This document shows, one piece after another, positions 1 to 64,000 of a stretch of DNA of 64,000 nt; within the stretch, counting starts at the first letter, position 1, and the number at the start of each line of letters is the position of its first letter. Under the pieces are notes generated by a model, which had not been told where the DNA came from, ran no database searches, and saw nothing but the letters and a program-made list of their open reading frames with translations. This stretch comes from Thermovorax subterraneus. GTDB taxonomy: Bacteria; Bacillota; Thermosediminibacteria; Thermosediminibacterales; Thermosediminibacteraceae. Both the position numbers and the translations under genes were made by a program. Where the stretch lies: the NCBI GenBank assembly GCA_021608145.1, contig JAKIHM010000011.1, positions 1 through 64,000 on the forward strand, written 5' to 3'.

Positions 1-448
1 CAACTTATGCAGTAATTATTTTACATAAATGGCAATATAATACATCAAATTTATGTCACCTGAACTTAAATAGTGGTGAAGGTCAGCTTAAAAAATTTTT
101 TACCTACAACCTCTTGACACAGACATCAAACTCAGAAATCTTGACAAGCTTTATACGGTAAACTAGACTGAATTTAAAAACAGTCTTTTTACCGAAAGGG
201 TGAAGTATGCCTTTTTTTCCATAAAAGCTTAGGTATTATTTATTTTCATGGTTTCTTCTAACTCCAACTTTTGCTCTTTTGATTTGCCAACTACTACCTG
301 CTAATTCCATTTTTTAGGGAATCCTCATATTCTTATTTGACGCTACCGATATAAGTATGCACGATGGTATGGTTACCATTATAATGTGAACTACCATCCA
401 CCTAAAGAGGTGCTTCCTGCTTCATCGATCGGACTTGCTGCTGCAGCA
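1..448. other. Left-edge non-coding stretch with a possible gene relic
   Basis: No complete gene is visible. From 341 to 457 on the plus strand there is an open frame of 38 codons rich in Tyr and His that ends in TAA and has a TGA just upstream and no start codon. It could be the tail of a decayed ORF such as a transposase, but I cannot identify it. Its last bases overlap the end of the minus-strand ECF gene. The rest is AT-rich sequence with no clear signal. Confidence 0.3.
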
Positions 449-2830
449 TTAAACTAAGGAGCGAAAAATAAGATAAAAGAGCAGGAAAATAACGGGAATT
501 ACGAAGATGGCTATTTTATCGTTTCTGGACAAATTCTGGGAATACATGTAACTTCTTGCAGGATAGAGGCCAAATGCTCGGCTCTCCATCGAAATGGTTA
601 GAGAATCCACCCTGCTCAATGCCGATATCACAAGCGGCACTAAAATATACCTGACTACCCTTAAAAGCTTTCCTGGGGAAATTCCCTCAATTTCAATCCC
701 CTTGGCCATCTGAGCATTCTTCACCTGCTCTAGTTCCATATGAAATACGGGAATAAATCGCAGGGCCGTAATAAGCATGAAGCCAAACCTGTACGGCAGT
801 CCGGCCTGCATCAGGGCATAAGCGAGCCTGTTTGAATCTGTCGTAACCACAAAAAGATAACTGGAACCGATAATATTAACAAAGCGCAGCATCATGCTTA
901 AGCCCCTCGAGAGTCCTTCCGACCAAATTGAAAGGCGCACCGAACCGAGGTCAAATTGCCAAAGCAAAATGCCTTCTTTTACCGCAAGAATCTGGACAAG
1001 GAAAATTAATAAACCAAAAACAAAAATAAAGCGCAGCCTGCGAGAAAAAAAAGCAAGGCCCTGTCCTGCCAGAGCATACAGGCCCAGCAGCAGGCAGAAA
1101 AGAGTTATCTCTCCCCTCCAAAAAGGTACGGCAAAAACGGTCATACTGAAACTGAAAAGAAAAAACAATTTGACAAGGGGATGAATGCGGTGCAGCAGGG
1201 TGCGGTTACCGTCACGGGTCGGCTCCGGAGAAAATCCGTTCACCGCGGACGTTATCCTGTCACGGACGGTAATACGGGACTGCTCACTTTTTTTACCTTC
1301 TTCTCCTGGCAGAGAAAATTCATACCCTGCGGGCAGGTACTCTTCCAACCCTAGCTGTGCCAGCTTCGCCAGTGCCTCATTAACCGGCGCATCTATGATG
1401 AGCTTCCCCTCCGAGAGGAAAAGAATCCTGTGACAGCAGGAAGCAACCACGGCCGGTTCGTGGCAAACCATCAGGGTTATACCTCCATGGGCGCTGTGCT
1501 CTCGCAGTACAGCCATAAGGACGTCAAGCCGATAGTCATCCTGCCCTACAAGGGGCTCATCTAATATTAAGACCTTGGGAGAATAGGCCAGCACTGAGAC
1601 CAGAGTAAGCCTCTTTTTTTCTCCCAGACTCAGCGTAAAGGGGTTTGCATCTTTATATTGTTTCAAATCGAACGCTTCCAATAAACAGTCAGCTCTATGC
1701 TCGATTTCCCCTAGCGTGTCCCTGCTTAAAAAAAGTGATGGGAGCACCGCTTCTTTGAAAACTGTATTTTCGAAGATCTGGTGGTTGGGATTTTGAAAAG
1801 TAAGACCCATAACCCTGGCACGCCGGCTAGCCTTTTCCCTTGTTATATCTTCGCCGTCCAGGTAAATTTTCCCTTCCCGGGGTTTAAGGATCCCCAGCAA
1901 AGCCAGCAACAGGGTGGTTTTGCCGCTTCCGTTATCCCCCATAATGGCAATGGTCTCTCCCGGATAAGCATGGAAACTTATTCCCGAGATGACATCCTTA
2001 TTCTCATACCCGGCTTTGAGATTTTCAACAGACAAAAGGGGCTTCTCTACCTTCGTCTTACAGCCCGGTAGCTTCCCTTTCTTAAGGGCGGTTACGGAGT
2101 CAACCCTTCTCTCAGCCGGGATATATATTTTACGGAAATCTTTGGGAGTGCCTTCTCCGACAATCTTCCCCTTCTGCATCACCAGCAACCTGTCCGAAAT
2201 GGGTATGAGCCTTTCAAGGCGGTGCTCGATAATAACAACGGATATTCCGTGTTCGTATTTCAACCTTTTCAGAGCTTTAAGCACCTCATTGGCGCAGGAG
2301 GGGTCCAAGTTAGCCGTGGGTTCATCCAGGATAATGATTGAGGGTTTCATAGCTAGTACAGAGGCAATGGCCACACGCTGCTTTTCGCCACCGGAAAGGG
2401 TGTGAACCTTTCTGTCCATTAAATCCAGCGCATCCACGGCATCCAGGGCAAAGTAAACCCTCTCACGTATCTCTTCCGGCGGTATGCACAAGTTTTCCGG
2501 TCCAAAGGCTACCTCATCGCTCACCGTAAGAGTGCAGAGCTGGGCATCCGGGTCCTGCTGCACCAGGCCCACAATGCTGGAGAGCCCACCGGCAGGATAT
2601 TCCCGCGTGTCCCTCCCCTGTACGCGAACAACCCCTTTCATCTTTCCGGCATAAGCATGAGGTATAAATCCTGCGATACATAAGGCAAGAGTGGTTTTCC
2701 CGCAGCCGCTGGGCCCAGTAATTGTCAGGAACTCGCCTGGATATACCTGCAGGTCGACTCCTTCCAGAGCTGGAGAAGCAGAGCCGCTGTAAGTAAAAGT
2801 CAGTCCTCTGATTTCGACAACTGGTTCCAT
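449..2830 (-). CDS. ECF transporter energizing module, A-A-T single-chain fusion
   Basis: This 793-residue protein joins two ABC ATPases and a transmembrane EcfT domain. ATPase 1 has Walker A GPSGCGKTT (39-47), signature LSGGEKQR and Walker B IIILDEPTANLD; ATPase 2 has GDNGSGKTT near 300 and LSLGEKKR. From about 555 a hydrophobic T domain carries the EcfT coupling motifs (AKGIEIEG, SMESRAFG). It should power the S component encoded just upstream (2864-3946), with which it is probably co-transcribed. The longer frame begins at a TTG (2848), but AAAGGAG at 2839-2845 lies inside that extension and is correctly spaced for ATG 2830, which I chose. A-A fusions are common (YkoD, CbrU); adding the T domain is rarer. 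It is the last gene of its run. Substrate not determined. Confidence 0.9.
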   Translation of the reverse strand: MEPVVEIRGLTFTYSGSASPALEGVDLQVYPGEFLTITGPSGCGKTTLALCIAGFIPHAYAGKMKGVVRVQGRDTREYPAGGLSSIVGLVQQDPDAQLCTLTVSDEVAFGPENLCIPPEEIRERVYFALDAVDALDLMDRKVHTLSGGEKQRVAIASVLAMKPSIIILDEPTANLDPSCANEVLKALKRLKYEHGISVVIIEHRLERLIPISDRLLVMQKGKIVGEGTPKDFRKIYIPAERRVDSVTALKKGKLPGCKTKVEKPLLSVENLKAGYENKDVISGISFHAYPGETIAIMGDNGSGKTTLLLALLGILKPREGKIYLDGEDITREKASRRARVMGLTFQNPNHQIFENTVFKEAVLPSLFLSRDTLGEIEHRADCLLEAFDLKQYKDANPFTLSLGEKKRLTLVSVLAYSPKVLILDEPLVGQDDYRLDVLMAVLREHSAHGGITLMVCHEPAVVASCCHRILFLSEGKLIIDAPVNEALAKLAQLGLEEYLPAGYEFSLPGEEGKKSEQSRITVRDRITSAVNGFSPEPTRDGNRTLLHRIHPLVKLFFLFSFSMTVFAVPFWRGEITLFCLLLGLYALAGQGLAFFSRRLRFIFVFGLLIFLVQILAVKEGILLWQFDLGSVRLSIWSEGLSRGLSMMLRFVNIIGSSYLFVVTTDSNRLAYALMQAGLPYRFGFMLITALRFIPVFHMELEQVKNAQMAKGIEIEGISPGKLLRVVRYILVPLVISALSRVDSLTISMESRAFGLYPARSYMYSQNLSRNDKIAIFVIPVIFLLFYLIFRSLV

Positions 2831-2863
2831 CACAATAACTCCTTTCAATCTACCAGATGAACT

Positions 2864-3946
2864 TTATTCCACAATCATCCTGTTTACATGCTTTACCCAG
2901 TATCCTCCACTGTAATTTCCAGCAACCAGGCGAAGCATATCCCCTTCCCGGCTCAGCAGCATCCGGTCGTCATTTAATACTTCCTGCATATTAAATTCCA
3001 CCGTATAGCCGTCCGCCGCTATAACTTTAAGTTTTTTAGCCCCCTCCCGTGGGGAGGCCTTCTGGAGAATTACTCTCAAAGGAATTCCCGTGTACTCCCG
3101 CGGAGGGACGTGAGTAACCTGTCCCCTTAATTCGGCGATTATCGTCGTTTCATATTCTTCGAAGTCTGAAAGCCGAAAAGAGATGGGCTTTTCCACCGCT
3201 CCCTCCACCCGGCAGGTGGGTCCCGTCCAGGGAGGTTCAAACACAGCAGCAAAGTAATAAACCGCCCCGATAGACAGCAGCATAACAAGAAGGAAAGTTA
3301 CGGCAAGCCTGAAACGCCGGATAGCTGCTTTTTTATAACCATCCTTTGCGGCAACTTCAGCCATACCTTCATCAAAAGCACCGGAGATGCGGAAGGGCCT
3401 GGCCTGCTGCACAATCTCCAGCACGCTGTACCCAAAGCTGCCAGCCATGAGAACACCTGAAACAAAAGAAATAATGCTGATAAAGAAAATATAAGTCAAA
3501 GCAACACCGGAAAAGTAGAGGATTTGGAAGACAAAAACGTTTGAAGCTGCGGAAACCCCACCGGCCAGCATATAGCTTGCCAAATTGTGGCGCCTAGCCA
3601 CCAGTAAAACTACATCGACCAGCAAACCCTGAACCAGAGAAACCAAGACAATGGCCACTCCATGGGTGCTGCCGGTGAGCAGCTCGACTACCCCTTTGAG
3701 CATACCAGCTGCTGTAGCGGCGCCCAGTCTGCGTATCAGCCCTGCTACTAGAATGAACCAGAAAACATGCAGGCCTGAGACAAACTGCCCTGCACCGAAG
3801 GGAACTCCCAAAATGCGGTTTAAAAGATTACCCAGATAGCCGGCATAAGTGCTCATCACTCCTCCCATACCGCTAAGTACTGCAATGACAAGAAGATCCC
3901 GATTGCTAAAATAGTACTTCCTGGAGTTCTTTATTTCCCCTCTCAC
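2864..3946 (-). CDS. YkoE-like ECF S component fused to a sulfite-oxidase-fold domain
   Basis: The N-terminal ~190 residues are six-helix membrane sequence resembling YkoE-family ECF substrate-binding components (RDLLVIAVLSGMGGV start; GLHVFWFILVAGLIRR). After a further membrane helix (about 210-235) comes a ~115-residue extracytoplasmic domain of the molybdopterin-binding oxidoreductase fold: KPISFRLSDFEEYE, then YTGIPLRVIL, DGYTVEF and YWVKHVNRMIV. The position of the Moco-ligand Cys is not Cys. Start is GTG with GGAGG upstream. The A-A-T fusion follows 15 bp downstream, so these two genes form a full ECF transporter. The appended domain matches those on the other surface proteins of this operon, suggesting a docking or substrate-receiving function (inference). 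YkoE itself serves hydroxymethylpyrimidine/thiamine; no thiamine signal is seen here. Confidence 0.8.
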   Translation of the reverse strand: MRGEIKNSRKYYFSNRDLLVIAVLSGMGGVMSTYAGYLGNLLNRILGVPFGAGQFVSGLHVFWFILVAGLIRRLGAATAAGMLKGVVELLTGSTHGVAIVLVSLVQGLLVDVVLLVARRHNLASYMLAGGVSAASNVFVFQILYFSGVALTYIFFISIISFVSGVLMAGSFGYSVLEIVQQARPFRISGAFDEGMAEVAAKDGYKKAAIRRFRLAVTFLLVMLLSIGAVYYFAAVFEPPWTGPTCRVEGAVEKPISFRLSDFEEYETTIIAELRGQVTHVPPREYTGIPLRVILQKASPREGAKKLKVIAADGYTVEFNMQEVLNDDRMLLSREGDMLRLVAGNYSGGYWVKHVNRMIVE

Positions 3947-3997
3947 GTTACAACCTCCGCCTTTTGAAGTTTTTTGAACCCTCCTGCTTGGCTTTTC

Positions 3998-4552
3998 TCA
4001 ATCAATGCGGATAGTCTTCACATTGCGCACCCAGTAAGGTTTGTTCACATCACCGGGCTTCCGCTGGCCGACGACGAGCTGAAAGGGATTGCCATTGGCC
4101 GGATTAATTTCCTTCCCGTTTTCCTCCCATGCAAGAATCATTTTGTACCTAGCTTTGGGATTTTGCTCATCGATATAGTTTTCCCTCTTAACATCATCAA
4201 GGCTAAATTCCACGCTGTAGCCGTCCTCGGCTATGAAGGTAACCTTTGAGGCATTTTCCTTTATTTTCACCTTTTCCTTCAAAATATGCCAGACCCAAAC
4301 ACCTTTAAAACGAGTATATTCTTTAGTCCCGTAAGAGTTTATGGAAAAGTAATCGGCTTCTACCAGGCCCTCATCCATAGACTTTAATTCGTCCAGCGTT
4401 AGATAAGCTTTGCTCTCTACGGCATCTCCCTCAATAACAACTATGCCCCGCGCGGCTTCTTCCCGCAGAGCACAACCGCCTCCTGCGGTGCATATAAGCA
4501 GGGATAGCAAAAAAATAACAGCTGCTTTTCTACAAATATAAGCATGCTGCAT
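3998..4552 (-). CDS. Secreted, probably lipid-anchored molybdopterin-fold protein
   Basis: 184 residues: a short hydrophobic signal (about 8-25) ending in a lipobox-like stretch TAGGGC with Cys27, then one sulfite-oxidase-like domain (LTLDELKSMD, FKGVWVWHIL, EDGYSVEFSLDD, YWVRNVKTIRI). Aligning with its paralogue at 8773-10098, Ser70 occupies the place of the Moco-ligand Cys, so cofactor binding in the usual manner is unlikely. ATG has AGGAGG eight bases upstream. It lies between the SLH protein and the S-component fusion and may be the membrane-proximal member of the set. The lipobox is imperfect, so plain secretion is possible. Confidence 0.75.
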   Translation of the reverse strand: MQHAYICRKAAVIFLLSLLICTAGGGCALREEAARGIVVIEGDAVESKAYLTLDELKSMDEGLVEADYFSINSYGTKEYTRFKGVWVWHILKEKVKIKENASKVTFIAEDGYSVEFSLDDVKRENYIDEQNPKARYKMILAWEENGKEINPANGNPFQLVVGQRKPGDVNKPYWVRNVKTIRID

Positions 4553-4761
4553 GCCTTATGCCTCCTGGTTATCAGACGTTCTAAAAGAATTCCAGCAGAG
4601 GAAAAGTTTTTCCGCTGCAAAAAATGGGCGTTCTAAATTTTATGATGAAAGGATAAGGAACGGGGCGGGTAACGGGGAAAAATGGAGCCTGACCCTCACT
4701 TTTCCCCTCCTGTCTTTCCCGCCTCCAAGCCTTTTTCGCTAACCGATTACCCAAGGTTTAC

Positions 4762-6990
4762 TTACTTTTCCCTCTTTAACGCATTAACGATGACCGTAAC
4801 AGCCTCGGCCCTGGTGGTCTTGGCCTGGGGACGAATGGTATTATCAGGATAGCCTTTCATGATGCCGTTCTTCACCGCCGTAGCTACAGCTTCTTTGGCC
4901 CAGCCTGAGATTCTGCCGCTGTCTGTAAATGATAGCTCTTCGGTTGCCGGAGTAAGTTTTATTGCTCTCACAATCATGGCAGCCATCTGTTCACGGGTAA
5001 TAAAATCGTCAGGTCTGAATGTGTTGGCGTCATAACCGCGTACGATGCCGTAATGAGCGACTGTAGCTATAGCATCTTTAGCCCAGTGGCCAGCTGTATC
5101 CCCAAAGACTTTGCCACTTTGCTGCTCCAGTTTTAAAGCTTTTACTAGGATTGTGGCAAATTCAGCCCTGGTTATCTCTTTGTCGGGCCTGAAGGTGCCA
5201 TCCGGATAACCGCTAATGGCCCCAAGGACAAACAGTTCTTTGATATTGTTCCCGGCCCAGTGACCGGCAATATCCGTCAAAGTCTGCTTGGGGACCAGCC
5301 TGATGCTTACAATCTTTGAAATCGATGTTGACCCCTTGACAGCTGGTCCGACAAGCCGGAGCGGCCAATCGCTGCTGGACTCGGGTATGGTCGTTCCATT
5401 CAATGTATTAGCTACAATGTAGTTGTTGTTCCGGATGATATCCCTGCTGTCGATCATTACCGAATAGCCGTCAGCCGCGGTAATTATTACCTTGTACCCG
5501 GCCTTAGCCAAGGCATCATTAAAAGCTTTATCGGAATGCTGGTCGGCATCATCGACAAATCCAACGAGGAGCCACAGCGGCATGCCTTCCCATACCCGGC
5601 CTTTAGAATCGGTGTATGCAGCCCTGTGGTTAGCACCGAACTGGCAGGCAAGGGCTTGTTCAAAATAGGTTTTGCTTACTTCGTATTCCATACCGCCGAT
5701 GTCCCGGCCGTCGAGCTTAAGCTTCCAATCACTTTCAGGCACAGAGTATACCCTGATTTCTGTAATCCACTTGGCCGATAAGCCGGCACAGGATGGATAC
5801 TGGACGCCATCGCTGTAGTAATAGTGCCAGTATTTTTCCGGCAGCGTCTCGTGCATATCCCACTGTCCGTAAATACCATCCTTGGGGGTAAAGAACAGGC
5901 GCATCCCGTCAGCGTATTCAGGTACGTATTTGCCGTCAGCCCACCAGGCGAGAATGGCATCTCCCTGCCGCGCCTGCACCCAGGGGTCAGGATATATGGA
6001 GGAGTAGGGAAGTCTGGTCTCATAGCCGTCTTTTGCAACAAGCACTACTTCTGTACCTGCACCCATGCCGCCAACAAGTTCGCAAAGGTCTCTGATGCGG
6101 GTGCCCTTCACGGCGTTTTCAATTTTGAAACCGCCAGGATAAGTCTCCTCCGGATCCCACAGATTATTGGGGTCGAAGGTAACTCCCTCGAAGCGGTATA
6201 CCTTTTCCCCATCTCCGATGACCTCGAGGTTCCTTTCCATCCACAGGTAATCGATCGTCTTCTCAGCAAGGATAGTGGTGCGATCTTCGGCATATTTTAC
6301 TATACGAAGTTGAGGCACGGATTTGGCCGTTTCGAAACCTGACTCCTTCTGGGTAATTGTATCCCCTACTTCCCCTAGCAACTTCAGGGTCCATCCTTCC
6401 GAAGCACCCGAAAGCTGGAGGGTCCAATCTGCAGTGGCGCTTTCACCAGCGGCGCTTTTTCCTGTGGAAACAACGATTTTAACCGCCGCAGTGGCCTTTT
6501 CCTTAACGGTATTGATATCGGTCGGATCGTCAATACCAGCGGCGTAGTAGAACTCAACCCTGTCGCCATTTTCAAGTTCCATCACGTTAAGACCATCAGC
6601 TGGATTTACATACCCGTCCTTATAGACACCGTTGACATAGGCATACCAGGAGCCTGGGGACTTACGTCGATAGCTCCCTACATTGTCCAAAAGGAGTACT
6701 CCAGAGTCAGCGTACTTCTTATCTGTGACATCATAGGTGAAGCCAGCGGTATCTGCTGCTTCCTGAAGTGCCCCCAGCGGAGTATTCTTTTTGACGGCGT
6801 ATTCTGCCCCCGAGTTGTATGCGGTTACAGTAAAGGTCTCGCTAAGAGGAAGATTCACCGTCCCCTCAAAAAGAACATCAACCTTGCTTTGGGCAGAAAC
6901 TAGCGCCGGCATAGGAAAGCAGGCCAGCAAAATAATGCACATTACAATTGCAGAAAGCTGAAGGCTCCATCGGATTTTTTTACTTTTCAT
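4762..6990 (-). CDS. SLH-anchored surface protein with DUF4430 and two molybdopterin-fold domains
   Basis: 742 residues, secreted. Order: signal peptide (1-33, ending VSAQS); DUF4430/transcobalamin-C-like domain (about 40-155, with SWYAYVNGVYKDGY); a divergent sulfite-oxidase-like domain (about 190-420); a second such domain (about 421-570); and three SLH repeats (about 571-742, GHWAGNNIKEL, GHWAKDAIATV, ISGWAKEAVATA) for binding secondary cell-wall polymer. The second oxidoreductase-like domain keeps a Cys (about residue 449, in LACQFGAN) at the canonical Moco-ligand position; the first has Phe there. Start ATG with GGGGAGG upstream. It combines the DUF4430 module of system A with the oxidoreductase-like modules of system B, linking the two systems. 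Role in ligand capture is inferred. Confidence 0.85.
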   Translation of the reverse strand: MKSKKIRWSLQLSAIVMCIILLACFPMPALVSAQSKVDVLFEGTVNLPLSETFTVTAYNSGAEYAVKKNTPLGALQEAADTAGFTYDVTDKKYADSGVLLLDNVGSYRRKSPGSWYAYVNGVYKDGYVNPADGLNVMELENGDRVEFYYAAGIDDPTDINTVKEKATAAVKIVVSTGKSAAGESATADWTLQLSGASEGWTLKLLGEVGDTITQKESGFETAKSVPQLRIVKYAEDRTTILAEKTIDYLWMERNLEVIGDGEKVYRFEGVTFDPNNLWDPEETYPGGFKIENAVKGTRIRDLCELVGGMGAGTEVVLVAKDGYETRLPYSSIYPDPWVQARQGDAILAWWADGKYVPEYADGMRLFFTPKDGIYGQWDMHETLPEKYWHYYYSDGVQYPSCAGLSAKWITEIRVYSVPESDWKLKLDGRDIGGMEYEVSKTYFEQALACQFGANHRAAYTDSKGRVWEGMPLWLLVGFVDDADQHSDKAFNDALAKAGYKVIITAADGYSVMIDSRDIIRNNNYIVANTLNGTTIPESSSDWPLRLVGPAVKGSTSISKIVSIRLVPKQTLTDIAGHWAGNNIKELFVLGAISGYPDGTFRPDKEITRAEFATILVKALKLEQQSGKVFGDTAGHWAKDAIATVAHYGIVRGYDANTFRPDDFITREQMAAMIVRAIKLTPATEELSFTDSGRISGWAKEAVATAVKNGIMKGYPDNTIRPQAKTTRAEAVTVIVNALKREK

Positions 6991-7009
6991 CTCAGTCCTC
7001 CCCTTTTTT

Positions 7010-8614
7010 CTAAAATTTTTTTAGGATTCGGTTTATGCAAACGTTGGGGGCTGCTATCCTGGCCCCGCAGTTACAAGCTTTTCCGATGATGTGGCAGTGC
7101 CGATGCCGCAATATCCTGTTATGCAAGAATCCGCTACAAATATGTTTACCACCGTAGCGATGGCTTCCATGGGCTAATCCGAGATATTGCCGCGGTCTAT
7201 AAACGGTATTATTATTTCTCCCGCCATAGTACTCATATCGGCACCATACATTATTATTACAGCCATAAGGACAGCCGGTATCGAAATACTTGTTGCCGGA
7301 AACATCTAGAATGAAAATAGCAATTATCCCATCATGGATGGCATCAATTTTATACCCTGTGCCATCCCCCGGCACGACAGTGTTGGCCGCATTGGCTTTT
7401 GCGGGCCGCTTGACAATCGTGCAGGTATCAATTACCTGTCCATCGGCACCCTTTGCAGTCATGGTAAGGGTATCCCCATCAATTTCGACTACCTGGTAGT
7501 TGCTGACCAACGCCTGCTGTTTGGCAATATAGTCAAGATCAGGGCCAGGCCTGTAGTACTTTGTCCCTGAATTGCCCATGACATAGACGATGCCCTCTCC
7601 GTCCGGACGAATTCGCCCATCCCGCAAAGGCTTGGTCCTCATGTAAACATGCTGGTGACCGACAAAGACCATATCAACATTATATTGTTCCAATATGGGC
7701 AGCCAATTTTTGCGTATCGATTCGTCAATGCCTTTATAATCAGCAACAACTGGGTATGGGGGATGATGAAAAACAGCAAGTTTCCACTTTTTATCAGTAT
7801 TTTGCAGGTCTTCACGAAGCCATTTTTTTACCGTTTCATCGGTGTTTTTATTGCTGTTCAGCACCACAAAATGAGCATTCCCGTAATCAAACGAGTAGAA
7901 TTCTTTTTTTAAACCGTCGGGACTGTTATCAGGCAGAGCAAAAAATTTTAGATACATACTCCCATCGTGATTTCCCATAGCCGGCATTACGGGGATTTTT
8001 GAAAATAATCTCGCCGCTGCATCGAGAAACTCTCCCCATTCCCTTTCATCGCTGCCGTTTTCCGTCAAATCCCCACCCAAAATGGCAAACCTGACTTGAG
8101 GATTCTTTCTGTAAATCTCCTCCAGCATACTCCTCCATTCTGTATATCCGGATTGGACATCGCCTAAATACAAGAAAGAAAAATTTTCCGTATCAGCGGG
8201 GGCAGTAGAAAAAGAGAAGGCGTCGCTCCAGGCTCCTTCCCTCCCTACCCGGTAGACGTACTGCGTATCTGGGTTCAAGCCTGTAAGCGTGACCGTATAT
8301 CTATAATGCACGCTGTCAAAGGGAGCCCCTTCAACATCCACCTGCTTAGCAGTACCAAAATCGCCATTAAATTTCTCTGCCTCTATGTACTGCACATGAG
8401 CCGGTAAATTGCCGGGCATAATCCAGGTAACGGTCTGCGTTGTAGCTGGATCCGCGGTCCAGGTCAAAATAATTCGATCGATCTGCAAAGATTCTTGTGC
8501 GAAAGTAACGGGAGAAAACAGCCAGCAAAACAAACCCGCCAGTAATAAGAAAACGACAATAATTTTTCTCACTGCTGCTTTAGTTCCACTGTAACTCATA
8601 AATCCAAATTTCAT
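7010..8614 (-). CDS. Secreted purple-acid-phosphatase-type metallophosphoesterase with frameshifted tail
   Basis: 534 residues as read. A signal peptide (1-40, VTFAQ) precedes a purple acid phosphatase N-terminal FN3-like domain (about 45-135) and a calcineurin-like metallophosphoesterase domain (about 140-375) with metal motifs GDVQSG, GGDLTENGSD, GNHDG, FHHPPYP and GHQHVYMR. These predict a surface phosphomonoesterase/diesterase. The final ~90 residues are Cys/His/Asn-rich and match nothing. In the +1 frame the same DNA (about 7140-7235) reads FIDRGNISD, a stop, then EAIATVVNI, a recognisable SLH repeat. So the original protein was S-layer anchored and has decayed by a frameshift and a nonsense change. 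The catalytic domain looks intact. AAAGGAG precedes the ATG. Confidence 0.8.
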   Translation of the reverse strand: MKFGFMSYSGTKAAVRKIIVVFLLLAGLFCWLFSPVTFAQESLQIDRIILTWTADPATTQTVTWIMPGNLPAHVQYIEAEKFNGDFGTAKQVDVEGAPFDSVHYRYTVTLTGLNPDTQYVYRVGREGAWSDAFSFSTAPADTENFSFLYLGDVQSGYTEWRSMLEEIYRKNPQVRFAILGGDLTENGSDEREWGEFLDAAARLFSKIPVMPAMGNHDGSMYLKFFALPDNSPDGLKKEFYSFDYGNAHFVVLNSNKNTDETVKKWLREDLQNTDKKWKLAVFHHPPYPVVADYKGIDESIRKNWLPILEQYNVDMVFVGHQHVYMRTKPLRDGRIRPDGEGIVYVMGNSGTKYYRPGPDLDYIAKQQALVSNYQVVEIDGDTLTMTAKGADGQVIDTCTIVKRPAKANAANTVVPGDGTGYKIDAIHDGIIAIFILDVSGNKYFDTGCPYGCNNNVWCRYEYYGGRNNNTVYRPRQYLGLAHGSHRYGGKHICSGFLHNRILRHRHCHIIGKACNCGARIAAPNVCINRILKKF

Positions 8615-8772
8615 AAATCCGGCTCCTTTATCAATATAAAAGCCTCCTTCCGCAACAGGAAGCTCGCCTATTTCAAGGCGAACCCTAACGGCCCGAAGAC
8701 CATGGGTGCAACCTTCAGGTCATGGGGCTTGGAGCAATATTCTTTTAGGTGCATACAAATTCCCAGCAATGT
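8615..8772. other. Intergenic leader with local stem-loops
   Basis: 158 bp between the 441-residue protein gene and the phosphoesterase gene, both minus strand. On the minus strand it can form CCATG/CATGG enclosing ACCT/AGGT, and a CGCCT...AGGCG hairpin, before the AAAGGAG of the next gene. It looks structured but I cannot assign it to a riboswitch class. It may serve RNA processing or stability within the operon. Confidence 0.3.
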
Positions 8773-10098
8773 TCACCGGGCAATGGTAATCTCGCGAGTT
8801 TTTGGATTATAATCCACTGCAGCGCCCAGTGTCTCGCTCACGAATCGCAGAGGTATAAAGGTGCGGCCTGGCGGAAGTATAACCGGGGCGCAATCGATGG
8901 TCTGATGCATGCCGTTAACCAGAACATCGCTGGAACCAACTGTGAGGACAATCTTCTTTTCTTCATCAGTAATGATTACCCGTCGAGTTTCACCGTCCCA
9001 AGTAACCTTAGCTCCTAATGCCTCGCTGACAAAGCGCAGCGGGACCAGCGCGCGTCCAACTTCGGTATTTAAGTATGGTGCTGTATCCAGGGTGTAAGGA
9101 ACACCGTCGATACTGGCTTTTATACTTCCAGGAGTGAGCTGGATAACTTTAAGCGATGGCTTTACATCGGCTACCTGGTAAGTAAATGTGACGATATCGC
9201 TGTCTAACTTGCCGGGCCCAATTGTAATCGCCTTAATGATGGTATCTTCATAAATAGGACCAATGGGGCGATTGATTTTTCCCAGGACATCTGCCCTGGC
9301 TGACCACCACCGTCTGGAAATCCAGTTGTACATGGGACTATTCAGGTTGGGGTCGCTGCCGTCCAGGGTATAATAAATCTTAGCATCATCATCGTTGGGA
9401 ATGCTAAGCGTCACCATGGTCCCTGGAGGTACTGTACCGCTACCTGGATTGGCCTGCGGAGGATCCCATTTTTCCGGCTCGTCGGTAAGCACCTCTATCT
9501 TATTAAGATATTTAACGAATAAATTCCCTGTTTGCTCTGTTACGGTGCGCTGTCCTAACATCAGCATTGGGCAATTCAAATCGTTCATGTATTCGGGGTT
9601 ATTGGTTCCCTCAGCATTGACCAGAGCAATGATAGGTTCTACCTTTACTTTCCCGGAAGGATCTCCGGGAATATGCCCTTCACTCTCCGAACCCTTTTTA
9701 AAATTTGGAAAACAATAACGCTCGTCGTGAAATAGCTCCTTCATTGTAAGCACTACCGTGTAGCCGTCGACAGCCGTAAATCTTATTAGTTTAGCCTCTC
9801 TTTCCTTAATCCCCGCTCTGACGAGCAAATCCCACAGTTTGACTCCTCTCCCTACATACCATCTCTTGCTGGGCCAGGTGTTAATGCAGCTGTACACTAC
9901 CTGATGCTGTTCCATTTTTTCCAGATCTTTCAGAGTAAACTTCACCGGATTTGACACTCCATCTCCAGTTATTTCAAGCGAGTACGATTCCGCAAGGGTA
10001 GTAGTGGGAAGCATTATGATGAACGCAGAAGTAAATAAAAGTACTCCGGCTAACATATAAACCAAAAAGGCTACCACTTTCCTTTTATCAGCTTGCAT
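8773..10098 (-). CDS. Secreted molybdopterin-fold protein with chitobiase-type and copper-amine-oxidase-N domains
   Basis: 441 residues. Signal peptide (1-36); sulfite-oxidase-like domain (about 37-205) with KFTLKDLEKME, GRGVKLWDLL and DGYTVVLTMKEL; a CHB_HEX_C-type domain (about 215-315, GTMVTLSIPNDDDAKIYYTL); and a copper-amine-oxidase N-terminal-type repeat pair (about 325-441: RALVPLRFVSEALGA and RTFIPLRFVSETLGA), usual in cell-surface proteins of this group. Cys71 in VVYSCINTW aligns with the Moco-coordinating Cys of the family, unlike the paralogue at 11083-12801 (Thr). The first ~320 residues are clearly paralogous to that protein. It follows the ExbB-DUF2149 pair and is probably in the same transcript. 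Whether it binds molybdopterin is unknown. Confidence 0.82.
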   Translation of the reverse strand: MQADKRKVVAFLVYMLAGVLLFTSAFIIMLPTTTLAESYSLEITGDGVSNPVKFTLKDLEKMEQHQVVYSCINTWPSKRWYVGRGVKLWDLLVRAGIKEREAKLIRFTAVDGYTVVLTMKELFHDERYCFPNFKKGSESEGHIPGDPSGKVKVEPIIALVNAEGTNNPEYMNDLNCPMLMLGQRTVTEQTGNLFVKYLNKIEVLTDEPEKWDPPQANPGSGTVPPGTMVTLSIPNDDDAKIYYTLDGSDPNLNSPMYNWISRRWWSARADVLGKINRPIGPIYEDTIIKAITIGPGKLDSDIVTFTYQVADVKPSLKVIQLTPGSIKASIDGVPYTLDTAPYLNTEVGRALVPLRFVSEALGAKVTWDGETRRVIITDEEKKIVLTVGSSDVLVNGMHQTIDCAPVILPPGRTFIPLRFVSETLGAAVDYNPKTREITIAR

Positions 10099-10113
10099 TT
10101 AACATTCCCACCT

Positions 10114-10413
10114 TTACAAGTCACCATCTTCGGTCAGCATAAACAGCTGCCCCGTTTCGGGGTCTTTATAGACTGTGCCAATCCGCTCGTAGAGTTTACC
10201 ACGGTCGTGAGCTTCAATCAGATCTTCACGTATCTGGGGAACTTTCGTCACCTCCCGTCCGCGATTTATGTTGATTCGCTCTCCAACAGGCCCAAGATCT
10301 ATATTCCAGTAAATAGCAAGAGCTAGCATTAACCCGCAGGCAAATACCACCATAGCATCCGCGATGTTTATAACTCCTTCAATAGGATTGACCTCTTCTG
10401 ACATCTTAAGCAT
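10114..10413 (-). CDS. DUF2149 family single-pass membrane protein, ExbD/TolR-like partner
   Basis: 99 residues: short cytoplasmic N-terminus (EEVNPIEGVINIADAMVVF), one transmembrane helix (about 22-36) with the following Asp (YWNIDLG), and an external domain ending in KDPETGQLFML. This is the DUF2149 pattern, which I recall mostly from archaea next to MotA/TolQ/ExbB channels. The layout of one N-terminal helix plus outer domain matches ExbD/TolR/MotB. A longer frame begins at 10446, but AGGAGG ahead of ATG 10413 and its overlap with the ExbB stop support the shorter protein. The translational overlap suggests a fixed stoichiometry with the channel. ExbD homology is functional analogy, not demonstrated. 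Confidence 0.75.
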   Translation of the reverse strand: MLKMSEEVNPIEGVINIADAMVVFACGLMLALAIYWNIDLGPVGERININRGREVTKVPQIREDLIEAHDRGKLYERIGTVYKDPETGQLFMLTEDGDL

Positions 10414-11086
10414 CCTGTTCCTCCTGCTTCTCAACCCTCTGTCCATGAGCAGACACCTCCAGTAAGCTTTCCATCAAGGCCTCCAGAGAGCTCAAGTACT
10501 CCTCATACCACCTTTTGCGCAACCGAGAAATGGTAAAAGCTACACCAGCAGCCGCAAGGCTTATTACCGTCGTGTCAAAGGCAACTAGTAGAGATTCCGA
10601 TAAGGTTCTAGTGTCTCCCTGGCCAAGGGCAAGTATTCCCGGCCCAAGTGGAATAAGGGTACCCATTAACCCAAACATAGGTGCAAGACGGGCAACCAGG
10701 TCTGTCCAGCCTACTATCTTTGAATAATGTAGTTCCTCCGCGGCTATCAGGTGCCGAGCCAGCGCCTGTAAGGATGCGGCAGGCAAATTACCGTGCCTTA
10801 TTAGCTCGCACAAAGCCTCTTTATGCCGCCGGAATAGGCAGCTTTGCCGGACAATTTCCATTATCTCCTCGGTATTTTTATCCTGAAAGGCATCGACCAG
10901 TTCTTGCACATTAACTTTCATCCGGCGCCGTTCTATAATAGCTTCCACCAGCAGGCTACCGAGTTCAACCACCGACACTGCTAAAAGCAGTAGCAGTATA
11001 ACAATTGTAGGTATCAATAAGCCGCTGGAGATTACATGCATTGTATCTTTTAGAGGCATTAAAATGGCTTCTATCATTATGCTCAT
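10406..11086 (-). CDS. MotA/TolQ/ExbB family proton-channel protein
   Basis: 226 residues with three membrane segments: about 20-45 (GLLIPTIVILLLLLAVSVVELG), about 125-150 (LVARLAPMFGLMGTLIPLG) and about 165-190 (LLVAFDTTVISLAAAGVAFTISRL). The APMFGLMGTLIPLG and FDTTVISLAAAGVAF motifs are the hallmark of ExbB/TolQ channel helices, including the conserved Thr. With DUF2149 it should form a proton-driven stator that works on an extracytoplasmic protein. The upstream 572-residue protein overlaps it by 4 bp and has a C-terminal membrane anchor, making it the best candidate partner. ExbB/TolQ normally energise outer-membrane processes, so its place in a Gram-positive surface operon is notable. A second ATG three codons in is possible. 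Confidence 0.85.
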   Translation of the reverse strand: MSIMIEAILMPLKDTMHVISSGLLIPTIVILLLLLAVSVVELGSLLVEAIIERRRMKVNVQELVDAFQDKNTEEIMEIVRQSCLFRRHKEALCELIRHGNLPAASLQALARHLIAAEELHYSKIVGWTDLVARLAPMFGLMGTLIPLGPGILALGQGDTRTLSESLLVAFDTTVISLAAAGVAFTISRLRKRWYEEYLSSLEALMESLLEVSAHGQRVEKQEEQDA

Positions 11087-12801
11087 AGCTCCTTTACAAA
11101 TTCGATATATTTTTTGCCTGCACCAGAAAGTAAGAGGAGCAGAATTATAGCTGCAATATAGAAAGCCAGATTCTTTTGTCGCGCCGGCAAAGGTATGGGC
11201 ATAACAGTCCCAAACGTTATCTCGTATACCCGAACCTTATTTGGGCTGTTTTCCGACATTGAGGTTACGCCGGCGGTGGTAAAATTCGCCTCGATATCTT
11301 GTTTACGTACCAAATACCGCCAGTTGCCTTCGAGTTCTGGTGCCTCGCCTTCGGTTGTTGAAGCGAGAACTTCCTGATCCTCTTCTGCCGCTGTAGTGGC
11401 TTCACCTGCTGGTTCCGACATCCTGTCGGTAATTTCCGGTTCCTCATCGTAAATTGAAGCAGAAACTGCCGTTTCCTTTTCTGCAACCTTCTGCTCATCC
11501 GTATCCGACAGCAGGTCTGAGGGCTCCTCCTTGGTCTTGGCCATATGTTCTGTAGCGTCATTCTCGCTTTTTTCATCCTCTAGGCCACGTACAATACAGG
11601 TAGCCACGTGGCCGCCGACTATAGTTTTTGCAGTAATGATTGCTGTACCCCGGCCCACAACCGTGACAAGGCCTCCGGCATCCACCGTGGCAACGCTGGT
11701 ATCGCTAGAACTCCAGACCACCCTCTGGTCAACGGCGTTAAACGGAGCTACACTTGCTTCCAGACGGAAAGTACTCCCTACTGGTAGATCAATTTCATTC
11801 CGGTCAAGGGTCACACTGGTAGGCGGCCCACCGGGGATTTTGGTCGGATCTGCCAACTTGCCGGTACGATCGACTTTATAAGTAAATGTGACAACTTCGC
11901 TGTCTTCTTTGCCGGGCCCAACGACAATAGCCTTGATGACTATGTCCTCTTTTATTTCGATAGGACGGTTTACACTTTCCAGATTATTTCTTAAAGGCCA
12001 CCAACGACTGGCAGACCAGTTAAACATCGGGCTGTTCACGGTCGGGGTGCTACCGTCTATCGTGTAATATATCTTAACTTCATTATCGAACTTACTGCCA
12101 AGAGTTATCACAGTACCCTCCGGCACAACGGTTCCGCTAGGTATACTGGCCTTAGGGGGATCCCATTTTTCCGGGTCGGTGGTGAGCACCTCAATTTTAC
12201 TCACATGTTTTAAAAATAAATGATTGGTCTGTTCGGTTACTGCTCGCTGGCCAAATATCAGCTGCAAAGCATCTCTGTCATTCATATCGGCGGGATTATC
12301 GCTTCCTTCAGCACTGACCAGAGCCAGGATCGGCTCGACTTCCACCGCACCCTCTGCAGAACCGGGAATGCTCCCGTCGCTGGGGTGATTATCCTTTAAA
12401 CGCGGGAAATAATAACGCTTGTCTTTTAACAACTCTTTAACGGTGAGGGTTACCTCATAACCATCTTTCGATATAAATTTAATTAATTTGGCCTCTTTCT
12501 TGATTCCTGCAAGGTCTAGCAAATCTCTCAATTTTACCCCTCTTGCCGTATACCATCTCTTCGTTGGCCAGGTGTTTATCGTGCTGTAAACATGCTGATA
12601 TTGCTCCATTGCCTCAAGTTCCGTTAACGTTAACTTCAGAGGTGTTGTTACCCCACCTCCTGTAATTTCAAGCGATTCTGAGGTTTCAGCAAAAGCCTTT
12701 CCTGGTCCTGTAATATGAAATAAAGCTACGGACAGAAACAGAACAAGAGCGATTTTCAAAAGTTTGTATAGCGATTGGAGACCAATACTGCGGGTAACCA
12801 T
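11083..12801 (-). CDS. Membrane-anchored surface protein: molybdopterin-fold, chitobiase-type and Ig-like domains
   Basis: 572 residues. Signal peptide (1-38); sulfite-oxidase-like domain (about 40-205: LTLTELEAMEQ, ARGVKLRDLL, DGYEVTLTVKEL); CHB_HEX_C-type domain (about 215-315: TVITLGSKFDNEVKIYYTI); BIG2 Ig-like domain (about 335-410: DLPVGSTFRLEASVAP, WSSSDTSVATV); an acidic Glu/Thr-rich stalk (about 415-500); and a C-terminal transmembrane helix (about 545-562) with a short basic cytoplasmic tail. Thr74 sits where the Moco-ligand Cys would be. First gene of its run, with GGGGAGAGG upstream and a leader of about 380 nt from the promoter at 13188-13216. Type I topology plus overlap with the ExbB gene suggests it transmits motor force outward, as TonB does (inference). 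Confidence 0.82.
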   Translation of the reverse strand: MVTRSIGLQSLYKLLKIALVLFLSVALFHITGPGKAFAETSESLEITGGGVTTPLKLTLTELEAMEQYQHVYSTINTWPTKRWYTARGVKLRDLLDLAGIKKEAKLIKFISKDGYEVTLTVKELLKDKRYYFPRLKDNHPSDGSIPGSAEGAVEVEPILALVSAEGSDNPADMNDRDALQLIFGQRAVTEQTNHLFLKHVSKIEVLTTDPEKWDPPKASIPSGTVVPEGTVITLGSKFDNEVKIYYTIDGSTPTVNSPMFNWSASRWWPLRNNLESVNRPIEIKEDIVIKAIVVGPGKEDSEVVTFTYKVDRTGKLADPTKIPGGPPTSVTLDRNEIDLPVGSTFRLEASVAPFNAVDQRVVWSSSDTSVATVDAGGLVTVVGRGTAIITAKTIVGGHVATCIVRGLEDEKSENDATEHMAKTKEEPSDLLSDTDEQKVAEKETAVSASIYDEEPEITDRMSEPAGEATTAAEEDQEVLASTTEGEAPELEGNWRYLVRKQDIEANFTTAGVTSMSENSPNKVRVYEITFGTVMPIPLPARQKNLAFYIAAIILLLLLSGAGKKYIEFVKEL

Positions 12802-13181
12802 TTGCCTCTCCCCTGCCTAAGGCTGCAAAATACAATTACCTACTATGCTGTAGACGTTAATGTATTCACAAAAAGGTTAAACTTTGGCGCAGCTCTGGCT
12901 TGTTATCCCGCGCCCTGGGTTGTTCAGTCCTAGTCCCAATATGGTGATGTCGCCACATTCGGCCACGGCAGGCGCAGGGGCCGGAAAGACCTTAAGGAAG
13001 CGTTTTCATCGTCACCCATTGGTAGGAATCCTTGTTGTAGCATGCTATCTTTTCAAATCGATATGCTTGTATTAACATATCGGGGATATAATAAAATATA
13101 CTTCGTATACTGCCTGCAAACCAAAATCATACTGTAAATTTGTATTGCAGCACTTTTTCAAATATTATTAATACTTCTTCA
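12802..13181 (-). promoter_or_regulatory. Long structured 5' leader of system B, possible riboswitch of unknown class
   Basis: From the transcription start predicted by the promoter at 13188-13216 to the ATG at 12801 is about 380 nt. The segment 12885-13025 is more G+C-rich than its flanks and has strong pairing potential: GGCGCGG with CTGCGCC around the loop GATAACAAGCCAGAG, and GGTGA with TCACC. No significant coding frame explains it. It does not match the cobalamin aptamer at 21601-21743, apart from a loose AGCCAG resemblance. A metal-cofactor riboswitch would suit the downstream proteins, but I cannot assign a class by eye. No clear intrinsic terminator is seen before the gene. Confidence 0.45.
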
Positions 13182-13187
13182 GTCTCT

Positions 13188-13216
13188 ATTATATGTGATT
13201 ATGGAAAAACTGTCAA
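13188..13216 (-). promoter_or_regulatory. sigmaA promoter for the system B operon
   Basis: On the minus strand a perfect TTGACA (13211-13216) and perfect TATAAT (13188-13193) are separated by exactly 17 bp. No minus-strand gene begins until 12801, so this promoter defines a long leader and makes system B an independent transcription unit from system A. Confidence 0.8.
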
Positions 13217-13339
13217 TAAAGCCCATTTAATAAGCCGTAGATGAGCCAGAACTTCGTTCACACTACTTTATTAAAGTGAAAAAGACATTGCAAAGGGTGG
13301 GTATCCCTGCGGTATTATGGATATGGCACATTAAAAACC

Positions 13340-13718
13340 CATTAAGGAGGGATCCCACCCAACGATATTATACCAAAAACTTAAAGCTTCGGGTAATCCC
13401 CAAGCTTTTGCTCAAGTCACTATCTCTTTGCTTGAGTCTCATTCCGTTAAAGAAACCGCTAAAATCTTGGGTGTTACTCCAAGATGGGTGTATAAATTAA
13501 GAGAGCGTTTCAAGCTTTCTAATGGGGATATATCGGCCTGTATCAAAAAACGAGGTCCTAAATTCCGCATGCCTAACAGAACTCCAGAGCACATCTAAAA
13601 TTTGGTCGTTACTCTGGCAAAAGAAACTAATCTGGGCTCTAAAAGACTGGCATTGTTCATTAAAAATACCTTCAACTTTCCCCTTTTACTATTCGAAATT
13701 TTTCTCCAAGTCGGATAA
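13340..13718 (+). pseudogene. Decayed transposase N-terminal fragment (IS481-like helix-turn-helix)
   Basis: Reading 13365 onward on the plus strand gives LYQKLKASGNPQAFAQ, then SVKETAKILGVTPRWVYKLR, a typical transposase helix-turn-helix, then KKRGPKFRMPNRTPEHI, an in-frame TAA (about 13594), and NLVVTLAKETNLGSKRLAL. The remainder of the catalytic DDE region is missing; the frame ends at 13716-13718, just before the stop of the S component gene. An imperfect inverted repeat (13295-13307 and 13349-13360, GGGTGGG...CCCACCC) precedes it. It is dead IS material separating the two surface operons. Confidence 0.7.
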
Positions 13719-13722
13719 AGTC

Positions 13723-14427
13723 TCATTCCTCATATTTTTGAATCATCTTGAGCTTAAATCTATTGAGTAACTTAATGAAGCCTGGACCGAAAAGCAGGTA
13801 AAATGCCGCATTGCCCGCGGCGTGAAAAGTATCAAACCAGAAACTTGCCGCACAGACTGCTATAAAACTCTGCCAGTTTAATGGTTTAACAAAAGTAGTC
13901 CATGACCACAAGTTTAAAATCCATCCAAAAAAATACCCCCATAAAAAGCAGAAAACGACCATTCCCCATCTGCCTATGTGCGGGAAGAAGCATTTAACGA
14001 TACCGGCCGATGAGCCGGCAAGACCCCAGGCAAACATCTGCCACGGTGTCCACGGCCCCTGCCCCAGAAAAAAGTTTGAAACCAGGGCCGCAGTGGAACC
14101 CGTCATAAAACCAGCGGTCGGGCCGAAGACATACCCGGAAGCTATTGCTATAAATGTGGTAGGCTGTACGTTGGGCAGGGCGGCAAAGGCAACCCGGCCT
14201 GCAGCGCCAACGGCCCCCAGCACCGCTATTAGGGCAATTTCCCTAGGAGAGGAAGCGTCCAGTTCAAAGCCCAGGTACATCAAACCAACAGCGCCAAGGA
14301 TGATAATAGATGCTGTCAGCCCCCATTCCCGGGTGATGGAAGTCTTTCCCGAGATGGTGACCGCGAGAAAAACCGGGATAATCGCAAATCCGAGCCAGAA
14401 CAGAATTTTGGACAACAGTTTTTTCAT
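13723..14427 (-). CDS. cbrT: ECF transporter S component, CbrT-like (predicted cobalamin)
   Basis: 234 residues with six membrane helices and features of ECF S components (REIALIAVLGAVGAAGRVAFAALP near the N-terminal third; QPTTFIAIASGYVFGPTAGF; GQGPWTPWQMFAWGLAGSSAG). It is the substrate-specificity subunit of the transporter whose T and A-A subunits lie directly upstream. The cobalamin riboswitch at the head of the operon and the T/AA/S order match predicted and studied CbrTUV B12 importers. A longer frame begins at 14532 inside the ATPase gene; I prefer ATG 14427, which has AAGGAAG six bases upstream and sits 14 bp after the ATPase stop. The symbol is by context as much as by sequence. Confidence 0.75.
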   Translation of the reverse strand: MKKLLSKILFWLGFAIIPVFLAVTISGKTSITREWGLTASIIILGAVGLMYLGFELDASSPREIALIAVLGAVGAAGRVAFAALPNVQPTTFIAIASGYVFGPTAGFMTGSTAALVSNFFLGQGPWTPWQMFAWGLAGSSAGIVKCFFPHIGRWGMVVFCFLWGYFFGWILNLWSWTTFVKPLNWQSFIAVCAASFWFDTFHAAGNAAFYLLFGPGFIKLLNRFKLKMIQKYEE

Positions 14428-14441
14428 AAGCATCTTCCTTT

Positions 14442-16112
14442 TCACTTTCTTTCCCACTTTCCGTGCGACGCAGGTTTTAACACGGCCAGAGCTTCTTCCG
14501 GAGTCAGAATGCCGTCTGCAAAGCCCCGGCACATCCTGCCGATCTGGGTAGAATAAAAAATCGACTCTGATAGGACCTGATGTGCCGGACCATCACATAC
14601 TATCCTGCCACAGAACATCATGATCACTCTCGATGCGTATTCTGCGGCAAATTCCACATCGTGGGTGGTCAGCACAACACTTGCTCCCTGCCTGCAGTAT
14701 TCCACCAGCACCTTCCCCATTTCGGCCTTCTGGCGATAGTCAAGCCCCCTGGTAGGTTCATCCAGCAACAAAAGCTTTGGCTTGGTGACCATAACCGAGG
14801 CCAGGGCCACCTTCTGGCGTTCCCCACAGCTCAAATCCCGTGGGTTTGCATGTCGAAAGTCCTGTAGCGAAAGCTTATCCATTATTTCATCAACTATACC
14901 GTTCGGGCTGATACCGAAATTTTTTAAAGTATATAATAATTCTTCCTCTACAGTATCATGAAACAGGTAATCGCTGGGATTCTGGGAAAGGTAACCCACC
15001 CATGAATTCCAGACCCTCCGACTACTGCTGCTCCCCGGTTCCCCGCCCATCAACATTACCCGGCCGCGCCCTGGTTTTAACAGGCCTGCCATAGTTTTGA
15101 GTAGCGTGGATTTGCCCGCTCCGTTAGCTCCCAGCACGGCCACCAGCTCTCCGGCATAAAATTGTAAATTTATATCCTGCAACGCTTCCCTGCCATCGGG
15201 ATATGCAAACCATACCCTCTCCATTCGTAAGAGCGGTTCTTCTTCGTGCACAACCCCGGGATGCTTTAAATAAAAATCGCTCGAAGGAAGGTTAAAGTTT
15301 TCTCTCAGCATACGCCGTCCTTCTTTTACCGTGACGGGAATCGTATTAAAACCTGCCTTAGCAAAGAAGCGGGCGACAGGTGGGATAAAAGGGGTTTCAC
15401 ACTGCGCCGCCCGGCGTGCCACCTGCTCAGGTGTGCCCTCAAACCTTATTCTCCCATCTTCCATAAGCAAAACTCTGTCCGCTAAATGAAAACATCTTTC
15501 AAGACGCTGTTCTATTAAAATCACGGTCATGCCTAAATCTTCATTCAAACGTTTTACAAGATTAAAAAATTCCTCCGCCGCTACCGGGTCCAGTTGAGAA
15601 GTGGGCTCATCAAGGATTAAAACCGAAGGCTGCATGGCAAGCACCGCAGCCAAGGCAAGTTTCTGTTTTTGGCCGCCGGATAGTTTCGCAGTAAATTCTC
15701 GCCTTAATTCCGAAAGCCCCAAAAAGCTCATGACTTCAGCAATACGACGGGCCATCTCCTGCTGTGGAAGGCCCAGGTTTTCCAGGCCAAACGCAATTTC
15801 GGCCTCCACGCTTGTCATGATCAGCTGTTTTTCCGGATCCTGGAAGACTATCCCCACCTCTCTGGCTATACTGCATTGTTCAAGTTGCTTAATATCTTTG
15901 CCCCGAAAGAAAACGCTGCCACCTATGCGGCCACCATAAAAGCCGGGAATTAAGCCCGCGAGCACCCGAGCAAGAGAAGATTTACCCGAACCAGAACTGC
16001 CAGTGATGAGCAAAAACTCTCCCTCTTCAATATTCATATTTACGTCTTTTAATGCAGGCTTCTGACTGTCGGGGTAAAAATACGTCAGATTTTTGATTTG
16101 ATAAAGGGGCAA
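14442..16112 (-). CDS. cbrU: ECF transporter duplicated ATPase (A-A fusion), CbrU-like
   Basis: 556 residues with two complete ABC ATPase domains. Domain 1: Walker A GSSGSGKSS (about 37), Q-loop FQDPEKQLI, signature LSGGQKQKL, Walker B VLILDEPTSQLD. Domain 2: GANGAGKST (about 330), LSCGERQKV, LLLLDEPTRGLD. Each has a following His switch. It hydrolyses ATP to drive the adjacent EcfT and S subunits. Start is TTG with GGGGGTGG upstream, overlapping the EcfT end by 28 bp, so the two are translationally coupled. It lacks the T domain that is fused to its system B counterpart. Confidence 0.85.
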   Translation of the reverse strand: MPLYQIKNLTYFYPDSQKPALKDVNMNIEEGEFLLITGSSGSGKSSLARVLAGLIPGFYGGRIGGSVFFRGKDIKQLEQCSIAREVGIVFQDPEKQLIMTSVEAEIAFGLENLGLPQQEMARRIAEVMSFLGLSELRREFTAKLSGGQKQKLALAAVLAMQPSVLILDEPTSQLDPVAAEEFFNLVKRLNEDLGMTVILIEQRLERCFHLADRVLLMEDGRIRFEGTPEQVARRAAQCETPFIPPVARFFAKAGFNTIPVTVKEGRRMLRENFNLPSSDFYLKHPGVVHEEEPLLRMERVWFAYPDGREALQDINLQFYAGELVAVLGANGAGKSTLLKTMAGLLKPGRGRVMLMGGEPGSSSSRRVWNSWVGYLSQNPSDYLFHDTVEEELLYTLKNFGISPNGIVDEIMDKLSLQDFRHANPRDLSCGERQKVALASVMVTKPKLLLLDEPTRGLDYRQKAEMGKVLVEYCRQGASVVLTTHDVEFAAEYASRVIMMFCGRIVCDGPAHQVLSESIFYSTQIGRMCRGFADGILTPEEALAVLKPASHGKWERK

Positions 16113-17014
16113 TTATGCCACCCCCAACTCAATATTAACGGGAAGGATAACAGAAAAATTACGGCGAAAAGGAGCACTAATTCCGTAAGCCCGTCAATAA
16201 GGCAATCGAGCCGCGGGTAAAAGCTGAATGTGCCCAGGCCTTTGGCCCAACCGTATATCGCCGCTCCAAGGGCGAGCAGGCTTGCGGCAAGGCAGATACT
16301 ATCTCTAGGCCTCCAAGCATCGCGGACATAGTGTGAACGCCTTCCGCTGCCAAAGGCCCTCGCATACATTGCTTCCGCTGTTTCCATGGAATCTTCAAGA
16401 GAAGTTAAAAGCAGTATTTTTATCAATAGGGCGTATTTCCCCATCTTTTCTTTTAATGTTCCCGTATTAAAATCGACTCCTCTCGCCGTCTGGACTTCCC
16501 TTATACTGTCCAGGCGACTTACCATGGCGGGGAACATCCTGGCGGCGAGGGAAAGCACCAGCGCGGACTTGAAAGAAAAGCGAGACAGCAAGTCCAGGAC
16601 CCGGTCAGGGTGAATCGTAAAATTGTAAAGGCAAAAAATGCTCATTATATCCAGAAGCCTTAATCCCATGTCTGCACCATAGCAAACAGCCTCCATTGAG
16701 ACGTTCAACCTGCCGAAAACTGGGATGTACGGTCCGTGCCATATAATGGTCTCGCCGGCGCGGACTGTAATTGCATTTACAATTATGATAACAAAAGCTG
16801 CCCCCATGCTTACTTTAAGAAAAGATTTCCAGGCATCTATCCCGTCAACAGCTTTAATGGCCGTGACTGTAACTGCGAGCAGTCCAAGGAGGTAAAGGGG
16901 GTGGTTGAACATCAATACCAGCCCCAACAAAACTGCGATATATGTTAACGCGGACAGCGGGTGAAGACTCTGCAAAAATAGCCCTTTTTCTCTATAAAAA
17001 AAGCGGTCCAGCAT
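16085..17014 (-). CDS. cbrV: ECF transporter transmembrane EcfT subunit, CbrV-like
   Basis: 309 residues. Membrane helices at the N-terminus (LTYIAVLLGLVLMFNHPLYLLGLLAV) and the CbiQ/EcfT cytoplasmic coupling region with the two Ala-Arg-Gly-type motifs (EVQTARGVDF about 178 and AMYARAFGSG about 216). It couples ATP hydrolysis in the A-A protein to the S component. GAGAGGAG lies nine bases before the ATG. It begins 15 bp after the DUF4430 anchor protein gene, supporting a single operon from the riboswitch through the S component. Confidence 0.85.
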   Translation of the reverse strand: MLDRFFYREKGLFLQSLHPLSALTYIAVLLGLVLMFNHPLYLLGLLAVTVTAIKAVDGIDAWKSFLKVSMGAAFVIIIVNAITVRAGETIIWHGPYIPVFGRLNVSMEAVCYGADMGLRLLDIMSIFCLYNFTIHPDRVLDLLSRFSFKSALVLSLAARMFPAMVSRLDSIREVQTARGVDFNTGTLKEKMGKYALLIKILLLTSLEDSMETAEAMYARAFGSGRRSHYVRDAWRPRDSICLAASLLALGAAIYGWAKGLGTFSFYPRLDCLIDGLTELVLLFAVIFLLSFPLILSWGWHNCPFIKSKI

Positions 17015-17029
17015 TATAATTTTCTCCTC

Positions 17030-17842
17030 TCAATTTTGAGGCGAATTCTTAACCAAACTCTCCCAGTCGGGAGAGGGGGTGTTGATGCTCTCGCTGTACC
17101 ACCAGATTATCCTGTCGCCCGGTTTAATCTTTTTTTCACTTGCTGCAGCCATTGGCACCTCGTCGTTTACTTTGTACATCCAGCCCGACATACCTTTGTT
17201 TGCCTCTCCTGCTATGCTTATGACAAAACCACCGTACGTCGGACTGGTCTTGTATTCAATCCCGGTGGAATCGAGAGCACCCAGCACCGTCAACCCCCAC
17301 CTGTTGTTCTCTTCTACTGCCACCTTTGCAGGGCCGTACAATACCCGACCTTCTTTTCCGACTATGGCGATTTCCACCTGACATTCGCCTGCTGCGGCAG
17401 AAGTTGAGCCAGTTTCTTTTGTAGTATCACTGCCGGCATCGGCGGTCTCTTTTTTATCAGAGGAGGCCGAAGGCATATTAACCTCAGAGGAAACCGCGGC
17501 ACTGCTCGCCGAAGTACCCCTGCTGCCGGCAGACACAGATTTAGCATTAGGAGTCTGCCTTATTTCTGTCTGTAATTTTACGTCGGCAGGCTCTGCATTT
17601 TCACCGATCTTTTTTTCAACAGTAATGCTACCCGGAGCAGTGCCTGTTTCCTTCTCTGGCACATCGCCCGCAAGTGCACCAGCTTTCTGCTCTGTCTGGC
17701 CGTTTATTATAGCACTCGTCGGCTTTGTATTCACATTATTAGACATCAAAGACCCGTGGTTTTTTTCAGCCGTGGTTAAGGTTATTATTATGGCAAGTAG
17801 CAGTGCTATAATAATTGAAAACTTTACACCTTGGTTTTTCAC
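17030..17842 (-). CDS. Membrane-tethered DUF4430 (transcobalamin C-domain-like) protein
   Basis: 270 residues. An N-terminal hydrophobic helix (about 8-24) without a lipobox probably acts as signal anchor. A long low-complexity linker follows (about 30-150, rich in Ala/Ser/Thr/Glu/Lys), then one DUF4430 domain (about 152-262) with CQVEIAIVGKEGRVLYGP, WGLTVLGALDSTGIEY, GMSGWMYKVNDEVP and KPGDRIIWWYSE. DUF4430 is annotated in Pfam/InterPro terms as transcobalamin-like. The same motifs occur in the SLH protein encoded upstream. Its place between the wall-bound receptor and the ECF transporter suggests it passes ligand across the wall to the membrane (inference). GTG start with GGGGG upstream. 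Confidence 0.8.
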   Translation of the reverse strand: MKNQGVKFSIIIALLLAIIITLTTAEKNHGSLMSNNVNTKPTSAIINGQTEQKAGALAGDVPEKETGTAPGSITVEKKIGENAEPADVKLQTEIRQTPNAKSVSAGSRGTSASSAAVSSEVNMPSASSDKKETADAGSDTTKETGSTSAAAGECQVEIAIVGKEGRVLYGPAKVAVEENNRWGLTVLGALDSTGIEYKTSPTYGGFVISIAGEANKGMSGWMYKVNDEVPMAAASEKKIKPGDRIIWWYSESINTPSPDWESLVKNSPQN

Positions 17843-17878
17843 TCATATCCCCCACTGCAACAAGGTTTTAATTTGAGT

Positions 17879-20800
17879 CTATTCTCCTCCCATAATCCGG
17901 TATATTATAACGACGGTTTCCGCCCTGCTGGCCGTAGCTTTCGGCCGGAATGTGCCGTCTTCAAACCCCTTGAGCAACCCACCGGCTACGGCAGCAGCTA
18001 CACTCTCCTCGCTCCACGGCGAAATTGTTTTTCTATCTTTAAAATCCGGCTTTTCCCCAGATGAGGCAAGCCCGAATGTACGGGACAGGATGACCGCAAT
18101 TTCCTCCCTGGTAATGGTACCTTCAGGGCGGAAAGTGCCATCTTCATAGCCGTTGACAAAACCCCAGTCCGCAGCGGTGTACACGGCATTTGCATACCAT
18201 GCATCTTCTTTTACGTCTTTGAATTGTCCTTTTCTGCCTGTCTTTGGTTCAAGGCCCAGTGCTTTAACCATAAGAGTGACAAACTCGGCCCTGGTCACCG
18301 CACGGCCCGGCTCGAAATGAGTTCCGTCAACACCCGTCACAATTCCGGCTCCGCCTAGAACTTCAACAGCATCCTTAGCCCACTCGAAAGATACCTCGTT
18401 GACATCAGCAAATGACCTTTTTACCTCTTTTGCAAACACGGCAACTTCGGAGAAGTGTTCTAACTTAGCCAGAATGACACCCTTTTGCAGGTCTACCACA
18501 GCAGGGATAACCGTCCACCTGCCGACTTCTTTATCATACCAGGCAAGGGCCAGGTTTTCCGGTTTTACCAGGGGCGGAACAGCAATTCTTATAGCCACTG
18601 TTACGGACAGAGTAAAAGAGGTTCCGTCCGGGCCAAATTGATAAATCCCCGATAAAGCTTTGTAGCCGGCAGGAATTGCGCTCAAAGCTTTGTCACCGGT
18701 GAGTTTCTCTGCTGATGGCATATTGGTCTCTTTGATCGATATTGTCACATCCTTTTTCAATGCACCTGCCGAAATGATAAGGGCTATTTCCTCTTTGCTG
18801 TCGGCAATGATCGCCCCTGTTGAAGCGGCTACCTTTTTCTCAACATCAACCGCATTTTGAAGAAGCATTTCTTTCAAATTCAAAAATTCACCGCGTTTAA
18901 ACGGTCCACGGTTTCCAACAACCACTACCGATTTGCCTGTCTCTCCAAGACCCACCGCATCTTTTGTATTCGCTTTTATTCCGAGCAATTGGTCGACTTT
19001 TTCAAGTGCTTTCAGCGCTTCATCGGAAACCTGCAAAGCCTGTGGTAGTTTTTTATTCTGTTCTGCAAGGTCAGAAGAGATAGCGTCTTCCTGTTGCTGA
19101 ATCACTTTTTTGTTAACCAGTTCTTCCCACGTGGGGCCGCTAGAATTTATGTCTGTACTGTACCACCAGATGATTTCATCACCTTCATTTATAGCAAATT
19201 TGGAGGCCAGGACAGAAGGTATCTTGCCGTTGACTTTATACATCCATCCACTCATGCCTTTGTTAGCCTGTCCTTCAATGCTTTTGACAAAGCCGTTATC
19301 ATCGACGTAATCCAGGCCAGTAGCGTCAAGGGCTCCCAGGGCCGTCAAACCCCATTTCCCATCTGCCCTTACAGTGACGGAACGGGGACCGAATAGCAGC
19401 TCTCCATCTTTGCCCACTACTGCGATATTTACAGTACACTTGACCTGAACCTGATCCGAACCGGGCTGGGAAGATCCCGGCGATTCAGCTTCCCCATCAA
19501 TTAGGATAAATGCGCTTAACGCTTCGGCAGCGTCAAGAATATTTCCCATTGAGCCGAAACTGCCGTCGGAGTTCAGCGCTTTCTGCATCATGTAGTCAAC
19601 AGGAGTGAAGCCCTGGCTGCTCTTCCAGTCAGCGGGATTCTTGCCCAATTTCTTCAATGTAACAATTGCCTCGGCGGTATCCACCACCGGATCATCCGGA
19701 TAGGGCTTTGTGGTATATACGCTGCCGTCGGGCTGCAACTGTTTTTTAAGATAAACAAGGCCTTTTTCTATGGCATCCAGAATCTGCTTGTCTTCTGAAG
19801 CCCCGGGCAGGTATGTCAGTGCCCGAATGGCCTGAGCTGTTGACATAAAGTCGGGGAAAAACACGCCATTCCATTCTTCTCCCCAGGAGCCGGCGTTATC
19901 GCCCGATAGGTTCTGCTTACCCAGTATGTAACTTCGCGCTTCAGCCGTATTTATTTCATTTATCTTCCCCGCTTCTCCCAGGGCAATATACGCCCACATG
20001 TCGCTGTAGACACTGTTGTCAAAGCCTTTTGAAGAATGCCTTTCCTTTAAAAGATTTACCAGTCTGTTTACCCTGTCCTCGTCCTTCCAGAGGTTTAAAG
20101 CCAGTATATGCTGGGCGATGGTCTTTGTCTTCGATCTTTTTATCCAGGTAGAACCAGCGCCAGCGTAGTCATTATATGTTTTCCCCACTGATTTCAGAGC
20201 TATGAGGGTTTCAGCCGTCGCAAAGGTGCTGTCCCACTGGGCTTTTATGGCCGCGGTCTCGGGGTCCTGGATGTCCGCGAGATAAGTGAGGCCGCCCTGA
20301 ATGGCATTATAGACATCGCTGTCGGGATTGCGAGCCGCATCAAAATAGCTGAGGGCCGTAATAACCTGTGCAGTCAGGTCGGGCTCTTCAGGATAATAAC
20401 CTCCCCATGCGACACCCGCATCATTGCCCCAGCTATCCTCGTGCGGGCGTTTAAATTTATTGAGATAATTAAATGCCTTTTGCTGGTCTATGAGGTTGAG
20501 TTTACCTGCCTTGCCGAGGGCGGTCAGGACCATGACATCGTCGTAGATGCTACTACCAAAATAAACCGAATCTTCAACAGTTTTCCCTTTATCCGCGATA
20601 GTCCGGGCCAGAGTGTCTATATTATCAGATTGCGGGTCTACCGCACGAAGGGCAGTCAACTCTTTTGCAAGGTAGACGGCATCGAGGACGGAAGCGTTGC
20701 TGGCAGCAGCGGCAGCCGAGGTAATGACTATATCCTTTAGAGACTTGCCGCCGTATACCCATGTGGAAAGGTCTTCTCCAGCGTCGGAGAGGGCTTCCAC

Positions 20801-21361
20801 ACACCGGTAGTCGAATTTCCACCCCTGGGCATCATAAGTCAGGGATCCTTTCAAATAACGATCCTTGAAATATGTTATGGCTTTTGAAATACTATCCTGC
20901 ACCTGGCTTTTTAAATTGCTATCGGTTATTTCATTCTTTACCATCGCCAGTGCCTGCAGAGGAGCTTTGGTGCCGTATTCGTTGGCATAAGGGCCAAAAC
21001 TGCCATCAGCGTTCTGTGTAGCCAGGATATATGTAATCAGGCTGTTGCTATTGCCAAGAAAGTCCGCATTTTTCTGAATTTCATCCTCCAGGCTCTCACC
21101 ATTCCTGGACCATTTTTCCGACGAAAGATCTTCTCCCGCCAGGGTTAGGACGTATGCGGTGTAGCCGTCAATTTTTTCGCCGGCTTTGTATCTATCGTTA
21201 ATGAACTGCACAGCCTTATCGGCCAATTGTTTAGCGGTATAACTCTCAGCCTGCGTGGCAGCCTGGGCTGCAGTCAGAGTCACCCCACCAACAGTGATGC
21301 TTAATAAAAGGCAAAATACCAGAATAATCGATACCAGACGCTTTTTGATTTTATACAACAT
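17879..21361 (-). CDS. SLH-anchored intrinsic-factor-like protein: alpha/alpha toroid + DUF4430
   Basis: 1160 residues. Signal peptide (1-35, AQAATQAES); a long prenyltransferase/squalene-cyclase-type alpha/alpha toroid (about 40-625) with recurring motifs such as ILATQNADGSFGPYANE, ALAMVKNEI, ITALSYFDAARNPD and AEAIVTLKKLG; a DUF4430 domain (about 640-745: GLTALGALDATGLDY, GMSGWMYKVNGKIP, EGDEIIWWYS); a beta-rich region (about 850-980: DVTISIKETNMPS, VEHFSEVAVF-like end); and three SLH repeats (about 985-1160). Toroid followed by a small beta domain is the plan of intrinsic factor, haptocorrin and transcobalamin. First gene after the cobalamin riboswitch, with AAAGGTGG upstream of ATG. Predicted wall-bound corrinoid receptor; binding untested. 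Confidence 0.85.
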   Translation of the reverse strand: MLYKIKKRLVSIILVFCLLLSITVGGVTLTAAQAATQAESYTAKQLADKAVQFINDRYKAGEKIDGYTAYVLTLAGEDLSSEKWSRNGESLEDEIQKNADFLGNSNSLITYILATQNADGSFGPYANEYGTKAPLQALAMVKNEITDSNLKSQVQDSISKAITYFKDRYLKGSLTYDAQGWKFDYRCVEALSDAGEDLSTWVYGGKSLKDIVITSAAAAASNASVLDAVYLAKELTALRAVDPQSDNIDTLARTIADKGKTVEDSVYFGSSIYDDVMVLTALGKAGKLNLIDQQKAFNYLNKFKRPHEDSWGNDAGVAWGGYYPEEPDLTAQVITALSYFDAARNPDSDVYNAIQGGLTYLADIQDPETAAIKAQWDSTFATAETLIALKSVGKTYNDYAGAGSTWIKRSKTKTIAQHILALNLWKDEDRVNRLVNLLKERHSSKGFDNSVYSDMWAYIALGEAGKINEINTAEARSYILGKQNLSGDNAGSWGEEWNGVFFPDFMSTAQAIRALTYLPGASEDKQILDAIEKGLVYLKKQLQPDGSVYTTKPYPDDPVVDTAEAIVTLKKLGKNPADWKSSQGFTPVDYMMQKALNSDGSFGSMGNILDAAEALSAFILIDGEAESPGSSQPGSDQVQVKCTVNIAVVGKDGELLFGPRSVTVRADGKWGLTALGALDATGLDYVDDNGFVKSIEGQANKGMSGWMYKVNGKIPSVLASKFAINEGDEIIWWYSTDINSSGPTWEELVNKKVIQQQEDAISSDLAEQNKKLPQALQVSDEALKALEKVDQLLGIKANTKDAVGLGETGKSVVVVGNRGPFKRGEFLNLKEMLLQNAVDVEKKVAASTGAIIADSKEEIALIISAGALKKDVTISIKETNMPSAEKLTGDKALSAIPAGYKALSGIYQFGPDGTSFTLSVTVAIRIAVPPLVKPENLALAWYDKEVGRWTVIPAVVDLQKGVILAKLEHFSEVAVFAKEVKRSFADVNEVSFEWAKDAVEVLGGAGIVTGVDGTHFEPGRAVTRAEFVTLMVKALGLEPKTGRKGQFKDVKEDAWYANAVYTAADWGFVNGYEDGTFRPEGTITREEIAVILSRTFGLASSGEKPDFKDRKTISPWSEESVAAAVAGGLLKGFEDGTFRPKATASRAETVVIIYRIMGGE

Positions 21362-21506
21362 AATCTCAACCCACCTTTTCAGATTTAATTTTTTGCAATT
21401 ATCAAAATCGATTTTTACTCAAGTATGCTAATATGCTGTTTTTCCTTAAAACACCTCCCCTTCAAAGGGCTCCCCTCAGAGGTGGGTTGAAACAGACCCA
21501 ATGATG

Positions 21507-21546
21507 AAATAAAATAAAAGCCCTGGCTCCTCAAGATAAGCCAGGG
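21507..21546 (-). terminator. Riboswitch expression-platform terminator
   Basis: On the minus strand CCCTGGCT (21539-21546) pairs with AGCCAGGG (21521-21528) around a 10-nt loop and is followed by CTTTTATTTTATTT (21507-21520). It lies between the cobalamin aptamer and the first gene, the standard place for a transcription attenuator that stops when ligand is bound. Confidence 0.85.
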
Positions 21547-21600
21547 GATATAAGTCAGTGGTAAACTGTTCCCCATCCTGCGTAGGGAGCACCAGTTTGA

Positions 21601-21743
21601 CAGCAGGCCTCAGGTCTCCTGGCTCGGATTCACCGCTCCCCCACGCCTTCCCAGGTTATTCCCAGTGGCATGATGTGGGGGCGCTCCTCCTCACAGTGGC
21701 GCGACCGCGCCGGATTTTCACCGGCTTCCCTTGTTGCCTGCCG
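21601..21743 (-). ncRNA. Cobalamin (AdoCbl) riboswitch aptamer
   Basis: Read on the minus strand the conserved blocks appear in order: GGCAGGC (P1 5' side), AAGGGAAGCCGGTGAAAATC, GCGCCACTGTGAGGAGG, CTGGGAA...GGAAGGCG, and the B12 box GAGCCAGGAGACCTG, closing with GCCTGCTG as P1 3' side. These match the cobalamin riboswitch family (RF00174) closely. A promoter precedes it and an intrinsic terminator follows, so it should repress the surface/ECF operon 21361-13723 when B12 is plentiful. Confidence 0.95.
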
Positions 21744-21764
21744 AATTATTTATTTGTACCATAA

Positions 21765-21793
21765 ATTATATTAATAATTCATAGAACCGTCAA
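21765..21793 (-). promoter_or_regulatory. sigmaA promoter for the B12 operon
   Basis: Minus strand TTGACG (21788-21793), 17 bp spacer, TATAAT (21765-21770). Predicted start near 21758, about 15 nt before the riboswitch P1 helix and about 400 nt before the first gene. Confidence 0.8.
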
Positions 21794-22089
21794 TAAGTTA
21801 TCGCTTACCCATGTTCGTTTACTTTGTGTCCTTCAAGAAGGTTTTGAGGTTGAAATTTATTCGAATGGGTGCAGAATTGGTGTAATACCCTACCAAGAAA
21901 AATCCTAGGTTACCGGCAACCAGCGGAGCTCTTCATACGTGAAATAGAGCAGCTAACTTCTGAACTTCAAACTTCATGATTGAGAAACTTGGATTGCTAT
22001 GGATTATCATCAAAAAATAGTTCTATTTGAAAAAAGACAGTGTTTCAATATCCGACATGGGCCTGTATGGTCCTAAGACCAGGTCTTTT
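21794..22089. other. Intergenic, no gene seen
   Basis: AT-rich sequence between the riboswitch promoter and the ZnuA-like gene. Just after the ZnuA stop, on the minus strand, a weak GGTC/GACC hairpin (about 22063-22080) might end that transcript, but its T-run is poor. Confidence 0.3.
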
Positions 22090-22992
22090 TCATTCGGATA
22101 AAGCTTTTTTAAGGTTTTCGAGATTTTCCTGCATAATTGAAAAATAATCCTTGCCAGCCTTTATTTCTTCATATGTAAGCCCACCAATGGGATTCAGTAC
22201 CAGGGTTTTGGCTCCTACCTCCTGGGCCAGGGTTTCGGAAAGTTTAGGGCTTACTAGAGTTTCAAAGAAAATGTATTTTATATTCTTTTGCCTGCAAAGT
22301 TCGGCCAGTTCCGCCATTTTCTTAGGCGAAGGTTCCTCCTGAGGTGAAAGTCCTGAAATCGGTATCTGCACTAATCCGTATCTTTTTGCCATGTAGCCAA
22401 ATGCCGCATGGGATGTAATAAACTCTTTTCTATTCAGATTTGCCAGGTTTTCTCTATAGCTTTTGTCTAGTTCATTCAGTTTTGCCGCCAGTTCATTGAA
22501 GTTTTCTTCATAATAGGATTTGTTGTCGGGATCGGCGGCAGCTACTGCATCATATATACGGCGGGCCATTTCTTTAGCAAGGACAGGATCCAGCCAGATG
22601 TGAGGGTCATGATTTTCTATAAGGCCTTTTCCTGCTTCCACTACCGTTATCCCCTTATCCCTGAGCTGCCCTTCCAGCTTTTTGGCCCAGGGTTCCATGA
22701 CATCTCCAAGAAATACGAATACCTCAGCATCGTAAATCCCGGCTATTTGCTTTGGGGAAGGTTCATAATCGTGTGGTTCCACTCCTGCCGGTATAATGTT
22801 CTCTACCTGGGCTCTGTCCCCTACTATTTTTTTGGTAAAATCATACAGCGGATAAAAGGTAGTGTAAATGACAAGGCGACTTGAATTAGCTTTGGTAGGA
22901 GCATAATCGGCTCTTTTTGCAGCACAACCGGCCACCGTAAAAATTAGGGAAAAAATTGCAATGAATACTATTGCTTTTTTAAACCTTTTCAC
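22090..22992 (-). CDS. ZnuA/TroA-type metal-binding lipoprotein (Zn/Mn ABC importer solute-binding protein)
   Basis: 300 residues with a signal peptide and lipobox VAGC (Cys23), then the bilobal TroA fold: TTFYPLYDFTKKIVGD, IPAGVEPHDYEPSPKQIAGI (metal His), HDPHIWLDPVLAKEMA (His), ITSHAAFGYMAKRYGL (His) and the C-lobe FFETLVSPKLSETLAQEVGA. It should capture Zn2+ or Mn2+ outside the membrane for an ABC importer. No permease or ATPase gene lies beside it, so it must use components encoded elsewhere. The His-rich loop typical of strict ZnuA is short. GTG start with GGAGGAGG upstream; a GCAAAT-T-ATTTGC palindrome lies 19 bp before it. Confidence 0.85.
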   Translation of the reverse strand: MKRFKKAIVFIAIFSLIFTVAGCAAKRADYAPTKANSSRLVIYTTFYPLYDFTKKIVGDRAQVENIIPAGVEPHDYEPSPKQIAGIYDAEVFVFLGDVMEPWAKKLEGQLRDKGITVVEAGKGLIENHDPHIWLDPVLAKEMARRIYDAVAAADPDNKSYYEENFNELAAKLNELDKSYRENLANLNRKEFITSHAAFGYMAKRYGLVQIPISGLSPQEEPSPKKMAELAELCRQKNIKYIFFETLVSPKLSETLAQEVGAKTLVLNPIGGLTYEEIKAGKDYFSIMQENLENLKKALSE

Positions 22993-23010
22993 AGGGACCT
23001 CCTCCTAATC

Positions 23011-23023
23011 GCAAATTATTTGC
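23011..23023. promoter_or_regulatory. Perfect palindrome upstream of znuA-like gene, candidate operator
   Basis: GCAAATTATTTGC is a perfect 6-1-6 dyad 19 bp before the GTG of the metal-binding lipoprotein gene. A metalloregulator (Zur/MntR type) is a plausible reader, but the sequence is not a textbook box for either. Confidence 0.4.
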
Positions 23024-23073
23024 ATTTGCTTTTTAATATCATAAACCTCTAATTTCACCCGGTGGCAGGTGTT

Positions 23074-23244
23074 TTATGGGCGCACGTTTATATAATCGCT
23101 GAAAGGCTGCGCTTTGGACATCTTACACCCTACAGCCATGAGGTCCATTTTCTGAACTGCTTTTACAATATCTTCATCTAACTTCATAGAAGGCCTAGCA
23201 ACTAATTTTTTCTTCAAGATTATAAAACCCTTTTTCAAAGTCAT
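23074..23244 (-). CDS. Small hypothetical ORF, possibly a gene relic
   Basis: A 56-residue frame from ATG 23244 (MTLKKGFIILKKKLVARPS ... SKAQPFSDYINVRP). Its start overlaps the stop of another short open stretch (about 23245-23338, TIEERFAAISKLCKMAEKTG) that has no start codon. The two together look like remnants of a longer, broken gene rather than a functional one; the ribosome site (AAGG) is weak. I do not recognise it. Confidence 0.3.
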   Translation of the reverse strand: MTLKKGFIILKKKLVARPSMKLDEDIVKAVQKMDLMAVGCKMSKAQPFSDYINVRP

Positions 23245-23338
23245 TACCTTACGGCCTCTGCTTCTATTTCAGTCTTAAACCCTGTTTTTTCAGCCATCTT
23301 GCATAGCTTTGATATAGCCGCAAACCGCTCTTCTATTG

Positions 23339-24202
23339 TTATGCAATTCGTACACCCTCAAATGATAATACTGCCACATTTTTTAAAGCCTCCGCAGCCG
23401 GTCCAGAAGAGTATTCAACCGGCGGAACACCCTTTGATACGGCCCTTACAATTTCTTCATCAAAGGGGATTTTCCCTATCACCTCAATGCCTTTACTGAT
23501 ACAGTATTGCTCTATTTCCTTGCTTTTTTCTTGAGCAAGGTCGAATTTGTTTATTACCACCTTAATAGCCACTTTAAAATTTTCCGCCAGCTTCAACACC
23601 CTTTCAAGGTCGTGCAATCCCGCAGCAGTAGGTTCCGTTACAATAAGTGCCATATCTGCTCCGGAAAGGGAAGAAATTACCGGGCATCCAATGCCTGGCG
23701 GGCCATCCGTAATTATATACTCATACCTTCCTCTTTCTGCTATTTCCCTAGCAGCCTTTTTTACCACTGAAACCAGTTTGCCCGAATTTTCCTCGGCTAT
23801 TCCCAGTCTAGCATGGACCATCGGACCGTATTTGGTATCCGAAATATACCAGTGACCTGAAAGGGTATCCACCATATCAATGGCCTTTCGAGGGCATATG
23901 TTGTAGCAAACCCTGCAACCCTCACAAAAAATGGGGTTTACTTTAAAATTTTCAATAGCACCAAAACGGCAAACATCTTCACATTTGCCGCATTCTTCGC
24001 ATTTATTTTCGTTTATCTTTGCCTTCTGGCTTCCCCAGAATTCGAAGGTTTCTTTTATTTCGGGTTTTAAAAGCAGGTAGAGGTCAGCAGCATCAACGTC
24101 ACAGTCGGCCAAAACCGCATTTTTTGCCAGAGCCGCCAGGGAGGCCGTCACCGTGGTTTTCCCTGTCCCTCCTTTACCGCTTAATACAACTATTTCCTTC
24201 AT
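23339..24202 (-). CDS. MinD/Mrp-superfamily ATPase with 2x[4Fe-4S] ferredoxin insert
   Basis: 287 residues. Deviant Walker A SGKGGTGKTT near the N-terminus; a two-cluster ferredoxin insert (CEECGKCEDVCRFGAI and CEGCRVCYNICPRKAI, about 55-110); then ITDGPPGIGCPVISSL and VTEPTAAGLHDLERVL typical of this nucleotide-binding subfamily. Start ATG 24202 overlaps the stop of the upstream paralogue (ATGA), so the pair is translationally coupled. These proteins are widespread in strict anaerobes beside NifX-like proteins; a role in iron-sulfur or metal-cofactor handling is inferred from context, with no confirmed reaction. Confidence 0.85.
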   Translation of the reverse strand: MKEIVVLSGKGGTGKTTVTASLAALAKNAVLADCDVDAADLYLLLKPEIKETFEFWGSQKAKINENKCEECGKCEDVCRFGAIENFKVNPIFCEGCRVCYNICPRKAIDMVDTLSGHWYISDTKYGPMVHARLGIAEENSGKLVSVVKKAAREIAERGRYEYIITDGPPGIGCPVISSLSGADMALIVTEPTAAGLHDLERVLKLAENFKVAIKVVINKFDLAQEKSKEIEQYCISKGIEVIGKIPFDEEIVRAVSKGVPPVEYSSGPAAEALKNVAVLSFEGVRIA

Positions 24203-25044
24203 GCCTCCACCCGCCTTTCTATGGCCTTCCATAAGGTGTCAAAGGATGACTTAAGCTCAGGAAATTCTTCCACGAGCAGTCCACCACGGGCGTAGCAGGC
24301 TGCATACCGCCGGTCAAAGGGAATTTTCATAAGCAGGGGAATGCTCTGCTCCTGCAGATATTTTTCGACTTCACCATCTCCCATATCAGCCCTATTTATC
24401 ACGACACCGAAAGGAATCCCGAGTTCCCTGACAACCTCTACGGCCAGTTTCAGGTCGCTTAATCCGAAAGGTGTGGGTTCGGTTACCAGCACGCAGTAAT
24501 CGGCCCCGTATACCGCACTAATCATAGGGCAGGATGTGCCCGGTGGCGAATCGATAATAGTTAATTTGTCCTTTGGAATCCGGCTTTTAACCTTTCTTAT
24601 GACGGGTGGGGCCAAAGCTGTTCCAATGTTCATTGTGCCTTGAATGAATTCTATGCCCCTGGCAGTTCCCCGCTTTACAAACCCTATCTCTTTATGAATT
24701 TCCGTGATGGCTCCGGCCGGACAGAGAAGCCCGCATCCTCCGCAGCCGTGACACAGTTCTTCAAAAACCAGGACTCTTTTGCCCACCCGGGCCAGAGCGT
24801 GATAAGCGCATGCCCTTGTGCAGATTCCGCACTGAGTACATTTCTCCTGATCTATTGCAGGAACCGGCAGGGTAACAGGCTCTTTCTCTTTGAATTCGGG
24901 TAAAAGAAAAAGGTGTGCATTGGGCTCTTCTACATCGCAATCCAGCAGCGCCACCTGCATCTTATCTTTTAACGAGAGGGCAAGATTAACGGCTATCGTG
25001 GTCTTGCCGGTACCGCCTTTGCCGCTGGCAATTGCAACTATCAT
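24199..25044 (-). CDS. MinD/Mrp-superfamily ATPase with 2x[4Fe-4S] ferredoxin insert (paralogue)
   Basis: 281 residues from ATG 25044 (GGCGGTG upstream; the nine codons before it are unlikely to be translated). Walker A SGKGGTGKTT, LLDCDVEEPNAHLFL, ferredoxin insert CTQCGICTRACAYHAL and CHGCGGCGLLCPAGAI, then IIDSPPGTSCPMISAV and VTEPTPFGLSDLKLAV. Paralogous to the product encoded next (23339-24202), and the two may form a heterodimer. Part of a minus-strand run with two NifX-like genes. Exact role unknown. Confidence 0.85.
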   Translation of the reverse strand: MIVAIASGKGGTGKTTIAVNLALSLKDKMQVALLDCDVEEPNAHLFLLPEFKEKEPVTLPVPAIDQEKCTQCGICTRACAYHALARVGKRVLVFEELCHGCGGCGLLCPAGAITEIHKEIGFVKRGTARGIEFIQGTMNIGTALAPPVIRKVKSRIPKDKLTIIDSPPGTSCPMISAVYGADYCVLVTEPTPFGLSDLKLAVEVVRELGIPFGVVINRADMGDGEVEKYLQEQSIPLLMKIPFDRRYAACYARGGLLVEEFPELKSSFDTLWKAIERRVEA

Positions 25045-25079
25045 CGTTTCACCGCCAAAAGAAAAAATCATTTTTGGTC

Positions 25080-25445
25080 CTAATGGCTACAATGCCCACC
25101 GTGTCCGTCGCCGTGGTCGCACAGGTTGCCACTGTCGGCAATATTTCCCTTGAGATACTCCTGTATTACATCGTCCACCCGGCCGGATACACCGGTTATG
25201 GTTGCTATATTATTATGGGCGAACAGCTCCTTGGCCCTTGGACCCATACCCCCAGCTATAATGCAGTTTACTCCTAACTTTGCCAGATACCCCGGCAGGA
25301 ATCCGGGCTGGTGGCCAGGATTTTCAATTATCAATTTTGAGTTTACTTTGCGCTGTTTTTCATCCACGTCATATATGGTGTACTGGGGGCAGTGCCCGAA
25401 ATGAGCCGAAACTATATTTCCATCGGTGGCTATAGCTATCTTCAT
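25080..25445 (-). CDS. NifX/NifB-C-domain-like protein with His/Cys tail
   Basis: 121 residues of the dinitrogenase iron-molybdenum cofactor biosynthesis fold (MKIAIATDGNIVSAHFGHCP, then LAKLGVNCIIAGGMGPRAKEL). The C-terminal tail CDHGDGHGGHCSH is rich in metal ligands. Family members bind or carry Fe-S/metal clusters; no nitrogenase genes are here, so the cargo is unknown. It sits 35 bp before the MinD pair and 29 bp after its paralogue, in one operon. Confidence 0.85.
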   Translation of the reverse strand: MKIAIATDGNIVSAHFGHCPQYTIYDVDEKQRKVNSKLIIENPGHQPGFLPGYLAKLGVNCIIAGGMGPRAKELFAHNNIATITGVSGRVDDVIQEYLKGNIADSGNLCDHGDGHGGHCSH

Positions 25446-25474
25446 AATAAAATTCCTCCAATCCGAATATTATT

Positions 25475-25834
25475 TTAATTATGTCGAGATGGCGTTGTCG
25501 GGTTAGAAATTTTAGTCAGCTTACCTTTAATGTAATTTTCAACGGCTTTCTTAACACTCATGGAACTTGCTGCGTATACTTCTATCCCCGATTCTTTTAA
25601 TACCCTCAGGGCATTGGGGCCCACATTCCCTGTTATTAGGGCAGAAACACCCTTATCTACAATAAACTGAGCTACCTGAACACCTGCACCATGGACATCG
25701 CCCGTATATATGTTTTCCACGGCTTCATATTCTTTACTCTCAGGGTTGATAAAGATGAAAAACCTGCAGCGCCCGAATCTTTCATCCACCATCGAATCCA
25801 AACTGCTGCCCGCGGATGTAACTGCAATCTTCAC
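25475..25834 (-). CDS. NifX/NifB-C-domain-like protein
   Basis: 119 residues with the same fold (MKIAVTSAGSSLDSMVDERFGRCRFF, then VDKGVSALITGNVGPNALRVL, ending IKGKLTKISNP). It lacks the His/Cys tail of its neighbour. The FGRC Cys is a probable metal ligand in this family. It heads the downstream sub-operon, after a terminator at 25914-25958 that closes the DUF5320 transcript. Confidence 0.85.
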   Translation of the reverse strand: MKIAVTSAGSSLDSMVDERFGRCRFFIFINPESKEYEAVENIYTGDVHGAGVQVAQFIVDKGVSALITGNVGPNALRVLKESGIEVYAASSMSVKKAVENYIKGKLTKISNPTTPSRHN

Positions 25835-25913
25835 TTTTGCTCCCTCACTTCATGTTTTTAATCAAATATGTTTTCTTTTGAGATGGTGTGTAGTATAATT
25901 AATTTGTCGCCTT

Positions 25914-25958
25914 AAAAAATAAAAGCCTGGCAGGGGTGGGCAGAGAGCCTACCCCTGC
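25914..25958 (-). terminator. Intrinsic terminator after the DUF5320 gene
   Basis: Minus strand GCAGGGGTAGGC (25947-25958) pairs with GCCCACCCCTGC (25930-25941) around TCTCT, followed by a T-rich run ending TTTTATTTTTT (25914-25929). Confidence 0.85.
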
Positions 25959-25969
25959 GGATGATACTA

Positions 25970-26383
25970 TTACTCTTCCTGGCCTTTTTCATCAAGGTCT
26001 TCTTTTTTTGCCTTTTTGAGCTGTTCAAGTCTTTCTTCTATTGCTTTTAGCTCTTCCTTCAATAGTCTAGCCTCCTGGGAAAGAATTTCGGCTTCGTACT
26101 TTTGCGCATCTTCAGCAGCAGGACGTGCTGCAACGGGATCAAAAGGGTAGAATTGCCTCGCCCAGAAAGGCAGCCCCGTGGCATAGTAGCGCCACCTCCA
26201 GCCCCTGCCAAACCCGAAAGCACCAAGCCCCTGGCCGAAAGCCCTGCGCCAGAACCTCCTGCCCCAGAATCCCCTTCCAACGGGATTCATGAAGCCCGGG
26301 ACGGGAAAGCCTGCGCAGAAGCCTGCGGCTCTGCCGGTCATGGGGCCAAGTCCCAGGGGGCCCGTTCCGTCACCTCTCGGCAT
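25970..26383 (-). CDS. DUF5320 family protein
   Basis: 137 residues beginning MPRGDGTGPLGLGPMTGRAA, the diagnostic N-terminus of DUF5320, followed by an aromatic/Arg/Gly-rich middle (GRGFWGRRFWRRAFGQGLGA) and a charged coiled-coil end (about 95-135, LLKEELKAIEERLEQLKKAK). It is regularly found next to Mrp/NBP35 and NifX-like genes in anaerobes; its function is not established. It lies 22 bp after the Mrp gene and is followed by a terminator. Confidence 0.85.
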   Translation of the reverse strand: MPRGDGTGPLGLGPMTGRAAGFCAGFPVPGFMNPVGRGFWGRRFWRRAFGQGLGAFGFGRGWRWRYYATGLPFWARQFYPFDPVAARPAAEDAQKYEAEILSQEARLLKEELKAIEERLEQLKKAKKEDLDEKGQEE

Positions 26384-26405
26384 GCTTTCACCTCCTTTCG
26401 GTGTT

Positions 26406-27248
26406 TCATTTCTTTTTAAGACGCTCTAGATCTTTTACCCAGTCTCCAATGCCTTTTATTTCATCGCTATCGTACATTTCAATTTTGCCTCTGTCGCACA
26501 ATTCCGTGAGCCTGTGGTCTACCGGCAGGGAACCTAAATATGGAATCTGCACCTGCTCTGCAGCTTCCTTTCCACGGCTTTCGCCGAATATCTTTATCTT
26601 TTCGCCGCATTTGGGGCAAACCAGGTAACTGTAATTTTCCACCAGGCCCAATACGGGTACGCCCATAATTCTGCTCATTTTTATGGCCTTTTTCACTACC
26701 ATCATTACAAGGTCCTGAGGTGAGGAGACGATTACTAATGCATCAACCGGTAGAGATTGCATGACAGTAAGCGGCGCATCGCCGGTACCGGGAGGAAGGT
26801 CGATGAGCAGAAAATCCAGATCTCCCCATACCACATCAGTCCAGAATTGTTTTACCGCGCTTGCAATGAGCGGACCTCGCCATATCACAGGGTCATCCTC
26901 ATTGTCCAGCAATAGATTTAACGACATTATACGAATTCCCGAGGAGCTTTCGGGCGGGATCAGGCCAAATCCAATACTCTCGGGGCGTTTTTTTACGCCG
27001 AACATCCTAGGTATGCTTGGGCCAGTAATATCGGCATCCAGGATGCCCACCTTATAGCCTTTCCTCTGCAAGCTTACAGCCATGAGCCCTGTTATAGTGG
27101 ATTTGCCCACTCCACCCTTTCCGCTCATGATGGCTATCACGTTTTTTATGCGGTTCAGTTCGTTTGCGGGAATTTTTTCTATGCCCGCACCGGTATCGGC
27201 AGTTTCCTCCCGATTTTTCGGGTTGTTTCCTATTTTGTTTTGCTCCAT
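26406..27248 (-). CDS. Mrp/NBP35-family iron-sulfur carrier ATPase
   Basis: 280 residues. Walker A MSGKGGVGKSTITGLM, ILDADITGPSIPRMFG, WRGPLI, LLIDLPPGTGDAPLTVMQSL and a C-terminal CPKCGEKIKIFGESRG, whose CxxC is the shared Fe-S-bridging motif of the ApbC/NBP35 family. It probably carries or transfers Fe-S clusters. I start at ATG 27248 with AAAGGGTG six bases upstream; the longer frame to 27314 runs into the Fur gene. Co-transcribed with DUF134 and Fur genes upstream and DUF5320 downstream. Confidence 0.88.
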   Translation of the reverse strand: MEQNKIGNNPKNREETADTGAGIEKIPANELNRIKNVIAIMSGKGGVGKSTITGLMAVSLQRKGYKVGILDADITGPSIPRMFGVKKRPESIGFGLIPPESSSGIRIMSLNLLLDNEDDPVIWRGPLIASAVKQFWTDVVWGDLDFLLIDLPPGTGDAPLTVMQSLPVDALVIVSSPQDLVMMVVKKAIKMSRIMGVPVLGLVENYSYLVCPKCGEKIKIFGESRGKEAAEQVQIPYLGSLPVDHRLTELCDRGKIEMYDSDEIKGIGDWVKDLERLKKK

Positions 27249-27267
27249 GATAGGCACCCTTTCTGAT

Positions 27268-27717
27268 TTAAATTTGATTTTCCTTGCGCAATTTACAATT
27301 CCTACAATATCCAAAATGCCAGAAAGAGCTGTTCACTACTGTAAAATCCTCGATGCTCTCATCATTTTTTGTACTTGGCAATGGGAATTCTTCTTGCAGC
27401 GGCACCTCAAAAATCTTTCCGCATCCAAGGCACAAATAATGGCAATGAGCATTTTCATCTTTTTGCAGCAACTCATATCTTGCGGATTCATCTGGCAAAT
27501 TTAATTTCTGCAGTATACCTATCGTGCAAAATAGCTCCAATGTGCGGTACACAGTTGCCAAACCTATTGAAGGCATTGTCTTTTTCGAAAGTAAATATAT
27601 CTCTTCTGCTGAAAGGTGTTTCTTTTCACTATTTGCGATGGCTGAAATTATAGCCCGGCGCTGAGGTGTCCAACGCAACCCTTTCTCTTCTATTTTTTTT
27701 GCAGCTACTGATTTCAT
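27268..27717 (-). CDS. Fur-family metalloregulator
   Basis: 149 residues from ATG 27717 (AAAGGTGG upstream). Winged helix LRWTPQRRAIISAIANSEKKHLSAEEIYLLSKK and IGLATVYRTLELFCTIGIL, followed by a dimerisation domain with HCHYLCLGCGKIFEVP and GYCRNCKLRK, giving the two CxxC pairs of the structural zinc site. Which signal it senses (iron, zinc, peroxide) cannot be told by sight. Located between DUF134 and Mrp; it may control this cluster through the repeated sites at 28119-28171. Confidence 0.85.
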   Translation of the reverse strand: MKSVAAKKIEEKGLRWTPQRRAIISAIANSEKKHLSAEEIYLLSKKTMPSIGLATVYRTLELFCTIGILQKLNLPDESARYELLQKDENAHCHYLCLGCGKIFEVPLQEEFPLPSTKNDESIEDFTVVNSSFWHFGYCRNCKLRKENQI

Positions 27718-27741
27718 GAGATTCACCACCTTTTGCCAGAT

Positions 27742-28101
27742 TCAATCCTGGCAATCAAAAAAGCCCTCCTGCCGGTGGCCATGGCACCACCCCCGCCTAT
27801 TTCTGCCAGGTGAAAACTGATATTTTCCTCCTTCTATTCTGATGGCCTTTCCTTTTACAAGAGCATCGGCTATTTTGCTGCGGGCTGAATTTATTATCCG
27901 GAAGAAGGTAGGTCTTGAAATCCCCATCTTCTCGGCACATTCTTCCTGCTCCAGACCCTCCAGATCCTTTAATCGAATGGCCTCCAGCTCTTCCACCGTC
28001 AGGATAACTTCTTCCAGCTGTCTGAGCGGCACTCCCGCAGGCTTAAAATATGTTACATCGGGCAAAAACTCCACTATGCGCCACTTCGGTGGTCTCGGCA
28101 C
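27742..28101 (-). CDS. DUF134 family helix-turn-helix protein
   Basis: 119 residues beginning [21 protein letters not shown], with a sigma70 region-4-like helix-turn-helix (about 38-85: [19 protein letters not shown] and [20 protein letters not shown]) and a C-terminal basic/His-rich tail with Cys ([18 protein letters not shown]). DUF134 proteins are presumed DNA-binding regulators linked to Mrp/NifX gene clusters. First gene of this run, directly behind the promoter at 28152-28180, so probably autoregulatory. Confidence 0.85.
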
Positions 28102-28118
28102 CTTTTCTCTCCTTTCTT

Positions 28119-28180
28119 GTTATGGTCACTTGTTCATAACCCTCTGGTTTTATTATATTATTATTATGAACTTATGTCAA
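28119..28180 (-). promoter_or_regulatory. sigmaA promoter with clustered GTTCATAAC-type sites
   Basis: Minus strand TTGACA (28175-28180), 17-bp spacer, TATAAT (28152-28157). GTTCATAA (28132-28139) and its exact inverse TTATGAAC (28164-28171) flank the -10 box, and a further GTTATG begins at 28119, inverse to CATAAC at 28135-28140. This looks like an operator array for DUF134 or Fur controlling the cluster below. Confidence 0.7.
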
Positions 28181-28249
28181 CAATAATATCCTTTCCAGAA
28201 AATTTTTAAGCAAACAATCTTACCCATGGTTGTTTATTGACTTTAATCT

Positions 28250-28293
28250 AGCAAATAACAAAGCCCCGGGTTTTTATCAGAATTTCCCGGGGC
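28250..28293 (-). terminator. Intrinsic terminator of the UbiD operon
   Basis: GCCCCGGG (28286-28293, minus sense) and CCCGGGGC (28263-28270) form an 8-bp GC stem, followed on the minus strand by TTTGTTATTT. It sits just after the stop of the last gene (28305). Confidence 0.8.
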
Positions 28294-28304
28294 TCAATTT
28301 ATGT

Positions 28305-28694
28305 CTAACTGTAACTCAATTTCTCTGCAATTTTTTTGTTTAATTCCTCTGCCAACATTTTTATCTTTTCTATATCTTCCTGGGCTGCTTTTTCAATGTG
28401 AACACCAGCACTTACCACAACAGTTTGATTCGTTTTTTTGCAAAGGTCCTCGGCTATAGGTACTGCTATATCATCATCTTTATGCCCCAAGAGATTAAAA
28501 ACTGAAGTCGTACAGCTTATATTGCCATCTCCTTTCAAACTCAACCTTGGTTGGCTAATAGCAACTGTACCTATGTGTGGTTTTTCGCCACCACCTATAT
28601 ATACATTTATTCCGCAACCACTCACAGTAACTACAGCATATATTGTGTATTTGTCTTGTCCTACTTTTACGAAAAAGGTATTATTTGCACTCAC
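28305..28694 (-). CDS. LpdD-like prenylated-flavin chaperone
   Basis: 129 residues resembling the small LpdD-type proteins that accompany UbiD-family decarboxylases (VGQDKYTIYAVVTVSGCGI, GGGEKPHIGTVAIS, then VVSAGVHIEKAAQEDI). The proposed job is delivery or holding of prenylated FMN for the decarboxylase. It is the last gene of the operon, five bp after the subunit-D gene. No UbiX prenyltransferase is in the window. Confidence 0.7.
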   Translation of the reverse strand: MSANNTFFVKVGQDKYTIYAVVTVSGCGINVYIGGGEKPHIGTVAISQPRLSLKGDGNISCTTSVFNLLGHKDDDIAVPIAEDLCKKTNQTVVVSAGVHIEKAAQEDIEKIKMLAEELNKKIAEKLSYS

Positions 28695-28698
28695 ATTT

Positions 28699-28929
28699 TT
28701 ATCCCCCTGATTTTAATGGTGGAATCGGAGGAATGCAAAGCATTTTTTCAAAAGATTCTTCCGTCAGCTTAAATCTAGGATCAAACTTTTCGGGATTTGT
28801 GATTTCCTCATCCTCTGTAGAACGCCATGTATAAAAACATTTTTCGCATATAAAGACAGACCATTCCTCACCGACAGGAGAATCAACCACCTTGTAGGCC
28901 GAATCCCGGTCACACCTGGGACAAATCAA
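28699..28929 (-). CDS. Hydroxyarylic acid decarboxylase subunit D-like zinc ribbon
   Basis: 76 residues with CPRCDRDSAYKVVDSPVGEEW and FICEKCFYTWRSTEDEE, giving two CxxC pairs, then NPEKFDPRFKLTEESF. This is the BsdD/VdcD pattern, the small subunit encoded with UbiD-type (C subunit) decarboxylases of vanillate or 4-hydroxybenzoate. It begins four bp after the UbiD gene, so the three are an enzyme unit. Confidence 0.85.
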   Translation of the reverse strand: MICPRCDRDSAYKVVDSPVGEEWSVFICEKCFYTWRSTEDEEITNPEKFDPRFKLTEESFEKMLCIPPIPPLKSGG

Positions 28930-28933
28930 TCTC

Positions 28934-30361
28934 TTACCCCCTTCCCTTGATCTTGCTCTGAAGGTCCCTCAAGACCTTTTCCCACAACTCCGTCTTAGGC
29001 GGTGTTTCAATCAATTCCACTTCTCTGCTTACCACATCGGGCGGGACGGGTGTTGTGGCATCAATTATTAGCTTTGTATGCATTCCCGGAGGTTCTGACG
29101 AAGGATCTAACGGCATTCCCGGCGCGGCGGGAATGAGTATCACATCCTTGTCGGGTCTCACTCGAGTAGTTAGGGCCCACATAACTTGTTCTAAGTTAAA
29201 TGGATCGACGAAATCGTCGACAACTATAATAATTTTCGAATAAGGCATACCATGAGGGGTAGATAGCAGACGCATGGCGACAGCCTTGCCATATCCGCCA
29301 AATCTGCAACCCGTCGAAATTATAACCCCTATGCCGTGGGTGTACATGGCGTTTACCGCCACTACTTCGGGCATGGAAGCTTTTATCTGCTTGTATAAAG
29401 GTATGCTTGTATTAAACGCTTGCAAATAATCTATCTCGGTCCACGGGAGTCCAAGATATAAATTTTCAAATATCGGATCGATCCTGTGGGTTACGGTATG
29501 TATTTTTATTTCCGCGTGTAACCTCACTCCCGAATAGCTGCCGGGGAATTCTCCAAATGGCCCTTCTGGAGTCCTCCGCCTTGGAAGAATTTCACCTTCT
29601 AAAATATATTCCGAACCGGCCGGAACGTCCAAATTGGACGTCTCGGCCTTCACCACTTCGAAAGGTTCACCGCGCAGGGCTCCAGCTAGCTCATATTCGG
29701 ATTCCTCGTAGCCTAATGGTGTACTTGCGACAAAACTCAACACTGGGTCGTTGCCTATTGCAATGGCAACAGGTAACGGCTGATTGCGCTCTTCCGCCTT
29801 GCGCAAATGTATGCTTATATCGTGGAATGGTAATGCTTGGATGCCCAGGAGGTCTTTTCCCTTTACCTGCAACCTATATATCCCCACGTTTTGTTTTTTG
29901 AAATTATCCGGATCTTCCGGGTCCCTACTTATTACGGATGCTTTTGATAGATAAAATCCACCGTCGTGCCTATTAATGCGAAATAAAGGAAGCAACTCAA
30001 AAAGATTAATATCTTTTGTAACCTTGACTTCCTTTACCGGCGTGCTACTCACATAACGAACGGGGACCGGGAAATTATCCCACCTGCGGCTCAACTCTAA
30101 AAATTGTTCTTTAATAGGTGTATCCTTTGGCATATCGAACATTAATGCATGGTTTGCCCAGGAACCGTGGACGTTAAGTACAACTTTCTGGCTATAGCCC
30201 CTAACTTTTTCCACCAAAACGGCAGGTCCGTTTTCCATATTGGATGCCGCCCTGCCTATTGCCCCCAGATCGGGTTCGGGCATTACCGGTTCTTTTACTC
30301 TTATTAACTGGCCTTCCTCCTCCAGCTTACTTAGGAACTCTCTTAAATCAGTATAAGGCAT
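28934..30361 (-). CDS. UbiD-family prenyl-FMN-dependent (de)carboxylase
   Basis: 475 residues. N-terminus MPYTDLREFLSKLEEEGQLI; the family motif EGPFGEFPGSYSG (about 268-281) with active-site Glu; IIVVDDFVDPFNLEQVMWAL; ending in the C-terminal helical region. It would reversibly decarboxylate an unsaturated or aromatic acid using prenylated FMN. With the zinc ribbon and LpdD-like genes it matches non-oxidative hydroxyarylic acid decarboxylases. Linkage to the 2-oxoacid oxidoreductase operon upstream (11 bp gap) is unusual and suggests a catabolic route for an aromatic acid. Substrate not predictable from sequence alone. Confidence 0.88.
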   Translation of the reverse strand: MPYTDLREFLSKLEEEGQLIRVKEPVMPEPDLGAIGRAASNMENGPAVLVEKVRGYSQKVVLNVHGSWANHALMFDMPKDTPIKEQFLELSRRWDNFPVPVRYVSSTPVKEVKVTKDINLFELLPLFRINRHDGGFYLSKASVISRDPEDPDNFKKQNVGIYRLQVKGKDLLGIQALPFHDISIHLRKAEERNQPLPVAIAIGNDPVLSFVASTPLGYEESEYELAGALRGEPFEVVKAETSNLDVPAGSEYILEGEILPRRRTPEGPFGEFPGSYSGVRLHAEIKIHTVTHRIDPIFENLYLGLPWTEIDYLQAFNTSIPLYKQIKASMPEVVAVNAMYTHGIGVIISTGCRFGGYGKAVAMRLLSTPHGMPYSKIIIVVDDFVDPFNLEQVMWALTTRVRPDKDVILIPAAPGMPLDPSSEPPGMHTKLIIDATTPVPPDVVSREVELIETPPKTELWEKVLRDLQSKIKGRG

Positions 30362-30372
30362 TAATTTTCACC

Positions 30373-32499
30373 TCAGTTTCCCGTAATTATGCGGGCATCG
30401 AGAACAGCCAGGCCATTTTCGAACACAGCTACAGGATTGAGGTCCATTTCTTTAATTTCCGGATTAGATACCGCAATTTCCCCAATCTTCACGAGCAAAT
30501 CAGCTAATGCATCAATGTCCTTACTTTGGCTGCCCCTCGTGCCGCGCAAGATGGTGTAAGCCTTTGTTTCAGCGATCATCTTCAATGCTTCATCACGGCT
30601 AAATGGCGCAACTCGGAAGCTCACATCCTTGAATACCTCTACGAATACACCACCGAGGCCAAACATAACAACGGGTCCAAATTGCGGATCTCGCAGCATT
30701 CCCACTATAACTTCCGTACCGCCTTTCATGAATGGAGTAATGATTACTCCCTTTATTTCAGCATCAGGAGCTTTCTGTTTAACCGTAGAAATTATTTCGT
30801 CGTAAGCTTGACTTACCTCTTCGGGAGAAGAAAGATTGAGTTTAACTCCTCCATAATCGCTTTTATGGATAATTTGGGGTGAAACGACCTTTAAAACAAC
30901 GGGATAACCTATCGCATCCGCACCCACAACCGCATCTTCCTTAGTTTTAGCAAAATAGAAAGGTTGCATCCTTATTCCGGAGTCTTTAAGAACTTGAACG
31001 GCTTCCGGCTCAAGTAAATTCCTTCCTTCTCTAGCAGCTTCCTTTACTATATCGTGGCTAAATATTTTGTCAGCTACAGACGTCAGCACTTCGCTTCCTC
31101 TATAATTCAATCTAGAAGCAGCTTTAATTAGATTGATCATCGCCCTGGCCGCCCTATCGGGGGTATCGAAGGTCGGTATGCCGTTTTCTTCTAAATACCT
31201 CCTCGCGTTTTCCATAACCTGACCGGTCATGAAGCATACCATGACGGGTTTTTCATAATTCCGTGCGACTTCCACTATAGCTTTAGCTACGTCTTCGGCA
31301 GGCAAAAACGTGGGAGGCAAACCAATCAAAATAACCGCATCCACATTAGGATCTTCAAGCAGCAACCTAAGCGATTCGGCAAATTCCTTTTCCATAGCAG
31401 CAGCAGTCATATCTACATAACCATTGGGTTTGCAGATCATGGCCATGGGCGGCAAAACTTCGGCCAGAGCTTCTTGAGTTTCTTGAGTCACCGGGGCAAG
31501 TTGTACGGCAGGGTCACTTCCTATTTCATCCATAGCAATTATGCCTAAACCCCCCGCTTCGGTAAGCACACTTATGCGATTTCCTTTTGGATAGGGAGCC
31601 AGTACCAAAGCCTTAGCGCTATCTACCAGTTCTTCAATGGTATTAACCCTTATAATCCCGCTTTGAGCAAAAGCCGCACTATAAATTCTATCTGAACCAG
31701 CTAGAGTTCCTGTATGCGATAAAGTTGCCGTAGATCCAACTTCTGTACGTCCAACTTTAAGTACCAATAATGGCTTTTGCCTTGTTATGCGGTCGGCCAA
31801 CTTCATCAATTCCCTGCCATCACGAACTCCTTCCATATATCCGGCTATTACCTTTACCGATGGGTCGCTTGCATAATATTCCAAAACCTCCAAATTCGTT
31901 ACGTCACACATGTTCCCAACATGTACCCATTTACTAAAACCGAGGGGTCGCGGTTGCGAAGAAGCAAAAAGTAGAAGCGAACCTCCCGTTGCGCCGCTCT
32001 GAGTAAAATATCCTATACTTCCCGGTATCATTTTGAGGCCGGGCGCAAAACTGGTACTTATGCGGTTGCCGGTATTTATGATCCCGTTGCAATTAGGCCC
32101 TACTATCCGTATGCCTGCAGCCTTAGCTATTTCAACAACCTGTTTTTCTAACTCGATTCTTTCCGGGATACCCGTTTCGGAAAAGCCAGCCGATACTATA
32201 ATTGCAGCCTTTACATCGCCCCTTTCGGCCGCTTGCTTCATGACATCCGGCACGCCCGGCGCTGGAATGGATATAACTACCATTTCGACCCTATCGGGTA
32301 TATCTTTTAGACTTTTATAACATTTTAAACCAAAAACTTCATTTTCGCTAGTATTTACCGCAAAAATTTTCCCTTGAAATTTTTCCTCCACCAGAGTCTT
32401 TAAAATCTGATGACCTGCCTTGCCCGGATTATTGGAAGCACCCACTATGGCCACGGATTTTGGCCAGAATAAATGTTCCAGAGAATTAACCCCCATCAC
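30373..32499 (-). CDS. ADP-forming acyl-CoA (acetate-CoA type) synthetase, alpha-beta fusion
   Basis: 708 residues. CoA-binding Rossmann domain (about 5-130: SVAIVGASNNPGKAG), succinyl-CoA-ligase-like domains (about 150-460) with the phospho-His region ATLSHTGTLAGSD, and a C-terminal ATP-grasp domain (about 480-705: YPVVLKVVSPQIIHKSDYGG, GPVVMFGLGGVFVEV). It converts acyl-CoA + ADP + Pi to acid + CoA + ATP. Directly downstream of the oxidoreductase beta gene (4-bp overlap), it would conserve energy from the acyl-CoA made there, as in peptide-fermenting archaea and anaerobes. Confidence 0.9.
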   Translation of the reverse strand: MMGVNSLEHLFWPKSVAIVGASNNPGKAGHQILKTLVEEKFQGKIFAVNTSENEVFGLKCYKSLKDIPDRVEMVVISIPAPGVPDVMKQAAERGDVKAAIIVSAGFSETGIPERIELEKQVVEIAKAAGIRIVGPNCNGIINTGNRISTSFAPGLKMIPGSIGYFTQSGATGGSLLLFASSQPRPLGFSKWVHVGNMCDVTNLEVLEYYASDPSVKVIAGYMEGVRDGRELMKLADRITRQKPLLVLKVGRTEVGSTATLSHTGTLAGSDRIYSAAFAQSGIIRVNTIEELVDSAKALVLAPYPKGNRISVLTEAGGLGIIAMDEIGSDPAVQLAPVTQETQEALAEVLPPMAMICKPNGYVDMTAAAMEKEFAESLRLLLEDPNVDAVILIGLPPTFLPAEDVAKAIVEVARNYEKPVMVCFMTGQVMENARRYLEENGIPTFDTPDRAARAMINLIKAASRLNYRGSEVLTSVADKIFSHDIVKEAAREGRNLLEPEAVQVLKDSGIRMQPFYFAKTKEDAVVGADAIGYPVVLKVVSPQIIHKSDYGGVKLNLSSPEEVSQAYDEIISTVKQKAPDAEIKGVIITPFMKGGTEVIVGMLRDPQFGPVVMFGLGGVFVEVFKDVSFRVAPFSRDEALKMIAETKAYTILRGTRGSQSKDIDALADLLVKIGEIAVSNPEIKEMDLNPVAVFENGLAVLDARIITGN

Positions 32500-33365
32500 G
32501 TCTTCATCCTTTCTAGTTCCTGATAATCTTTATTTACATTCTGTTGTATTAAATCAATCTCTTCTTGTGTAAGGTGTGCAAAACGGCGTTGCATGGATAA
32601 ATACTCGGAAACGGGGCGCGGTTTATCCACCTTCACCGTTATTTCAACACGGCCATCTACAATTTCCACTAATGGCCAGCTTCTGGTCTGAACTGCTAAC
32701 CTGGCCAATTCTATCGTCCTGGATGGATCGAAGCCCCATCCCGTAGGACACGGCGTCTGCAGGTGGATATAAGCCGGACCTTTAGCTTCTTTAGCTTTAG
32801 CTATCTTTTTACGCAAATCGTCTATATATCCGACGGATGCGCTTGCTACGTAAGGTATGCGGTGTGCAGCAGCTATCTTTAACATATCCTTGCGCCAAAC
32901 CGGCTTTTTACCGGGAGTGGTAGTAGTCCATGCCATTAAAGGCGTGGAACCACTAGCCTGAATCCCAGTATTCATATATGCTTCATTATCATAGCAAACA
33001 TATAGTATTCGATCTCCTCTTTCGAAAACTCCCGAAAGGGCTTGCAAACCAATATCTACCGTAGCTCCATCTCCCGCAAGGGCAAGTACAGTTACGTCTT
33101 CAATTCCCTTCATTTCTAAACCGGCTCGAATGCCGGCAGCTATAGCAGCCGTATTTTCCAAGTTACCTTGAATTCCTGCAATTTTTACCGCGGTTTCCTT
33201 GCCAAATCCGGAAAATAGGGCAGCACATCCTGGCGGAATAACTATTATAGTCCTCGGCCCCAAAACCGAGAGTATGTGCCGCACCGCAAGTTCCAAACCG
33301 CAACCATGGCATGTACTTATACCGTGGGAAACAAGACCCTTTGCCTGCGTCATCATTTCATACAT
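32496..33365 (-). CDS. 2-oxoacid:ferredoxin oxidoreductase, beta (TPP) subunit
   Basis: 289 residues. CHGCGLELAVRHILSVLGP (cluster-ligand CxxC), PGCAALFSG, the thiamine-diphosphate motif ALAGDGATVDIGLQALSG with CYDNEAYMNTG, and CPTGWGFDPSRT. It forms the catalytic core with the alpha subunit; overlaps the alpha gene end by 8 bp. Family members oxidise pyruvate, branched-chain or aryl 2-oxoacids to acyl-CoA with reduction of ferredoxin; specificity is not resolved here. Confidence 0.9.
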   Translation of the reverse strand: MYEMMTQAKGLVSHGISTCHGCGLELAVRHILSVLGPRTIIVIPPGCAALFSGFGKETAVKIAGIQGNLENTAAIAAGIRAGLEMKGIEDVTVLALAGDGATVDIGLQALSGVFERGDRILYVCYDNEAYMNTGIQASGSTPLMAWTTTTPGKKPVWRKDMLKIAAAHRIPYVASASVGYIDDLRKKIAKAKEAKGPAYIHLQTPCPTGWGFDPSRTIELARLAVQTRSWPLVEIVDGRVEITVKVDKPRPVSEYLSMQRRFAHLTQEEIDLIQQNVNKDYQELERMKT

Positions 33366-34578
33366 TTACTTTCACCTCCCGAATTTTCATGGCATCTTCG
33401 CGAACGTCAATCCACTTGCTTCCTTGGCGCATTTCAATTTTGCCTTCCTTTATGTCTATCAAGTTGCGAAAAGCCTTTTCTATTACGTGGGGAGCAAGAT
33501 CTCTTCCTCCAAGACCTCCCACAAATCCCGCAACTTTAGGCATCGGTTCAAGGCCGCTCAAAGCCCTGCTCACCTCAATCCATACCGGTCCACCCTCCGC
33601 TCCCAATCCGGCAGACCTATCCATTACTCCGATGACCGGTACATGCTTTAAGGCATTTCTTATTTGATCGGCAGGGAACGGGCGAAATACGACAATTTTT
33701 AGCACCCCAACTTTGTAACCCTTAGCGCGCAATTCATTTACTACATATTTTGCCGTTCCGGACATTGAGCCGAGGGTTACCAAAACCACATCCGCATCGT
33801 CGCACTTATAAGTTTCTATGAAGGAATAACGCCTTCTAAAAAGTCTGAAAAACTCTTCCTGAACTTCTGTAATGACTTTGAAAGCTTCTTCGAATGCTAC
33901 TTTATGCTGGTACCTCATCTCGGTATAATCGCTCGGAGGGGTCAAATCGTTGACAAACATAGGATCATCGGGATCTAGATAAAGATTAGCCGGATTGTAA
34001 GGTGGTAAGAAAGAATCCACGGTTTCTTGTTCAGGAACAAGCACCACGGCAGGCGTATGAGAAACGAAAAAGCCATCCATGCATACCATTGCTGGTAGCA
34101 AGACTCGAGGATCTTCCGCCACCCTATACGCTATCAGAAGGTAGTCCAACACTTCCTGAGGATCTTCCGCATAAAACTGAAGCCATCCGGAATCTCTTTC
34201 CGCCATGGAGTCTTGATGGTCGCACCATAAACTCCATGGACTAGCTAAGGAACGATTAACCACCGCCATTACTATCGGCAATCTACATCCCGATGCAACT
34301 CCCAGGACTTCGTGCATCAGAGCCAACCCCACGGAAGAAGTAGCCGTACATGCTCGGACGCCGGTTAACTGCGCTCCAATTGCGACGGACATCGCGGTAT
34401 GTTCCGATTCTACCCGCACGTATTTAGCTTTTAAACTTCCTTCAGCAACAAAGTCGGCCAATTTTTCTGCAATCGGGCTCTGGGGAGTAATCGGATATGC
34501 TGAAATTACCTGAACTCGGGCCAAGCGCATTGCCTCAGCAGCCGCAGCATTTCCATCCAAAAGTTTCCTCGTAGCCAT
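33358..34578 (-). CDS. 2-oxoacid:ferredoxin oxidoreductase, alpha subunit
   Basis: 406 residues. DGNAAAAEAMRLARVQVISA, YPITPQSPIAEKLADF, ESEHTAMSVAIGAQLTGVRA and TATSSVGLALMHEVLGVASG are the signature of the PorA pyrimidine-binding domain, followed by the transketolase C-like domain (ADVVLVTLGSMSGTAKYVVN). It starts on the base after the delta gene stop (TAAATG). Gene order gamma-delta-alpha-beta is that of archaeal POR/VOR. Confidence 0.9.
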   Translation of the reverse strand: MATRKLLDGNAAAAEAMRLARVQVISAYPITPQSPIAEKLADFVAEGSLKAKYVRVESEHTAMSVAIGAQLTGVRACTATSSVGLALMHEVLGVASGCRLPIVMAVVNRSLASPWSLWCDHQDSMAERDSGWLQFYAEDPQEVLDYLLIAYRVAEDPRVLLPAMVCMDGFFVSHTPAVVLVPEQETVDSFLPPYNPANLYLDPDDPMFVNDLTPPSDYTEMRYQHKVAFEEAFKVITEVQEEFFRLFRRRYSFIETYKCDDADVVLVTLGSMSGTAKYVVNELRAKGYKVGVLKIVVFRPFPADQIRNALKHVPVIGVMDRSAGLGAEGGPVWIEVSRALSGLEPMPKVAGFVGGLGGRDLAPHVIEKAFRNLIDIKEGKIEMRQGSKWIDVREDAMKIREVKVNV

Positions 34579-34875
34579 TTACTTAACACCCCTTTCCGGA
34601 ACCATTTCTATGCATTTTCGCGGGCACACGTTGGCGCAAATACCGCATCCTTTGCAATATTCAAAATCTATAACCACTTCTTTTTCCTTATTCCCCCTAT
34701 CCACTTCAATAACATCCAGTGGACAATGTTTGGCGCACGTCCCGCATCTTGTGCATTTTTCTTGCTGAATTACCGGACGCAATATCCTCCAGGATCCGGT
34801 TTTGGTGCTTGCAAATATCGTAGCAACCGGACCGTATAAATACTTTACCTTAGGAAAACTTTCTGACGGCCTCAT
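34579..34875 (-). CDS. 2-oxoacid:ferredoxin oxidoreductase, delta (2x[4Fe-4S] ferredoxin) subunit
   Basis: 98 residues from ATG 34875, preceded by AAGGAG; the longer frame to 34953 lies inside the gamma gene and lacks a better ribosome site. Two ferredoxin motifs CTRCGTCAKHCPLDVIEVD and CKGCGICANVCPRKCIEM pass electrons from the catalytic subunits to external ferredoxin. The start overlaps the gamma gene end by 26 bp. Confidence 0.9.
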   Translation of the reverse strand: MRPSESFPKVKYLYGPVATIFASTKTGSWRILRPVIQQEKCTRCGTCAKHCPLDVIEVDRGNKEKEVVIDFEYCKGCGICANVCPRKCIEMVPERGVK

Positions 34876-35401
34876 AGCATCTCCTTGCTGCTTCAACATT
34901 TCTCTCACCAGCCTTTCCTTTAAAAGTTTCTTCGAGTGCTGCACACACCGCATCTATACTAACAACGCCGGTCGCGGCAAAAGCACCTAACATCGCAGAA
35001 TTCGGTATATCTATACCCAGAACTTCAAGTGCAATTTTTGTAGCATCCACATAATACACTGAGCCAAACTTATTTATAAAAGGGAATTCCGGATTCAGTT
35101 GGTGGGCATTTACTACAAAACACGTATTGGCATGTGCACCTTCAGTAACATCCACGCCCTTTTCCAATACAGCAAGGTCAAAAACCATTACATAGTCAGG
35201 TTTGTATACAAAGGATTTGACCAATATCGGTTCTTCCCCTAAAATTACATCGGCGTAAACGGGCGCACCCCTACGTTCATGACCGTAAGCAGGCACCGTT
35301 TGAGCGTATTTGTTCTCATAGATTGCCACGGCGGTTGCTAACAACTTTCCAGCAGTGACTACGCCCTGCCCTCCCAAACCGTAAAGTTTTAACTGTATCA
35401 T
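34850..35401 (-). CDS. 2-oxoacid:ferredoxin oxidoreductase, gamma subunit
   Basis: 183 residues. IQLKLYGLGGQGVVTAGKLLATA, then QTVPAYGHERRGAPVYADV and PNSAMLGAFAATGVVSID are typical of the PorG/VorG domain thought to help bind CoA. AAGGAGGG precedes the ATG. First gene of the catabolic operon proper, 116 bp after the PanE-like gene; whether the upstream TRAP genes are co-transcribed is open. Confidence 0.9.
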   Translation of the reverse strand: MIQLKLYGLGGQGVVTAGKLLATAVAIYENKYAQTVPAYGHERRGAPVYADVILGEEPILVKSFVYKPDYVMVFDLAVLEKGVDVTEGAHANTCFVVNAHQLNPEFPFINKFGSVYYVDATKIALEVLGIDIPNSAMLGAFAATGVVSIDAVCAALEETFKGKAGERNVEAARRCYEAVRKFS

Positions 35402-35517
35402 CTTTTGCCCTCCTTATGTTCTGTATTTCTTAGTTGAATCTAGATTTTTATTTCTTAAGAAAACCACCTTTCTTTCGCAATTAAGATTTGCACAAATATT
35501 CATATTACTGCAAAATG

Positions 35518-36456
35518 TTACCTTAAATTTCTGATCCTCTCATCAAAAGTTTGCTCCTGAATCTTCACAAGGTAATATAAAGTTTCGACAGTTGGAACCG
35601 CCATCCCTAATCTTTTTGCCTCATTGACCACCGCACCGTTAAGAGTATCAATTTCGGTTGGTCGTTTCGCCAGTACATCTTGAAGCATAGAACCCAAATG
35701 ATGCTTATGATTCACAATAGCGTTTTCTACAGAATCCATTATCTCATCTACCGTAATATCGATCCCTTTTTTATTAGCTACGGATACCACTTCTTCTATT
35801 ACTTTTCTAACTAACAACCTACCCTCGTTTGTGCTTCCAATTCCCCCATTGGTAAGATAAGTAACACATCCTATTGAATTTAAAGCTACATTAAACGCCA
35901 GTTTTTTCCATATATCTTTGTATATTGTCAGAGAGATTTCACAGGGCAATCCCGACGAATTAAATATGCTGTATATTGTATCTAGCATATAATTCATTTT
36001 TCCATCCGCCGACATTATCTTAGTTATACCGCTTCCAAACGACCTTATATGACCCGGAGCAATGAATTCACTGGGATGAGTGGTAATACCAACGATTATC
36101 TTTGATAAATCGAAGAACTCGTTAATTTTTTCCACGTTCCCCAATCCATTTTGTAAGGTTAGCACATACGTATCATCATTTATCAAATGCCTTATTGATT
36201 CTAAAGCGGACTTCGTATGATAAGTCTTCGTAAACAATATAATAAGATCGGCTTTCCGTTCGATCTCGGAGGCGAACCTTGCCGGAATATTTATCAGATA
36301 ACTACCTCCATCGGTTTCCAATAGCAGCCCCCTTTGGTTGATCGCATCAATGTGGTCTTTCGAAACATCAATTAAAGTAACGTCGCAACCGTTTAATTTT
36401 AACCTTCCTCCATAGAAACTTCCCATAGCTCCCGCGCCAACTATGTAAATCCTCAT
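35518..36456 (-). CDS. Ketopantoate-reductase (PanE/ApbA) family NAD(P)-dependent 2-oxoacid reductase
   Basis: 312 residues. Rossmann GAGAMGSFYGGRL at the N-terminus, LTLQNGLGNVEKI, WKKLAFNVALNSIGCVTYLTNG with the catalytic Lys, and the C-terminal helical domain (GSMLQDVLAKRPTEIDTLNGAVV). True PanE makes pantoate, but many anaerobe homologues next to transporters reduce or oxidise other 2-oxo/2-hydroxy acids. Position behind the TRAP genes suggests it interconverts the imported acid before the oxidoreductase acts (inference). Confidence 0.82.
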   Translation of the reverse strand: MRIYIVGAGAMGSFYGGRLKLNGCDVTLIDVSKDHIDAINQRGLLLETDGGSYLINIPARFASEIERKADLIILFTKTYHTKSALESIRHLINDDTYVLTLQNGLGNVEKINEFFDLSKIIVGITTHPSEFIAPGHIRSFGSGITKIMSADGKMNYMLDTIYSIFNSSGLPCEISLTIYKDIWKKLAFNVALNSIGCVTYLTNGGIGSTNEGRLLVRKVIEEVVSVANKKGIDITVDEIMDSVENAIVNHKHHLGSMLQDVLAKRPTEIDTLNGAVVNEAKRLGMAVPTVETLYYLVKIQEQTFDERIRNLR

Positions 36457-36484
36457 TATGGGTCCTCCTAAAAAGATTATTTTT

Positions 36485-37747
36485 TTACAGCATAAACATT
36501 ACCGATTGAGGTATATAAGTTATTATCAGCAAAGCAACTACCATTGCGATAAAGAAAGGCAAAATCTTTGCGGAAATCCTTTGGATGCTTGTACCCGCTA
36601 CGCTTGAGGTTGTAAACAAGACCACCCCAAACGGTGGCGTCATCAAGCCAATTGCCAAGTTCACGGTCATTATTATGCCAAAATGGACTGGATTGATCCC
36701 AAATTTCGTTATAACAGGCCATAATAAAGGCACTGTAATAACCTGTATGGAACCACTTTCCAGAAAACATCCCGCGATCAACAAAATTACGTTTATAATT
36801 AACAAAAGCACAATTGGACTGTTTGAAAGGGATAAAAAGCTCTCCATAATTTGTTGGGGAATTCGTTCGATGGTAAGCACCCAAGCAAAAAGGGAAGCAT
36901 TGGAGATAATGAACAAAATCCGCGCGGACGTTTTAGCCGACATAATGAAGACTTTTAAAATATCGTTCCAAGACATTTCTTTGTAAATATATCTGCCAAC
37001 AATAATCGCATACGCTACCGCAACTGCAGAGGATTCTGTGGGTGTAAAAACTCCGCCGAAAACACCACCGATAAGGATTAACGGGGTGCCTAAAGCCCAA
37101 ACTGCATCCTTAAAGGCATTCCATATATTTTTTAAATCAAAAGGAATTTCTTCTCCTTTATAATTTCTTTTACGCGACATCCATACAGAAACTATAATTA
37201 GAGAAATCCCGGTAATAATACCTGCAGGTATTCCAGCCTTGTATAAATCGGCTATAGATGTACCAGAAAGAACCCCTATAATCACAAAGGAAATGCTCGG
37301 TGGAATAATGACTCCAATCGGTGCAGCCGATGCCACCACGGCGGAAGCAAAATCGATATCGTATCCTCTTTTTACCATAGCAGGTATCATGATGCTTCCT
37401 AAAGCAGCAGCTGTTGCAACTCCGCTTCCCGATATTGCCGCAAAAAACATACACCCTAAAATCGTAACAACAGCAAGGCCGCCCGTGGCATTTCCTATAA
37501 CGGAATTAGCCAGGCGTACCAACCTTTTTGCTAATCCCCCCATATTCATAAGGTCGCCAGCTAGGACGAAAAACGGTATAGCTAAAATAGCCGTCATGTC
37601 AATACCCGCAAATAATCGTTGTATAATTATTAAAGGTTTTATTCCCGAAGCAAGAATATATATTACCGAAGACAAACCAACCGTAACTGCAATCGGAAAA
37701 CCTAAAAATAGAAATAGAACCGCAGAAACTAAAAATACAGTTATCAT
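36485..37747 (-). CDS. dctM: TRAP transporter large permease (DctM type)
   Basis: 420 residues, about 12 membrane helices, with the family motifs FAGIDMTAILAIPFFVLAGDL, AISGSGVATAAALGSIMIP, GVIIPPSISFVIIGVLSGTS and PFGVVLFTTSSVAG. It is the conducting subunit for Na+/H+-driven import of a carboxylate captured by DctP. Overlaps the small subunit gene by 4 bp. The last helix ends close to the PanE-like gene (28 bp). Confidence 0.92.
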   Translation of the reverse strand: MITVFLVSAVLFLFLGFPIAVTVGLSSVIYILASGIKPLIIIQRLFAGIDMTAILAIPFFVLAGDLMNMGGLAKRLVRLANSVIGNATGGLAVVTILGCMFFAAISGSGVATAAALGSIMIPAMVKRGYDIDFASAVVASAAPIGVIIPPSISFVIIGVLSGTSIADLYKAGIPAGIITGISLIIVSVWMSRKRNYKGEEIPFDLKNIWNAFKDAVWALGTPLILIGGVFGGVFTPTESSAVAVAYAIIVGRYIYKEMSWNDILKVFIMSAKTSARILFIISNASLFAWVLTIERIPQQIMESFLSLSNSPIVLLLIINVILLIAGCFLESGSIQVITVPLLWPVITKFGINPVHFGIIMTVNLAIGLMTPPFGVVLFTTSSVAGTSIQRISAKILPFFIAMVVALLIITYIPQSVMFML

Positions 37748-38220
37748 TTTTCTTCCCCCTTGATGATTTCATGTATTTTTACCATCAAATGAATTATCAT
37801 GAAAATTGCACTCAGGGGGATTACTGAATAGATAATGCTCATCGGAAGGCCCATAGCAGGAGATTTTTGCGTCTGGGCAACCCTCATTGCGAGAATAGCC
37901 AACCACGTTATTATTAAATAGAATATAATTGTAAAGATGTACTGAATAAAATGAAGCCATCTTTTTGTTTTTGGGAAAACATCTTCAATTAGCGTCATAC
38001 AAATCTGCGAACCTTCTTTAGTGAGTATTGTTGCCCCAATATACGTCATGCTTATCATTAAATACCTCACCAATTCTTCCGCCCATGGCAGTCCCGTTCG
38101 AAAGAAATACCTCAATACTACTTGACCAAAATAAACCAAAAACATAACTACAAAAAATAAAGTGGTTAAAAAACGGAATACTCTATCAGATACAGCGCTA
38201 ATCCAATATAAAATGTTCAT
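37744..38220 (-). CDS. dctQ: TRAP transporter small permease (DctQ type)
   Basis: 158 residues with four membrane helices (FFVVMFLVYFGQVVLRYFF, WAEELVRYLMISMTYIGA, YIFTIIFYLIITWLAILAM and a final one near 125-148). The FRTGLPWAEELVRY motif is typical. It pairs with DctM. A 17-bp stem-loop separates it from the binding-protein gene. Confidence 0.9.
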   Translation of the reverse strand: MNILYWISAVSDRVFRFLTTLFFVVMFLVYFGQVVLRYFFRTGLPWAEELVRYLMISMTYIGATILTKEGSQICMTLIEDVFPKTKRWLHFIQYIFTIIFYLIITWLAILAMRVAQTQKSPAMGLPMSIIYSVIPLSAIFMIIHLMVKIHEIIKGEEK

Positions 38221-38264
38221 TTGAACATCTCCCTCGTTACATACTCATAAGTTAATTCTTTTCT

Positions 38265-38304
38265 AAATAGGTTGGCAGAAATAAAACTTTCTGCCAACCT
38301 ATTT
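38265..38304 (-). terminator. Strong intra-operon stem-loop between dctP and dctQ
   Basis: AAATAGGTTGGCAGAAA (38265-38281) is exactly complementary to 38288-38304, a 17-bp stem with a 6-nt loop, starting 10 bp after the dctP stop. There is no long T-run, so partial termination or 3'-end protection of dctP mRNA is more likely than full termination, letting the binding protein exceed the permease. Confidence 0.7.
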
Positions 38305-38313
38305 TATGAAATC

Positions 38314-39357
38314 TTACTCTAGTTCTTTTATAGCTTTAATATATTTATCTCCGTTTTTGGCTATCCAGTCTTCAACTACTGGTCTCGTTACTTTTGCAAA
38401 AGCTTCCCGGTCTACATCATCGTTGATTATCATTCCTTTTTCCTGTAATTTCTTCATAAACTCGGCTTCCCTTTCTCTTTGTAATTTTGTCTCGACCTCT
38501 TGTGCTGCCAAAGCCGCTTCCCTGAACAACTTTTGGTCTTCAGGCGGTATTTTGTCCCAAGTGACCTTGCTTATGGTAACAACGCCCCAAGCAGCTATAT
38601 GTTCGGTTAATGAAAAATATTTTTGCACTTCATAAAACCTTTCGTAGTAATTAACAGCAGGGGTATTTTCCTGGGCATCTATAGTCTTTTGTTGCAGCGC
38701 AGTATAAACCTCTCCTGCAGCCATCGGAACTACTGTGCCTCCAAAAAGTTTAAATGTATTAACAAAGACAGGACTTTCTATTACTCTAAGTTTTATATCT
38801 TTCAAATCTTCTGGCACCCTTATCGGATGTTTTGAGTTAGTTATGCTCCTAAAGCCTCTCGGCAGCACAGCCAGACATATTAAACCGGCTTTTTCGCCTT
38901 CTTTTAACAGTTCCTGTAATGCTTCAGATTTTGCGAATCTTTCTATATGGTCCCAGTCCTTGAAAATGTAAGGTAGATCCAATACACCCATTTCCGGAAC
39001 AAAGTTTACCATAACCGAACTTGTAACAACACCCGCATCAACATTTCCATATTGCATAGCTTCTATAATTTCCCTATCTCCACCTAGCTGCCTGGCTGGA
39101 TATATTTGTATTATGTATCGGCCATTTGTCCTCTTTTCAACTTCTTCTTTAAATCTTTCAGCCATCAAATTGTATTCGTTTTCTAACGAACCGATATGGC
39201 CTAGCTTAAGAACCATCGGCTCCTTAGTTGTGGAATTTCCAGAAGAACTTGAATTGTTATCAGCTTGCCCTGTTGATTTGGTCCCCGAGCAAGCGGTTGT
39301 TAATAAAAGTAATAATATTAACAAAACGGAAAAATAAATTTTTCGTCTAATAAACAC
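38314..39357 (-). CDS. dctP: TRAP transporter solute-binding lipoprotein (DctP type)
   Basis: 347 residues. Signal peptide and lipobox LTTACSG (Cys23), Ser/Gly-rich linker, then the DctP fold: LKLGHIGSLENEYNLMAERF, RYIIQIYPARQLGGDREIIE, LKDIKLRVIESPVFVNTFK (with the carboxylate-binding Arg) and AQENTPAVNYYERFYEVQKY. It binds an organic acid outside the cell. GTG start with GGGGAGGG upstream. Divergent from the LysR gene. Confidence 0.92.
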   Translation of the reverse strand: MFIRRKIYFSVLLILLLLLTTACSGTKSTGQADNNSSSSGNSTTKEPMVLKLGHIGSLENEYNLMAERFKEEVEKRTNGRYIIQIYPARQLGGDREIIEAMQYGNVDAGVVTSSVMVNFVPEMGVLDLPYIFKDWDHIERFAKSEALQELLKEGEKAGLICLAVLPRGFRSITNSKHPIRVPEDLKDIKLRVIESPVFVNTFKLFGGTVVPMAAGEVYTALQQKTIDAQENTPAVNYYERFYEVQKYFSLTEHIAAWGVVTISKVTWDKIPPEDQKLFREAALAAQEVETKLQREREAEFMKKLQEKGMIINDDVDREAFAKVTRPVVEDWIAKNGDKYIKAIKELE

Positions 39358-39722
39358 TTATTTTCCCTCCCCAATTTTTTTCCCGGCCCAATCTTTCGAT
39401 TCCATAACTCTTTTCCTTTTTTTGACCCTCATCTCTCCCTCCTCTAACCTCCAGATTTTAATTATATCTCTAATTTTTTAGATAATTTTTTCAACCAGTT
39501 TAATTTTAGCACTTCTTTTTTCAATTTTCTAATATTTATTTTTGATAATATTAATAAGTAATTCTTATAAATCTATTACGCATTTTGTTAAAATTATGAT
39601 AAAATCATATTAGAAATTAAAACTGATAAAAGCTTAATATTGCGTAAACCTTAAATTAACCCTAGATTAACTTTACTCTTATATAAACTTTAAATATTAA
39701 CACTTATGAGAGGTGATATATA
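39358..39722. promoter_or_regulatory. Divergent dctP/lysR control region with dyad at 39595-39609
   Basis: 365 bp, very AT-rich. TATGAT-AAA-ATCATA (39595-39609) is a perfect 6-3-6 dyad and the best candidate LysR-type operator, 114 bp before the lysR start. LysR regulators normally bind such dyads in the divergent promoter and respond to the transported or catabolised acid. No clear consensus promoter was picked by eye. Confidence 0.5.
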
Positions 39723-40631
39723 ATGGAAATACACCAATTAGAATATGTAGTTGCCGTAGAAACATATCGCAATTTTACACGAGCAGCAGAAGCGAAAAAC
39801 ATTTCTCAATCATCTCTCTCACAGCAAATAAAAAAGCTCGAAGAAGAACTTGGTATAAATTTATTTGTAAGGACCACAAGATCTGTAGAACTGACTCCTG
39901 CTGGCGCCGAATTCATAGTACATGCAAAACGTATACTTTCAGAAATAAACAAAGCACGTCAAAGTGTACAAAAATTTTCCTCTTTTGAGCGTGGTAGCCT
40001 TTCAATTGGAATAATGCCAGCAATCAGTTACTACAATCTCATTCCTATATTAACTAATTTTCAAAAAAAATTTCCGGGAGTTAAATTGAATTTACTTGAA
40101 AAGGAGTGCGAAGAATTACATTGGTTACTACATTCTGGGAAAATAGACGCAGCTATACTTAGCCTCAACAAACATGATTCGCAAACCCACTACTATACAC
40201 TAAAAGAAGAAAAATTAGTTTCGCTAATTAACAAAAAGCATCCTCTCGCTTCGAAACTGTTCGTAGAGGTAAAAGATCTAGAAAATGAAAAATTGATTAC
40301 ACCTCCTATAAACTCCGGAAACTACCAAGATTTCTTCAAAGCGTGCTTGGCTAACGGTTTTACTCCTAATATACTTATGCATTGTTCCCAAATTGCTACT
40401 ATTACAAATTTAATAAGAGACGAATTTGGAATAGGAATTCTTGCATCTTGCGTAGCAGAAAGCGTAAAAGACCCAAATATTGCCGTGGTCCCTATTATCC
40501 CCACAATAAACAGGAAAGTATATTTAGCTGTTCGAAAAGAGGACAAGATGTTACCTTTACTTAAAGTTTTCATTAAATTTGCTCATCAATGGATATATGT
40601 ATCCTCATCTAACCTAAAACAAAAGGAGTGA
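39723..40631 (+). CDS. LysR-family transcriptional regulator
   Basis: 302 residues. N-terminal winged helix (HQLEYVVAVETYRNFTRAAE, ISQSSLSQQIKKLEEELGIN, LFVRTTRSVELTPAG) and a periplasmic-binding-like effector domain (about 90-295, SLSIGIMPAISYYNLIPIL). AGAGGTG upstream of ATG. Divergent from the TRAP operon and co-oriented with pdxA six bp downstream; probably controls both in response to the imported acid. Confidence 0.9.
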   Translation: MEIHQLEYVVAVETYRNFTRAAEAKNISQSSLSQQIKKLEEELGINLFVRTTRSVELTPAGAEFIVHAKRILSEINKARQSVQKFSSFERGSLSIGIMPAISYYNLIPILTNFQKKFPGVKLNLLEKECEELHWLLHSGKIDAAILSLNKHDSQTHYYTLKEEKLVSLINKKHPLASKLFVEVKDLENEKLITPPINSGNYQDFFKACLANGFTPNILMHCSQIATITNLIRDEFGIGILASCVAESVKDPNIAVVPIIPTINRKVYLAVRKEDKMLPLLKVFIKFAHQWIYVSSSNLKQKE

Positions 40632-40637
40632 AGTGTC

Positions 40638-41684
40638 TTGCAAAAAAGACCTCTAATAGCGATTACCGCAGGAGACCCCGCCGGCATCGGTCCCGAAATT
40701 GTGGTAAAAGCTTTGTCTAATAAAGAACTTTACGAAAAAGTCAGGCCGGTTGTAATATGTTCAAAAAATATCATTGAGAAATCTCTAGAAATAACAAAGG
40801 TGAAGACGAACATTTACCCCGTAGAAATAGAAGCACTTAACCGACTGAGCGAAAAAGACTTTACTTTCGATAAAGTTTTCCTAATAGATTTGAAAAATGC
40901 AAGTAACGATATCCCCTTCGGTAAAATATCTGCGGAAGCGGGTAAAGCTGCCTTTGAATACATTAAAAAAGCTGTAGAGCTTGGGATGGCAGGACTTATA
41001 GACGGTGTAGCAACCGCCCCGATAAACAAGGAGGCAATTCATGCTGCGGGCATTGATTTCATCGGTCACACGGAGATGTTTGCAGAACTAACCAACAGCT
41101 CCGATGTCTTAACAATGTTCCAGGTAAGAAACCTCCGCATATTTTTCCTCACCCGACATCTTTCGCTGATAAAGGCATGTTCCATGGTGAAGCTGGAGAA
41201 TATTTACAAGACTCTCGTCAGCTGCCATAAAGCGCTGCAGACACTGGGCATAGAAAGTCCTTCAATTGCTGTGGCAGCCTTAAACCCACATGGAGGTGAA
41301 GGAGGGCTATTCGGAGACGAGGAGGTGAAAGAGATAATTCCGGCCGTTGAGAAAGCTAAAGCTGAAGGCATAAATGCAGTAGGCCCTGTTCCAGCGGATT
41401 CGGTCTTTTACCTTGCAAACCAGGGCCGTTTTGACGCTGTGCTCTCGCTATATCACGACCAGGGACACATCGCTGCTAAAATGCTGGATTTCGAGAGAAC
41501 CGTCAGCGTAACCATTGGCCTTCCGTTTATAAGGACTTCGGTTGACCACGGCACAGCCTTCGATATTGCCGGAAAGGGAATTGCAAGTTCAGTAAGCATG
41601 GAAGAAGCTATTAAGGTTGCGGGGGACTACGCTTTTTTGGTTAAAAGTAAACCGAAGACAATAAGGCCCTGGGATTGTCGTTAG
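40638..41684 (+). CDS. PdxA-family 4-phosphohydroxythreonine dehydrogenase-like enzyme
   Basis: 348 residues with all family motifs: GDPAGIGPEIVVKAL, IGHTEMFAELT, LTRHLSLIKA, ALNPHGGEGGLFGDEE, GPVPADSVFY, YHDQGHIAAKML and TSVDHGTAFDIAGKG, including the His/Asp metal ligands. PdxA oxidises and decarboxylates 4-phosphohydroxythreonine in B6 synthesis; PdxA2 and TphB relatives act on 4-phospho-sugar acids or aromatic dihydrodiols. Pairing with a catabolic LysR, with no other B6 genes, favours a catabolic role (inference). Confidence 0.85.
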   Translation: MQKRPLIAITAGDPAGIGPEIVVKALSNKELYEKVRPVVICSKNIIEKSLEITKVKTNIYPVEIEALNRLSEKDFTFDKVFLIDLKNASNDIPFGKISAEAGKAAFEYIKKAVELGMAGLIDGVATAPINKEAIHAAGIDFIGHTEMFAELTNSSDVLTMFQVRNLRIFFLTRHLSLIKACSMVKLENIYKTLVSCHKALQTLGIESPSIAVAALNPHGGEGGLFGDEEVKEIIPAVEKAKAEGINAVGPVPADSVFYLANQGRFDAVLSLYHDQGHIAAKMLDFERTVSVTIGLPFIRTSVDHGTAFDIAGKGIASSVSMEEAIKVAGDYAFLVKSKPKTIRPWDCR

Positions 41685-41707
41685 AATTTCACACGGCTTA
41701 TTTTATG

Positions 41708-42031
41708 TTATAACTCCATCCCAAAATTGCTTTCTAGAAAGTTTCTAACTGCTGCCAGGAATTTTTCCGCATTTTCTAGCTGTTTTTCGGCGTCTTCTTT
41801 AGAAACGATATAAAATAAAATAAAATAAAATAAAATTTTTTTAAATAAAATCATAATGGAGTTTTCCTGTAAGGGAAAGGTTTCTGTCAAGTTGAAAGGA
41901 ATCTGAAGTTGCGCTTGTTTATTTAAGAAAAAGCGGCAAAAATACTTTTCAATTGCACTCAAACCGTTTTCTGTCCCTTCCCAGCGTCCCGTAAAGCAAA
42001 ACCAAAGTAATCTATCCAGTTCCTGATTCAC
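41708..42031 (-). CDS. Hypothetical protein interrupted by a pentanucleotide repeat
   Basis: 107-residue frame. The N-terminal part (MNQELDRLLWFCFTGRW) and C-terminal helix (SKEDAEKQLENAEKFLAAVR) look HEPN-like, but the middle (ILFYFILFYIV) is the translation of a tandem (TTTTA) repeat. It may be a decaying HEPN-type gene or a slippage-prone one. No clear ribosome site decides the start. I cannot assign a function. Confidence 0.35.
   Translation of the reverse strand: MNQELDRLLWFCFTGRWEGTENGLSAIEKYFCRFFLNKQAQLQIPFNLTETFPLQENSIMILFKKILFYFILFYIVSKEDAEKQLENAEKFLAAVRNFLESNFGMEL
41812..41838. repeat. Tandem AAAAT pentanucleotide repeat
   Basis: About five consecutive copies of the 5-bp unit ATAAA/AAAAT inside the hypothetical gene 41708-42031. 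Five is not a multiple of three, so gain or loss of a unit would shift the reading frame. Confidence 0.75.
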
Positions 42032-42153
42032 TAGTGGTCTTTCAGCATCTCTTCGTCGAAAGCCTTACTGGAGGAATATATGTATGTCCCGCCTTCCGGC
42101 TATAGAAAGGAAAACACGAAATATGAAGAACATTGTCCGCTATATCAATCTGT
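42032..42153. other. Intergenic, nothing recognised
   Basis: Short gap between two minus-strand hypothetical genes, without clear promoter or hairpin. Confidence 0.3.
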
Positions 42154-42654
42154 TTATGTTATCCTGAAATATTTATCACTAATGTTAGAGGCCTCTCTGC
42201 CAGTACAGCCTTTTATACTTTTTCTATTTCGTAAATAGATGATTAATAAAATAATTGTAATCTCTCCACATAAAATTGCTGCTCCTACTTTCTGCTGCAA
42301 ATGTATAATCAACGGTTCATAATTAGACCCGGTAAAGTAAAGTTTGTCGCTACATAACCAGTCAATCAAAAACGCAGAAAATAATCTGGTACCGGATAAA
42401 ATAACCATTGCAATCAAAAAATGTTTCCAAATTCCTAAGATTTTTTTATTGGCATTACCCAAAAATACAATAAATAGCGCCGCAATAAATGCATTAATAC
42501 AAAACCTATAATAGTCCTGTTTTGTAACAATGTTTCTATTGTAAAAGATCAATTCTAAATATTGCCTCAAATCAATAATAAAATATAATGATATCCCAAT
42601 TATTGGAATTAGCATCAAGATTTCTATTAAATAAACAAGCCATCTTTTTTTCAA
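42154..42654 (-). CDS. Hypothetical four-helix membrane protein
   Basis: 166 residues with four predicted membrane helices (about 8-28, 49-66, 73-95 and 125-145) and a short polar tail. No family recognised. It follows the terminator at 42681-42711, so it is probably transcribed separately from the secreted protein gene before it. Its AT-rich composition resembles the surrounding accessory genes. Confidence 0.6.
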   Translation of the reverse strand: MKKRWLVYLIEILMLIPIIGISLYFIIDLRQYLELIFYNRNIVTKQDYYRFCINAFIAALFIVFLGNANKKILGIWKHFLIAMVILSGTRLFSAFLIDWLCSDKLYFTGSNYEPLIIHLQQKVGAAILCGEITIILLIIYLRNRKSIKGCTGREASNISDKYFRIT

Positions 42655-42680
42655 TTTACCACCACTCCTAAAAATCTAAG

Positions 42681-42711
42681 AAAATTGCCCCATCGTAAAC
42701 GGGGCAATTTT
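42681..42711 (-). terminator. Intrinsic terminator after the 191-residue protein gene
   Basis: AAAATTGCCCC (42681-42691) and GGGGCAATTTT (42701-42711) form a perfect 11-bp stem with a 9-nt loop; the 3' arm on the minus strand ends in TTTT. Five bp after the stop at 42716. Confidence 0.85.
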
Positions 42712-42715
42712 AAAA

Positions 42716-43291
42716 TTACTCGGGTTGGATTATATGTTCTGGATCTAGATCGGGTTCTACAGTAAACTCAGATATTTTCCATTTACCGTCAATTTTCACT
42801 AAGGTTGCTTTAATTATATCCTTCCCTTGCATCCGATCAATATATTTCTTACCCTCTTTAGTTATTCTATCTGTTATATATTTTTCGAGCACAACAGTTA
42901 CATGTGCCTCATTCCCAGAGATGGAAAGATCTTTAAATTCAATACTATTTACTCCACTATCAATTTGATCTGGTCCTTCAACAGCATTAGTAAATTGATC
43001 TTCTACCCAACTCTTATATAAACGCTGTGCTAGTTCATCAGTAAAAACTTCGTATAAAGCTTTCTTCCCGTTTTCAATGATGGTTGCTTTATTTTCAGCC
43101 GATGCCCTGTCTTTATAATGCTTTTTTGCCTGAATGTATATTTCATCCGCCAATACTGCAGCTTTTTTTATAACTTTCGCAATATCTCCTTTTTCTTCTT
43201 CATTTGGGGCTTTAGCTTGTATGAATGTAAAGGCACTAACAACTAGCACAATTAATACTACTATTGTAAATAATTTATTCTTCGTAAGCAT
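42716..43291 (-). CDS. Secreted or membrane-anchored hypothetical protein (NTF2-like?)
   Basis: 191 residues: signal sequence or anchor (about 5-27, ending IQAKA), a helical charged section (about 33-110) and a beta-rich C-terminal portion (EFKDLSISGNEAHVTVVLEK; IIKATLVKIDGKWKISEFTVE) that resembles the NTF2/DUF4829-type cone. Such domains accompany amidase genes like the one upstream (19 bp). No enzymatic residues seen. Family assignment tentative. Confidence 0.6.
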   Translation of the reverse strand: MLTKNKLFTIVVLIVLVVSAFTFIQAKAPNEEEKGDIAKVIKKAAVLADEIYIQAKKHYKDRASAENKATIIENGKKALYEVFTDELAQRLYKSWVEDQFTNAVEGPDQIDSGVNSIEFKDLSISGNEAHVTVVLEKYITDRITKEGKKYIDRMQGKDIIKATLVKIDGKWKISEFTVEPDLDPEHIIQPE

Positions 43292-43310
43292 ATCTATCCT
43301 CCTCTCTATC

Positions 43311-43883
43311 TTAATAAGTTGTATACAACTCTACCGGATATATTTTTGTAGTATTTCTCCATCTATTGTAAGGACTCAGAGACCAAATAGCATGATATCT
43401 ATTGCTCGTATGTTGATCAACTAACGCACCAGAATATCCGGAGTCAGGATCTGTCCCATTCGCAACATATATCGATACATGATCAATTTCAGCATCTCCA
43501 TTCCAATCATAAAAGATTACATCCCCTATTGTGGTATTGTCCGGATATGGATCTGAAGTAGTACCGGGGTATGGAGAAGTAGTGGCATTCTTACCCCTGC
43601 GGGGGTTGCTGTCAAGAACAATAAAAGTATATAATTTTTTAGCAACAGACCATGTGTGGGAATATTTATCATCAGATGTTGAACTAGTACCTTTGTTATC
43701 GTAATACCATGCGTATGGACTTGTTACATCTATTCCAAAGTTGGCAAACGGCCACCCTCCAGCGCGTAATGCTTGTGACACAAAATTGGCACAATCCGAA
43801 GAAAATGTTATATATGCAGGATTAGGATTCTCTGCATATTGGTCTGCATATTCGGCAGCTTTAATAGGATTTAAGCAGAATCT
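43311..43883 (-). pseudogene. 5'-truncated secreted amidase (Amidase_6 type)
   Basis: The open frame from 43883 encodes NPIKAAEYADQYAENPNPA, then FSSDCANFVSQALRAGGWPF with the catalytic Cys, and GDAEIDHVSIYVANG with the catalytic His, ending NTTKIYPVELYTTY. That is a nearly full amidase (peptidase-like) domain, but no start codon or signal peptide precedes it: TAA at 43884-43886 closes the frame. The internal GTG at 43781 would cut out the catalytic-loop approach. I read it as an amidase gene that lost its 5' end, next to another damaged gene. Confidence 0.65.
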
Positions 43884-43909
43884 TTATGTGATTGATGAGA
43901 ACTTTTGCT

Positions 43910-44680
43910 TTAGTCTATTGTATCATCAGTGATATATTCAACTTGCCCCGCTATAATTCTGAATTGACCAATGACTGTTCTACCGTCTTTATCATAAAGG
44001 GGTATCAATTTATCACCAACATTGTTTTGAGCTACAGCTTCTTCAGGTGTGCGCGGAGCGGGAGGTGTTAGGTCTGAAGAGCGCACATATCCGTATGTTC
44101 CATCAATGCCTATGGCCGCAATTAGATCTGGTTCTTTTCCTAAAATTTCAGCATAAATTGCCGAACCATATGTTTCTCCATATTCATTTTGATATTTATA
44201 ATTTGAAATTCCCTTTGACTTTAATAAAGAAGATTTAGTACTACCTAAAGTAACAATAGGACTTTTATAAGTAGTGTACGTATTATACCCATCACCGTTG
44301 TATAATCTGACCTGTCCACAACTATAATAATCTCCAGCGGTAGTATAATTTTTTGTCAACACATTAAAACCCGCAAGTTCTCTGTCATTGTATACCCAAC
44401 TACTTGATAATTTCAATAGACCGTCTGAATTATATAATCTAGCTTGAGCTCCCATATATCCTGTTGGAACATTGCCATCATTACAAACCACTAAGGTTTC
44501 AGCCGTTACGTATGTGCCAGTATTATAAATGCGTGCTTTGAAATCATAATCATATCCGTAAACAGTAGCATATTTATAAGGAGAATCTGCTTAAGCTGCA
44601 AAAGCAACAATTGAAAAGCTCAATATCAAAATGCAGACAGTTGAAATTAAAAATAACGTTTTATGAAACTTCTTTTTCAT
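43910..44680 (-). pseudogene. Secreted protein gene with nonsense codon after its signal peptide
   Basis: From ATG 44680 the frame gives a good signal peptide (MKKKFHKTLFLISTVCIL ... VAFAA), then TAA at 44591-44593, and continues without frameshift (ADSPYKYATVYGYDYDFKAR) to 43910. The mature part has a repeat region with VYGYDY/RLYNGDGYNTY strings and a C-terminal ~105-residue domain (ISNYKYQNEYGETYG, GIDGTYGYVRSSDL, PLYDKDGRTVIGQF). The latter is clearly paralogous to the C-terminus of the BlaR1-like protein encoded upstream. One base change would restore the gene; a sequencing error is possible. Confidence 0.7.
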
Positions 44681-44758
44681 ATTTACCATCCCTTCTCTTA
44701 TTGTTCTTTGGAGTTCAGATAAAATTTATGTTACCATTTATTAGCGCTTTCTTTAACT

Positions 44759-46096
44759 TTAATCATTTTCATTAATTACATATTCAATAACTCCACCTGT
44801 TTCCATTTTAAATTGACCAATGACCGTTCTCCCGTCCTTATCGTAAAGTGGTATTAGTTTTGCGCCAAGTTTGTTTAGAGCTACGGCTTCCTCGGGTGTA
44901 CGCGGTTCGGGAGAGTTCAGGTCCGAGGACCGTACATAACCTAATGTTCCATCTATCCCTTCGGCTGCAATTAAATCCGGCTCCTCTCCCAAAAACTCTG
45001 CATAAATTGCCGGACCATAAGTTTCGCCATATTCATTTACTTGATATTGATAATTTGAAATTTCTTTTGGTTTTAACAAGTCAGATTTACCGCTGCCCTT
45101 TATTTCGAGAGCTGACGTCTCAACTGCACCTGCCAAAATAGCGCCTAATAATACTATTGCCAGCGTTATTGCGGTTGCAACCATGCGCATCCATTTTTTG
45201 CTCATTGGAACTTCACCTCTCAGTATCACACCGACCCTCCTTTCCAACTTTTTCCGCATGCCACCAAATGCGGAAATTAATCTGGTTTTTTTGTCCGCAA
45301 CGTTCCACAACACGCTAAGCATCAATTCGCAATACCGCCTCCTTTCCCGATCGTTTATGGATTTCACGACGCTTTCATCGCAGGATAGTTCGCAAAATTG
45401 GTCGATATCGAGCCTTGCCGCATAGGCTAAAGGGTTGAACCAGTGCATCGCATTGATAAAAAGCATGAATAATTTTAACCAGACATCACGGCGCTTCCAG
45501 TGGGTCAATTCATGAAGAAAAACGCATTGCAATTCGTCTGCAGAAAGTTTTATATCAGGCAAAATAATGCAGGGCTTAACAATACCGCAAAGAAAGGGTG
45601 TTGTTATGTACGGGGAAATATATACGGGAATTTGTCCCCTTATACCCATCTGCTGTTTACACTTTGAAAGTACTTCTAAAATCCGATTATCATCGGTCAT
45701 AAAGCAGACTTTGAAAATGCGCCGCTTCAGATTATAGTACTGGACAAGAATTACAACTATAAATATCAAAGTTCCGGTCATCAAGATGTATGGAAAAGCT
45801 TTAAAGTAAACGAAAAATCCGGTACTGCCATTTTGCTGAGGTATACCACCAGAAGGGAGGTCAAAAACAATGAGCGGATTTAATTTAAGAATGGAGGATA
45901 AATTAAGCCACGACATCCACCGGTGATACGGTATCAGAAAAAACATATATATAGCTATACCGGTGTAATAATGCCATGCCGCCGAAAAGTATTTCAGGGT
46001 TATCACACTCAAAATTTTAAAAATCAGGTATATCCCTCCGGCTACAACCGACATGATAAACAGATGATTGTAAATGTTATTCAATTTAAACACCAC
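44759..46096 (-). CDS. BlaR1-like M56 metallopeptidase sensor with novel C-terminal domain
   Basis: 445 residues. Membrane helices at about 10-30, 37-55 and 98-118; the M56 zinc peptidase motif FLHELTHWKRRDVW (about 196) and downstream FNPLAYAARLDIDQFCELSCDE; a further helix (about 305-328); and a C-terminal extracellular domain (about 340-445: NEYGETYGPAIYAEFLG, GIDGTLGYVRSSDL). It should cleave or signal to BlaI when an outside cue is sensed. It lacks the penicillin-binding domain of true BlaR1; the sensor is instead the domain shared with the secreted protein at 43910-44680. GTG start assumed; TTG 46084 with AGGTGG upstream is an alternative. Confidence 0.82.
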   Translation of the reverse strand: MVFKLNNIYNHLFIMSVVAGGIYLIFKILSVITLKYFSAAWHYYTGIAIYMFFLIPYHRWMSWLNLSSILKLNPLIVFDLPSGGIPQQNGSTGFFVYFKAFPYILMTGTLIFIVVILVQYYNLKRRIFKVCFMTDDNRILEVLSKCKQQMGIRGQIPVYISPYITTPFLCGIVKPCIILPDIKLSADELQCVFLHELTHWKRRDVWLKLFMLFINAMHWFNPLAYAARLDIDQFCELSCDESVVKSINDRERRRYCELMLSVLWNVADKKTRLISAFGGMRKKLERRVGVILRGEVPMSKKWMRMVATAITLAIVLLGAILAGAVETSALEIKGSGKSDLLKPKEISNYQYQVNEYGETYGPAIYAEFLGEEPDLIAAEGIDGTLGYVRSSDLNSPEPRTPEEAVALNKLGAKLIPLYDKDGRTVIGQFKMETGGVIEYVINEND

Positions 46097-46465
46097 CTAC
46101 TCTTTCAGGCGTTTCATAATGCTTTCAATGTCTTCCTTCGTTAAGTCGCCATTCTCAAATAACGCGGTTATAAAGCCCAATATTGAGCCTTTATGAACTT
46201 CGTTTATGAATTGCTTCGTTTCAAAATACCGGTATTCTTGTTCCGTTATACAAGGTTCATAATAATTGGCCTTTCCAACCCTGGTTGCCTTGAGTATTCC
46301 TTTTTTTATCAAACGGCTTAAAAAAGTAATTACAGTATTTTGCTTCCATATTTTCCCTTTTGGTAAATTCTCCATGATTTCCGAAGTTGTAACAGGTCGC
46401 CCGGCTTTCCATATATACTCCATAATTTGCCTTTCTGCATCAGACATTTGTTGAAATTTTTTCAT
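46097..46465 (-). CDS. BlaI/MecI-family repressor
   Basis: 122 residues with the Penicillinase_R winged helix: MSDAERQIMEYIWKAGRPVT, WKQNTVITFLSRLIKKGIL, and the C-terminal dimerisation helix (EVHKGSILGFITALFENGDL). AAAGGAG precedes the ATG. It should repress its own operon through the two CTACA-N3-TGTAG dyads just upstream, relieved by BlaR1-type proteolysis. Confidence 0.9.
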   Translation of the reverse strand: MKKFQQMSDAERQIMEYIWKAGRPVTTSEIMENLPKGKIWKQNTVITFLSRLIKKGILKATRVGKANYYEPCITEQEYRYFETKQFINEVHKGSILGFITALFENGDLTKEDIESIMKRLKE

Positions 46466-46487
46466 GTTTTAATCTCCTTTCATATTT

Positions 46488-46525
46488 CTACAATATGTAG
46501 GTTAACCTTATTCTACATTATGTAG
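46488..46525 (-). promoter_or_regulatory. Two BlaI-type operator dyads
   Basis: CTACAATATGTAG (46488-46500) and CTACATTATGTAG (46513-46525) are perfect CTACA-N3-TGTAG dyads, 25 bp centre to centre, 23 bp before the blaI start. They match the TACA...TGTA core of known BlaI/MecI operators. Confidence 0.8.
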
Positions 46526-46589
46526 AGATATATGTCAATATTTTATTTTCAAAAAAATTTTAAGGTTAATTGTAAAATTAAATGCGACA

Positions 46590-46846
46590 GAAAAAAAGTT
46601 GAACCATAGTGTGAAACCCGAAATGATGTTGGTTGGCAAAAAACTAACACATATGGAAGGTTTCAGCTATGGTTCTTACTAAGGAGTATACCACACTCAT
46701 CCGCAGGGGGGTTGCCGAACGGTTGCCTATTTCGTGGCCTTCTTTTGCTATTAACTTCGTCATGTCCGGGTATTTGTCATCCACATCTTTACTAGGAAAA
46801 AAGTATATGCCCTGCCATCATAAGGATGTTTTTTCAGGCAGGGCTT
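46590..46846 (+). mobile_element. IS end fragment and read-through ORF remnant
   Basis: AACCATAGTGTGAAACC (about 46602-46618) faces GGTTTCAGCTATGGTT (about 46658-46673), an imperfect inverted repeat. The ATG within the second arm opens a 60-codon frame (MVLTKEYTTLIRRGVAERLP) that soon becomes unrelated sequence. This looks like the left end of an IS with a truncated transposase start. No full element or target duplication is seen. Confidence 0.4.
46809..46844 (-). terminator. Hairpin after the DUF1445 gene
   Basis: GCCCTGCC (46809-46816) pairs with GGCAGGGC (46837-46844). On the minus strand it follows the 5-oxoproline operon and is trailed by ATATACTTTTTT, consistent with a terminator. Confidence 0.65.
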
Positions 46847-46881
46847 AATCAAATAAATTTTTAAATTGCTATCGCATCTTT

Positions 46882-47664
46882 CTATATCACACCTAATTCT
46901 TCATCACGCAGATCTGTTATGAACATGTGTCCTGGCGAATGGGTTATCATTATTTCTGGTTTTGATTCTAGGGCAACGGCCTGAGGCGTTACACCACATG
47001 CCCAAAATACAGGAATCTCATCTTTTTTGACCTCAACAGGATCGCCGAAATCCGGCTTATCTAAAGAGCGTATTCCTATCGCTTCAGGATCTCCTATATG
47101 TACCGGAGCTCCGTGAACCGAAGGAAACCTCGATGTAACTTGAATTGCTCTAACAACCTTATCTTTCGGAATGGGCCTCATGCTGACAACCATTTTACCT
47201 TTGAATATCCCTGCAGGTTTGGTCTGGATGTTTGTGATGTACATCGGCACATTTTTCCCTTCCTCTATATGCCTTACAGGGATTCCATTTTCGATCAAAG
47301 CCCATTCAAATGTAAAACTGCACCCGAGCAAAAACGCCACAAAGTCTTCTCGCCAAAAATCGCGGATATCTTTTACTTCCGCATATAATTCCCCTTTTTT
47401 GTAAATTCGATATTTGGGTAAATCAGTCTTAAGGTCTGCACCAGGTGCCACATTTTTGGGCTCTGGATCTCCCGGATCAGTAACCTCTAAAATCGGACAT
47501 GGCTTCGGATTTCTAAAGGCAAACAACATAAAATCATACGCTAAATCTTTAGGTAATATTACCAAGTTGGCTTGTGTAAACCCAGGGGCGATTCCGCAAG
47601 TAGGCCCTTCCCAATTACCCTTTCTAATCATTTCCCTCGCCTCTTTTGCATCCACCCTTGCCAC
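46882..47664 (-). CDS. DUF1445 family putative hydro-lyase (YcsI-like)
   Basis: 260 residues. KEAREMIRKGNWEGPTCGIA, PGFTQANLVILP, FLLGCSFTFEWALIENGIP, and VFWACGVTPQAV with THSPGHMFITD near the end are diagnostic of DUF1445. B. subtilis ycsI belongs to this family and sits with ycsF, kipI and kipA homologues as here. Enzymatic role is not certain; D-glutamate/5-oxoproline cyclase-type chemistry has been proposed for relatives. Last gene of the operon, 11 bp after pxpC. Confidence 0.85.
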   Translation of the reverse strand: MARVDAKEAREMIRKGNWEGPTCGIAPGFTQANLVILPKDLAYDFMLFAFRNPKPCPILEVTDPGDPEPKNVAPGADLKTDLPKYRIYKKGELYAEVKDIRDFWREDFVAFLLGCSFTFEWALIENGIPVRHIEEGKNVPMYITNIQTKPAGIFKGKMVVSMRPIPKDKVVRAIQVTSRFPSVHGAPVHIGDPEAIGIRSLDKPDFGDPVEVKKDEIPVFWACGVTPQAVALESKPEIMITHSPGHMFITDLRDEELGVI

Positions 47665-47675
47665 CCCACTTATTT

Positions 47676-48683
47676 TTAATTAATATTTTCCAAAACGACA
47701 TCGTAATGTTTCCCATTCACAGTAATGTCAAAATAGTTTACAATTTTCAAAGTGGCCTTAATCTGTTCGATACTCTTTTCCAAGTCCCTTAAAACTTTTT
47801 GCGCTTCTTCTACACTGATCGCTTTGAATCTGATCCTATCGTCAGGCTTAAGCTGGGCAAGTTTCGGCAAATCGCTCCAAATGCAGGTGGCAATTTTCGC
47901 ATACCCACCCGTTGTCTGAGCATCTTTCAACATTATAATCGGATTGCCGTTTGCCGGAATTTGTATAGCTCCTGGCACGATACCATCGGTTATAATATCG
48001 TGTTTTTTCTTTGCCCGAATTTGTGGTCCTTCTAACCTGTACCCCATTCTATCAGAGTCCTTCGTAATAGTATAAGTAGAATTTAAAAAAAGTTTTATAT
48101 TATCCTCATCAAAGTAATTATCTTGAGGACCTAAAATAACCCTTATCTCGGTGACGTTTTCATAAGTAGGCACGTATCTTTCATCAACCCTGTAAAATTT
48201 GGCCGGTTTCTTTCCCAGTTCTCTGAAAAGCAAGTCTTCCTTTTTCAACGGCCTTCCTTCTAATCCCCCCAATTTTCCCCTGGTATAGGTAGAAGCGCTC
48301 CCCATTACCACCTCGGCTTTAAATCCCCCGCTAACAGCAAGATACGCCCTACATCCAGAACTTACCGCCCCTATTGATAGCACATCACCCTTCTTCAAGG
48401 GGAAAGACGACCACACCATTCTCTTTTTACCGTTAACTTCGACAGGAAGCTGTGCACCGGTTATTGCAACGGCCACATCTTCCAAAACTTCCAGCGTTGG
48501 ACCCAGCACTGTAATCTCTAGCGCGGGCGCGTTTTCCTCGTTACCGAGAAGGATATTGGCAACTCTAAACGCAAACTCATCCATAGCCCCTGAAGTGGGT
48601 ACTCCCTGACTTTCATAACCGTATCTTCCCAGATCTTGAATCGTAGTAAGAAGGCCCGGCTGCAATACCCTGAAAGTAGCCAT
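47676..48683 (-). CDS. pxpC: 5-oxoprolinase subunit C
   Basis: 335 residues of the KipA/AHS2 fold: FRVLQPGLLTTIQDLGRYGY, GVPTSGAMDEFAFRVAN, NAPALEITVLGP, VILGPQDNYF and the conserved GAIQIPANGNPIIMLKDAQT, TGGYAKIATC. With PxpA and PxpB it hydrolyses 5-oxo-L-proline to glutamate with ATP. GAGGAG precedes the ATG and it begins 25 bp after pxpB. Confidence 0.92.
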   Translation of the reverse strand: MATFRVLQPGLLTTIQDLGRYGYESQGVPTSGAMDEFAFRVANILLGNEENAPALEITVLGPTLEVLEDVAVAITGAQLPVEVNGKKRMVWSSFPLKKGDVLSIGAVSSGCRAYLAVSGGFKAEVVMGSASTYTRGKLGGLEGRPLKKEDLLFRELGKKPAKFYRVDERYVPTYENVTEIRVILGPQDNYFDEDNIKLFLNSTYTITKDSDRMGYRLEGPQIRAKKKHDIITDGIVPGAIQIPANGNPIIMLKDAQTTGGYAKIATCIWSDLPKLAQLKPDDRIRFKAISVEEAQKVLRDLEKSIEQIKATLKIVNYFDITVNGKHYDVVLENIN

Positions 48684-48708
48684 TTTGATTCTCCTCCATC
48701 AAAAATTT

Positions 48709-49446
48709 CTATCGCTTTTCAATATATTCATAAGTCTTAATTTGATACGTTCCTTTTTCGACTTCTTCTTCTATATTAAAGAACTCATCGGGCCCTATTC
48801 TGACGAATTTTATATAATTACCGGCTTCTAACAAAATCGGATTTTCCCTTTTGGGGTCGTAAAGTTTTACCGGCGTCTTCCCTATTAATCTCCACCCCCC
48901 CGGGCTATCCAAAGGATATATGCCAGTCTGGCTGCCCGCTATTCCCACCGAACCTGCCTCAATTTTCTCCCGCGGCGTTTCAAGCCTCGGTGTTGCTATT
49001 TTTTCGGACATCCCACCAAGGTAAGCAAATCCCATGGTAAAGCCGAGCATGTATATGCGGTAGAGGGGTTCCACGTGAATTCGTATTACTTCTTCAGGAG
49101 TTATCTTATGATATTCGGCGACGAAATCCAAATCCGGCCCGAACTCTCCGCCATAAGCTACGGGAATTTCTATGACTTTAGGTTTAAATACATATTCTTC
49201 TCCCTTTGCATTTGAAGCAGCTTTTACGTATTCCGAGATTTTTTCAAAATCTATCTTTAGGGGATTGTACTTAATAAGCAGGGACCTGTACGTGGGAATC
49301 ATGGAGATTATTCCATCTACCTTGGAATTCTTTAGAAAATTGTATAGGTTCAATACCTTGGCGTTACATTCTTCCGATATCTCATCACCATATTCAACGA
49401 CAATAGCTTTATCGCCAGCAGGTAAAATCTTCGGTTTATCGTACAT
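48709..49446 (-). CDS. pxpB: 5-oxoprolinase subunit B
   Basis: 245 residues of the KipI/AHS1 family: ILPAGDKAIVVEYGDEIS, IPVAYGGEFGPDLDFVAEYH, YMLGFTMGFAYLGGM, GSVGIAGSQTGIYPLDSPGG and WRLIGKTPVKLYDP. Partner of PxpC in the oxoprolinase complex. It lies 14 bp after pxpA. Homologous B. subtilis KipI inhibits the sporulation kinase KinA, but oxoprolinase activity is the likelier role in this complete ABC set. Confidence 0.92.
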   Translation of the reverse strand: MYDKPKILPAGDKAIVVEYGDEISEECNAKVLNLYNFLKNSKVDGIISMIPTYRSLLIKYNPLKIDFEKISEYVKAASNAKGEEYVFKPKVIEIPVAYGGEFGPDLDFVAEYHKITPEEVIRIHVEPLYRIYMLGFTMGFAYLGGMSEKIATPRLETPREKIEAGSVGIAGSQTGIYPLDSPGGWRLIGKTPVKLYDPKRENPILLEAGNYIKFVRIGPDEFFNIEEEVEKGTYQIKTYEYIEKR

Positions 49447-49460
49447 AATAACTCATCCCC

Positions 49461-50231
49461 TTATAGAAAACTTGCCATAGGTACAATTTGTACTCCGTTT
49501 TCCTCCAAAACGGTTTTTAATTTTCTCGCAAATCCCACCGCCTTAGGATTGTCCCCGTGCACGCATATGGTATCTACCTTGACCTGTACCAAAGTGCCGT
49601 CTACCGCTTCTACACACCCTTCCTTTATCATTTTTAGCACCCTTTTGCAAGCTAGCTCCTCATCGTGAATCATAGCGTTTGGGTGCTTTCTTGAAACCAG
49701 CGTGCCATCGGGATTTATATTCCTGTCCGCAAAAACCTCGCATGCGAATCTAAGTCCCACCTCTTTTGCAGCTTTTTCCATAGCGGTTCCCGCCATACCC
49801 ACGCAAATCAGATTGCTGTCAACCGCCTTTATAGCTTCCGCAATGGCAAGGGCCACTTTTTCGTCCACGGCCGCCATATTGTAGAGAGCTCCGTGGGCTT
49901 TGACGTGCTGCAGATTAAGTCCGTGGGAATCTGCAAAGGCTTTCATCGCCCCTATTTGATAAATGACGTAAGCTCTTATTTCATCGAAAGATGCATCCAG
50001 GTTTCTCCTTCCAAAGCCCAATAGGTCGGGAAAACCTGGGTGGGCACCAACTGCCACATTATTTTCCTTGCAAAAGCGCACAGTTTTATCCATCACCAGC
50101 GGGTCTCCTGCATGAAAACCACAGGCTATGTTAGCAGAAGATATATACTTTACTATTTCCTCGTCCATCCCCAACTTATACACACCGAAGCTTTCCCCTA
50201 TATCACTGTTAAGGTCAACCCTGTAAGTCAT
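49461..50231 (-). CDS. pxpA: 5-oxoprolinase subunit A (LamB/YcsF family)
   Basis: 256 residues from ATG 50231, which has AAAGGAGG in front; the frame extends to 50300 but that start would bury the ribosome site. [63 protein letters not shown] and [16 protein letters not shown] are hallmark motifs with metal-site Asp/His. It forms the PxpABC ATP-dependent oxoprolinase with the next two genes. Confidence 0.92.
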
Positions 50232-50289
50232 ACTTACGCCTCCTTTAAAATTTCCAAACATTCTTTTCTCTTTATTATGCATCCTAATT

Positions 50290-51003
50290 TTATATAACAT
50301 CTAAGAGTCGACAAAAATTCATCCAAAAACGATAAAAAACTTCCTTATTCTCTCTCCACAGTTTTTTTGTCTCATTTTTAAGTTGATCTACTGCTTCTAT
50401 TCCTCCAAAATCTATAAGTTCTTCCTGATAAATCTCAGACCACTGATTAATGATGATAGGAGTAACTTCTAGATGAAATTGTAAGGCCAAAGCGCAATCC
50501 CGATAAATAAAGGCTTGATTAATACAAGTATCACCTTCTGCAATAAGAGACGCCCCTTCAGGTATGTCGAAAGTATCTCCATGCCATTGGAAAGCCCAAA
50601 ACTCCTCCGGCAGATCCTGAAAAAGAGACGCTTTCTTCCCTGCTTCTGTTAAATGTATTTTATACCACCCAATCTCCTTTACCACATTAGGTTTAACCAC
50701 AGCACCTAACGCCCTGGCAATAAGCTGTCCTCCTAAACATATACCTAATACCGGTCTCCTTCTATCTATTGCATCATGTATTAGTTCTTGCACCTGACAA
50801 AGATATGGGTATTTTTCTTCCTCATATGCCCCCATTGGACCTCCCAATATTATTAGAGCTTTATAACCGGATATTGTTTTAGGCAGAATAGCCCCTGGTT
50901 GATCCATGATACGAACATCTAACCTTAGTCCTTTCTTCAAAAAAATTTCAGTTATAATACCTGGCCCTTCCTGAGCAACATTTTGTATAACCAAAACTTG
51001 CAT
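50290..51003 (-). CDS. GMP-synthase-like class I glutamine amidotransferase
   Basis: 237 residues. [36 protein letters not shown] with the nucleophile Cys (about 93), [12 protein letters not shown] and [10 protein letters not shown] with the triad His and Glu. This subgroup acts as a stand-alone glutamine amidotransferase or gamma-glutamyl hydrolase. Its place upstream of oxoprolinase genes (59 bp) suggests it releases glutamate or gamma-glutamyl products feeding 5-oxoproline metabolism (inference). Confidence 0.85.
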
Positions 51004-51353
51004 TATCTCATCTCCTTGTCTTATAATTAATACTTTTTTGAGTACGAGATGTTTTCAAAATCTCTGTAGTTTTTATTTCTATAAAATGTATAACAAATTT
51101 GTTTTTGTTAACCTTTAATTCAATTGTCTATTTTTTCATTAAAAAATTATACGCTTAAAAAATTTATATTGTCAATTAAATGTAAGGTTTATCCCATTAA
51201 ACCTGACATTAGCAAAAAAACGTTATGTATAATTTTTTTATTTAATATTATACCAGATTACATTTTTTATAGAAAAGTTTTTGAACTAGAATTAACAATG
51301 CGTAAGTTTTATATATATGATGTCAAGTGTATTATAAAAAACCTTACATTAAT
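51004..51353. other. AT-rich intergenic region, no gene seen
   Basis: About 350 bp between the divergent amidotransferase and NRAMP-like genes. Very AT-rich; no coding or RNA gene signal. The divergent promoters should lie here. Confidence 0.4.
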
Positions 51354-51382
51354 TTGACAATTTAATTCTGTAACCATATAAT
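51354..51382 (+). promoter_or_regulatory. sigmaA promoter for the NRAMP-like gene
   Basis: TTGACA (51354-51359), 17-bp spacer, TATAAT (51377-51382). The leader of about 95 nt contains a small GCGGT-AAAAA-ACCGC hairpin (about 51433-51448) before AAAGGAGG. Confidence 0.8.
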
Positions 51383-51485
51383 TCTTACTAAAAATATACG
51401 CGTGAAAAATCGTGTTTTCATAAAAAATAAAACGGCGGTAAAAAACCGCAACAACATGAAAAAATAAAAACAAAGGAGGTTTTCC

Positions 51486-52724
51486 ATGGAAAACAAAAAA
51501 ACCTTATGGCAAAAACTTAAAAATATTGGTCCGGGCGCGATAGTAGTAGCTGCTTTCATAGGTCCCGGCACAGTAACTACTTGCACATTAGCAGGCGTTA
51601 ATTATAAGTATGCACTCCTTTGGGCTATGCTCTTTTCAACATTAGCAACTATAATCCTTCAGGAAATGTCTGCCCGCATAGGAATAGTGGCCAACAAGGG
51701 GCTTGGAAGTACAATCAGAGAGGCATTTGAGGAAAATCCGACAGTGAAATTCATAGTAATAGCTCTTGTCATAGCAGCTTTAGGAATCGGAAACTCCGCT
51801 TTCCAAAGCGGCAACATCAGTGGAGCTTCTATGGGATTACAGGTCATCCTAGGAGGTTCTAAGCAGCTATTTGTAGTGTTGATTGCCATAGTTGCAGGCA
51901 TTCTTCTCTGGACTGGAAGTTATAAACTCATCGAAAAAGTACTCCTTGGAATAGTTATCATGATGAGCGTTGTCTTTATAGCAACAGCAGTAATAATTTC
52001 ACCGAACTGGAGTGAGGTCATAAGAGGACTTTTCGTTCCAACAATCCCTCAAGGGGCGCTTTTGGTAACTTTAGGTCTTATAGGTACTACTGTAGTTCCA
52101 TATAATTTATACCTTCATTCTTCTGCAGCAGTGGAGCGCTGGGGAGACTATAAAGACAAAAAAGAAGCCATTTCAGAATCTAGATTAGATGCGATAATCT
52201 CCATAGGTCTAGGTGGGTTAATTTCTATGGCAATAATAATCACATCATCTTCTATGTTCGGAACCGGAGTACAAATTAAATCTGGAGCCGACATGGCACG
52301 TCAGCTAGAGCCCCTTTTAGGGCAATGGGCGAAGTGGTTTTTTGCCTTAGGGCTTTTTGGAGCCGGAATATCATCGGCCATGACCGCGCCTTTAGCAGCT
52401 GCTTATGCTATAACGGGCATATTAGGCTTAAAGAGTAACTTAAAGGCCAATTACTTTCGTGCTATTTGGCTAATAGTAATGTTGATAGGTGCTACAGTAG
52501 CTTTTATAGGGGCAAACCCCGTTCAAATAATAGTCTTTGCCCAAGCAGTCAACGGTATTCTGCTTCCAATTTCAGCAATACTTCTTATTCTAGTAATAAA
52601 CAACAAAAAGATCATGAAAGATTTCGTCAATACAACCGTATCAAATATACTCGGATATTTTGTAGTAGGAGTTACAATAATTCTGGGATTGAGGATGATT
52701 TTAACAGCTTTAAAAATAATATAA
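51486..52724 (+). CDS. NRAMP-superfamily transporter (YcsG-like)
   Basis: 412 residues, about 11 membrane helices. LKNIGPGAIVVAAFIGPGTV in helix 1 replaces the canonical metal-binding DPGN of true NRAMPs with FIGPGT, and helix 6 region (FALGLFGAGISSAMTAPLAA) lacks the MPH motif. Similar non-canonical NRAMP relatives (YcsG) accompany ycsF/pxpA in Bacillus. So it may import an organic substrate, perhaps 5-oxoproline, rather than Mn2+ (inference). AAAGGAGG precedes ATG; a terminator follows. Confidence 0.8.
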   Translation: MENKKTLWQKLKNIGPGAIVVAAFIGPGTVTTCTLAGVNYKYALLWAMLFSTLATIILQEMSARIGIVANKGLGSTIREAFEENPTVKFIVIALVIAALGIGNSAFQSGNISGASMGLQVILGGSKQLFVVLIAIVAGILLWTGSYKLIEKVLLGIVIMMSVVFIATAVIISPNWSEVIRGLFVPTIPQGALLVTLGLIGTTVVPYNLYLHSSAAVERWGDYKDKKEAISESRLDAIISIGLGGLISMAIIITSSSMFGTGVQIKSGADMARQLEPLLGQWAKWFFALGLFGAGISSAMTAPLAAAYAITGILGLKSNLKANYFRAIWLIVMLIGATVAFIGANPVQIIVFAQAVNGILLPISAILLILVINNKKIMKDFVNTTVSNILGYFVVGVTIILGLRMILTALKII

Positions 52725-52740
52725 ACTTTCAGCAATCATT

Positions 52741-52763
52741 AGGCCTTTACGGCCTTTTTTTTT
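52741..52763 (+). terminator. Intrinsic terminator of the NRAMP-like gene
   Basis: AGGCC-TTTAC-GGCCT followed by nine Ts, 16 bp after the stop codon. Confidence 0.85.
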
Positions 52764-52819
52764 ATATTAAAATATTGCTATATGGTTTTGCACAAAGAAT
52801 ATTTTTCTTATGAGAAAAT

Positions 52820-53506
52820 TTAACCGACGAATTCTTCGAGTTTTTCTATCTGTTTTATCATAATTTTTTTCTGGCTTACTTCTATTATACCTTCCTTTTT
52901 GAGTTTGTTTAGACACTTAGTTACTGTTACTCTATCGCATCCGATTAGTTGAGCTATATTCTCGTGGGTCAAAGGTAAATCTATAACGCGTCCATTATCT
53001 AATACTTTGTTCTGCTGGCAACACAGTCTGAGCAATACATCGCAGAGCTTGCCCAATGAATCTTTAAATAAAAGGTCATAAAGCTGCATCATCAATATCC
53101 TGAACTTTCTACACATACTGTGAGTTATATATTTATATGCTTCAGGATTATTTTTTAAAATCCTTTCCAACTCTTTTTCAAACAACAACGAAATTTCGCT
53201 ATATTCCATAGCCTGCCCCACAATCATATCTTCTCCACCGCCTAAGTAAGCAAATTCCCCGAAAATTTCCCCTGGTTGGAGAAAATAAAGGATCTTTTCC
53301 CTTCCATTGTAACCAAAAACCGATTGTTTCACCCGGCCTTTAGTTACTATAGCTATATAAGCCTCATTGCTACTGATCTTTATTATTTCACCTTTTTTGT
53401 AAAATTTCTTAGAACCTTCCTTAGCTATATCAAGGAAAAAACTTCTCATCTTCTCCTGTCTTTTGATATCAAATATCTTTTCGTAATAATCCCTCATTTT
53501 CATCAT
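52820..53506 (-). CDS. Crp/Fnr-family transcriptional regulator
   Basis: 228 residues: cyclic-nucleotide-binding-type beta barrel (about 25-130: EIIKISSNEAYIAIVTKGRV, YFLQPGEIFGEFAYLGGGED), dimer helix, and a Crp-type helix-turn-helix (about 175-225: LPLTHENIAQLIGCDRVTVT). It lacks the N-terminal Cys set of FNR, so it is not an obvious Fe-S oxygen sensor. Surrounded by 5-oxoproline genes, it may regulate them; no operator could be assigned. Confidence 0.88.
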   Translation of the reverse strand: MMKMRDYYEKIFDIKRQEKMRSFFLDIAKEGSKKFYKKGEIIKISSNEAYIAIVTKGRVKQSVFGYNGREKILYFLQPGEIFGEFAYLGGGEDMIVGQAMEYSEISLLFEKELERILKNNPEAYKYITHSMCRKFRILMMQLYDLLFKDSLGKLCDVLLRLCCQQNKVLDNGRVIDLPLTHENIAQLIGCDRVTVTKCLNKLKKEGIIEVSQKKIMIKQIEKLEEFVG

Positions 53507-53563
53507 CCCTGAATTTAGAATTTAACCTTTTTAATTTATTAAAGTAATTATTGTAGATATTAT

Positions 53564-53594
53564 AACAAAAAAGCAGGCACTTAGCACCTGCTTT
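53564..53594 (-). terminator. Intrinsic terminator of the pcp operon
   Basis: On the minus strand AAGCAGG (53587-53593) pairs with CCTGCTT (53571-53577), followed by TTTTTTG. 32 bp after the pcp stop. Confidence 0.75.
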
Positions 53595-53625
53595 CACAAT
53601 AAATTAAGTACGGTTTCTTATTTTA

Positions 53626-54228
53626 TTATAAAATAGATTGCTCTATAGCTATCGTCAATGCTTTAACAATTTCATTTAACCCCATAGCCGGAGTGTTTTT
53701 CTTATCCAATACCTGTTCGAAAAGATAAGGCACGTGGATAAAGCCTGCTTTCATGTTCGGCTTTTTCTTAGAAGCGTAGTACAAAACACCATACATCACA
53801 TGGTTGCAAACATAGGTACCTGCAGTATTTGAAACTTCTGCAGGGATTTTTTCTTTTTTTATGGCTTCTACAATCCTCTTTATAGGCAGGGTAGAAAAGT
53901 AGGCATTTTCTCCGTCTGGAAATATTGGCTCGTCTACGGGTTGATTGCCTTCATTGTCAGGTATTCGTGCATCATCAACGTTGATTGCCACCCTCTCTAC
54001 AGAAATGGCAAATCTTCCCCCCGCCTGCCCTACACAAATTACCACGTCCGGATTCACTTTTTCGATTTCGCTAAATAATACGTCAATACTCTTTCTAAAA
54101 ACCGTTGGCAGCTCTCTAACTATCACCTGGGCACCATTTATTTCTTTCGGCAATAGTTTCACAGCTGCCAGAGCTGGATTTATTTTCTCTCCTCCAAATG
54201 GCTCGAACCCTGTAACCAACACTTTCAT
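53626..54228 (-). CDS. pcp: Pyrrolidone-carboxylate peptidase (pyroglutamyl peptidase I)
   Basis: 200 residues, family C15. [18 protein letters not shown] at the N-terminus; the catalytic Glu in [19 protein letters not shown], Cys in [16 protein letters not shown], and His in [11 protein letters not shown]. It removes N-terminal pyroglutamate from peptides, releasing 5-oxoproline for PxpABC. Downstream of the DUF969/DUF979 genes in one minus-strand operon. Confidence 0.93.
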
Positions 54229-54247
54229 AGATAAATTCCCCTTTCAA

Positions 54248-55162
54248 TTAAAATGCAAATACCAACATCAGGATTATATGAACAATAAGTAAAACTACTC
54301 CCACCGGAATCTGCTTTTTAATTATCATGTACTTATCCTTCAATTCTAAAATTGACGCCGAAACAATATTAAAGTTTGCAGCCATAGGTGTCATTAAAGT
54401 GCCACAGTATCCAGCGGTCATCGCAAGCGCTGCTGCAACAGCAGGATCTGCACCTTGATTCAATACAAAGGGCACCCCAACGCCAGCTGTTATGACTGCA
54501 AAAGCGGCAAAAGCGTTACCCATTATAATGGTAAAAAGTGCCATTCCCACACAGTACGCAATGACCCCTAATGTTATGTTATCGGCCGGTAATATCGCAC
54601 CTATCCCTCTTGATATGACTTCTCCTACTCCTGCAGCATTAAATAGCGCTCCCAGAGCCGCTAACAGTTGAGGTAATATAGATGCAGGCCCTACCTGATG
54701 AAGCAGCCTTGCACTTTCCCTAGTTGCTTCGTCAATTCTCGCACCTGTTGTGGCAAAACTAATCAAAAGCGCAATTACAGCTCCTATTCCTAAACCGACA
54801 AGTCCCCCGAGCTTGGTAAACTGAGCTATGCCGAAAGCAGCTACTGCTATGGCTAATGCAGGGACAAAAAGTTTGTTTCCTATTTCGGCAGCTTTTTTCT
54901 CCTTAAATTCAGGAGAAGATGTAAAAAACTTCCCTACTCTGACATGCTTGAAAGCAGCAAGGATCGCCATAACAAGTATCATCGCTCCAACAACGTTTTT
55001 AGGCATATACCTGCCGATAGTAAAAACTAAACCGAGGATAGCCCAAAAGAGCGAAGTTCCTATTCTGCACTCTTGTCCTTTTCCGGTAAAAGCATAATAC
55101 GCAGCGATAAAAGATACGATTCCACACATTACATAAAGCAGTTCAAGAAGAATATTCTGCAC
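54248..55162 (-). CDS. DUF979 family membrane protein
   Basis: 304 residues with about nine membrane helices (YVMCGIVSFIAAYYAF; AIAVAAFGIAQF; LVGLGIGAVIALLISFATTG; ending PVGVVLLIVHIILMLV). DUF979 and DUF969 are encoded together in Firmicutes, commonly with pcp, and are presumed to form a two-part carrier. AMTAGYCGTLMTPMAANFNI resembles the re-entrant loop of ion-coupled carboxylate transporters. Probable substrate 5-oxoproline or a pyroglutamyl peptide (inference). Confidence 0.85.
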   Translation of the reverse strand: MQNILLELLYVMCGIVSFIAAYYAFTGKGQECRIGTSLFWAILGLVFTIGRYMPKNVVGAMILVMAILAAFKHVRVGKFFTSSPEFKEKKAAEIGNKLFVPALAIAVAAFGIAQFTKLGGLVGLGIGAVIALLISFATTGARIDEATRESARLLHQVGPASILPQLLAALGALFNAAGVGEVISRGIGAILPADNITLGVIAYCVGMALFTIIMGNAFAAFAVITAGVGVPFVLNQGADPAVAAALAMTAGYCGTLMTPMAANFNIVSASILELKDKYMIIKKQIPVGVVLLIVHIILMLVFAF

Positions 55163-55173
55163 AATTATACCCC

Positions 55174-55842
55174 CTATACCATTTTTTTCTTACGGACAAG
55201 TTTTCTGTCATAATACAAAAATTGAACTGCTGAAACAATAACTGCAATTACGGCAATTGGAATTGATGCTTTCGCAACGGCAAGGGCCTCAACATTAAAC
55301 CCAAGCTCTTTTAATACGCCAATAATAAGTAGCACCCCACCAGACGCCACAAAGACGTTCTGTCCGTAGAAGTTCCCATAATTTTCTGTAGCTCCCGCAA
55401 GCCCCTTTAATTCTTCAATGTCCTGTTCTTCCAATTCACCATAATTATTTTTTGCAGCCCCTTCTGCCATAGGAAGGATTAAAGGTCTTATAAATTGTAC
55501 GTGCCCACCTAACCTTAAACTCAATGCAGCAGCTAGCGTCCTGAGAGCGGTATATATCACGAATAATCGCCCTGGCGTTACTGACCTCATTTTTCCTATT
55601 AGATACGCAGCTCTTTCTCTAAGTCCGTAACACTCGAGAATTCCTATAGCAGGCAATGTCACAAAAAATACCGTCATATACCTGTTTGTTATAAAAGCAT
55701 CTCCTAATGTAGTAAGTATCTGGTTAAAACTCATGCCAGCCGTAAGTCCCGTAGCCAATCCTGCAACAACAACCACAGCTATCGGATCGAGTTTTAATGC
55801 AAAGCCCACAATGATAATTAAAATGCCGATTAGTTTAATCAT
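55174..55842 (-). CDS. DUF969 family membrane protein
   Basis: 222 residues, about six membrane helices. IIIVGFALKLDPIAVVVVAG at the N-terminus, FFVTLPAIGILECYGLRERA and ATENYGNFYGQNVFVASGGV are conserved. Its partner DUF979 begins 11 bp downstream. GAGG precedes the ATG. First gene of the pcp operon. Confidence 0.85.
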   Translation of the reverse strand: MIKLIGILIIIVGFALKLDPIAVVVVAGLATGLTAGMSFNQILTTLGDAFITNRYMTVFFVTLPAIGILECYGLRERAAYLIGKMRSVTPGRLFVIYTALRTLAAALSLRLGGHVQFIRPLILPMAEGAAKNNYGELEEQDIEELKGLAGATENYGNFYGQNVFVASGGVLLIIGVLKELGFNVEALAVAKASIPIAVIAVIVSAVQFLYYDRKLVRKKKMV

Positions 55843-56014
55843 ACTATACCTCCTGTCCTTTTTTCATCAATATTAAAAAAAATACAGATCTATTACTGTG
55901 GCGTAGACTACAAATTTTGAAATTAATCGTCTAGACATGCGAAAAGTAGAAAAGCATAAAATAGCATTATGAGAATAAAATTTATAGAGGTAACAAAACA
56001 GGGAGAGTGTTGTA

Positions 56015-56314
56015 ATGATTTCAAGAAACCAACTAAGAGGTATCACTTTTGGAATTATCTGGTGTTTGATTTCATGGATTCCATATTACACGGACTATTT
56101 ATCTATCTTGCGGCCAATTATAGGAATTCCTGCTTACCTAGGCCTTAATCTAGAACTTTTGCTGAACAAAGGAGATTCTTTCGCTTACAGCATCTTGATA
56201 GGCGCAGGAATAGGATTTGTTATTAGTAGCCTTGTCGAATTTGCAAGAGACGGAATCAAAATAATAGGACTTTTCCCGCGAAATAGGAAAAAGCTTTACA
56301 AAAGGGGTATTTAA
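56015..56314 (+). CDS. Hypothetical two-helix membrane protein
   Basis: 99 residues with helices at about 9-25 and 68-85 and a basic tail (RNRKKLYKRGI). GGGAGAG precedes the ATG, and its own terminator overlaps the stop. Not recognised; single-gene transcript between divergent units. Confidence 0.6.
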   Translation: MISRNQLRGITFGIIWCLISWIPYYTDYLSILRPIIGIPAYLGLNLELLLNKGDSFAYSILIGAGIGFVISSLVEFARDGIKIIGLFPRNRKKLYKRGI

Positions 56315-56330
56315 AAGCCCCCTTTTTTTT
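56301..56330 (+). terminator. Intrinsic terminator
   Basis: AAAGGGG...CCCC followed by eight Ts; the stem includes the stop codon of the preceding small gene. Confidence 0.75.
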
Positions 56331-56453
56331 ATGTTATGTTATATCTATGATAAATATAGCTAATAAGATTCGCATTTCCAATTTAGTTTTAAAATGTCCA
56401 ATATTATGCTATAATTACTTGTGGTCAAAAAAATATTTTGGGAGTGGATTTGC

Positions 56454-58085
56454 TTGAGTTTAGAGAATTCATTAACACTACTTGGTGGTCTAGGGCTTTT
56501 CATTTACGGTATGAAGCTTATGGGAGAAGGCTTGGAAAGAGCTGCTGGGAACAGGCTGCGTGTAATATTGGAATACTTTACTAGAAATCGGTTCATAGGA
56601 GTCCTTACAGGTACATTAGTAACTGCACTTATACAAAGCAGCAGCGCCACTACAGTTATGGTAGTCGGATTAGTCAATGCAGGTATAATGGACCTCATGC
56701 AAGCCATAGGCGTAATAATGGGTGCAAACATTGGTACAACAATGACTGCTCAGCTCATCGCCTTTAAACTTACCAAGCTCGCCCTCCCTGCAATTGGTTT
56801 AGGCACGGCAATTCATTTATTCTCCAAAAATAAACGCCAAAAATTTCTAGGCCAAGTGATACTCGGCTTCGGTCTTTTATTCTTTGGAATGCAAACAATG
56901 GAGATTGCCTTAAAACCTCTATCAAAAATGCCTGAGTTTGTGAAATTCATGACTAATTTCAGTAAAACACCTATACTAGGCGTATTAGCGGGATTCATAA
57001 CAACTGGCATAATTCAGAACAGCAGTGCTACCATTGGTATTCTCCAGGCATTAGCAGCGCAAGGCATAGTAGATATTTCTATAGCTTTACCCATCTTATT
57101 TGGGGACAACATAGGCACATGCGTAACTGCCCTGCTTTCCAGCATAGGAACTAATGTCACTGCCAAAAGAGCAGCACTTATTCATCTGCTTTTTAATATA
57201 ATAGGTACGATAATATTCATGCTCATTTTACCCATTTTCAAAATATTCATCGTCCACACTTCATTAGATCCCGTAAGACAAATCGCAAATGCCCATACCT
57301 TTTTTAACGTGGTAAATACGGCAATTCAGCTGCCGTTTGCTGCACTCCTAGTTAAGATAGCAACGTACTTAATACCAGGCAAAATTGAAATCATAGAAAA
57401 AGGCACAAAATATATAGACGAAAGATTCCTGGAAACTCCTGTATTCGCTTTGACACAAGCAAGAAAAGAAATAGCCAGAATGGGAGAACTGGCATTGAAA
57501 AACCTTCAAGAAGCCATCAAACTCTTTATGAATTTCAGCGAGAATGAAACCAAGGTTCTCAGGGAAAGAGAAGTAGTGATAAATGATTTGGCAAGGGAAA
57601 TTACCAGATATGTCTCACTTCTTTCGCAAAAGCCCTTATCTTCTGAGGAATCAAAGGCGATTGCAGATATGATAAATGCCGTCAATGATATGGAACGGGT
57701 CGGCGACCACGATGTGAATATTTTGGAACTTGCCGAATACAAAGATGAACATAAACTTCCCTTCACAGACGAAGCTATAAAAGAGCTTCTAGAAATGGCA
57801 TCTTTAGTTGAAGAAAGTTTCTCTTACGCAATAAAAGCATTTCAGGACTTTGATTCGAAACTTGCGGCTACCGTAGTTCAAAACGAAGATAAGATTGACG
57901 CTATGGATCGTAAACTGAGAGAAAATCACATAAGAAGACTCAACGAAGGAAAATGCAATCCGAGTTCCGGTGTCATTTACCTGGATTTAATAAGCAACCT
58001 CGAACGCATAGGCGATCATGCTTTCAACGTAGCGTCTTATATTCTAAAAATGGACAAACATTATAAAAGACCAACCGTATGGTAA
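56454..58085 (+). CDS. Na+/phosphate cotransporter (NptA/YjbB type) with PhoU domain
   Basis: 543 residues from TTG 56454 with GGGAG nine bases upstream; the frame opens at 56421 but without a ribosome site. Two inverted Na/Pi repeats with the QSSSATT signature (IQSSSATTVMVVGLVN and IQNSSATIGILQALA), about nine membrane helices, and a C-terminal PhoU-like helical domain (about 340-540: MERVGDHDVNILELAEY, LERIGDHAFNVASYI). Imports phosphate or a related oxyanion with Na+. A strong terminator follows. Confidence 0.9.
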   Translation: MSLENSLTLLGGLGLFIYGMKLMGEGLERAAGNRLRVILEYFTRNRFIGVLTGTLVTALIQSSSATTVMVVGLVNAGIMDLMQAIGVIMGANIGTTMTAQLIAFKLTKLALPAIGLGTAIHLFSKNKRQKFLGQVILGFGLLFFGMQTMEIALKPLSKMPEFVKFMTNFSKTPILGVLAGFITTGIIQNSSATIGILQALAAQGIVDISIALPILFGDNIGTCVTALLSSIGTNVTAKRAALIHLLFNIIGTIIFMLILPIFKIFIVHTSLDPVRQIANAHTFFNVVNTAIQLPFAALLVKIATYLIPGKIEIIEKGTKYIDERFLETPVFALTQARKEIARMGELALKNLQEAIKLFMNFSENETKVLREREVVINDLAREITRYVSLLSQKPLSSEESKAIADMINAVNDMERVGDHDVNILELAEYKDEHKLPFTDEAIKELLEMASLVEESFSYAIKAFQDFDSKLAATVVQNEDKIDAMDRKLRENHIRRLNEGKCNPSSGVIYLDLISNLERIGDHAFNVASYILKMDKHYKRPTVW

Positions 58086-58089
58086 AAAA

Positions 58090-58117
58090 GGGCAGCGTTT
58101 TAGTGCGCTGCCCTTTT
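58090..58117 (+). terminator. Intrinsic terminator of the Na/Pi gene
   Basis: GGGCAGCG (58090-58097) pairs with CGCTGCCC (58106-58113), then TTTT. Confidence 0.9.
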
Positions 58118-58130
58118 GGTTATAATAAGA

Positions 58131-58160
58131 AAGAGCAAGGTCTTAACCTTGCTCTTCTTT
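58131..58160. terminator. Hairpin overlapping the zinc-ribbon gene stop
   Basis: AAGAGCAAGG (58131-58140) pairs with CCTTGCTCTT (58147-58156). It lies at the end of the minus-strand small gene and can serve as terminator in either direction. Confidence 0.6.
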
Positions 58161-58298
58161 TGCATCTTCTAAATCCTCTTTTTCGCTAGATGATTCTTCT
58201 TCCACCACTTCTCTGCCGCAATAAGGACATTTCCATACTCTTAGATCTGCTGCAGAATAAGACCTTTTCAAACAGTAAGGGCATACAGAGTATGGCAA
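58143..58298 (-). CDS. Small zinc-ribbon protein
   Basis: 51 residues, too short for usual ORF cut-offs. From TTG 58298 it reads MPYSVCPYCLKRSYSAADLR, then VWKCPYCGREVVEEE and an acidic tail. Two CPYC pairs 19 residues apart form a classic zinc ribbon; the tail (about 33-51) is Glu/Asp-rich. GGGGGG lies six bases before the start. The cysteine pattern and acidic tail make chance coding unlikely. A possible RNA polymerase- or ribosome-associated zinc protein, but no family assigned. Confidence 0.6.
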   Translation of the reverse strand: MPYSVCPYCLKRSYSAADLRVWKCPYCGREVVEEESSSEKEDLEDAKEEQG

Positions 58299-58417
58299 AA
58301 CAAACCCCCCATATTTTTTATGACTTCTTAAATATTTTTTTAAAAAGCTCCGCTTCGCTTCCTAAATTTATTAAATTCAACGTTTTCCTCTCAAATCCTC
58401 CATAGGAGGTAACATTT

Positions 58418-59119
58418 ATGGACATTTTTCTTAAGATTTTTTTATACAGCTCCCTCTCCGGCCTAGCAGTAATACTAGGCGGCTTTTTGGGGACGAAAAA
58501 AATTCCGGATAAAATATTTGCCTTTATACTCACTTTCGGTTCGGGGGTGCTAATTTCGGTATTATCTTATTCTCTGATGCATGAAGCATATCGCCATTCA
58601 GGGCCGGCACTCACATCTTTGGCTTTCTTGGCAGGAGGAATCGTATTTTACGCTTTAGAAAGATTCCTCGTGAAAAGGATTACCCCTGGTATGGGCTTTA
58701 TCCTTGGGACCGCTTTAGACGACCTCCCCGAAGCCCTCAGCATGGGCATAGGTTTTGCAAGCGATACAGGGAAGCTTGGCACAGTGCTTGCTCTTTCGAT
58801 TTTTTTACACAATATCCCGGAGGGCATCTCATCCACTACTGAATTAATAAGAGAAGGCAAATTTTCATCTAATGCCGCTATGACTTTAGCCGGATTAATT
58901 GCTTTACTTGACCCTTTCGCAGCTTTAAGCGGATACTATTTGCTAAAGAATATAGGTCAAACCTGGCTCGGAATGATAATGGCCTTTTCTGGAGGTTCAA
59001 TTCTTTTTATGACTGGTATGGATATGATTCCAAAAGCTCATCAAATAGGCGACGAAATCGACAATATAGGCCTGCTCGCCGGCTTTCTTACCGCTTTTCT
59101 CCTAAGCAAACTTATGTGA
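58418..59119 (+). CDS. ZIP-family metal transporter
   Basis: 233 residues, eight membrane helices. Helix 4 DDLPEALSMGIGFA and helix 5 LHNIPEGISSTTELIREG hold the His/Glu/Asp transport-site residues; MTGMDMIPKAHQIGDE is in a late helix. Imports or exchanges Zn2+/Fe2+-type cations. AGGAGG precedes the ATG. Stands alone on the plus strand. Confidence 0.9.
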   Translation: MDIFLKIFLYSSLSGLAVILGGFLGTKKIPDKIFAFILTFGSGVLISVLSYSLMHEAYRHSGPALTSLAFLAGGIVFYALERFLVKRITPGMGFILGTALDDLPEALSMGIGFASDTGKLGTVLALSIFLHNIPEGISSTTELIREGKFSSNAAMTLAGLIALLDPFAALSGYYLLKNIGQTWLGMIMAFSGGSILFMTGMDMIPKAHQIGDEIDNIGLLAGFLTAFLLSKLM

Positions 59120-59127
59120 GAAAAACC

Positions 59128-60825
59128 TCACACCTCGAACTTCGCAAAACGGGTTCTTCCTTTACCATAGAAAAAAATTATTCCGGTTTCCCTTTGACTA
59201 AAATCGGTTGTCAAGTCGTGACCAAAAATTCCGTATGCAATTTTCTTCCACAGTTCCCTCCCGGATAAATTTTTGGCTTCAGGTAAATTCCGTTCCAGCC
59301 AATGCCGGTCGCTCAAAATCAACCTCACTTTATCTTTGAGTTTCCGGTCCTCTTCTAGATCTACACAATCGGGAACGGAACCCTTACCGCCTGAATACAA
59401 AAAGTCAAATTTAATAAGGTCTTTCACAAGCATTTCCATTTCTTCCATATTTAAGGTTTTTGAAAAATCCTCAAGGTAATCGTATAGCGATTTTAGCGAA
59501 AGCTCTTTCCTAAAAAGGCCTTTTCTCCGCCAGTACCTGTACATCTCATAATAAAAATAAAAAGGTCTTTTAAAGTTTTTCACAAGGTAGCTTAATGTAA
59601 ATTTAAAACGGCCGGTATTGTAGTACTTATCAATGAGCTTTGCGATACCTTTGAGCACTGATAATTCTTCATACTTCATCCACCGATTGTAGAGGATTTC
59701 GTAAGGAGCGCAAGCCCGATAAACTATTCCGTACTCCTCCGCCTTTTCCCTCAGAACAGTGCCTTTCAAAAGTTTCAAAAACCCCAATTGAATTTCATCG
59801 GGTTCAAGCCGGTACACATCGTCAAAAGCCTCGCTGAAACTTTCAAAGTCGTCATAAGGAAGGCCAGCGATTAAATCTACATGTAGTTTTATCCCTGCTT
59901 TTTTTAAAAGTTCGACGCCTTTTAGAGCTTTCTTAAAATCGGGATTTCTTGAAATTTCCCTTAAGCTTACGGGATTGGTCGTTTGTATTCCAACTTCAAA
60001 CCTGAGCCTTTCTTCAATCCCCTCAAGAGCTTCTAAAAATCTGTCGTTGACAAGCTCCGGATTTACTTCACAGTGAAAGACCGTATCTCCGCCCAATCGT
60101 TTTATTATATTTAAAATCGCTACCGCCCTTTCGGTATTGCAGTTAAAGGAACGATCCACCAATTTTACCAGAGGGACATTTTTACCTACAAAAAATGCAA
60201 GGTCTTTTTCTACTTTATCGAGGCTTGCCACCCTCACGGCGGAATCTAATGATGAAAGGCAAAAAGCGCATCTAAAAGGGCAACCCCGGGACGTCTCGTA
60301 GTATACCATCCTGCTTTTTAAATCTTCACTTTCACCGTACGAAAAAGGTATTCCATCCAACGATACAAATGGACCTTTTTCATTAATATGTATTTCTCCA
60401 TCCCTACGGTAGGCTAATCCGGGAACCTCCTCAAAAGAAAGGCAACCGAGCATAGCATCTATAAGCTTTTTAAAGGAAAGCTCACCTTCTCCGACGATGA
60501 TGAAATCCACATAGTCGCATCCTTTTAAAACTTCACCGGCATCGTATGAAACCTCTGGGCCGCCGAAGACTACCACAACTCCCGGTTTTACCTTCTTCAG
60601 GTTTTCCGCCAAATAATGTACATCCTCAATATTCCAGATATAACATGAGAAAGCCACGAGGTCGGGCTGTTTTAAAATAATTTCGTCCAATATATCATCC
60701 ATATTGTCGTTTATTGTGCCTTCAAAAATCTCGATGTCCTCCAAGCCGCAAAAAGCTGCAATATTTCTAATCGCAAGGTTCGTATGTACGTATTTCGCAT
60801 TTATACCTACCAACAATATCTTCAT
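59128..60825 (-). CDS. B12-binding-domain radical SAM protein (DUF4080)
   Basis: 565 residues. N-terminal cobalamin-binding Rossmann domain (about 1-130: LLVGINAKYVHTNLAIRNI, VVFGGPEVSYDAGEVL), radical SAM core with TSRGCPFRCAFCLSSL (CxxxCxxC, about 182-190), LHVDLIAGLPYDDFESF, and the C-terminal DUF4080 region. The B12 domain lacks DxHxxG, as in class B radical SAM methylases. A probable B12-dependent methyl or radical transferase of unknown substrate; it gives the cell one reason to need corrinoids. Confidence 0.88.
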   Translation of the reverse strand: MKILLVGINAKYVHTNLAIRNIAAFCGLEDIEIFEGTINDNMDDILDEIILKQPDLVAFSCYIWNIEDVHYLAENLKKVKPGVVVVFGGPEVSYDAGEVLKGCDYVDFIIVGEGELSFKKLIDAMLGCLSFEEVPGLAYRRDGEIHINEKGPFVSLDGIPFSYGESEDLKSRMVYYETSRGCPFRCAFCLSSLDSAVRVASLDKVEKDLAFFVGKNVPLVKLVDRSFNCNTERAVAILNIIKRLGGDTVFHCEVNPELVNDRFLEALEGIEERLRFEVGIQTTNPVSLREISRNPDFKKALKGVELLKKAGIKLHVDLIAGLPYDDFESFSEAFDDVYRLEPDEIQLGFLKLLKGTVLREKAEEYGIVYRACAPYEILYNRWMKYEELSVLKGIAKLIDKYYNTGRFKFTLSYLVKNFKRPFYFYYEMYRYWRRKGLFRKELSLKSLYDYLEDFSKTLNMEEMEMLVKDLIKFDFLYSGGKGSVPDCVDLEEDRKLKDKVRLILSDRHWLERNLPEAKNLSGRELWKKIAYGIFGHDLTTDFSQRETGIIFFYGKGRTRFAKFEV

Positions 60826-60877
60826 CTTTATCCTCCCACTGTAAATCCGCTCACTGTAAGCAAAAGGTGTTTTTTCC

Positions 60878-62044
60878 TTAATAAGACTCGGTTACTTCTA
60901 TTAATTCAATATTATCTAAACTCTTCTCGATGAATCCTTTAATATCAAATCTCTCCTCTGCCTTATGGACATCGTCCAGTTTCGGCCTAGTTTTTGGATG
61001 TTCGGGAACAAATATGGAACAACAGTCGGCATAGGGCTCAATAGAAATGCCGTAGGTGCCGATTTTCTTGGCCAGATCAATTATTTCCACTTTATCGAAT
61101 CCTATGAGCGGCCTGAATACCGGCAGTCTTGCCACTTCATTAGTAGCCACTAAAGCTTCCATGGTTTGGCTTGCCACCTGCCCTATGCTTTCGCCGGTTA
61201 TCAAAGCTTTTGCACCGATTTTAGTTGCTATTTCCTGGGAAATTCTAACCATCATCCGCCTCATCAATATTGTCAAAAGTTCGTTGGGACCCTTTTCTCC
61301 CAATTCTTTGAGTACATCAGTAAAATTTACCACATGAAGGCGGATTTTGCTGCAATATCCTGCAAGAACCCGGCACAATTCAATAACCTTTTCTTTGGCC
61401 CTATCGCTAGTGAAGGGAAAGCTGTGAAAGTAAACCGCTTCTATCGCGACCCCCCGTTTCATCACCATGTATCCAGCGACCGGACTGTCAATTCCGCCGG
61501 AAAGCAAAAGCAGAGCCTTCCCGTTCGAGCCCACAGGAAGACCTCCGGGACCCGGAATTCTTTTGCAATAGACAAACCCTTTCTCTCTTACTTCTACATT
61601 GACTTCAATGTCCGGATTATGGACATCTACCTTTAGCCCTTTTAAGTTTTTCAGGATATGAGCACCCACCATACAGCTTATATCGGGAGATTTAATCGGA
61701 AAAGACTTGTTGGTCCTTCTGCTTTCTACTTTAAAGGTCTTACCTTTGTAATCGACTTCTTTAACAGCTTCGAGTGCCGCACTTTTGATTGACTCTATAT
61801 CTAGGTCACAGCTTTTTGCAGGACTTATTCCTACAATCCCGAAAACCTTTCTTAGCCTTTCTATCACTTCATCCTGTGGTCCCGCTACCCTCACGTATAT
61901 TCTCCCGTGGGTTTTCTTTACATCCAACCCTTCAAAACCTTCGAGGGCCTGTTTTATCCTTTTTATCAAAATGCGTTCGAAAAACGGGCGGTTCTCTCCC
62001 TTTAACCCAATTTCTCCGAAGCTCAAAAGGTATATGTTTTCCAT
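60878..62044 (-). CDS. thiI: tRNA 4-thiouridine synthase / thiamine sulfur transferase ThiI
   Basis: 388 residues. THUMP domain (about 55-165) and PP-loop ATPase with LLLLSGGIDSPVAGYMVMKRG. GPNELLTILMRRMMVRISQE and ALITGESIGQVASQTMEAL are family motifs. It lacks the C-terminal rhodanese of enteric ThiI, as usual in Firmicutes, where a dedicated cysteine desulfurase supplies sulfur; that gene is directly upstream (3 bp). Confidence 0.93.
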   Translation of the reverse strand: MENIYLLSFGEIGLKGENRPFFERILIKRIKQALEGFEGLDVKKTHGRIYVRVAGPQDEVIERLRKVFGIVGISPAKSCDLDIESIKSAALEAVKEVDYKGKTFKVESRRTNKSFPIKSPDISCMVGAHILKNLKGLKVDVHNPDIEVNVEVREKGFVYCKRIPGPGGLPVGSNGKALLLLSGGIDSPVAGYMVMKRGVAIEAVYFHSFPFTSDRAKEKVIELCRVLAGYCSKIRLHVVNFTDVLKELGEKGPNELLTILMRRMMVRISQEIATKIGAKALITGESIGQVASQTMEALVATNEVARLPVFRPLIGFDKVEIIDLAKKIGTYGISIEPYADCCSIFVPEHPKTRPKLDDVHKAEERFDIKGFIEKSLDNIELIEVTESY

Positions 62045-62047
62045 CTT

Positions 62048-63208
62048 CTACCTCCGAATGTATTTTCTTAATTCGTTCACTTCTTTTTTTAGAATTTCCA
62101 CTGTATAATCAATATCCTCGATTGAAAGAAACGGCGATAAGCTAAAACGAATGGCACTTTCAATCTCTTCAGCGGTCTTGCCCATGGCGGCGAGCACATG
62201 ACTTTTTGCGCTTTTGTGCGACGAACAGGCCGACCCCGTAGATACATATATACCGTGCGATTCTAACGCGTGAAGAAGGACCTCCGCTTTCGTTCCGAGA
62301 AAGGATATATTAAGAATATGCGGCGCACCATCGTCCGGACCATTTAATATCGTATCCGGTATTTCTGAAAGAATCCCGGTCTTCAACCTATCCTTTAATT
62401 CTTTCATCTTTGCCTGCCAAGCGCCAAAATTTTTAAATACAAGTTCCGCCGCCGCCGAAAAACCTGCTATCCCCGGGACGTTCTCCGTCCCTGAACGCAA
62501 TCCTTCTTCCTGACCTCCGCCGTTAAATAAAGGCGTTATTTTCGTCCTTTCCCTGACAAACAGCGCTCCCACTCCCTTGGGTCCGTATATCTTATGGGCG
62601 CTCAGCGACATAAGATGTACGCCGGAAAGATTAGGGATTAGAGGAATCTTTCCAAAAGCTTGGACTGCGTCCACATGAAAAAGGGTATTTTTGTTTTGCG
62701 ATATAATTTTTGCGGCGTCCTGGATGGGCTGTATTGATCCAACTTCGTTGTTTACGTACATAATGCTTACAATTATGGTATCGGGTTTTATCACCTGCTT
62801 TAATTCTTCTAAATTTATATGCCCCTTTTCATCCACGCCAAGATAAGTAACGGAAAAACCCTCTTCTTCCAATTGTTTAAATACTTCCAGTACAGAAGGA
62901 TGTTCTATCGAGGTGGTTATAAGATGCTTTCCGTATCGCCTTCTGGCGTAAGCCGCTCCCTTTATCGCCAGATTGTTGGATTCAGTGCCGCCAGATGTAA
63001 AATAAATCTCCCTTGCTTTCCCACCTAAAAACAAAGCCAATTTTTCCCTGGCCTTATTGACTATTTTTTCAGCTTCCATACCTTTTCGGTGAAGAGAAGA
63101 AGGATTCCCAAAAGCTACCGTCAAAGCGTGCACCATTGCATCGACGGCTTCTTTCGCTACTTTTGTGGTAGCGCTATTATCCAGGTAAACCTCTTTCATT
63201 TCCACCAC
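62048..63208 (-). CDS. Cysteine desulfurase (NifZ/IscS-like) partner of ThiI
   Basis: 386 residues, PLP enzyme. YLDNSATTKVAKEAVDAM, TSGGTESNNLAIKGAA, HVDAVQAFGKIPL, MSLSAHKIYGPKGVGALFVR (PLP Lys) and GSACSSHKSAKSHVLAAMG with the catalytic Cys. GTG start behind AGGAGTGG, overlapping the ModE-like gene by 32 bp; GTG 63205 is equally possible. Adjacent to thiI, it probably supplies persulfide for s4U and thiamine. Confidence 0.92.
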   Translation of the reverse strand: MVEMKEVYLDNSATTKVAKEAVDAMVHALTVAFGNPSSLHRKGMEAEKIVNKAREKLALFLGGKAREIYFTSGGTESNNLAIKGAAYARRRYGKHLITTSIEHPSVLEVFKQLEEEGFSVTYLGVDEKGHINLEELKQVIKPDTIIVSIMYVNNEVGSIQPIQDAAKIISQNKNTLFHVDAVQAFGKIPLIPNLSGVHLMSLSAHKIYGPKGVGALFVRERTKITPLFNGGGQEEGLRSGTENVPGIAGFSAAAELVFKNFGAWQAKMKELKDRLKTGILSEIPDTILNGPDDGAPHILNISFLGTKAEVLLHALESHGIYVSTGSACSSHKSAKSHVLAAMGKTAEEIESAIRFSLSPFLSIEDIDYTVEILKKEVNELRKYIRR

Positions 63209-63530
63209 GCGACCACTCCTTTATATGTTCGTCTATTTTGTCAACTAATTCCCCGTACCGTTTCATTATTTCTTTTGCCTTTTCCGTCAAAACTGCTCCG
63301 CCTCCGTATTCTCCTCCTTTGTGCCTCTCCAAAAGTTTAATACCTAATCTTTTTTCTATAACCTTTATTTTCCCCCATGCTTGCCTGTAGGACATATTTT
63401 GAGCCTGAGCAGCCCGATTGATGGAACCGTATCTTTCCACTAGCTGCAAGAGCCTATAAATTCCTTCACCAAAAACCTGTTTTCCATCATGTTCTATCCA
63501 CACTTTATATTTAACTTCCATTATTTTCAC
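63177..63530 (-). CDS. ModE N-terminal-type (LysR-like HTH) regulator without effector domain
   Basis: 117 residues holding only the ModE DNA-binding winged helix: RLLQLVERYGSINRAAQAQN, MSYRQAWGKIKVIEKRLGIK and GGEYGGGAVLTEKAKEIMKR, then a helix and short tail. The molybdate-binding TOBE domains are absent. It overlaps and is co-transcribed with the cysteine desulfurase-ThiI pair. It may regulate sulfur or molybdenum/tungsten cofactor genes. Confidence 0.85.
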   Translation of the reverse strand: MKIMEVKYKVWIEHDGKQVFGEGIYRLLQLVERYGSINRAAQAQNMSYRQAWGKIKVIEKRLGIKLLERHKGGEYGGGAVLTEKAKEIMKRYGELVDKIDEHIKEWSRGGNERGLPG

Positions 63531-63638
63531 CCAAAATCAATTTTATTAAATAAAAGATTACAATTCAACTTCAAAAGCTATTTTTACCCACGAATATAAA
63601 AAAATACAGGGGAAAAAATAAACGTGGAGGTGGTTGTC

Positions 63639-63848
63639 GTGCAATTGACCCAAAAAGAAAAGCTATACTTGCAAGATACGCTGAGCCATGAAAGGGTAAG
63701 TGTTACAAAGTGCAATTTTTACGCCGGCCAGGTGCAGGACCCCCAAATAGCAAACATGCTCAGGAATCTAGCGACCAGGGGACAGCACCATATAGACACA
63801 ATCACAAACCTTCTCAGCCAAGCGGGAATCCAGCCCCCATCCTATTAA
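63639..63848 (+). CDS. Spore-coat-like small protein (CotF relative)
   Basis: 69 residues from GTG 63639 with GGAGGTGG in front; the GTG at 63624 would place that site inside the gene. MQLTQKEKLYLQDTLSHERV, NMLRNLATRGQHHIDTITNL is a helical ferritin-like half seen in CotF-type coat proteins. The second gene, 24 bp downstream, encodes the related partner. Confidence 0.75.
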   Translation: MQLTQKEKLYLQDTLSHERVSVTKCNFYAGQVQDPQIANMLRNLATRGQHHIDTITNLLSQAGIQPPSY

Positions 63849-63872
63849 ATTTAAAAGGAGGTGCGGTTTTTT

Positions 63873-64000
63873 ATGCATCAAACAGTTACTATTGCGGACA
63901 AAGATGTTATGAACGACGTGCTCATGACTATGAAATACCTGTCGGGCGTCTACGAAACGGCAATTATGGAATGCACCAACGAAGCTGTCAGGAATGCCCT
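63873..64000 (+). CDS. Spore coat protein (CotF-type), cut by window end
   Basis: The first 42 codons of a gene with AAAGGAGG nine bases before ATG 63873: MHQTVTIADKDVMNDVLMTM, KYLSGVYETAIMECTNEAVR. This is the start of a CotF/COG5577-type coat protein. The gene continues beyond 64000. Confidence 0.75.
   Translation, partial: MHQTVTIADKDVMNDVLMTMKYLSGVYETAIMECTNEAVRNA

Follow-up and report, generated by a model that had tools for sequence, protein, structure and literature searches.

Five minus-strand genes at 13723-21361 of the 64-kb window (the whole stretch of Thermovorax subterraneus DNA analysed) lie behind a promoter, a cobalamin (Cbl) riboswitch and a terminator, and in all likelihood (probability about 0.8) form a cobalamin-riboswitch-controlled corrinoid acquisition system, in which a surface receptor and a tethered DUF4430 protein are combined with a CbrT-type ECF importer. 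From 5' to 3', the genes encode a protein with a double toroid, a DUF4430 domain and three SLH domains, a second DUF4430 protein tethered by a transmembrane (TM) segment, EcfT, a fused A-A ATPase and the S component (Table 1). A sequence-only reading had placed the same control elements ahead of the same genes, and its coordinates were right. The start of the S component, given as a GTG at 14532 in the earlier gene call, probably has to be moved.

Table 1. Coordinates of the control elements and genes of the operon within the window.
Feature	Position	Strand	Description
Sigma-70-type promoter	21765-21793	-	TTGACG-17 nt-TATAAT; 11/12 consensus matches
Cobalamin riboswitch aptamer	21602-21742	-	RF00174 core 21612-21731
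Intrinsic terminator	21507-21546	-	Stem 21546-21521, then T-tract to 21507
Surface receptor candidate, 1160 aa	17879-21361	-	Signal peptide, two toroids, DUF4430, three SLH
Tethered carrier candidate, 270 aa	17030-17842	-	One N-terminal TM, S/A/T-rich linker, DUF4430 158-254
EcfT (CbiQ family), transmembrane energising subunit	16085-17014	-	PF02361 E 1.8e-14
Fused EcfA-EcfA' ATPase	14442-16112	-	Two ABC domains; TIGR04520/TIGR04521 over cut-off
CbrT-like ECF S component	13723-14532	-	Likely start ATG near 14433; 6FNP match

Control region

Promoter-like sites as a class are not commoner than in shuffled sequences (14 found, 11.7 expected). The aptamer, by comparison with the RF00174 gathering score of 31.5, is matched at 21612-21731 on the minus strand with 100.5 bits (E 5.9e-24). 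A second model, custom-built for this analysis with a 126-position core, places the core at 21609-21732 on the same strand (127.3 bits). Fold calculations predict a P1 helix in which 21742-21736 pairs with 21609-21603. The terminator stem, folded in isolation, has an energy of -16.7 kcal/mol, and its 5' arm complements the conserved AGCCAGG of the aptamer (21624-21618). Judging by this complementarity, pairing of the two segments is a possible antiterminator. The terminated state of the leader is favoured in fold calculations (-93.3 vs -83.5 kcal/mol), and the proposed antiterminator is absent from the calculated minimum of the shorter transcript. We infer an OFF-type switch, in which the ligand favours the terminator; at low intracellular corrinoid, the leader would be read through and the operon proteins would be made.

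Surface proteins and importer

The receptor candidate features two successive alpha/alpha toroids (residues ~40-625), a DUF4430 domain, which is a transcobalamin-like beta-grasp (646-739), and three SLH domains (~980-1160). PF14478 (DUF4430) scores 56.3 and 61.9 bits in the two surface proteins against a cut-off of 23.8; the matches cover residues 676-735 of the receptor candidate and 183-250 of the tethered protein. Attachment to the wall, as proposed earlier, is supported by the SLH domains and by the presence in the host genome of csaB, a gene for SLH anchoring. Single-sequence searches of the PDB were uninformative, as the receptor retrieved SLH domains only and the small protein nothing meaningful, so the relationships of both proteins emerged only from family profiles and structure prediction. 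The DUF4430 profile finds transcobalamin-2 (8e-4), haptocorrin (2e-3) and intrinsic factor (6e-3).

Helical toroids are seen in the AlphaFold model of receptor residues 31-750 (pLDDT 93.3), the best PDB fold matches of which are haptocorrin (4kki, 6e-8), transcobalamin (4e-7) and intrinsic factor (2e-6). When the second toroid and DUF4430 are searched alone, these three carriers occupy fold ranks 1-15, with a best E of 1.3e-9 vs 1.2e-4 for the next class. The transcobalamin beta domain on its own (5no0) aligns with the model of this piece at a target TM of 0.67. Transcobalamin as a whole is matched with modest global TM-scores (0.33-0.41, from an apo prediction and a shorter-piece model with pLDDT 81), indicating that the domain arrangement, or the shorter-piece model, differs from the closed holo form. 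The model reproduces the order of intrinsic factor and transcobalamin, a toroid followed by a beta-grasp. The intrinsic-factor-like architecture of toroid and DUF4430 is genuine, and the suggested kinship of DUF4430 with the C-domain of these carriers is upheld by both profiles and folds. On the S-layer, the receptor would clamp corrinoid between its toroid(s) and DUF4430, as transcobalamin and intrinsic factor do.

DUF4430 alone does not specify B12, since a DUF4430-like domain (E 1.2e-8) is also present in a Moco-regulated SLH protein at 4762-6990 of the window. By sequence, the nearest DUF4430 structure is 3u7z, a 'putative metal binding protein'. A sister ECF locus with a Moco riboswitch lies downstream of the B12 operon.

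No lipobox was found in the tethered DUF4430 protein, which would be held on the outside of the membrane by its single TM helix and flexible linker. Both surface proteins would bind corrinoid, which may be handed over from one to the other.

CbrT was reportedly predicted by Rodionov et al. in 2009. The S component matches the solved and functionally proven CbrT (6FNP chain A, E 3.3e-13, residues 98-263), which supports its earlier assignment; the motifs PNxQP, SNxFLGxGxWTxxQ and FDxxHAxGN are common to the two proteins, and its Pfam score falls just under the cut-off. All parts of ECF-CbrT are present, namely a CbrT homologue, EcfT and two ATPase domains. The L. delbrueckii transporter has been proven to transport cobalamin and cobinamide (Santos et al. 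2018, PMC5997447), and the dedicated CbrT-type transporter described here would carry either compound across the membrane.

Distribution, host context and alternative readings

Among 299 genomes of the phylum, the S component occurs in 90 of the 95 that carry DUF4430 (Fisher p 4e-56, genomes being counted as independent of kinship). Loci were surveyed in 80 genomes with this S component, using a toroid profile built with DUF4430 and SLH masked. In all 66 loci that no contig end interrupts, the operon includes DUF4430, and in 49 of these a Cbl riboswitch lies at most 1 kb upstream. At least two DUF4430 genes are kept at 55 of the 80 loci, and in most loci the small tethered one directly adjoins EcfT. 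The order big DUF4430, small DUF4430, EcfT, AA, S recurs in dozens of genera, and the arrangement is therefore not due to chance.

ECF transporters are generally regarded as functioning without the help of an extracellular binding protein. A bolder reading, to which we give slightly less than even odds, is that CbrT-type systems of this kind form a distinct ECF class that cannot do without an extracellular partner: the tethered DUF4430 protein would serve as a substrate-binding protein, docking on the S component and receiving its load from the wall-bound, intrinsic-factor-like receptor. If so, animal B12 carriers would trace back to the receptor component of such a relay. Alternatively, the importer may move B12 alone, with the DUF4430 proteins as parallel parts that catch corrinoid at the surface or keep it there and pass none on. 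Purified four-subunit ECF-CbrT does transport B12 without an extracellular binder (PMC5997447), and a strong S component occurs without DUF4430 in three genomes (G003, G102 and G177); both points favour this alternative. However, the occurrence of at least one DUF4430 gene in every intact operon, the frequent second copy and the position of the tethered gene beside EcfT all argue against such independence, which we regard as less likely than not.

B12 synthesis in the host genome is covered by an operon that looks complete, and B12 uptake by a further locus of BtuF-BtuC type; both have a Cbl riboswitch of their own. The need for the operon is consequently not obvious: the riboswitch, CbrT importer and intrinsic-factor-like architecture of the sequence-only reading stand, but the dependence on the operon that it implied is overstated. 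B12 might be merely the regulatory signal, and the cargo cobalt, another tetrapyrrole or a lower-ligand precursor. EcfT and the ATPase carry family annotations for cobalt transport, a Cbl riboswitch also governs the cobalt importer gene cbiM in the same genome, and Burroughs et al. (PMC1796856) allow for a distinct metabolite in B12-making archaea. Yet no CbiM/CbiN gene belongs to the operon, and elsewhere the genome has a cbiM-cbiQ-ABC locus and an S component resembling CblT, both preceded by Cbl riboswitches. The S component of the operon, by comparison, resembles CbrT, and its surface proteins fold like B12 carriers. A non-B12 cargo is accordingly unlikely, and the identity of the operon as a cobalt importer was ranked low. 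Since the toroid profile matches squalene-hopene cyclase at 9e-48, an extracellular enzyme of the terpene-cyclase/prenyltransferase type, in the operon only incidentally, was also considered. It is highly improbable: the protein is secreted, SLH-anchored and fused to DUF4430, and B12 carriers are the best fold matches of the fused toroid and DUF4430. Identity as a squalene-hopene-type cyclase was rejected, as the DXDD motif is absent from residues 1-650.

Comparison with known systems

B12 capture from outside by Gram-positive bacteria is largely untested, and corrinoid exchange shapes microbial communities. The operon offers a complete candidate route of wide occurrence, from surface receptor through tethered binder to importer, together with a switch, and each step can be assayed. 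The scavenging logic is less novel than first thought, because B12 scavenging was already predicted for toroid and transcobalamin-like surface proteins in CbiO/CbiQ operons by Burroughs et al. 2007 (PMC1796856), who name Desulfotomaculum (toroid N-terminal) and Bacillus (toroid C-terminal). Those SLBB (DUF4430) systems share with the present one the toroid-beta-grasp fusion, a second paralogous extracellular SLBB protein and the CbiO/CbiQ genes. In contrast, the CbrT S component and riboswitch control are not described in the available text, the present receptor is SLH-anchored and carries a double toroid, and bacteria said there usually to lack B12 synthesis are represented here by a host with a synthesis operon. 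What is added is the identity of the S component, the riboswitch link, the breadth, the SLH/double-toroid variant and the presence of B12 synthesis and BtuFC-type genes alongside the operon. The literature searched yielded no tests of surface DUF4430 proteins since the 2007 prediction, and a corrinoid-starvation proteome study of Dehalobacter (PMC4285132) has nothing on this system.

The S component is homologous to that of L. delbrueckii ECF-CbrT over 166 residues, and the system would share with it ATP-driven cobalamin/cobinamide import (PMC5997447). In L. delbrueckii, different S components use a common ECF module, whereas EcfT and the fused A-A ATPase are dedicated here. The L. delbrueckii cluster is nrdJ-cbrS-cbrT-pduO, and cbrS is named there once and left uncharacterised (PMC5997447). 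Because the S gene is immediately preceded by a small DUF4430 ORF in some divergent loci (e.g., G082), cbrS may be a gene of this sort.

Mammalian intrinsic factor, transcobalamin and haptocorrin have the same toroid and beta-grasp order and are the best fold matches, but identity is ~13-17%, and the bacterial protein is wall-anchored with a second toroid. In the bacterium, hand-over would be to an ECF transporter instead of an endocytic receptor. The same gene set occurs across many Gram-positive bacteria, and it is from this set that the intrinsic factor/transcobalamin family of animals has been proposed to originate. Bacteroides BtuG-BtuB also pairs a surface capture protein with an importer; the folds are unrelated and the transporter is an outer-membrane, TonB-dependent one, so that the likeness is one of analogy only.

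Leader and genes of the operon

The leader proposed by the sequence-only reading, comprising a promoter, a cobalamin (Cbl) aptamer and a terminator, was recovered in full. The promoter-like sequence is TTGACG-17-TATAAT, the aptamer matches RF00174 (100.5 bits, E 5.9e-24), and the terminator stem, of 9 pairs, is followed by a T-tract. The conserved AGCCAGG of the aptamer is complementary to the 5' arm of the terminator, a pairing that would make an antiterminator. Leader folding favours the terminated state, and the pairing is absent from the predicted fold of a shorter leader transcript. We infer the direction of the switch, in which scarce corrinoid would most likely lead to read-through.

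Gene calls also confirmed five tightly packed minus-strand genes following the leader. According to Pfam, the 1160-residue candidate receptor features DUF4430 and three SLH domains; it also has a signal peptide. The 270-residue tethered protein contains DUF4430 (Pfam), one N-terminal TM segment and an S/A/T-rich linker; no lipobox was found in it. Pfam identifies the third gene as CbiQ/EcfT, detects a pair of ABC domains in the product of the fourth, and scores the fifth slightly under the ECF S-component cut-off. The predicted CbrT-type nature of this S component is upheld by residues 98-263, which match Lactobacillus delbrueckii CbrT (6FNP, E 3.3e-13). A metal-binding lipoprotein gene immediately upstream, on the same strand, shows no sign of co-regulation.

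Coordinates of features in the window and at loci of S-component relatives (L numbers)
Sequence	Feature	Positions	Strand
Window	Operon promoter	21793-21765	-
Window	Cobalamin aptamer	21612-21731	-
Window	AGCCAGG	21624-21618	-
Window	Terminator stem	21546-21521	-
Window	Candidate receptor	17879-21361	-
Window	Tethered protein	17030-17842	-
Window	EcfT	16085-17014	-
Window	A-A ATPase	14442-16112	-
Window	S component	13723-14532	-
Window	ZnuA/AdcA-like lipoprotein	22090-22992	-
Window	Moco locus	449-12801	-
Window	Moco riboswitch	8627-8746	-
Window	YSCINTW protein	8773-10098	-
Window	ExbB/MotA-like gene pair	10406-12801	-
Window	Promoter of gene pair	13216-13188	-
L092	AraC-type HTH-DUF4430 fusion	2361-3458	-
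L066	Separate toroid protein	6178-7557	
L078	Separate toroid protein	8428-9981	
L093	Separate toroid protein	10636-11955	
L107	Additional DUF4430 proteins	14512-20605	
L076	Additional DUF4430 proteins	11765-16486	

Predicted fold of the candidate receptor

An AlphaFold model of receptor residues 31-750, built with 28 related sequences (pLDDT 93.3), has a pair of toroids, both entirely helical, together with a beta-rich domain. As anticipated, its predicted fold resembles B12 carriers: haptocorrin (6e-8), transcobalamin (4e-7) and intrinsic factor (2e-6) were among the top Foldseek matches in the PDB, interspersed with drimenyl diphosphate synthases. When the second toroid and DUF4430 were modelled alone (pLDDT 81), ranks 1 to 15 were all occupied by these carriers (best 1.3e-9), and the first other class appeared only from 1.2e-4. 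Global TM-scores against the carriers are just 0.33-0.41, indicating that individual domains match and their relative placement does not; the transcobalamin beta domain alone (5no0) aligns with a target TM of 0.67. The claimed kinship of DUF4430 with transcobalamin also emerges from its sequence profile, which matches transcobalamin-2 (8e-4), haptocorrin (2e-3) and intrinsic factor (6e-3); the top match is 3u7z, a "putative metal binding protein" (1.7e-4). The toroid profile is nearest to squalene-hopene cyclase, but the DXDD motif of cyclases is missing, and a terpene cyclase was rejected.

Relatives and genomic context

A single search of GTDB genomes based on the S-component alignment yielded 80 named loci, with flanks of up to 10 kb, in Moorella, Desulfotomaculum and relatives, Syntrophomonas, Clostridium, Paenibacillus, Bacillus-type genomes, Lactobacillaceae, Actinomycetota and Thermoplasmata-type archaea. 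An in-operon DUF4430 gene is present in 71/80 loci and in 66/66 operons uninterrupted by a contig end; 55 of the 80 loci carry two or more such genes, and 53 encode a fused toroid-DUF4430 protein. Same-strand Cbl riboswitches lie within 1 kb of 49 of the 66 uninterrupted operons, and archaeal and lactobacillar loci are among those without. Within the phylum set (299 genomes), 102 have the S component, 95 DUF4430 and 90 both (Fisher p 4e-56, kinship ignored). Since 279 of these genomes contain Cbl riboswitches, presence per genome is uninformative, and position is informative.

Compact operons ordered DUF4430 - EcfT - AA - S, lacking a toroid gene of their own and with no Cbl riboswitch detected, are found in Thermoplasmata-type archaea (L082, L083, L098, L133). 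In Secundilactobacillus kimchicus, the neighbourhood of a CbrT-type operon at which no riboswitch was detected encodes a fusion of an AraC-type HTH regulator with DUF4430; possibly, the fusion is a protein corrinoid sensor replacing the riboswitch. The big protein of Bacillus-type genomes is arranged DUF4430-DUF4430-toroid. Separately encoded toroid proteins, some of them bearing SLH, are found in or beside the operon in many genomes (L066, L078, L093 and similar). Very large additional DUF4430 surface proteins are encoded close to the operon in L107 and L076; one is preceded by its own Cbl riboswitches, another has Big_2 and Cu_amine_oxidN1 domains.

The host genome (2.45 Mb) contains four further Cbl riboswitches, located before cbiM (with CbiQ, an ABC ATPase, CbiA, CbiD, several tetrapyrrole methylases, hemA and hemD), a BtuF-like binding protein (with FecCD permease, CobU and CobD/CbiB), CobT, and a CblT-like S component. 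Judging from these genes, the host can apparently synthesise corrinoids itself and has a second import route. Pfam searches of the genome revealed just two DUF4430 genes, both in the operon; csaB, required for SLH anchoring, was found. The S component is absent from two well-assembled genomes of the genus, so the operon is accessory.

The next locus downstream, which contains a Moco riboswitch, parallels the B12 operon in design. It encodes a purple-acid-type phosphoesterase, an SLH protein that combines sulfite-oxidase-fold domains with a DUF4430-like one, a small Oxidored_molyb protein, a fusion of a YkoE-like S component with Oxidored_molyb, and an A-A-CbiQ (A-A-T) fusion. Same-strand upstream Moco riboswitches occur in 10/12 neighbourhoods of relatives of this S component. 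The DUF4430-like domain (E 1.2e-8) cautions that DUF4430 need not signify B12. The locus is a candidate salvage system for molybdenum/tungsten cofactor or molybdopterin. Of the two systems, the B12 operon may be the less novel; a term search of Regulski et al. 2008 (PMC2408646) gave no trace of the Moco locus. Its ExbB/MotA-like gene lies beside a surface protein with a sulfite-oxidase fold and Big_2; the promoter ahead of the pair has 12/12 consensus bases, and no Rfam riboswitch was found there. This surface protein reads YSTINTW instead of the YSCINTW of a related protein, so a molybdenum-ligand cysteine may not be conserved.

Proposed route and known systems

The operon parts, their homology and the gene linkage are observed. 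In the most likely mechanism, the wall-anchored receptor would clamp corrinoid in the manner of transcobalamin, and the tethered protein would presumably hand it to the CbrT-like S component, or concentrate it there, for import powered by EcfT and the ATPase. A literature search that covered few subscription papers returned no paper testing corrinoid binding by these bacterial surface proteins. Burroughs, Balaji, Iyer and Aravind 2007 (PMC1796856) reported toroid + transcobalamin-like SLBB proteins in low-GC Gram-positives, as well as a second extracellular SLBB paralogue and operons containing CbiO/CbiQ; they proposed a role in B12 scavenging and an origin of the animal gene by acquisition from such bacteria. 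B12 transport by ECF-CbrT was proven by Santos et al. 2018 (PMC5997447). The pathway suggested by the sequence-only reading, from wall receptor through tethered carrier to ECF importer, therefore belongs to an already known, predicted kind.

Follow-up and report, generated by a model that had tools for sequence, protein, structure and literature searches.

Why should a bacterial cell-wall protein carry the same two domains, in the same order, as the animal proteins that bind vitamin B12? The question is raised by a gene of Thermovorax subterraneus in the 64,000-nucleotide stretch of DNA analysed here (GCA_021608145.1 JAKIHM010000011.1:1-64000; referred to as the window). A reading made from the sequence alone had placed at 17879-21361 a toroid of about 580 residues followed by a DUF4430 domain and SLH anchors, and had likened the arrangement to intrinsic factor and transcobalamin. 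These coordinates hold, on the minus strand; the plus strand is stop-rich. The gene and the parts of its product (the window protein) are as follows.

17879-21361, minus strand: window protein, a single open frame of 1160 codons from ATG, 1160 amino acids
21257-21361, minus strand: Sec signal peptide, residues 1 to about 35
21086-21235, minus strand: host toroid, helices 1-3, residues 43-92
20150-21085, minus strand: nested second toroid of 12 helices, residues 93-404, a probable circularly permuted copy of the host toroid
19490-20149, minus strand: host toroid, helices 4-12, residues 405-624
19157-19441, minus strand: DUF4430, a transcobalamin-type β-grasp (SLBB) domain with a β-hairpin before strand 3, residues 641-735
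17897-18412, minus strand: three SLH repeats, the cell-wall anchor, residues 984-1155

In the Pfam search, DUF4430 matches residues 676-735 in the same chain as the toroid (E 4e-15; 56.3 bits, cut-off 23.8), and the SLH anchors of the sequence-only reading appear as three repeats near the C-terminus (E 1e-34). The signal peptide is recognized from KIKKR, a hydrophobic stretch and AQAA, and both hallmarks of an SLH-anchored surface protein, the repeats and the signal peptide, are thus present. There is also a match to the S-layer protein Sap, and residues 846-924 give a weak ZU5 match (E 0.16). The DUF4430 profile matches all 61 members of the family (61/61). Neither the toroid region, the DUF4430 domain and the SLH repeats nor the riboswitch in front of the gene is a product of chance.

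That riboswitch links the gene to B12. Three elements precede the gene.

21765-21793, minus strand: promoter-like site TTGACG-17-TATAAT, assigned by consensus match only (11/12)
21612-21731, minus strand: cobalamin riboswitch aptamer (RF00174, model positions 45-169)
21521-21546, minus strand: terminator-like hairpin of 9 pairs with a T-rich tail, between the aptamer and the start codon

The aptamer scores 100.5 bits (cut-off 31.5) and lies 250 nt before the start codon. The terminator-like hairpin is probably the expression platform, and the layout corresponds to a transcription-terminating switch, in which bound B12 would turn the operon off. The riboswitch had been offered as a link to B12 independent of the protein fold. 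This link proves stronger than claimed, since the operon also encodes a CbrT-type S component (see below) and RF00174 immediately precedes the toroid gene, at a distance of about 100-250 nt, in 11/11 orthologous operons from relatives. A looser motif count locates the riboswitch upstream in 34 of 51 wider loci, against just two motifs on the opposite strand over the whole set; several of the remaining loci are truncated or were missed by the motif. One locus (L031) has two tandem cobalamin aptamers (283-466 and 528-695) before its orthologous operon. In the window, a gene for a ZnuA-type metal-binding lipoprotein (22090-22992, minus strand) sits just upstream of the riboswitch and apparently forms a separate unit.

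The toroid gene is the first of an operon that continues, in order, with a small DUF4430 protein, EcfT, a fused EcfA-A' and an S component.

17030-17842, minus strand: second DUF4430 protein, with an N-terminal membrane anchor, a long low-complexity arm and a C-terminal DUF4430 domain
16085-17014, minus strand: EcfT (CbiQ family) transmembrane subunit
14442-16112, minus strand: fused EcfA-EcfA' ATPase
13723-14430, minus strand: ECF S component of the CbrT (cobalamin) type, its ORF open from 14532

NCBIfam gives no specific name to the S component. Its profile identifies 6FNP_A as the sole significant PDB chain (E 2.5e-22), and the chain ranked after it has E 1.2. The entry 6FNP represents ECF-CbrT from Lactobacillus delbrueckii, for which transport of cobalamin and cobinamide has been demonstrated (PMC5997447). 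The window operon contains the full set expected of such an importer, namely a CbrT-family S component, related by sequence to that of L. delbrueckii, together with EcfT and EcfA/A'. The systems differ in their organization: in L. delbrueckii one ECF module serves several S components (PMC5997447), whereas the window operon has a dedicated module beside surface DUF4430 proteins. The gene set recurs among the 51 loci: 49 have a small DUF4430 protein, 44 have EcfA-A', 43 have EcfT and 37 have the S component. An N-terminal hydrophobic anchor is present in 35 of 36 homologues of the small protein, followed by about 110-190 residues before the domain. As read from sequence, this architecture suits a membrane-tethered relay.

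The operon therefore ties the toroid-DUF4430 protein to B12 import along three independent lines: the B12 riboswitch, the CbrT-type S component and the two-domain fold match described below. We consider it likely that the window protein is the wall-anchored, extracellular corrinoid-capture subunit of an ECF-CbrT B12 importer. The secretion and wall-anchor signals, riboswitch, operon, folds and CbrT kinship are read from the sequence or from models, and the steps that connect them would run as follows. When corrinoid is scarce, the cobalamin riboswitch would let transcription past the terminator, as its layout suggests, and the operon would be expressed. The toroid protein would be secreted and retained on the wall by its SLH domains, where B12 or a similar corrinoid may be captured between the host toroid and DUF4430 in the manner of transcobalamin. 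The ligand would then pass to the tethered DUF4430 protein with its flexible arm and from there to the CbrT-type S component, in this presumed order, and EcfT with EcfA-A' would drive it inside at the expense of ATP. The nested toroid would be an elaboration, most simply gained once in the lineage; it is not expected to be essential, because a close relative does without it.

The fold comparison bears on the capture step. We modeled residues 36-765 of the window protein with AlphaFold using 32 homologues; the model has a mean pLDDT of 92 and 24 helices before the β-grasp domain. A second model, of a single-toroid orthologue (L044; pLDDT 89), has exactly 12 helices, then the same β-grasp domain. 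For the single-toroid model, the 15 top-ranked Foldseek matches in the PDB consist entirely of transcobalamin, haptocorrin and intrinsic factor structures, with E values from 9e-10 to 4e-8, and the next family is a terpene cyclase at E 1.3e-4. For the window model, haptocorrin ranks first (E 2.7e-8), with transcobalamin and drimenyl diphosphate synthases close behind. Designed PPR proteins, also returned by Foldseek for the 24-helix model (E ~1e-4), were set aside as generic helical repeats. The β-grasp domain of the single-toroid model agrees with the transcobalamin β domain (5np4, 5no0) within 2.7-2.8 Å. In the window model, a hairpin of strands 685-688 and 691-695 lies between helix 674-680 and strand 704-710, and the single-toroid model likewise has a hairpin before strand 3. 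A hairpin in this position, between the helix and strand 3, defines the transcobalamin clade in the passages on SLBB domains of PMC1796856 and PMC1949818. The same β-grasp domain of the single-toroid model also matches the Ruminococcus gnavus 'putative metal binding protein' RUMGNA_00854 (PDB 3u7z, TMt 0.68), which unlike the window protein is a single domain of about 97 residues without a toroid. The window protein thus has an α6/α6 toroid and then a transcobalamin-type β-grasp domain, with a nested toroid added. Animal transcobalamin, intrinsic factor and haptocorrin (PDB 2bb5, 2pmv, 4kki) share the twelve-helix toroid followed by a β-grasp domain with the extra hairpin and are the best two-domain fold matches; they differ from the window protein in its 24 helices, its toroid within a toroid, its SLH anchors and its PF01122 match below the cut-off.

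Fold and domain order thus bear out the proposed intrinsic factor/transcobalamin plan. The shared B12 pocket that came with that proposal is not supported: superposed together, the two domains deviate from holo-transcobalamin by 21-23 Å rmsd, in ligand-free models whose linker has a pLDDT below 50, so that this deviation neither shows nor excludes a closed inter-domain pocket. Many homologues, moreover, carry an Ig-like segment of about 95 residues between toroid and DUF4430, and a rigid transcobalamin-like clamp is not conserved because of this spacer. The inter-domain geometry, the Ig-like spacers and the stand-alone DUF4430 protein in the operons all speak for a different division of labor within the same B12-uptake operon, in which the corrinoid is bound by DUF4430 on its own or by the small DUF4430 protein, the toroids have a structural role or attach to wall polysaccharide, and there is no transcobalamin-like clamp. 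It is also in keeping with this alternative that VIA ranks many toroid enzymes, sugar-active ones included, equal to or above haptocorrin for the toroid. Such a role for the toroids leaves unexplained the strong conservation of their loop motifs PDFMSTAQ, DDPxxDTAE and DGSFG and the toroid-DUF4430 order, kept across the family and common to transcobalamin, intrinsic factor and haptocorrin; on balance we judge it unlikely and favor capture by host toroid and DUF4430 together.

By sequence, the toroid has other relatives. Its profiles match squalene-hopene cyclases best (E ~3e-14), the Pfam matches of the family toroids are to SQHop/Prenyltrans and not to PF01122, and for the toroid alone VIA gives Z = 22.4 to squalene-hopene cyclase vs 19.1 to haptocorrin. 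PF01122 (Cobalamin_bind) reaches 11.4 bits in the window protein, below the cut-off of 25, and none of the 53 family toroids matches it at E 0.1 or better. Judged on its residues, the toroid is nearer to the squalene-hopene cyclase/prenyltransferase toroids than to PF01122. These matches would also be expected of a surface enzyme of the squalene-hopene/terpene-cyclase or prenyltransferase type, but PDVDDTA, the cyclase segment containing DxDD, aligns with PDFMSTA in the window protein, and the surrounding genes are those of B12 import, not of lipid synthesis. DxDD is absent anywhere in the window protein, and most homologues have DFM[STA]T at its position. With DFMS in place of the DxDD stretch, the toroid is predicted not to be a catalytic terpene cyclase, and an enzymatic role of this kind is highly improbable.

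The toroid region had been read as one structure of about 580 residues. The region is real, and it comprises two α6/α6 toroids of about 290-310 residues each, with 24 helices modeled. Among aligned orthologues, one block of about 310 residues after helix 3 is either present or missing, and the single-toroid orthologues lack exactly this block (window protein residues ~93-404). VIA-align ranges on the 24-helix model are of two kinds: a contiguous ring (70-358) and an interrupted ring (~4-591) over which only about 260 residues are aligned; because of these ranges, the second toroid is placed inside the first. The nesting is based on the VIA-align ranges, the single-toroid orthologues and the permuted alignment, and not on inspected model contacts. 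The same three observations favor nesting over plain tandem toroids with helices 1-3 in the first, a reading that is rejected on these grounds.

Aligned in linear order, insert and host toroid are 28% identical across 240 residues. When the host is reordered as helices 11, 12, 1-10, the BLAST score is 92.4 bits vs 80.1 for the linear order, and hhalign gives 225 over 266 columns vs 192 over 215. These alignments point to the insert being a circularly permuted copy of the host. Class II terpene cyclases also have one toroid inserted in another. They have the toroid fold in common with the window protein (PDB 2sqc, 8zgw) and differ from it in that its DxDD is replaced and its insert follows helix 3 and appears to be a permuted copy of the host. 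In a tree of the shared region with 33 rows, the nested state requires two changes, and L044 is placed within the nested clade with 97-99% branch support. The nested toroid is most simply explained by one gain and one later loss; the counts alone cannot separate gain from loss. As far as the open literature shows, the nested double toroid is new. Tentatively, the nested toroid may form a ligand cavity of its own, giving two linked corrinoid sites (or one, and a site for a carrier or wall partner) with B12 handed over from the outer to the inner, an arrangement that we think rather unlikely; if true, it would be a previously undescribed double-ring elaboration of the transcobalamin plan. Four relatives (L058, L067, L083, L084) have two complete toroids in tandem, not nested, and L051, L058, L060, L064, L067, L071, L073 and L083 are among the relatives with extra toroid proteins or tandem toroids. 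In some relatives an extra toroid-SLH protein without DUF4430 is encoded directly upstream of the toroid-DUF4430-SLH gene.

The link to the animal B12 carriers is by fold only, as the models present it. When the PDB is searched by sequence, neither the complete protein nor the small DUF4430 protein, nor a profile of toroid-DUF4430 or of DUF4430, reaches transcobalamin, intrinsic factor or haptocorrin. The bacterial and animal fusions of toroid and β-grasp domain may thus have been assembled independently, in which case no conclusion on where intrinsic factor came from could be drawn from their likeness. This concerns ancestry only and is compatible with a wall-anchored capture subunit. Convergence would account for the lack of a detected sequence relation between the bacterial toroid and animal PF01122, for a DUF4430 profile that matches no PDB chain, transcobalamin included, and for the varied bacterial arrangements of toroid and DUF4430 (nested, tandem, N- and C-terminal), some of which appear in passages of PMC1796856. 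It would have to arrive independently at the same domain order, transcobalamin-type hairpin insert and ligand context, and Burroughs et al. 2007 argue for lateral transfer in their passages on this point (PMC1796856); we hold convergence to be possible and the less probable course.

Much of this picture has been drawn before. In the relevant passages of Burroughs et al. 2007 (PMC1796856), bacterial toroid-SLBB proteins are described, a Desulfotomaculum protein is named, and their genes are placed in CbiO/CbiQ operons that also encode another SLBB paralogue. B12 scavenging is predicted there, and lateral transfer to early animals is proposed as the source of transcobalamin and intrinsic factor. 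The core idea, transfer to animals included, was therefore already published in 2007, in a part of that paper where domain analysis was the basis for deriving the animal plan from Gram-positive bacteria. The window protein fits these bacterial toroid-SLBB proteins (Pfam DUF4430, PF14478) throughout, as a secreted Gram-positive toroid-SLBB fusion in a CbiO/CbiQ operon with an SLBB paralogue. The nested second toroid, the SLH anchoring, the riboswitch and the CbrT-type S component go beyond the passages concerned. As far as the open literature shows, two independent pieces of evidence for B12 are new, the S component of CbrT type and the riboswitch that precedes each orthologous operon, and so is the SLH-anchored form. 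In the open-access literature searched, no biochemical study of a toroid-DUF4430 protein from bacteria was found; compact orthologues, such as a 440-residue single-toroid construct from L044, are suited to binding assays and crystallography. The window protein points to a wall-anchored equivalent, in Gram-positive bacteria, of the surface B12-capture lipoproteins that PMC6143338 describes, in the part concerned, for gut Bacteroides.

According to the passages on distribution in PMC1796856, bacteria with toroid-SLBB proteins are usually without B12 synthesis. The T. subterraneus genome, unlike this usual case, keeps B12-synthesis genes (CbiD, CbiC, CobS), and it has five cobalamin riboswitches and many B12-binding domains. 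Because of these genes, riboswitches and domains, the organism probably both makes cobamide and salvages corrinoids, and uptake would not be the cure of a full auxotrophy. The operon is patchy within the genus, being missing from three genomes (G002-G004), two of which are 99% complete. In two relatives (L026, L032) a second cobalamin riboswitch comes after the CbrT operon, along with further ECF and cobalamin-synthesis-like genes; uptake and synthesis are therefore adjacent there.

Elsewhere in the window, a Moco/tungsten riboswitch aptamer (8627-8746, minus strand) adjoins two genes on the same strand (8773-10098 and 11083-12801). Their products are secreted and contain sulfite-oxidase-type molybdopterin domains along with Fn3-associated/CHB domains and a Big_2 or copper-amine-oxidase-N-like domain. 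Between the two genes, a MotA/ExbB-like protein and a small membrane protein are encoded. Moco-SLBB fusions in Syntrophomonas are mentioned in a passage of Burroughs et al. 2007 (PMC1796856).
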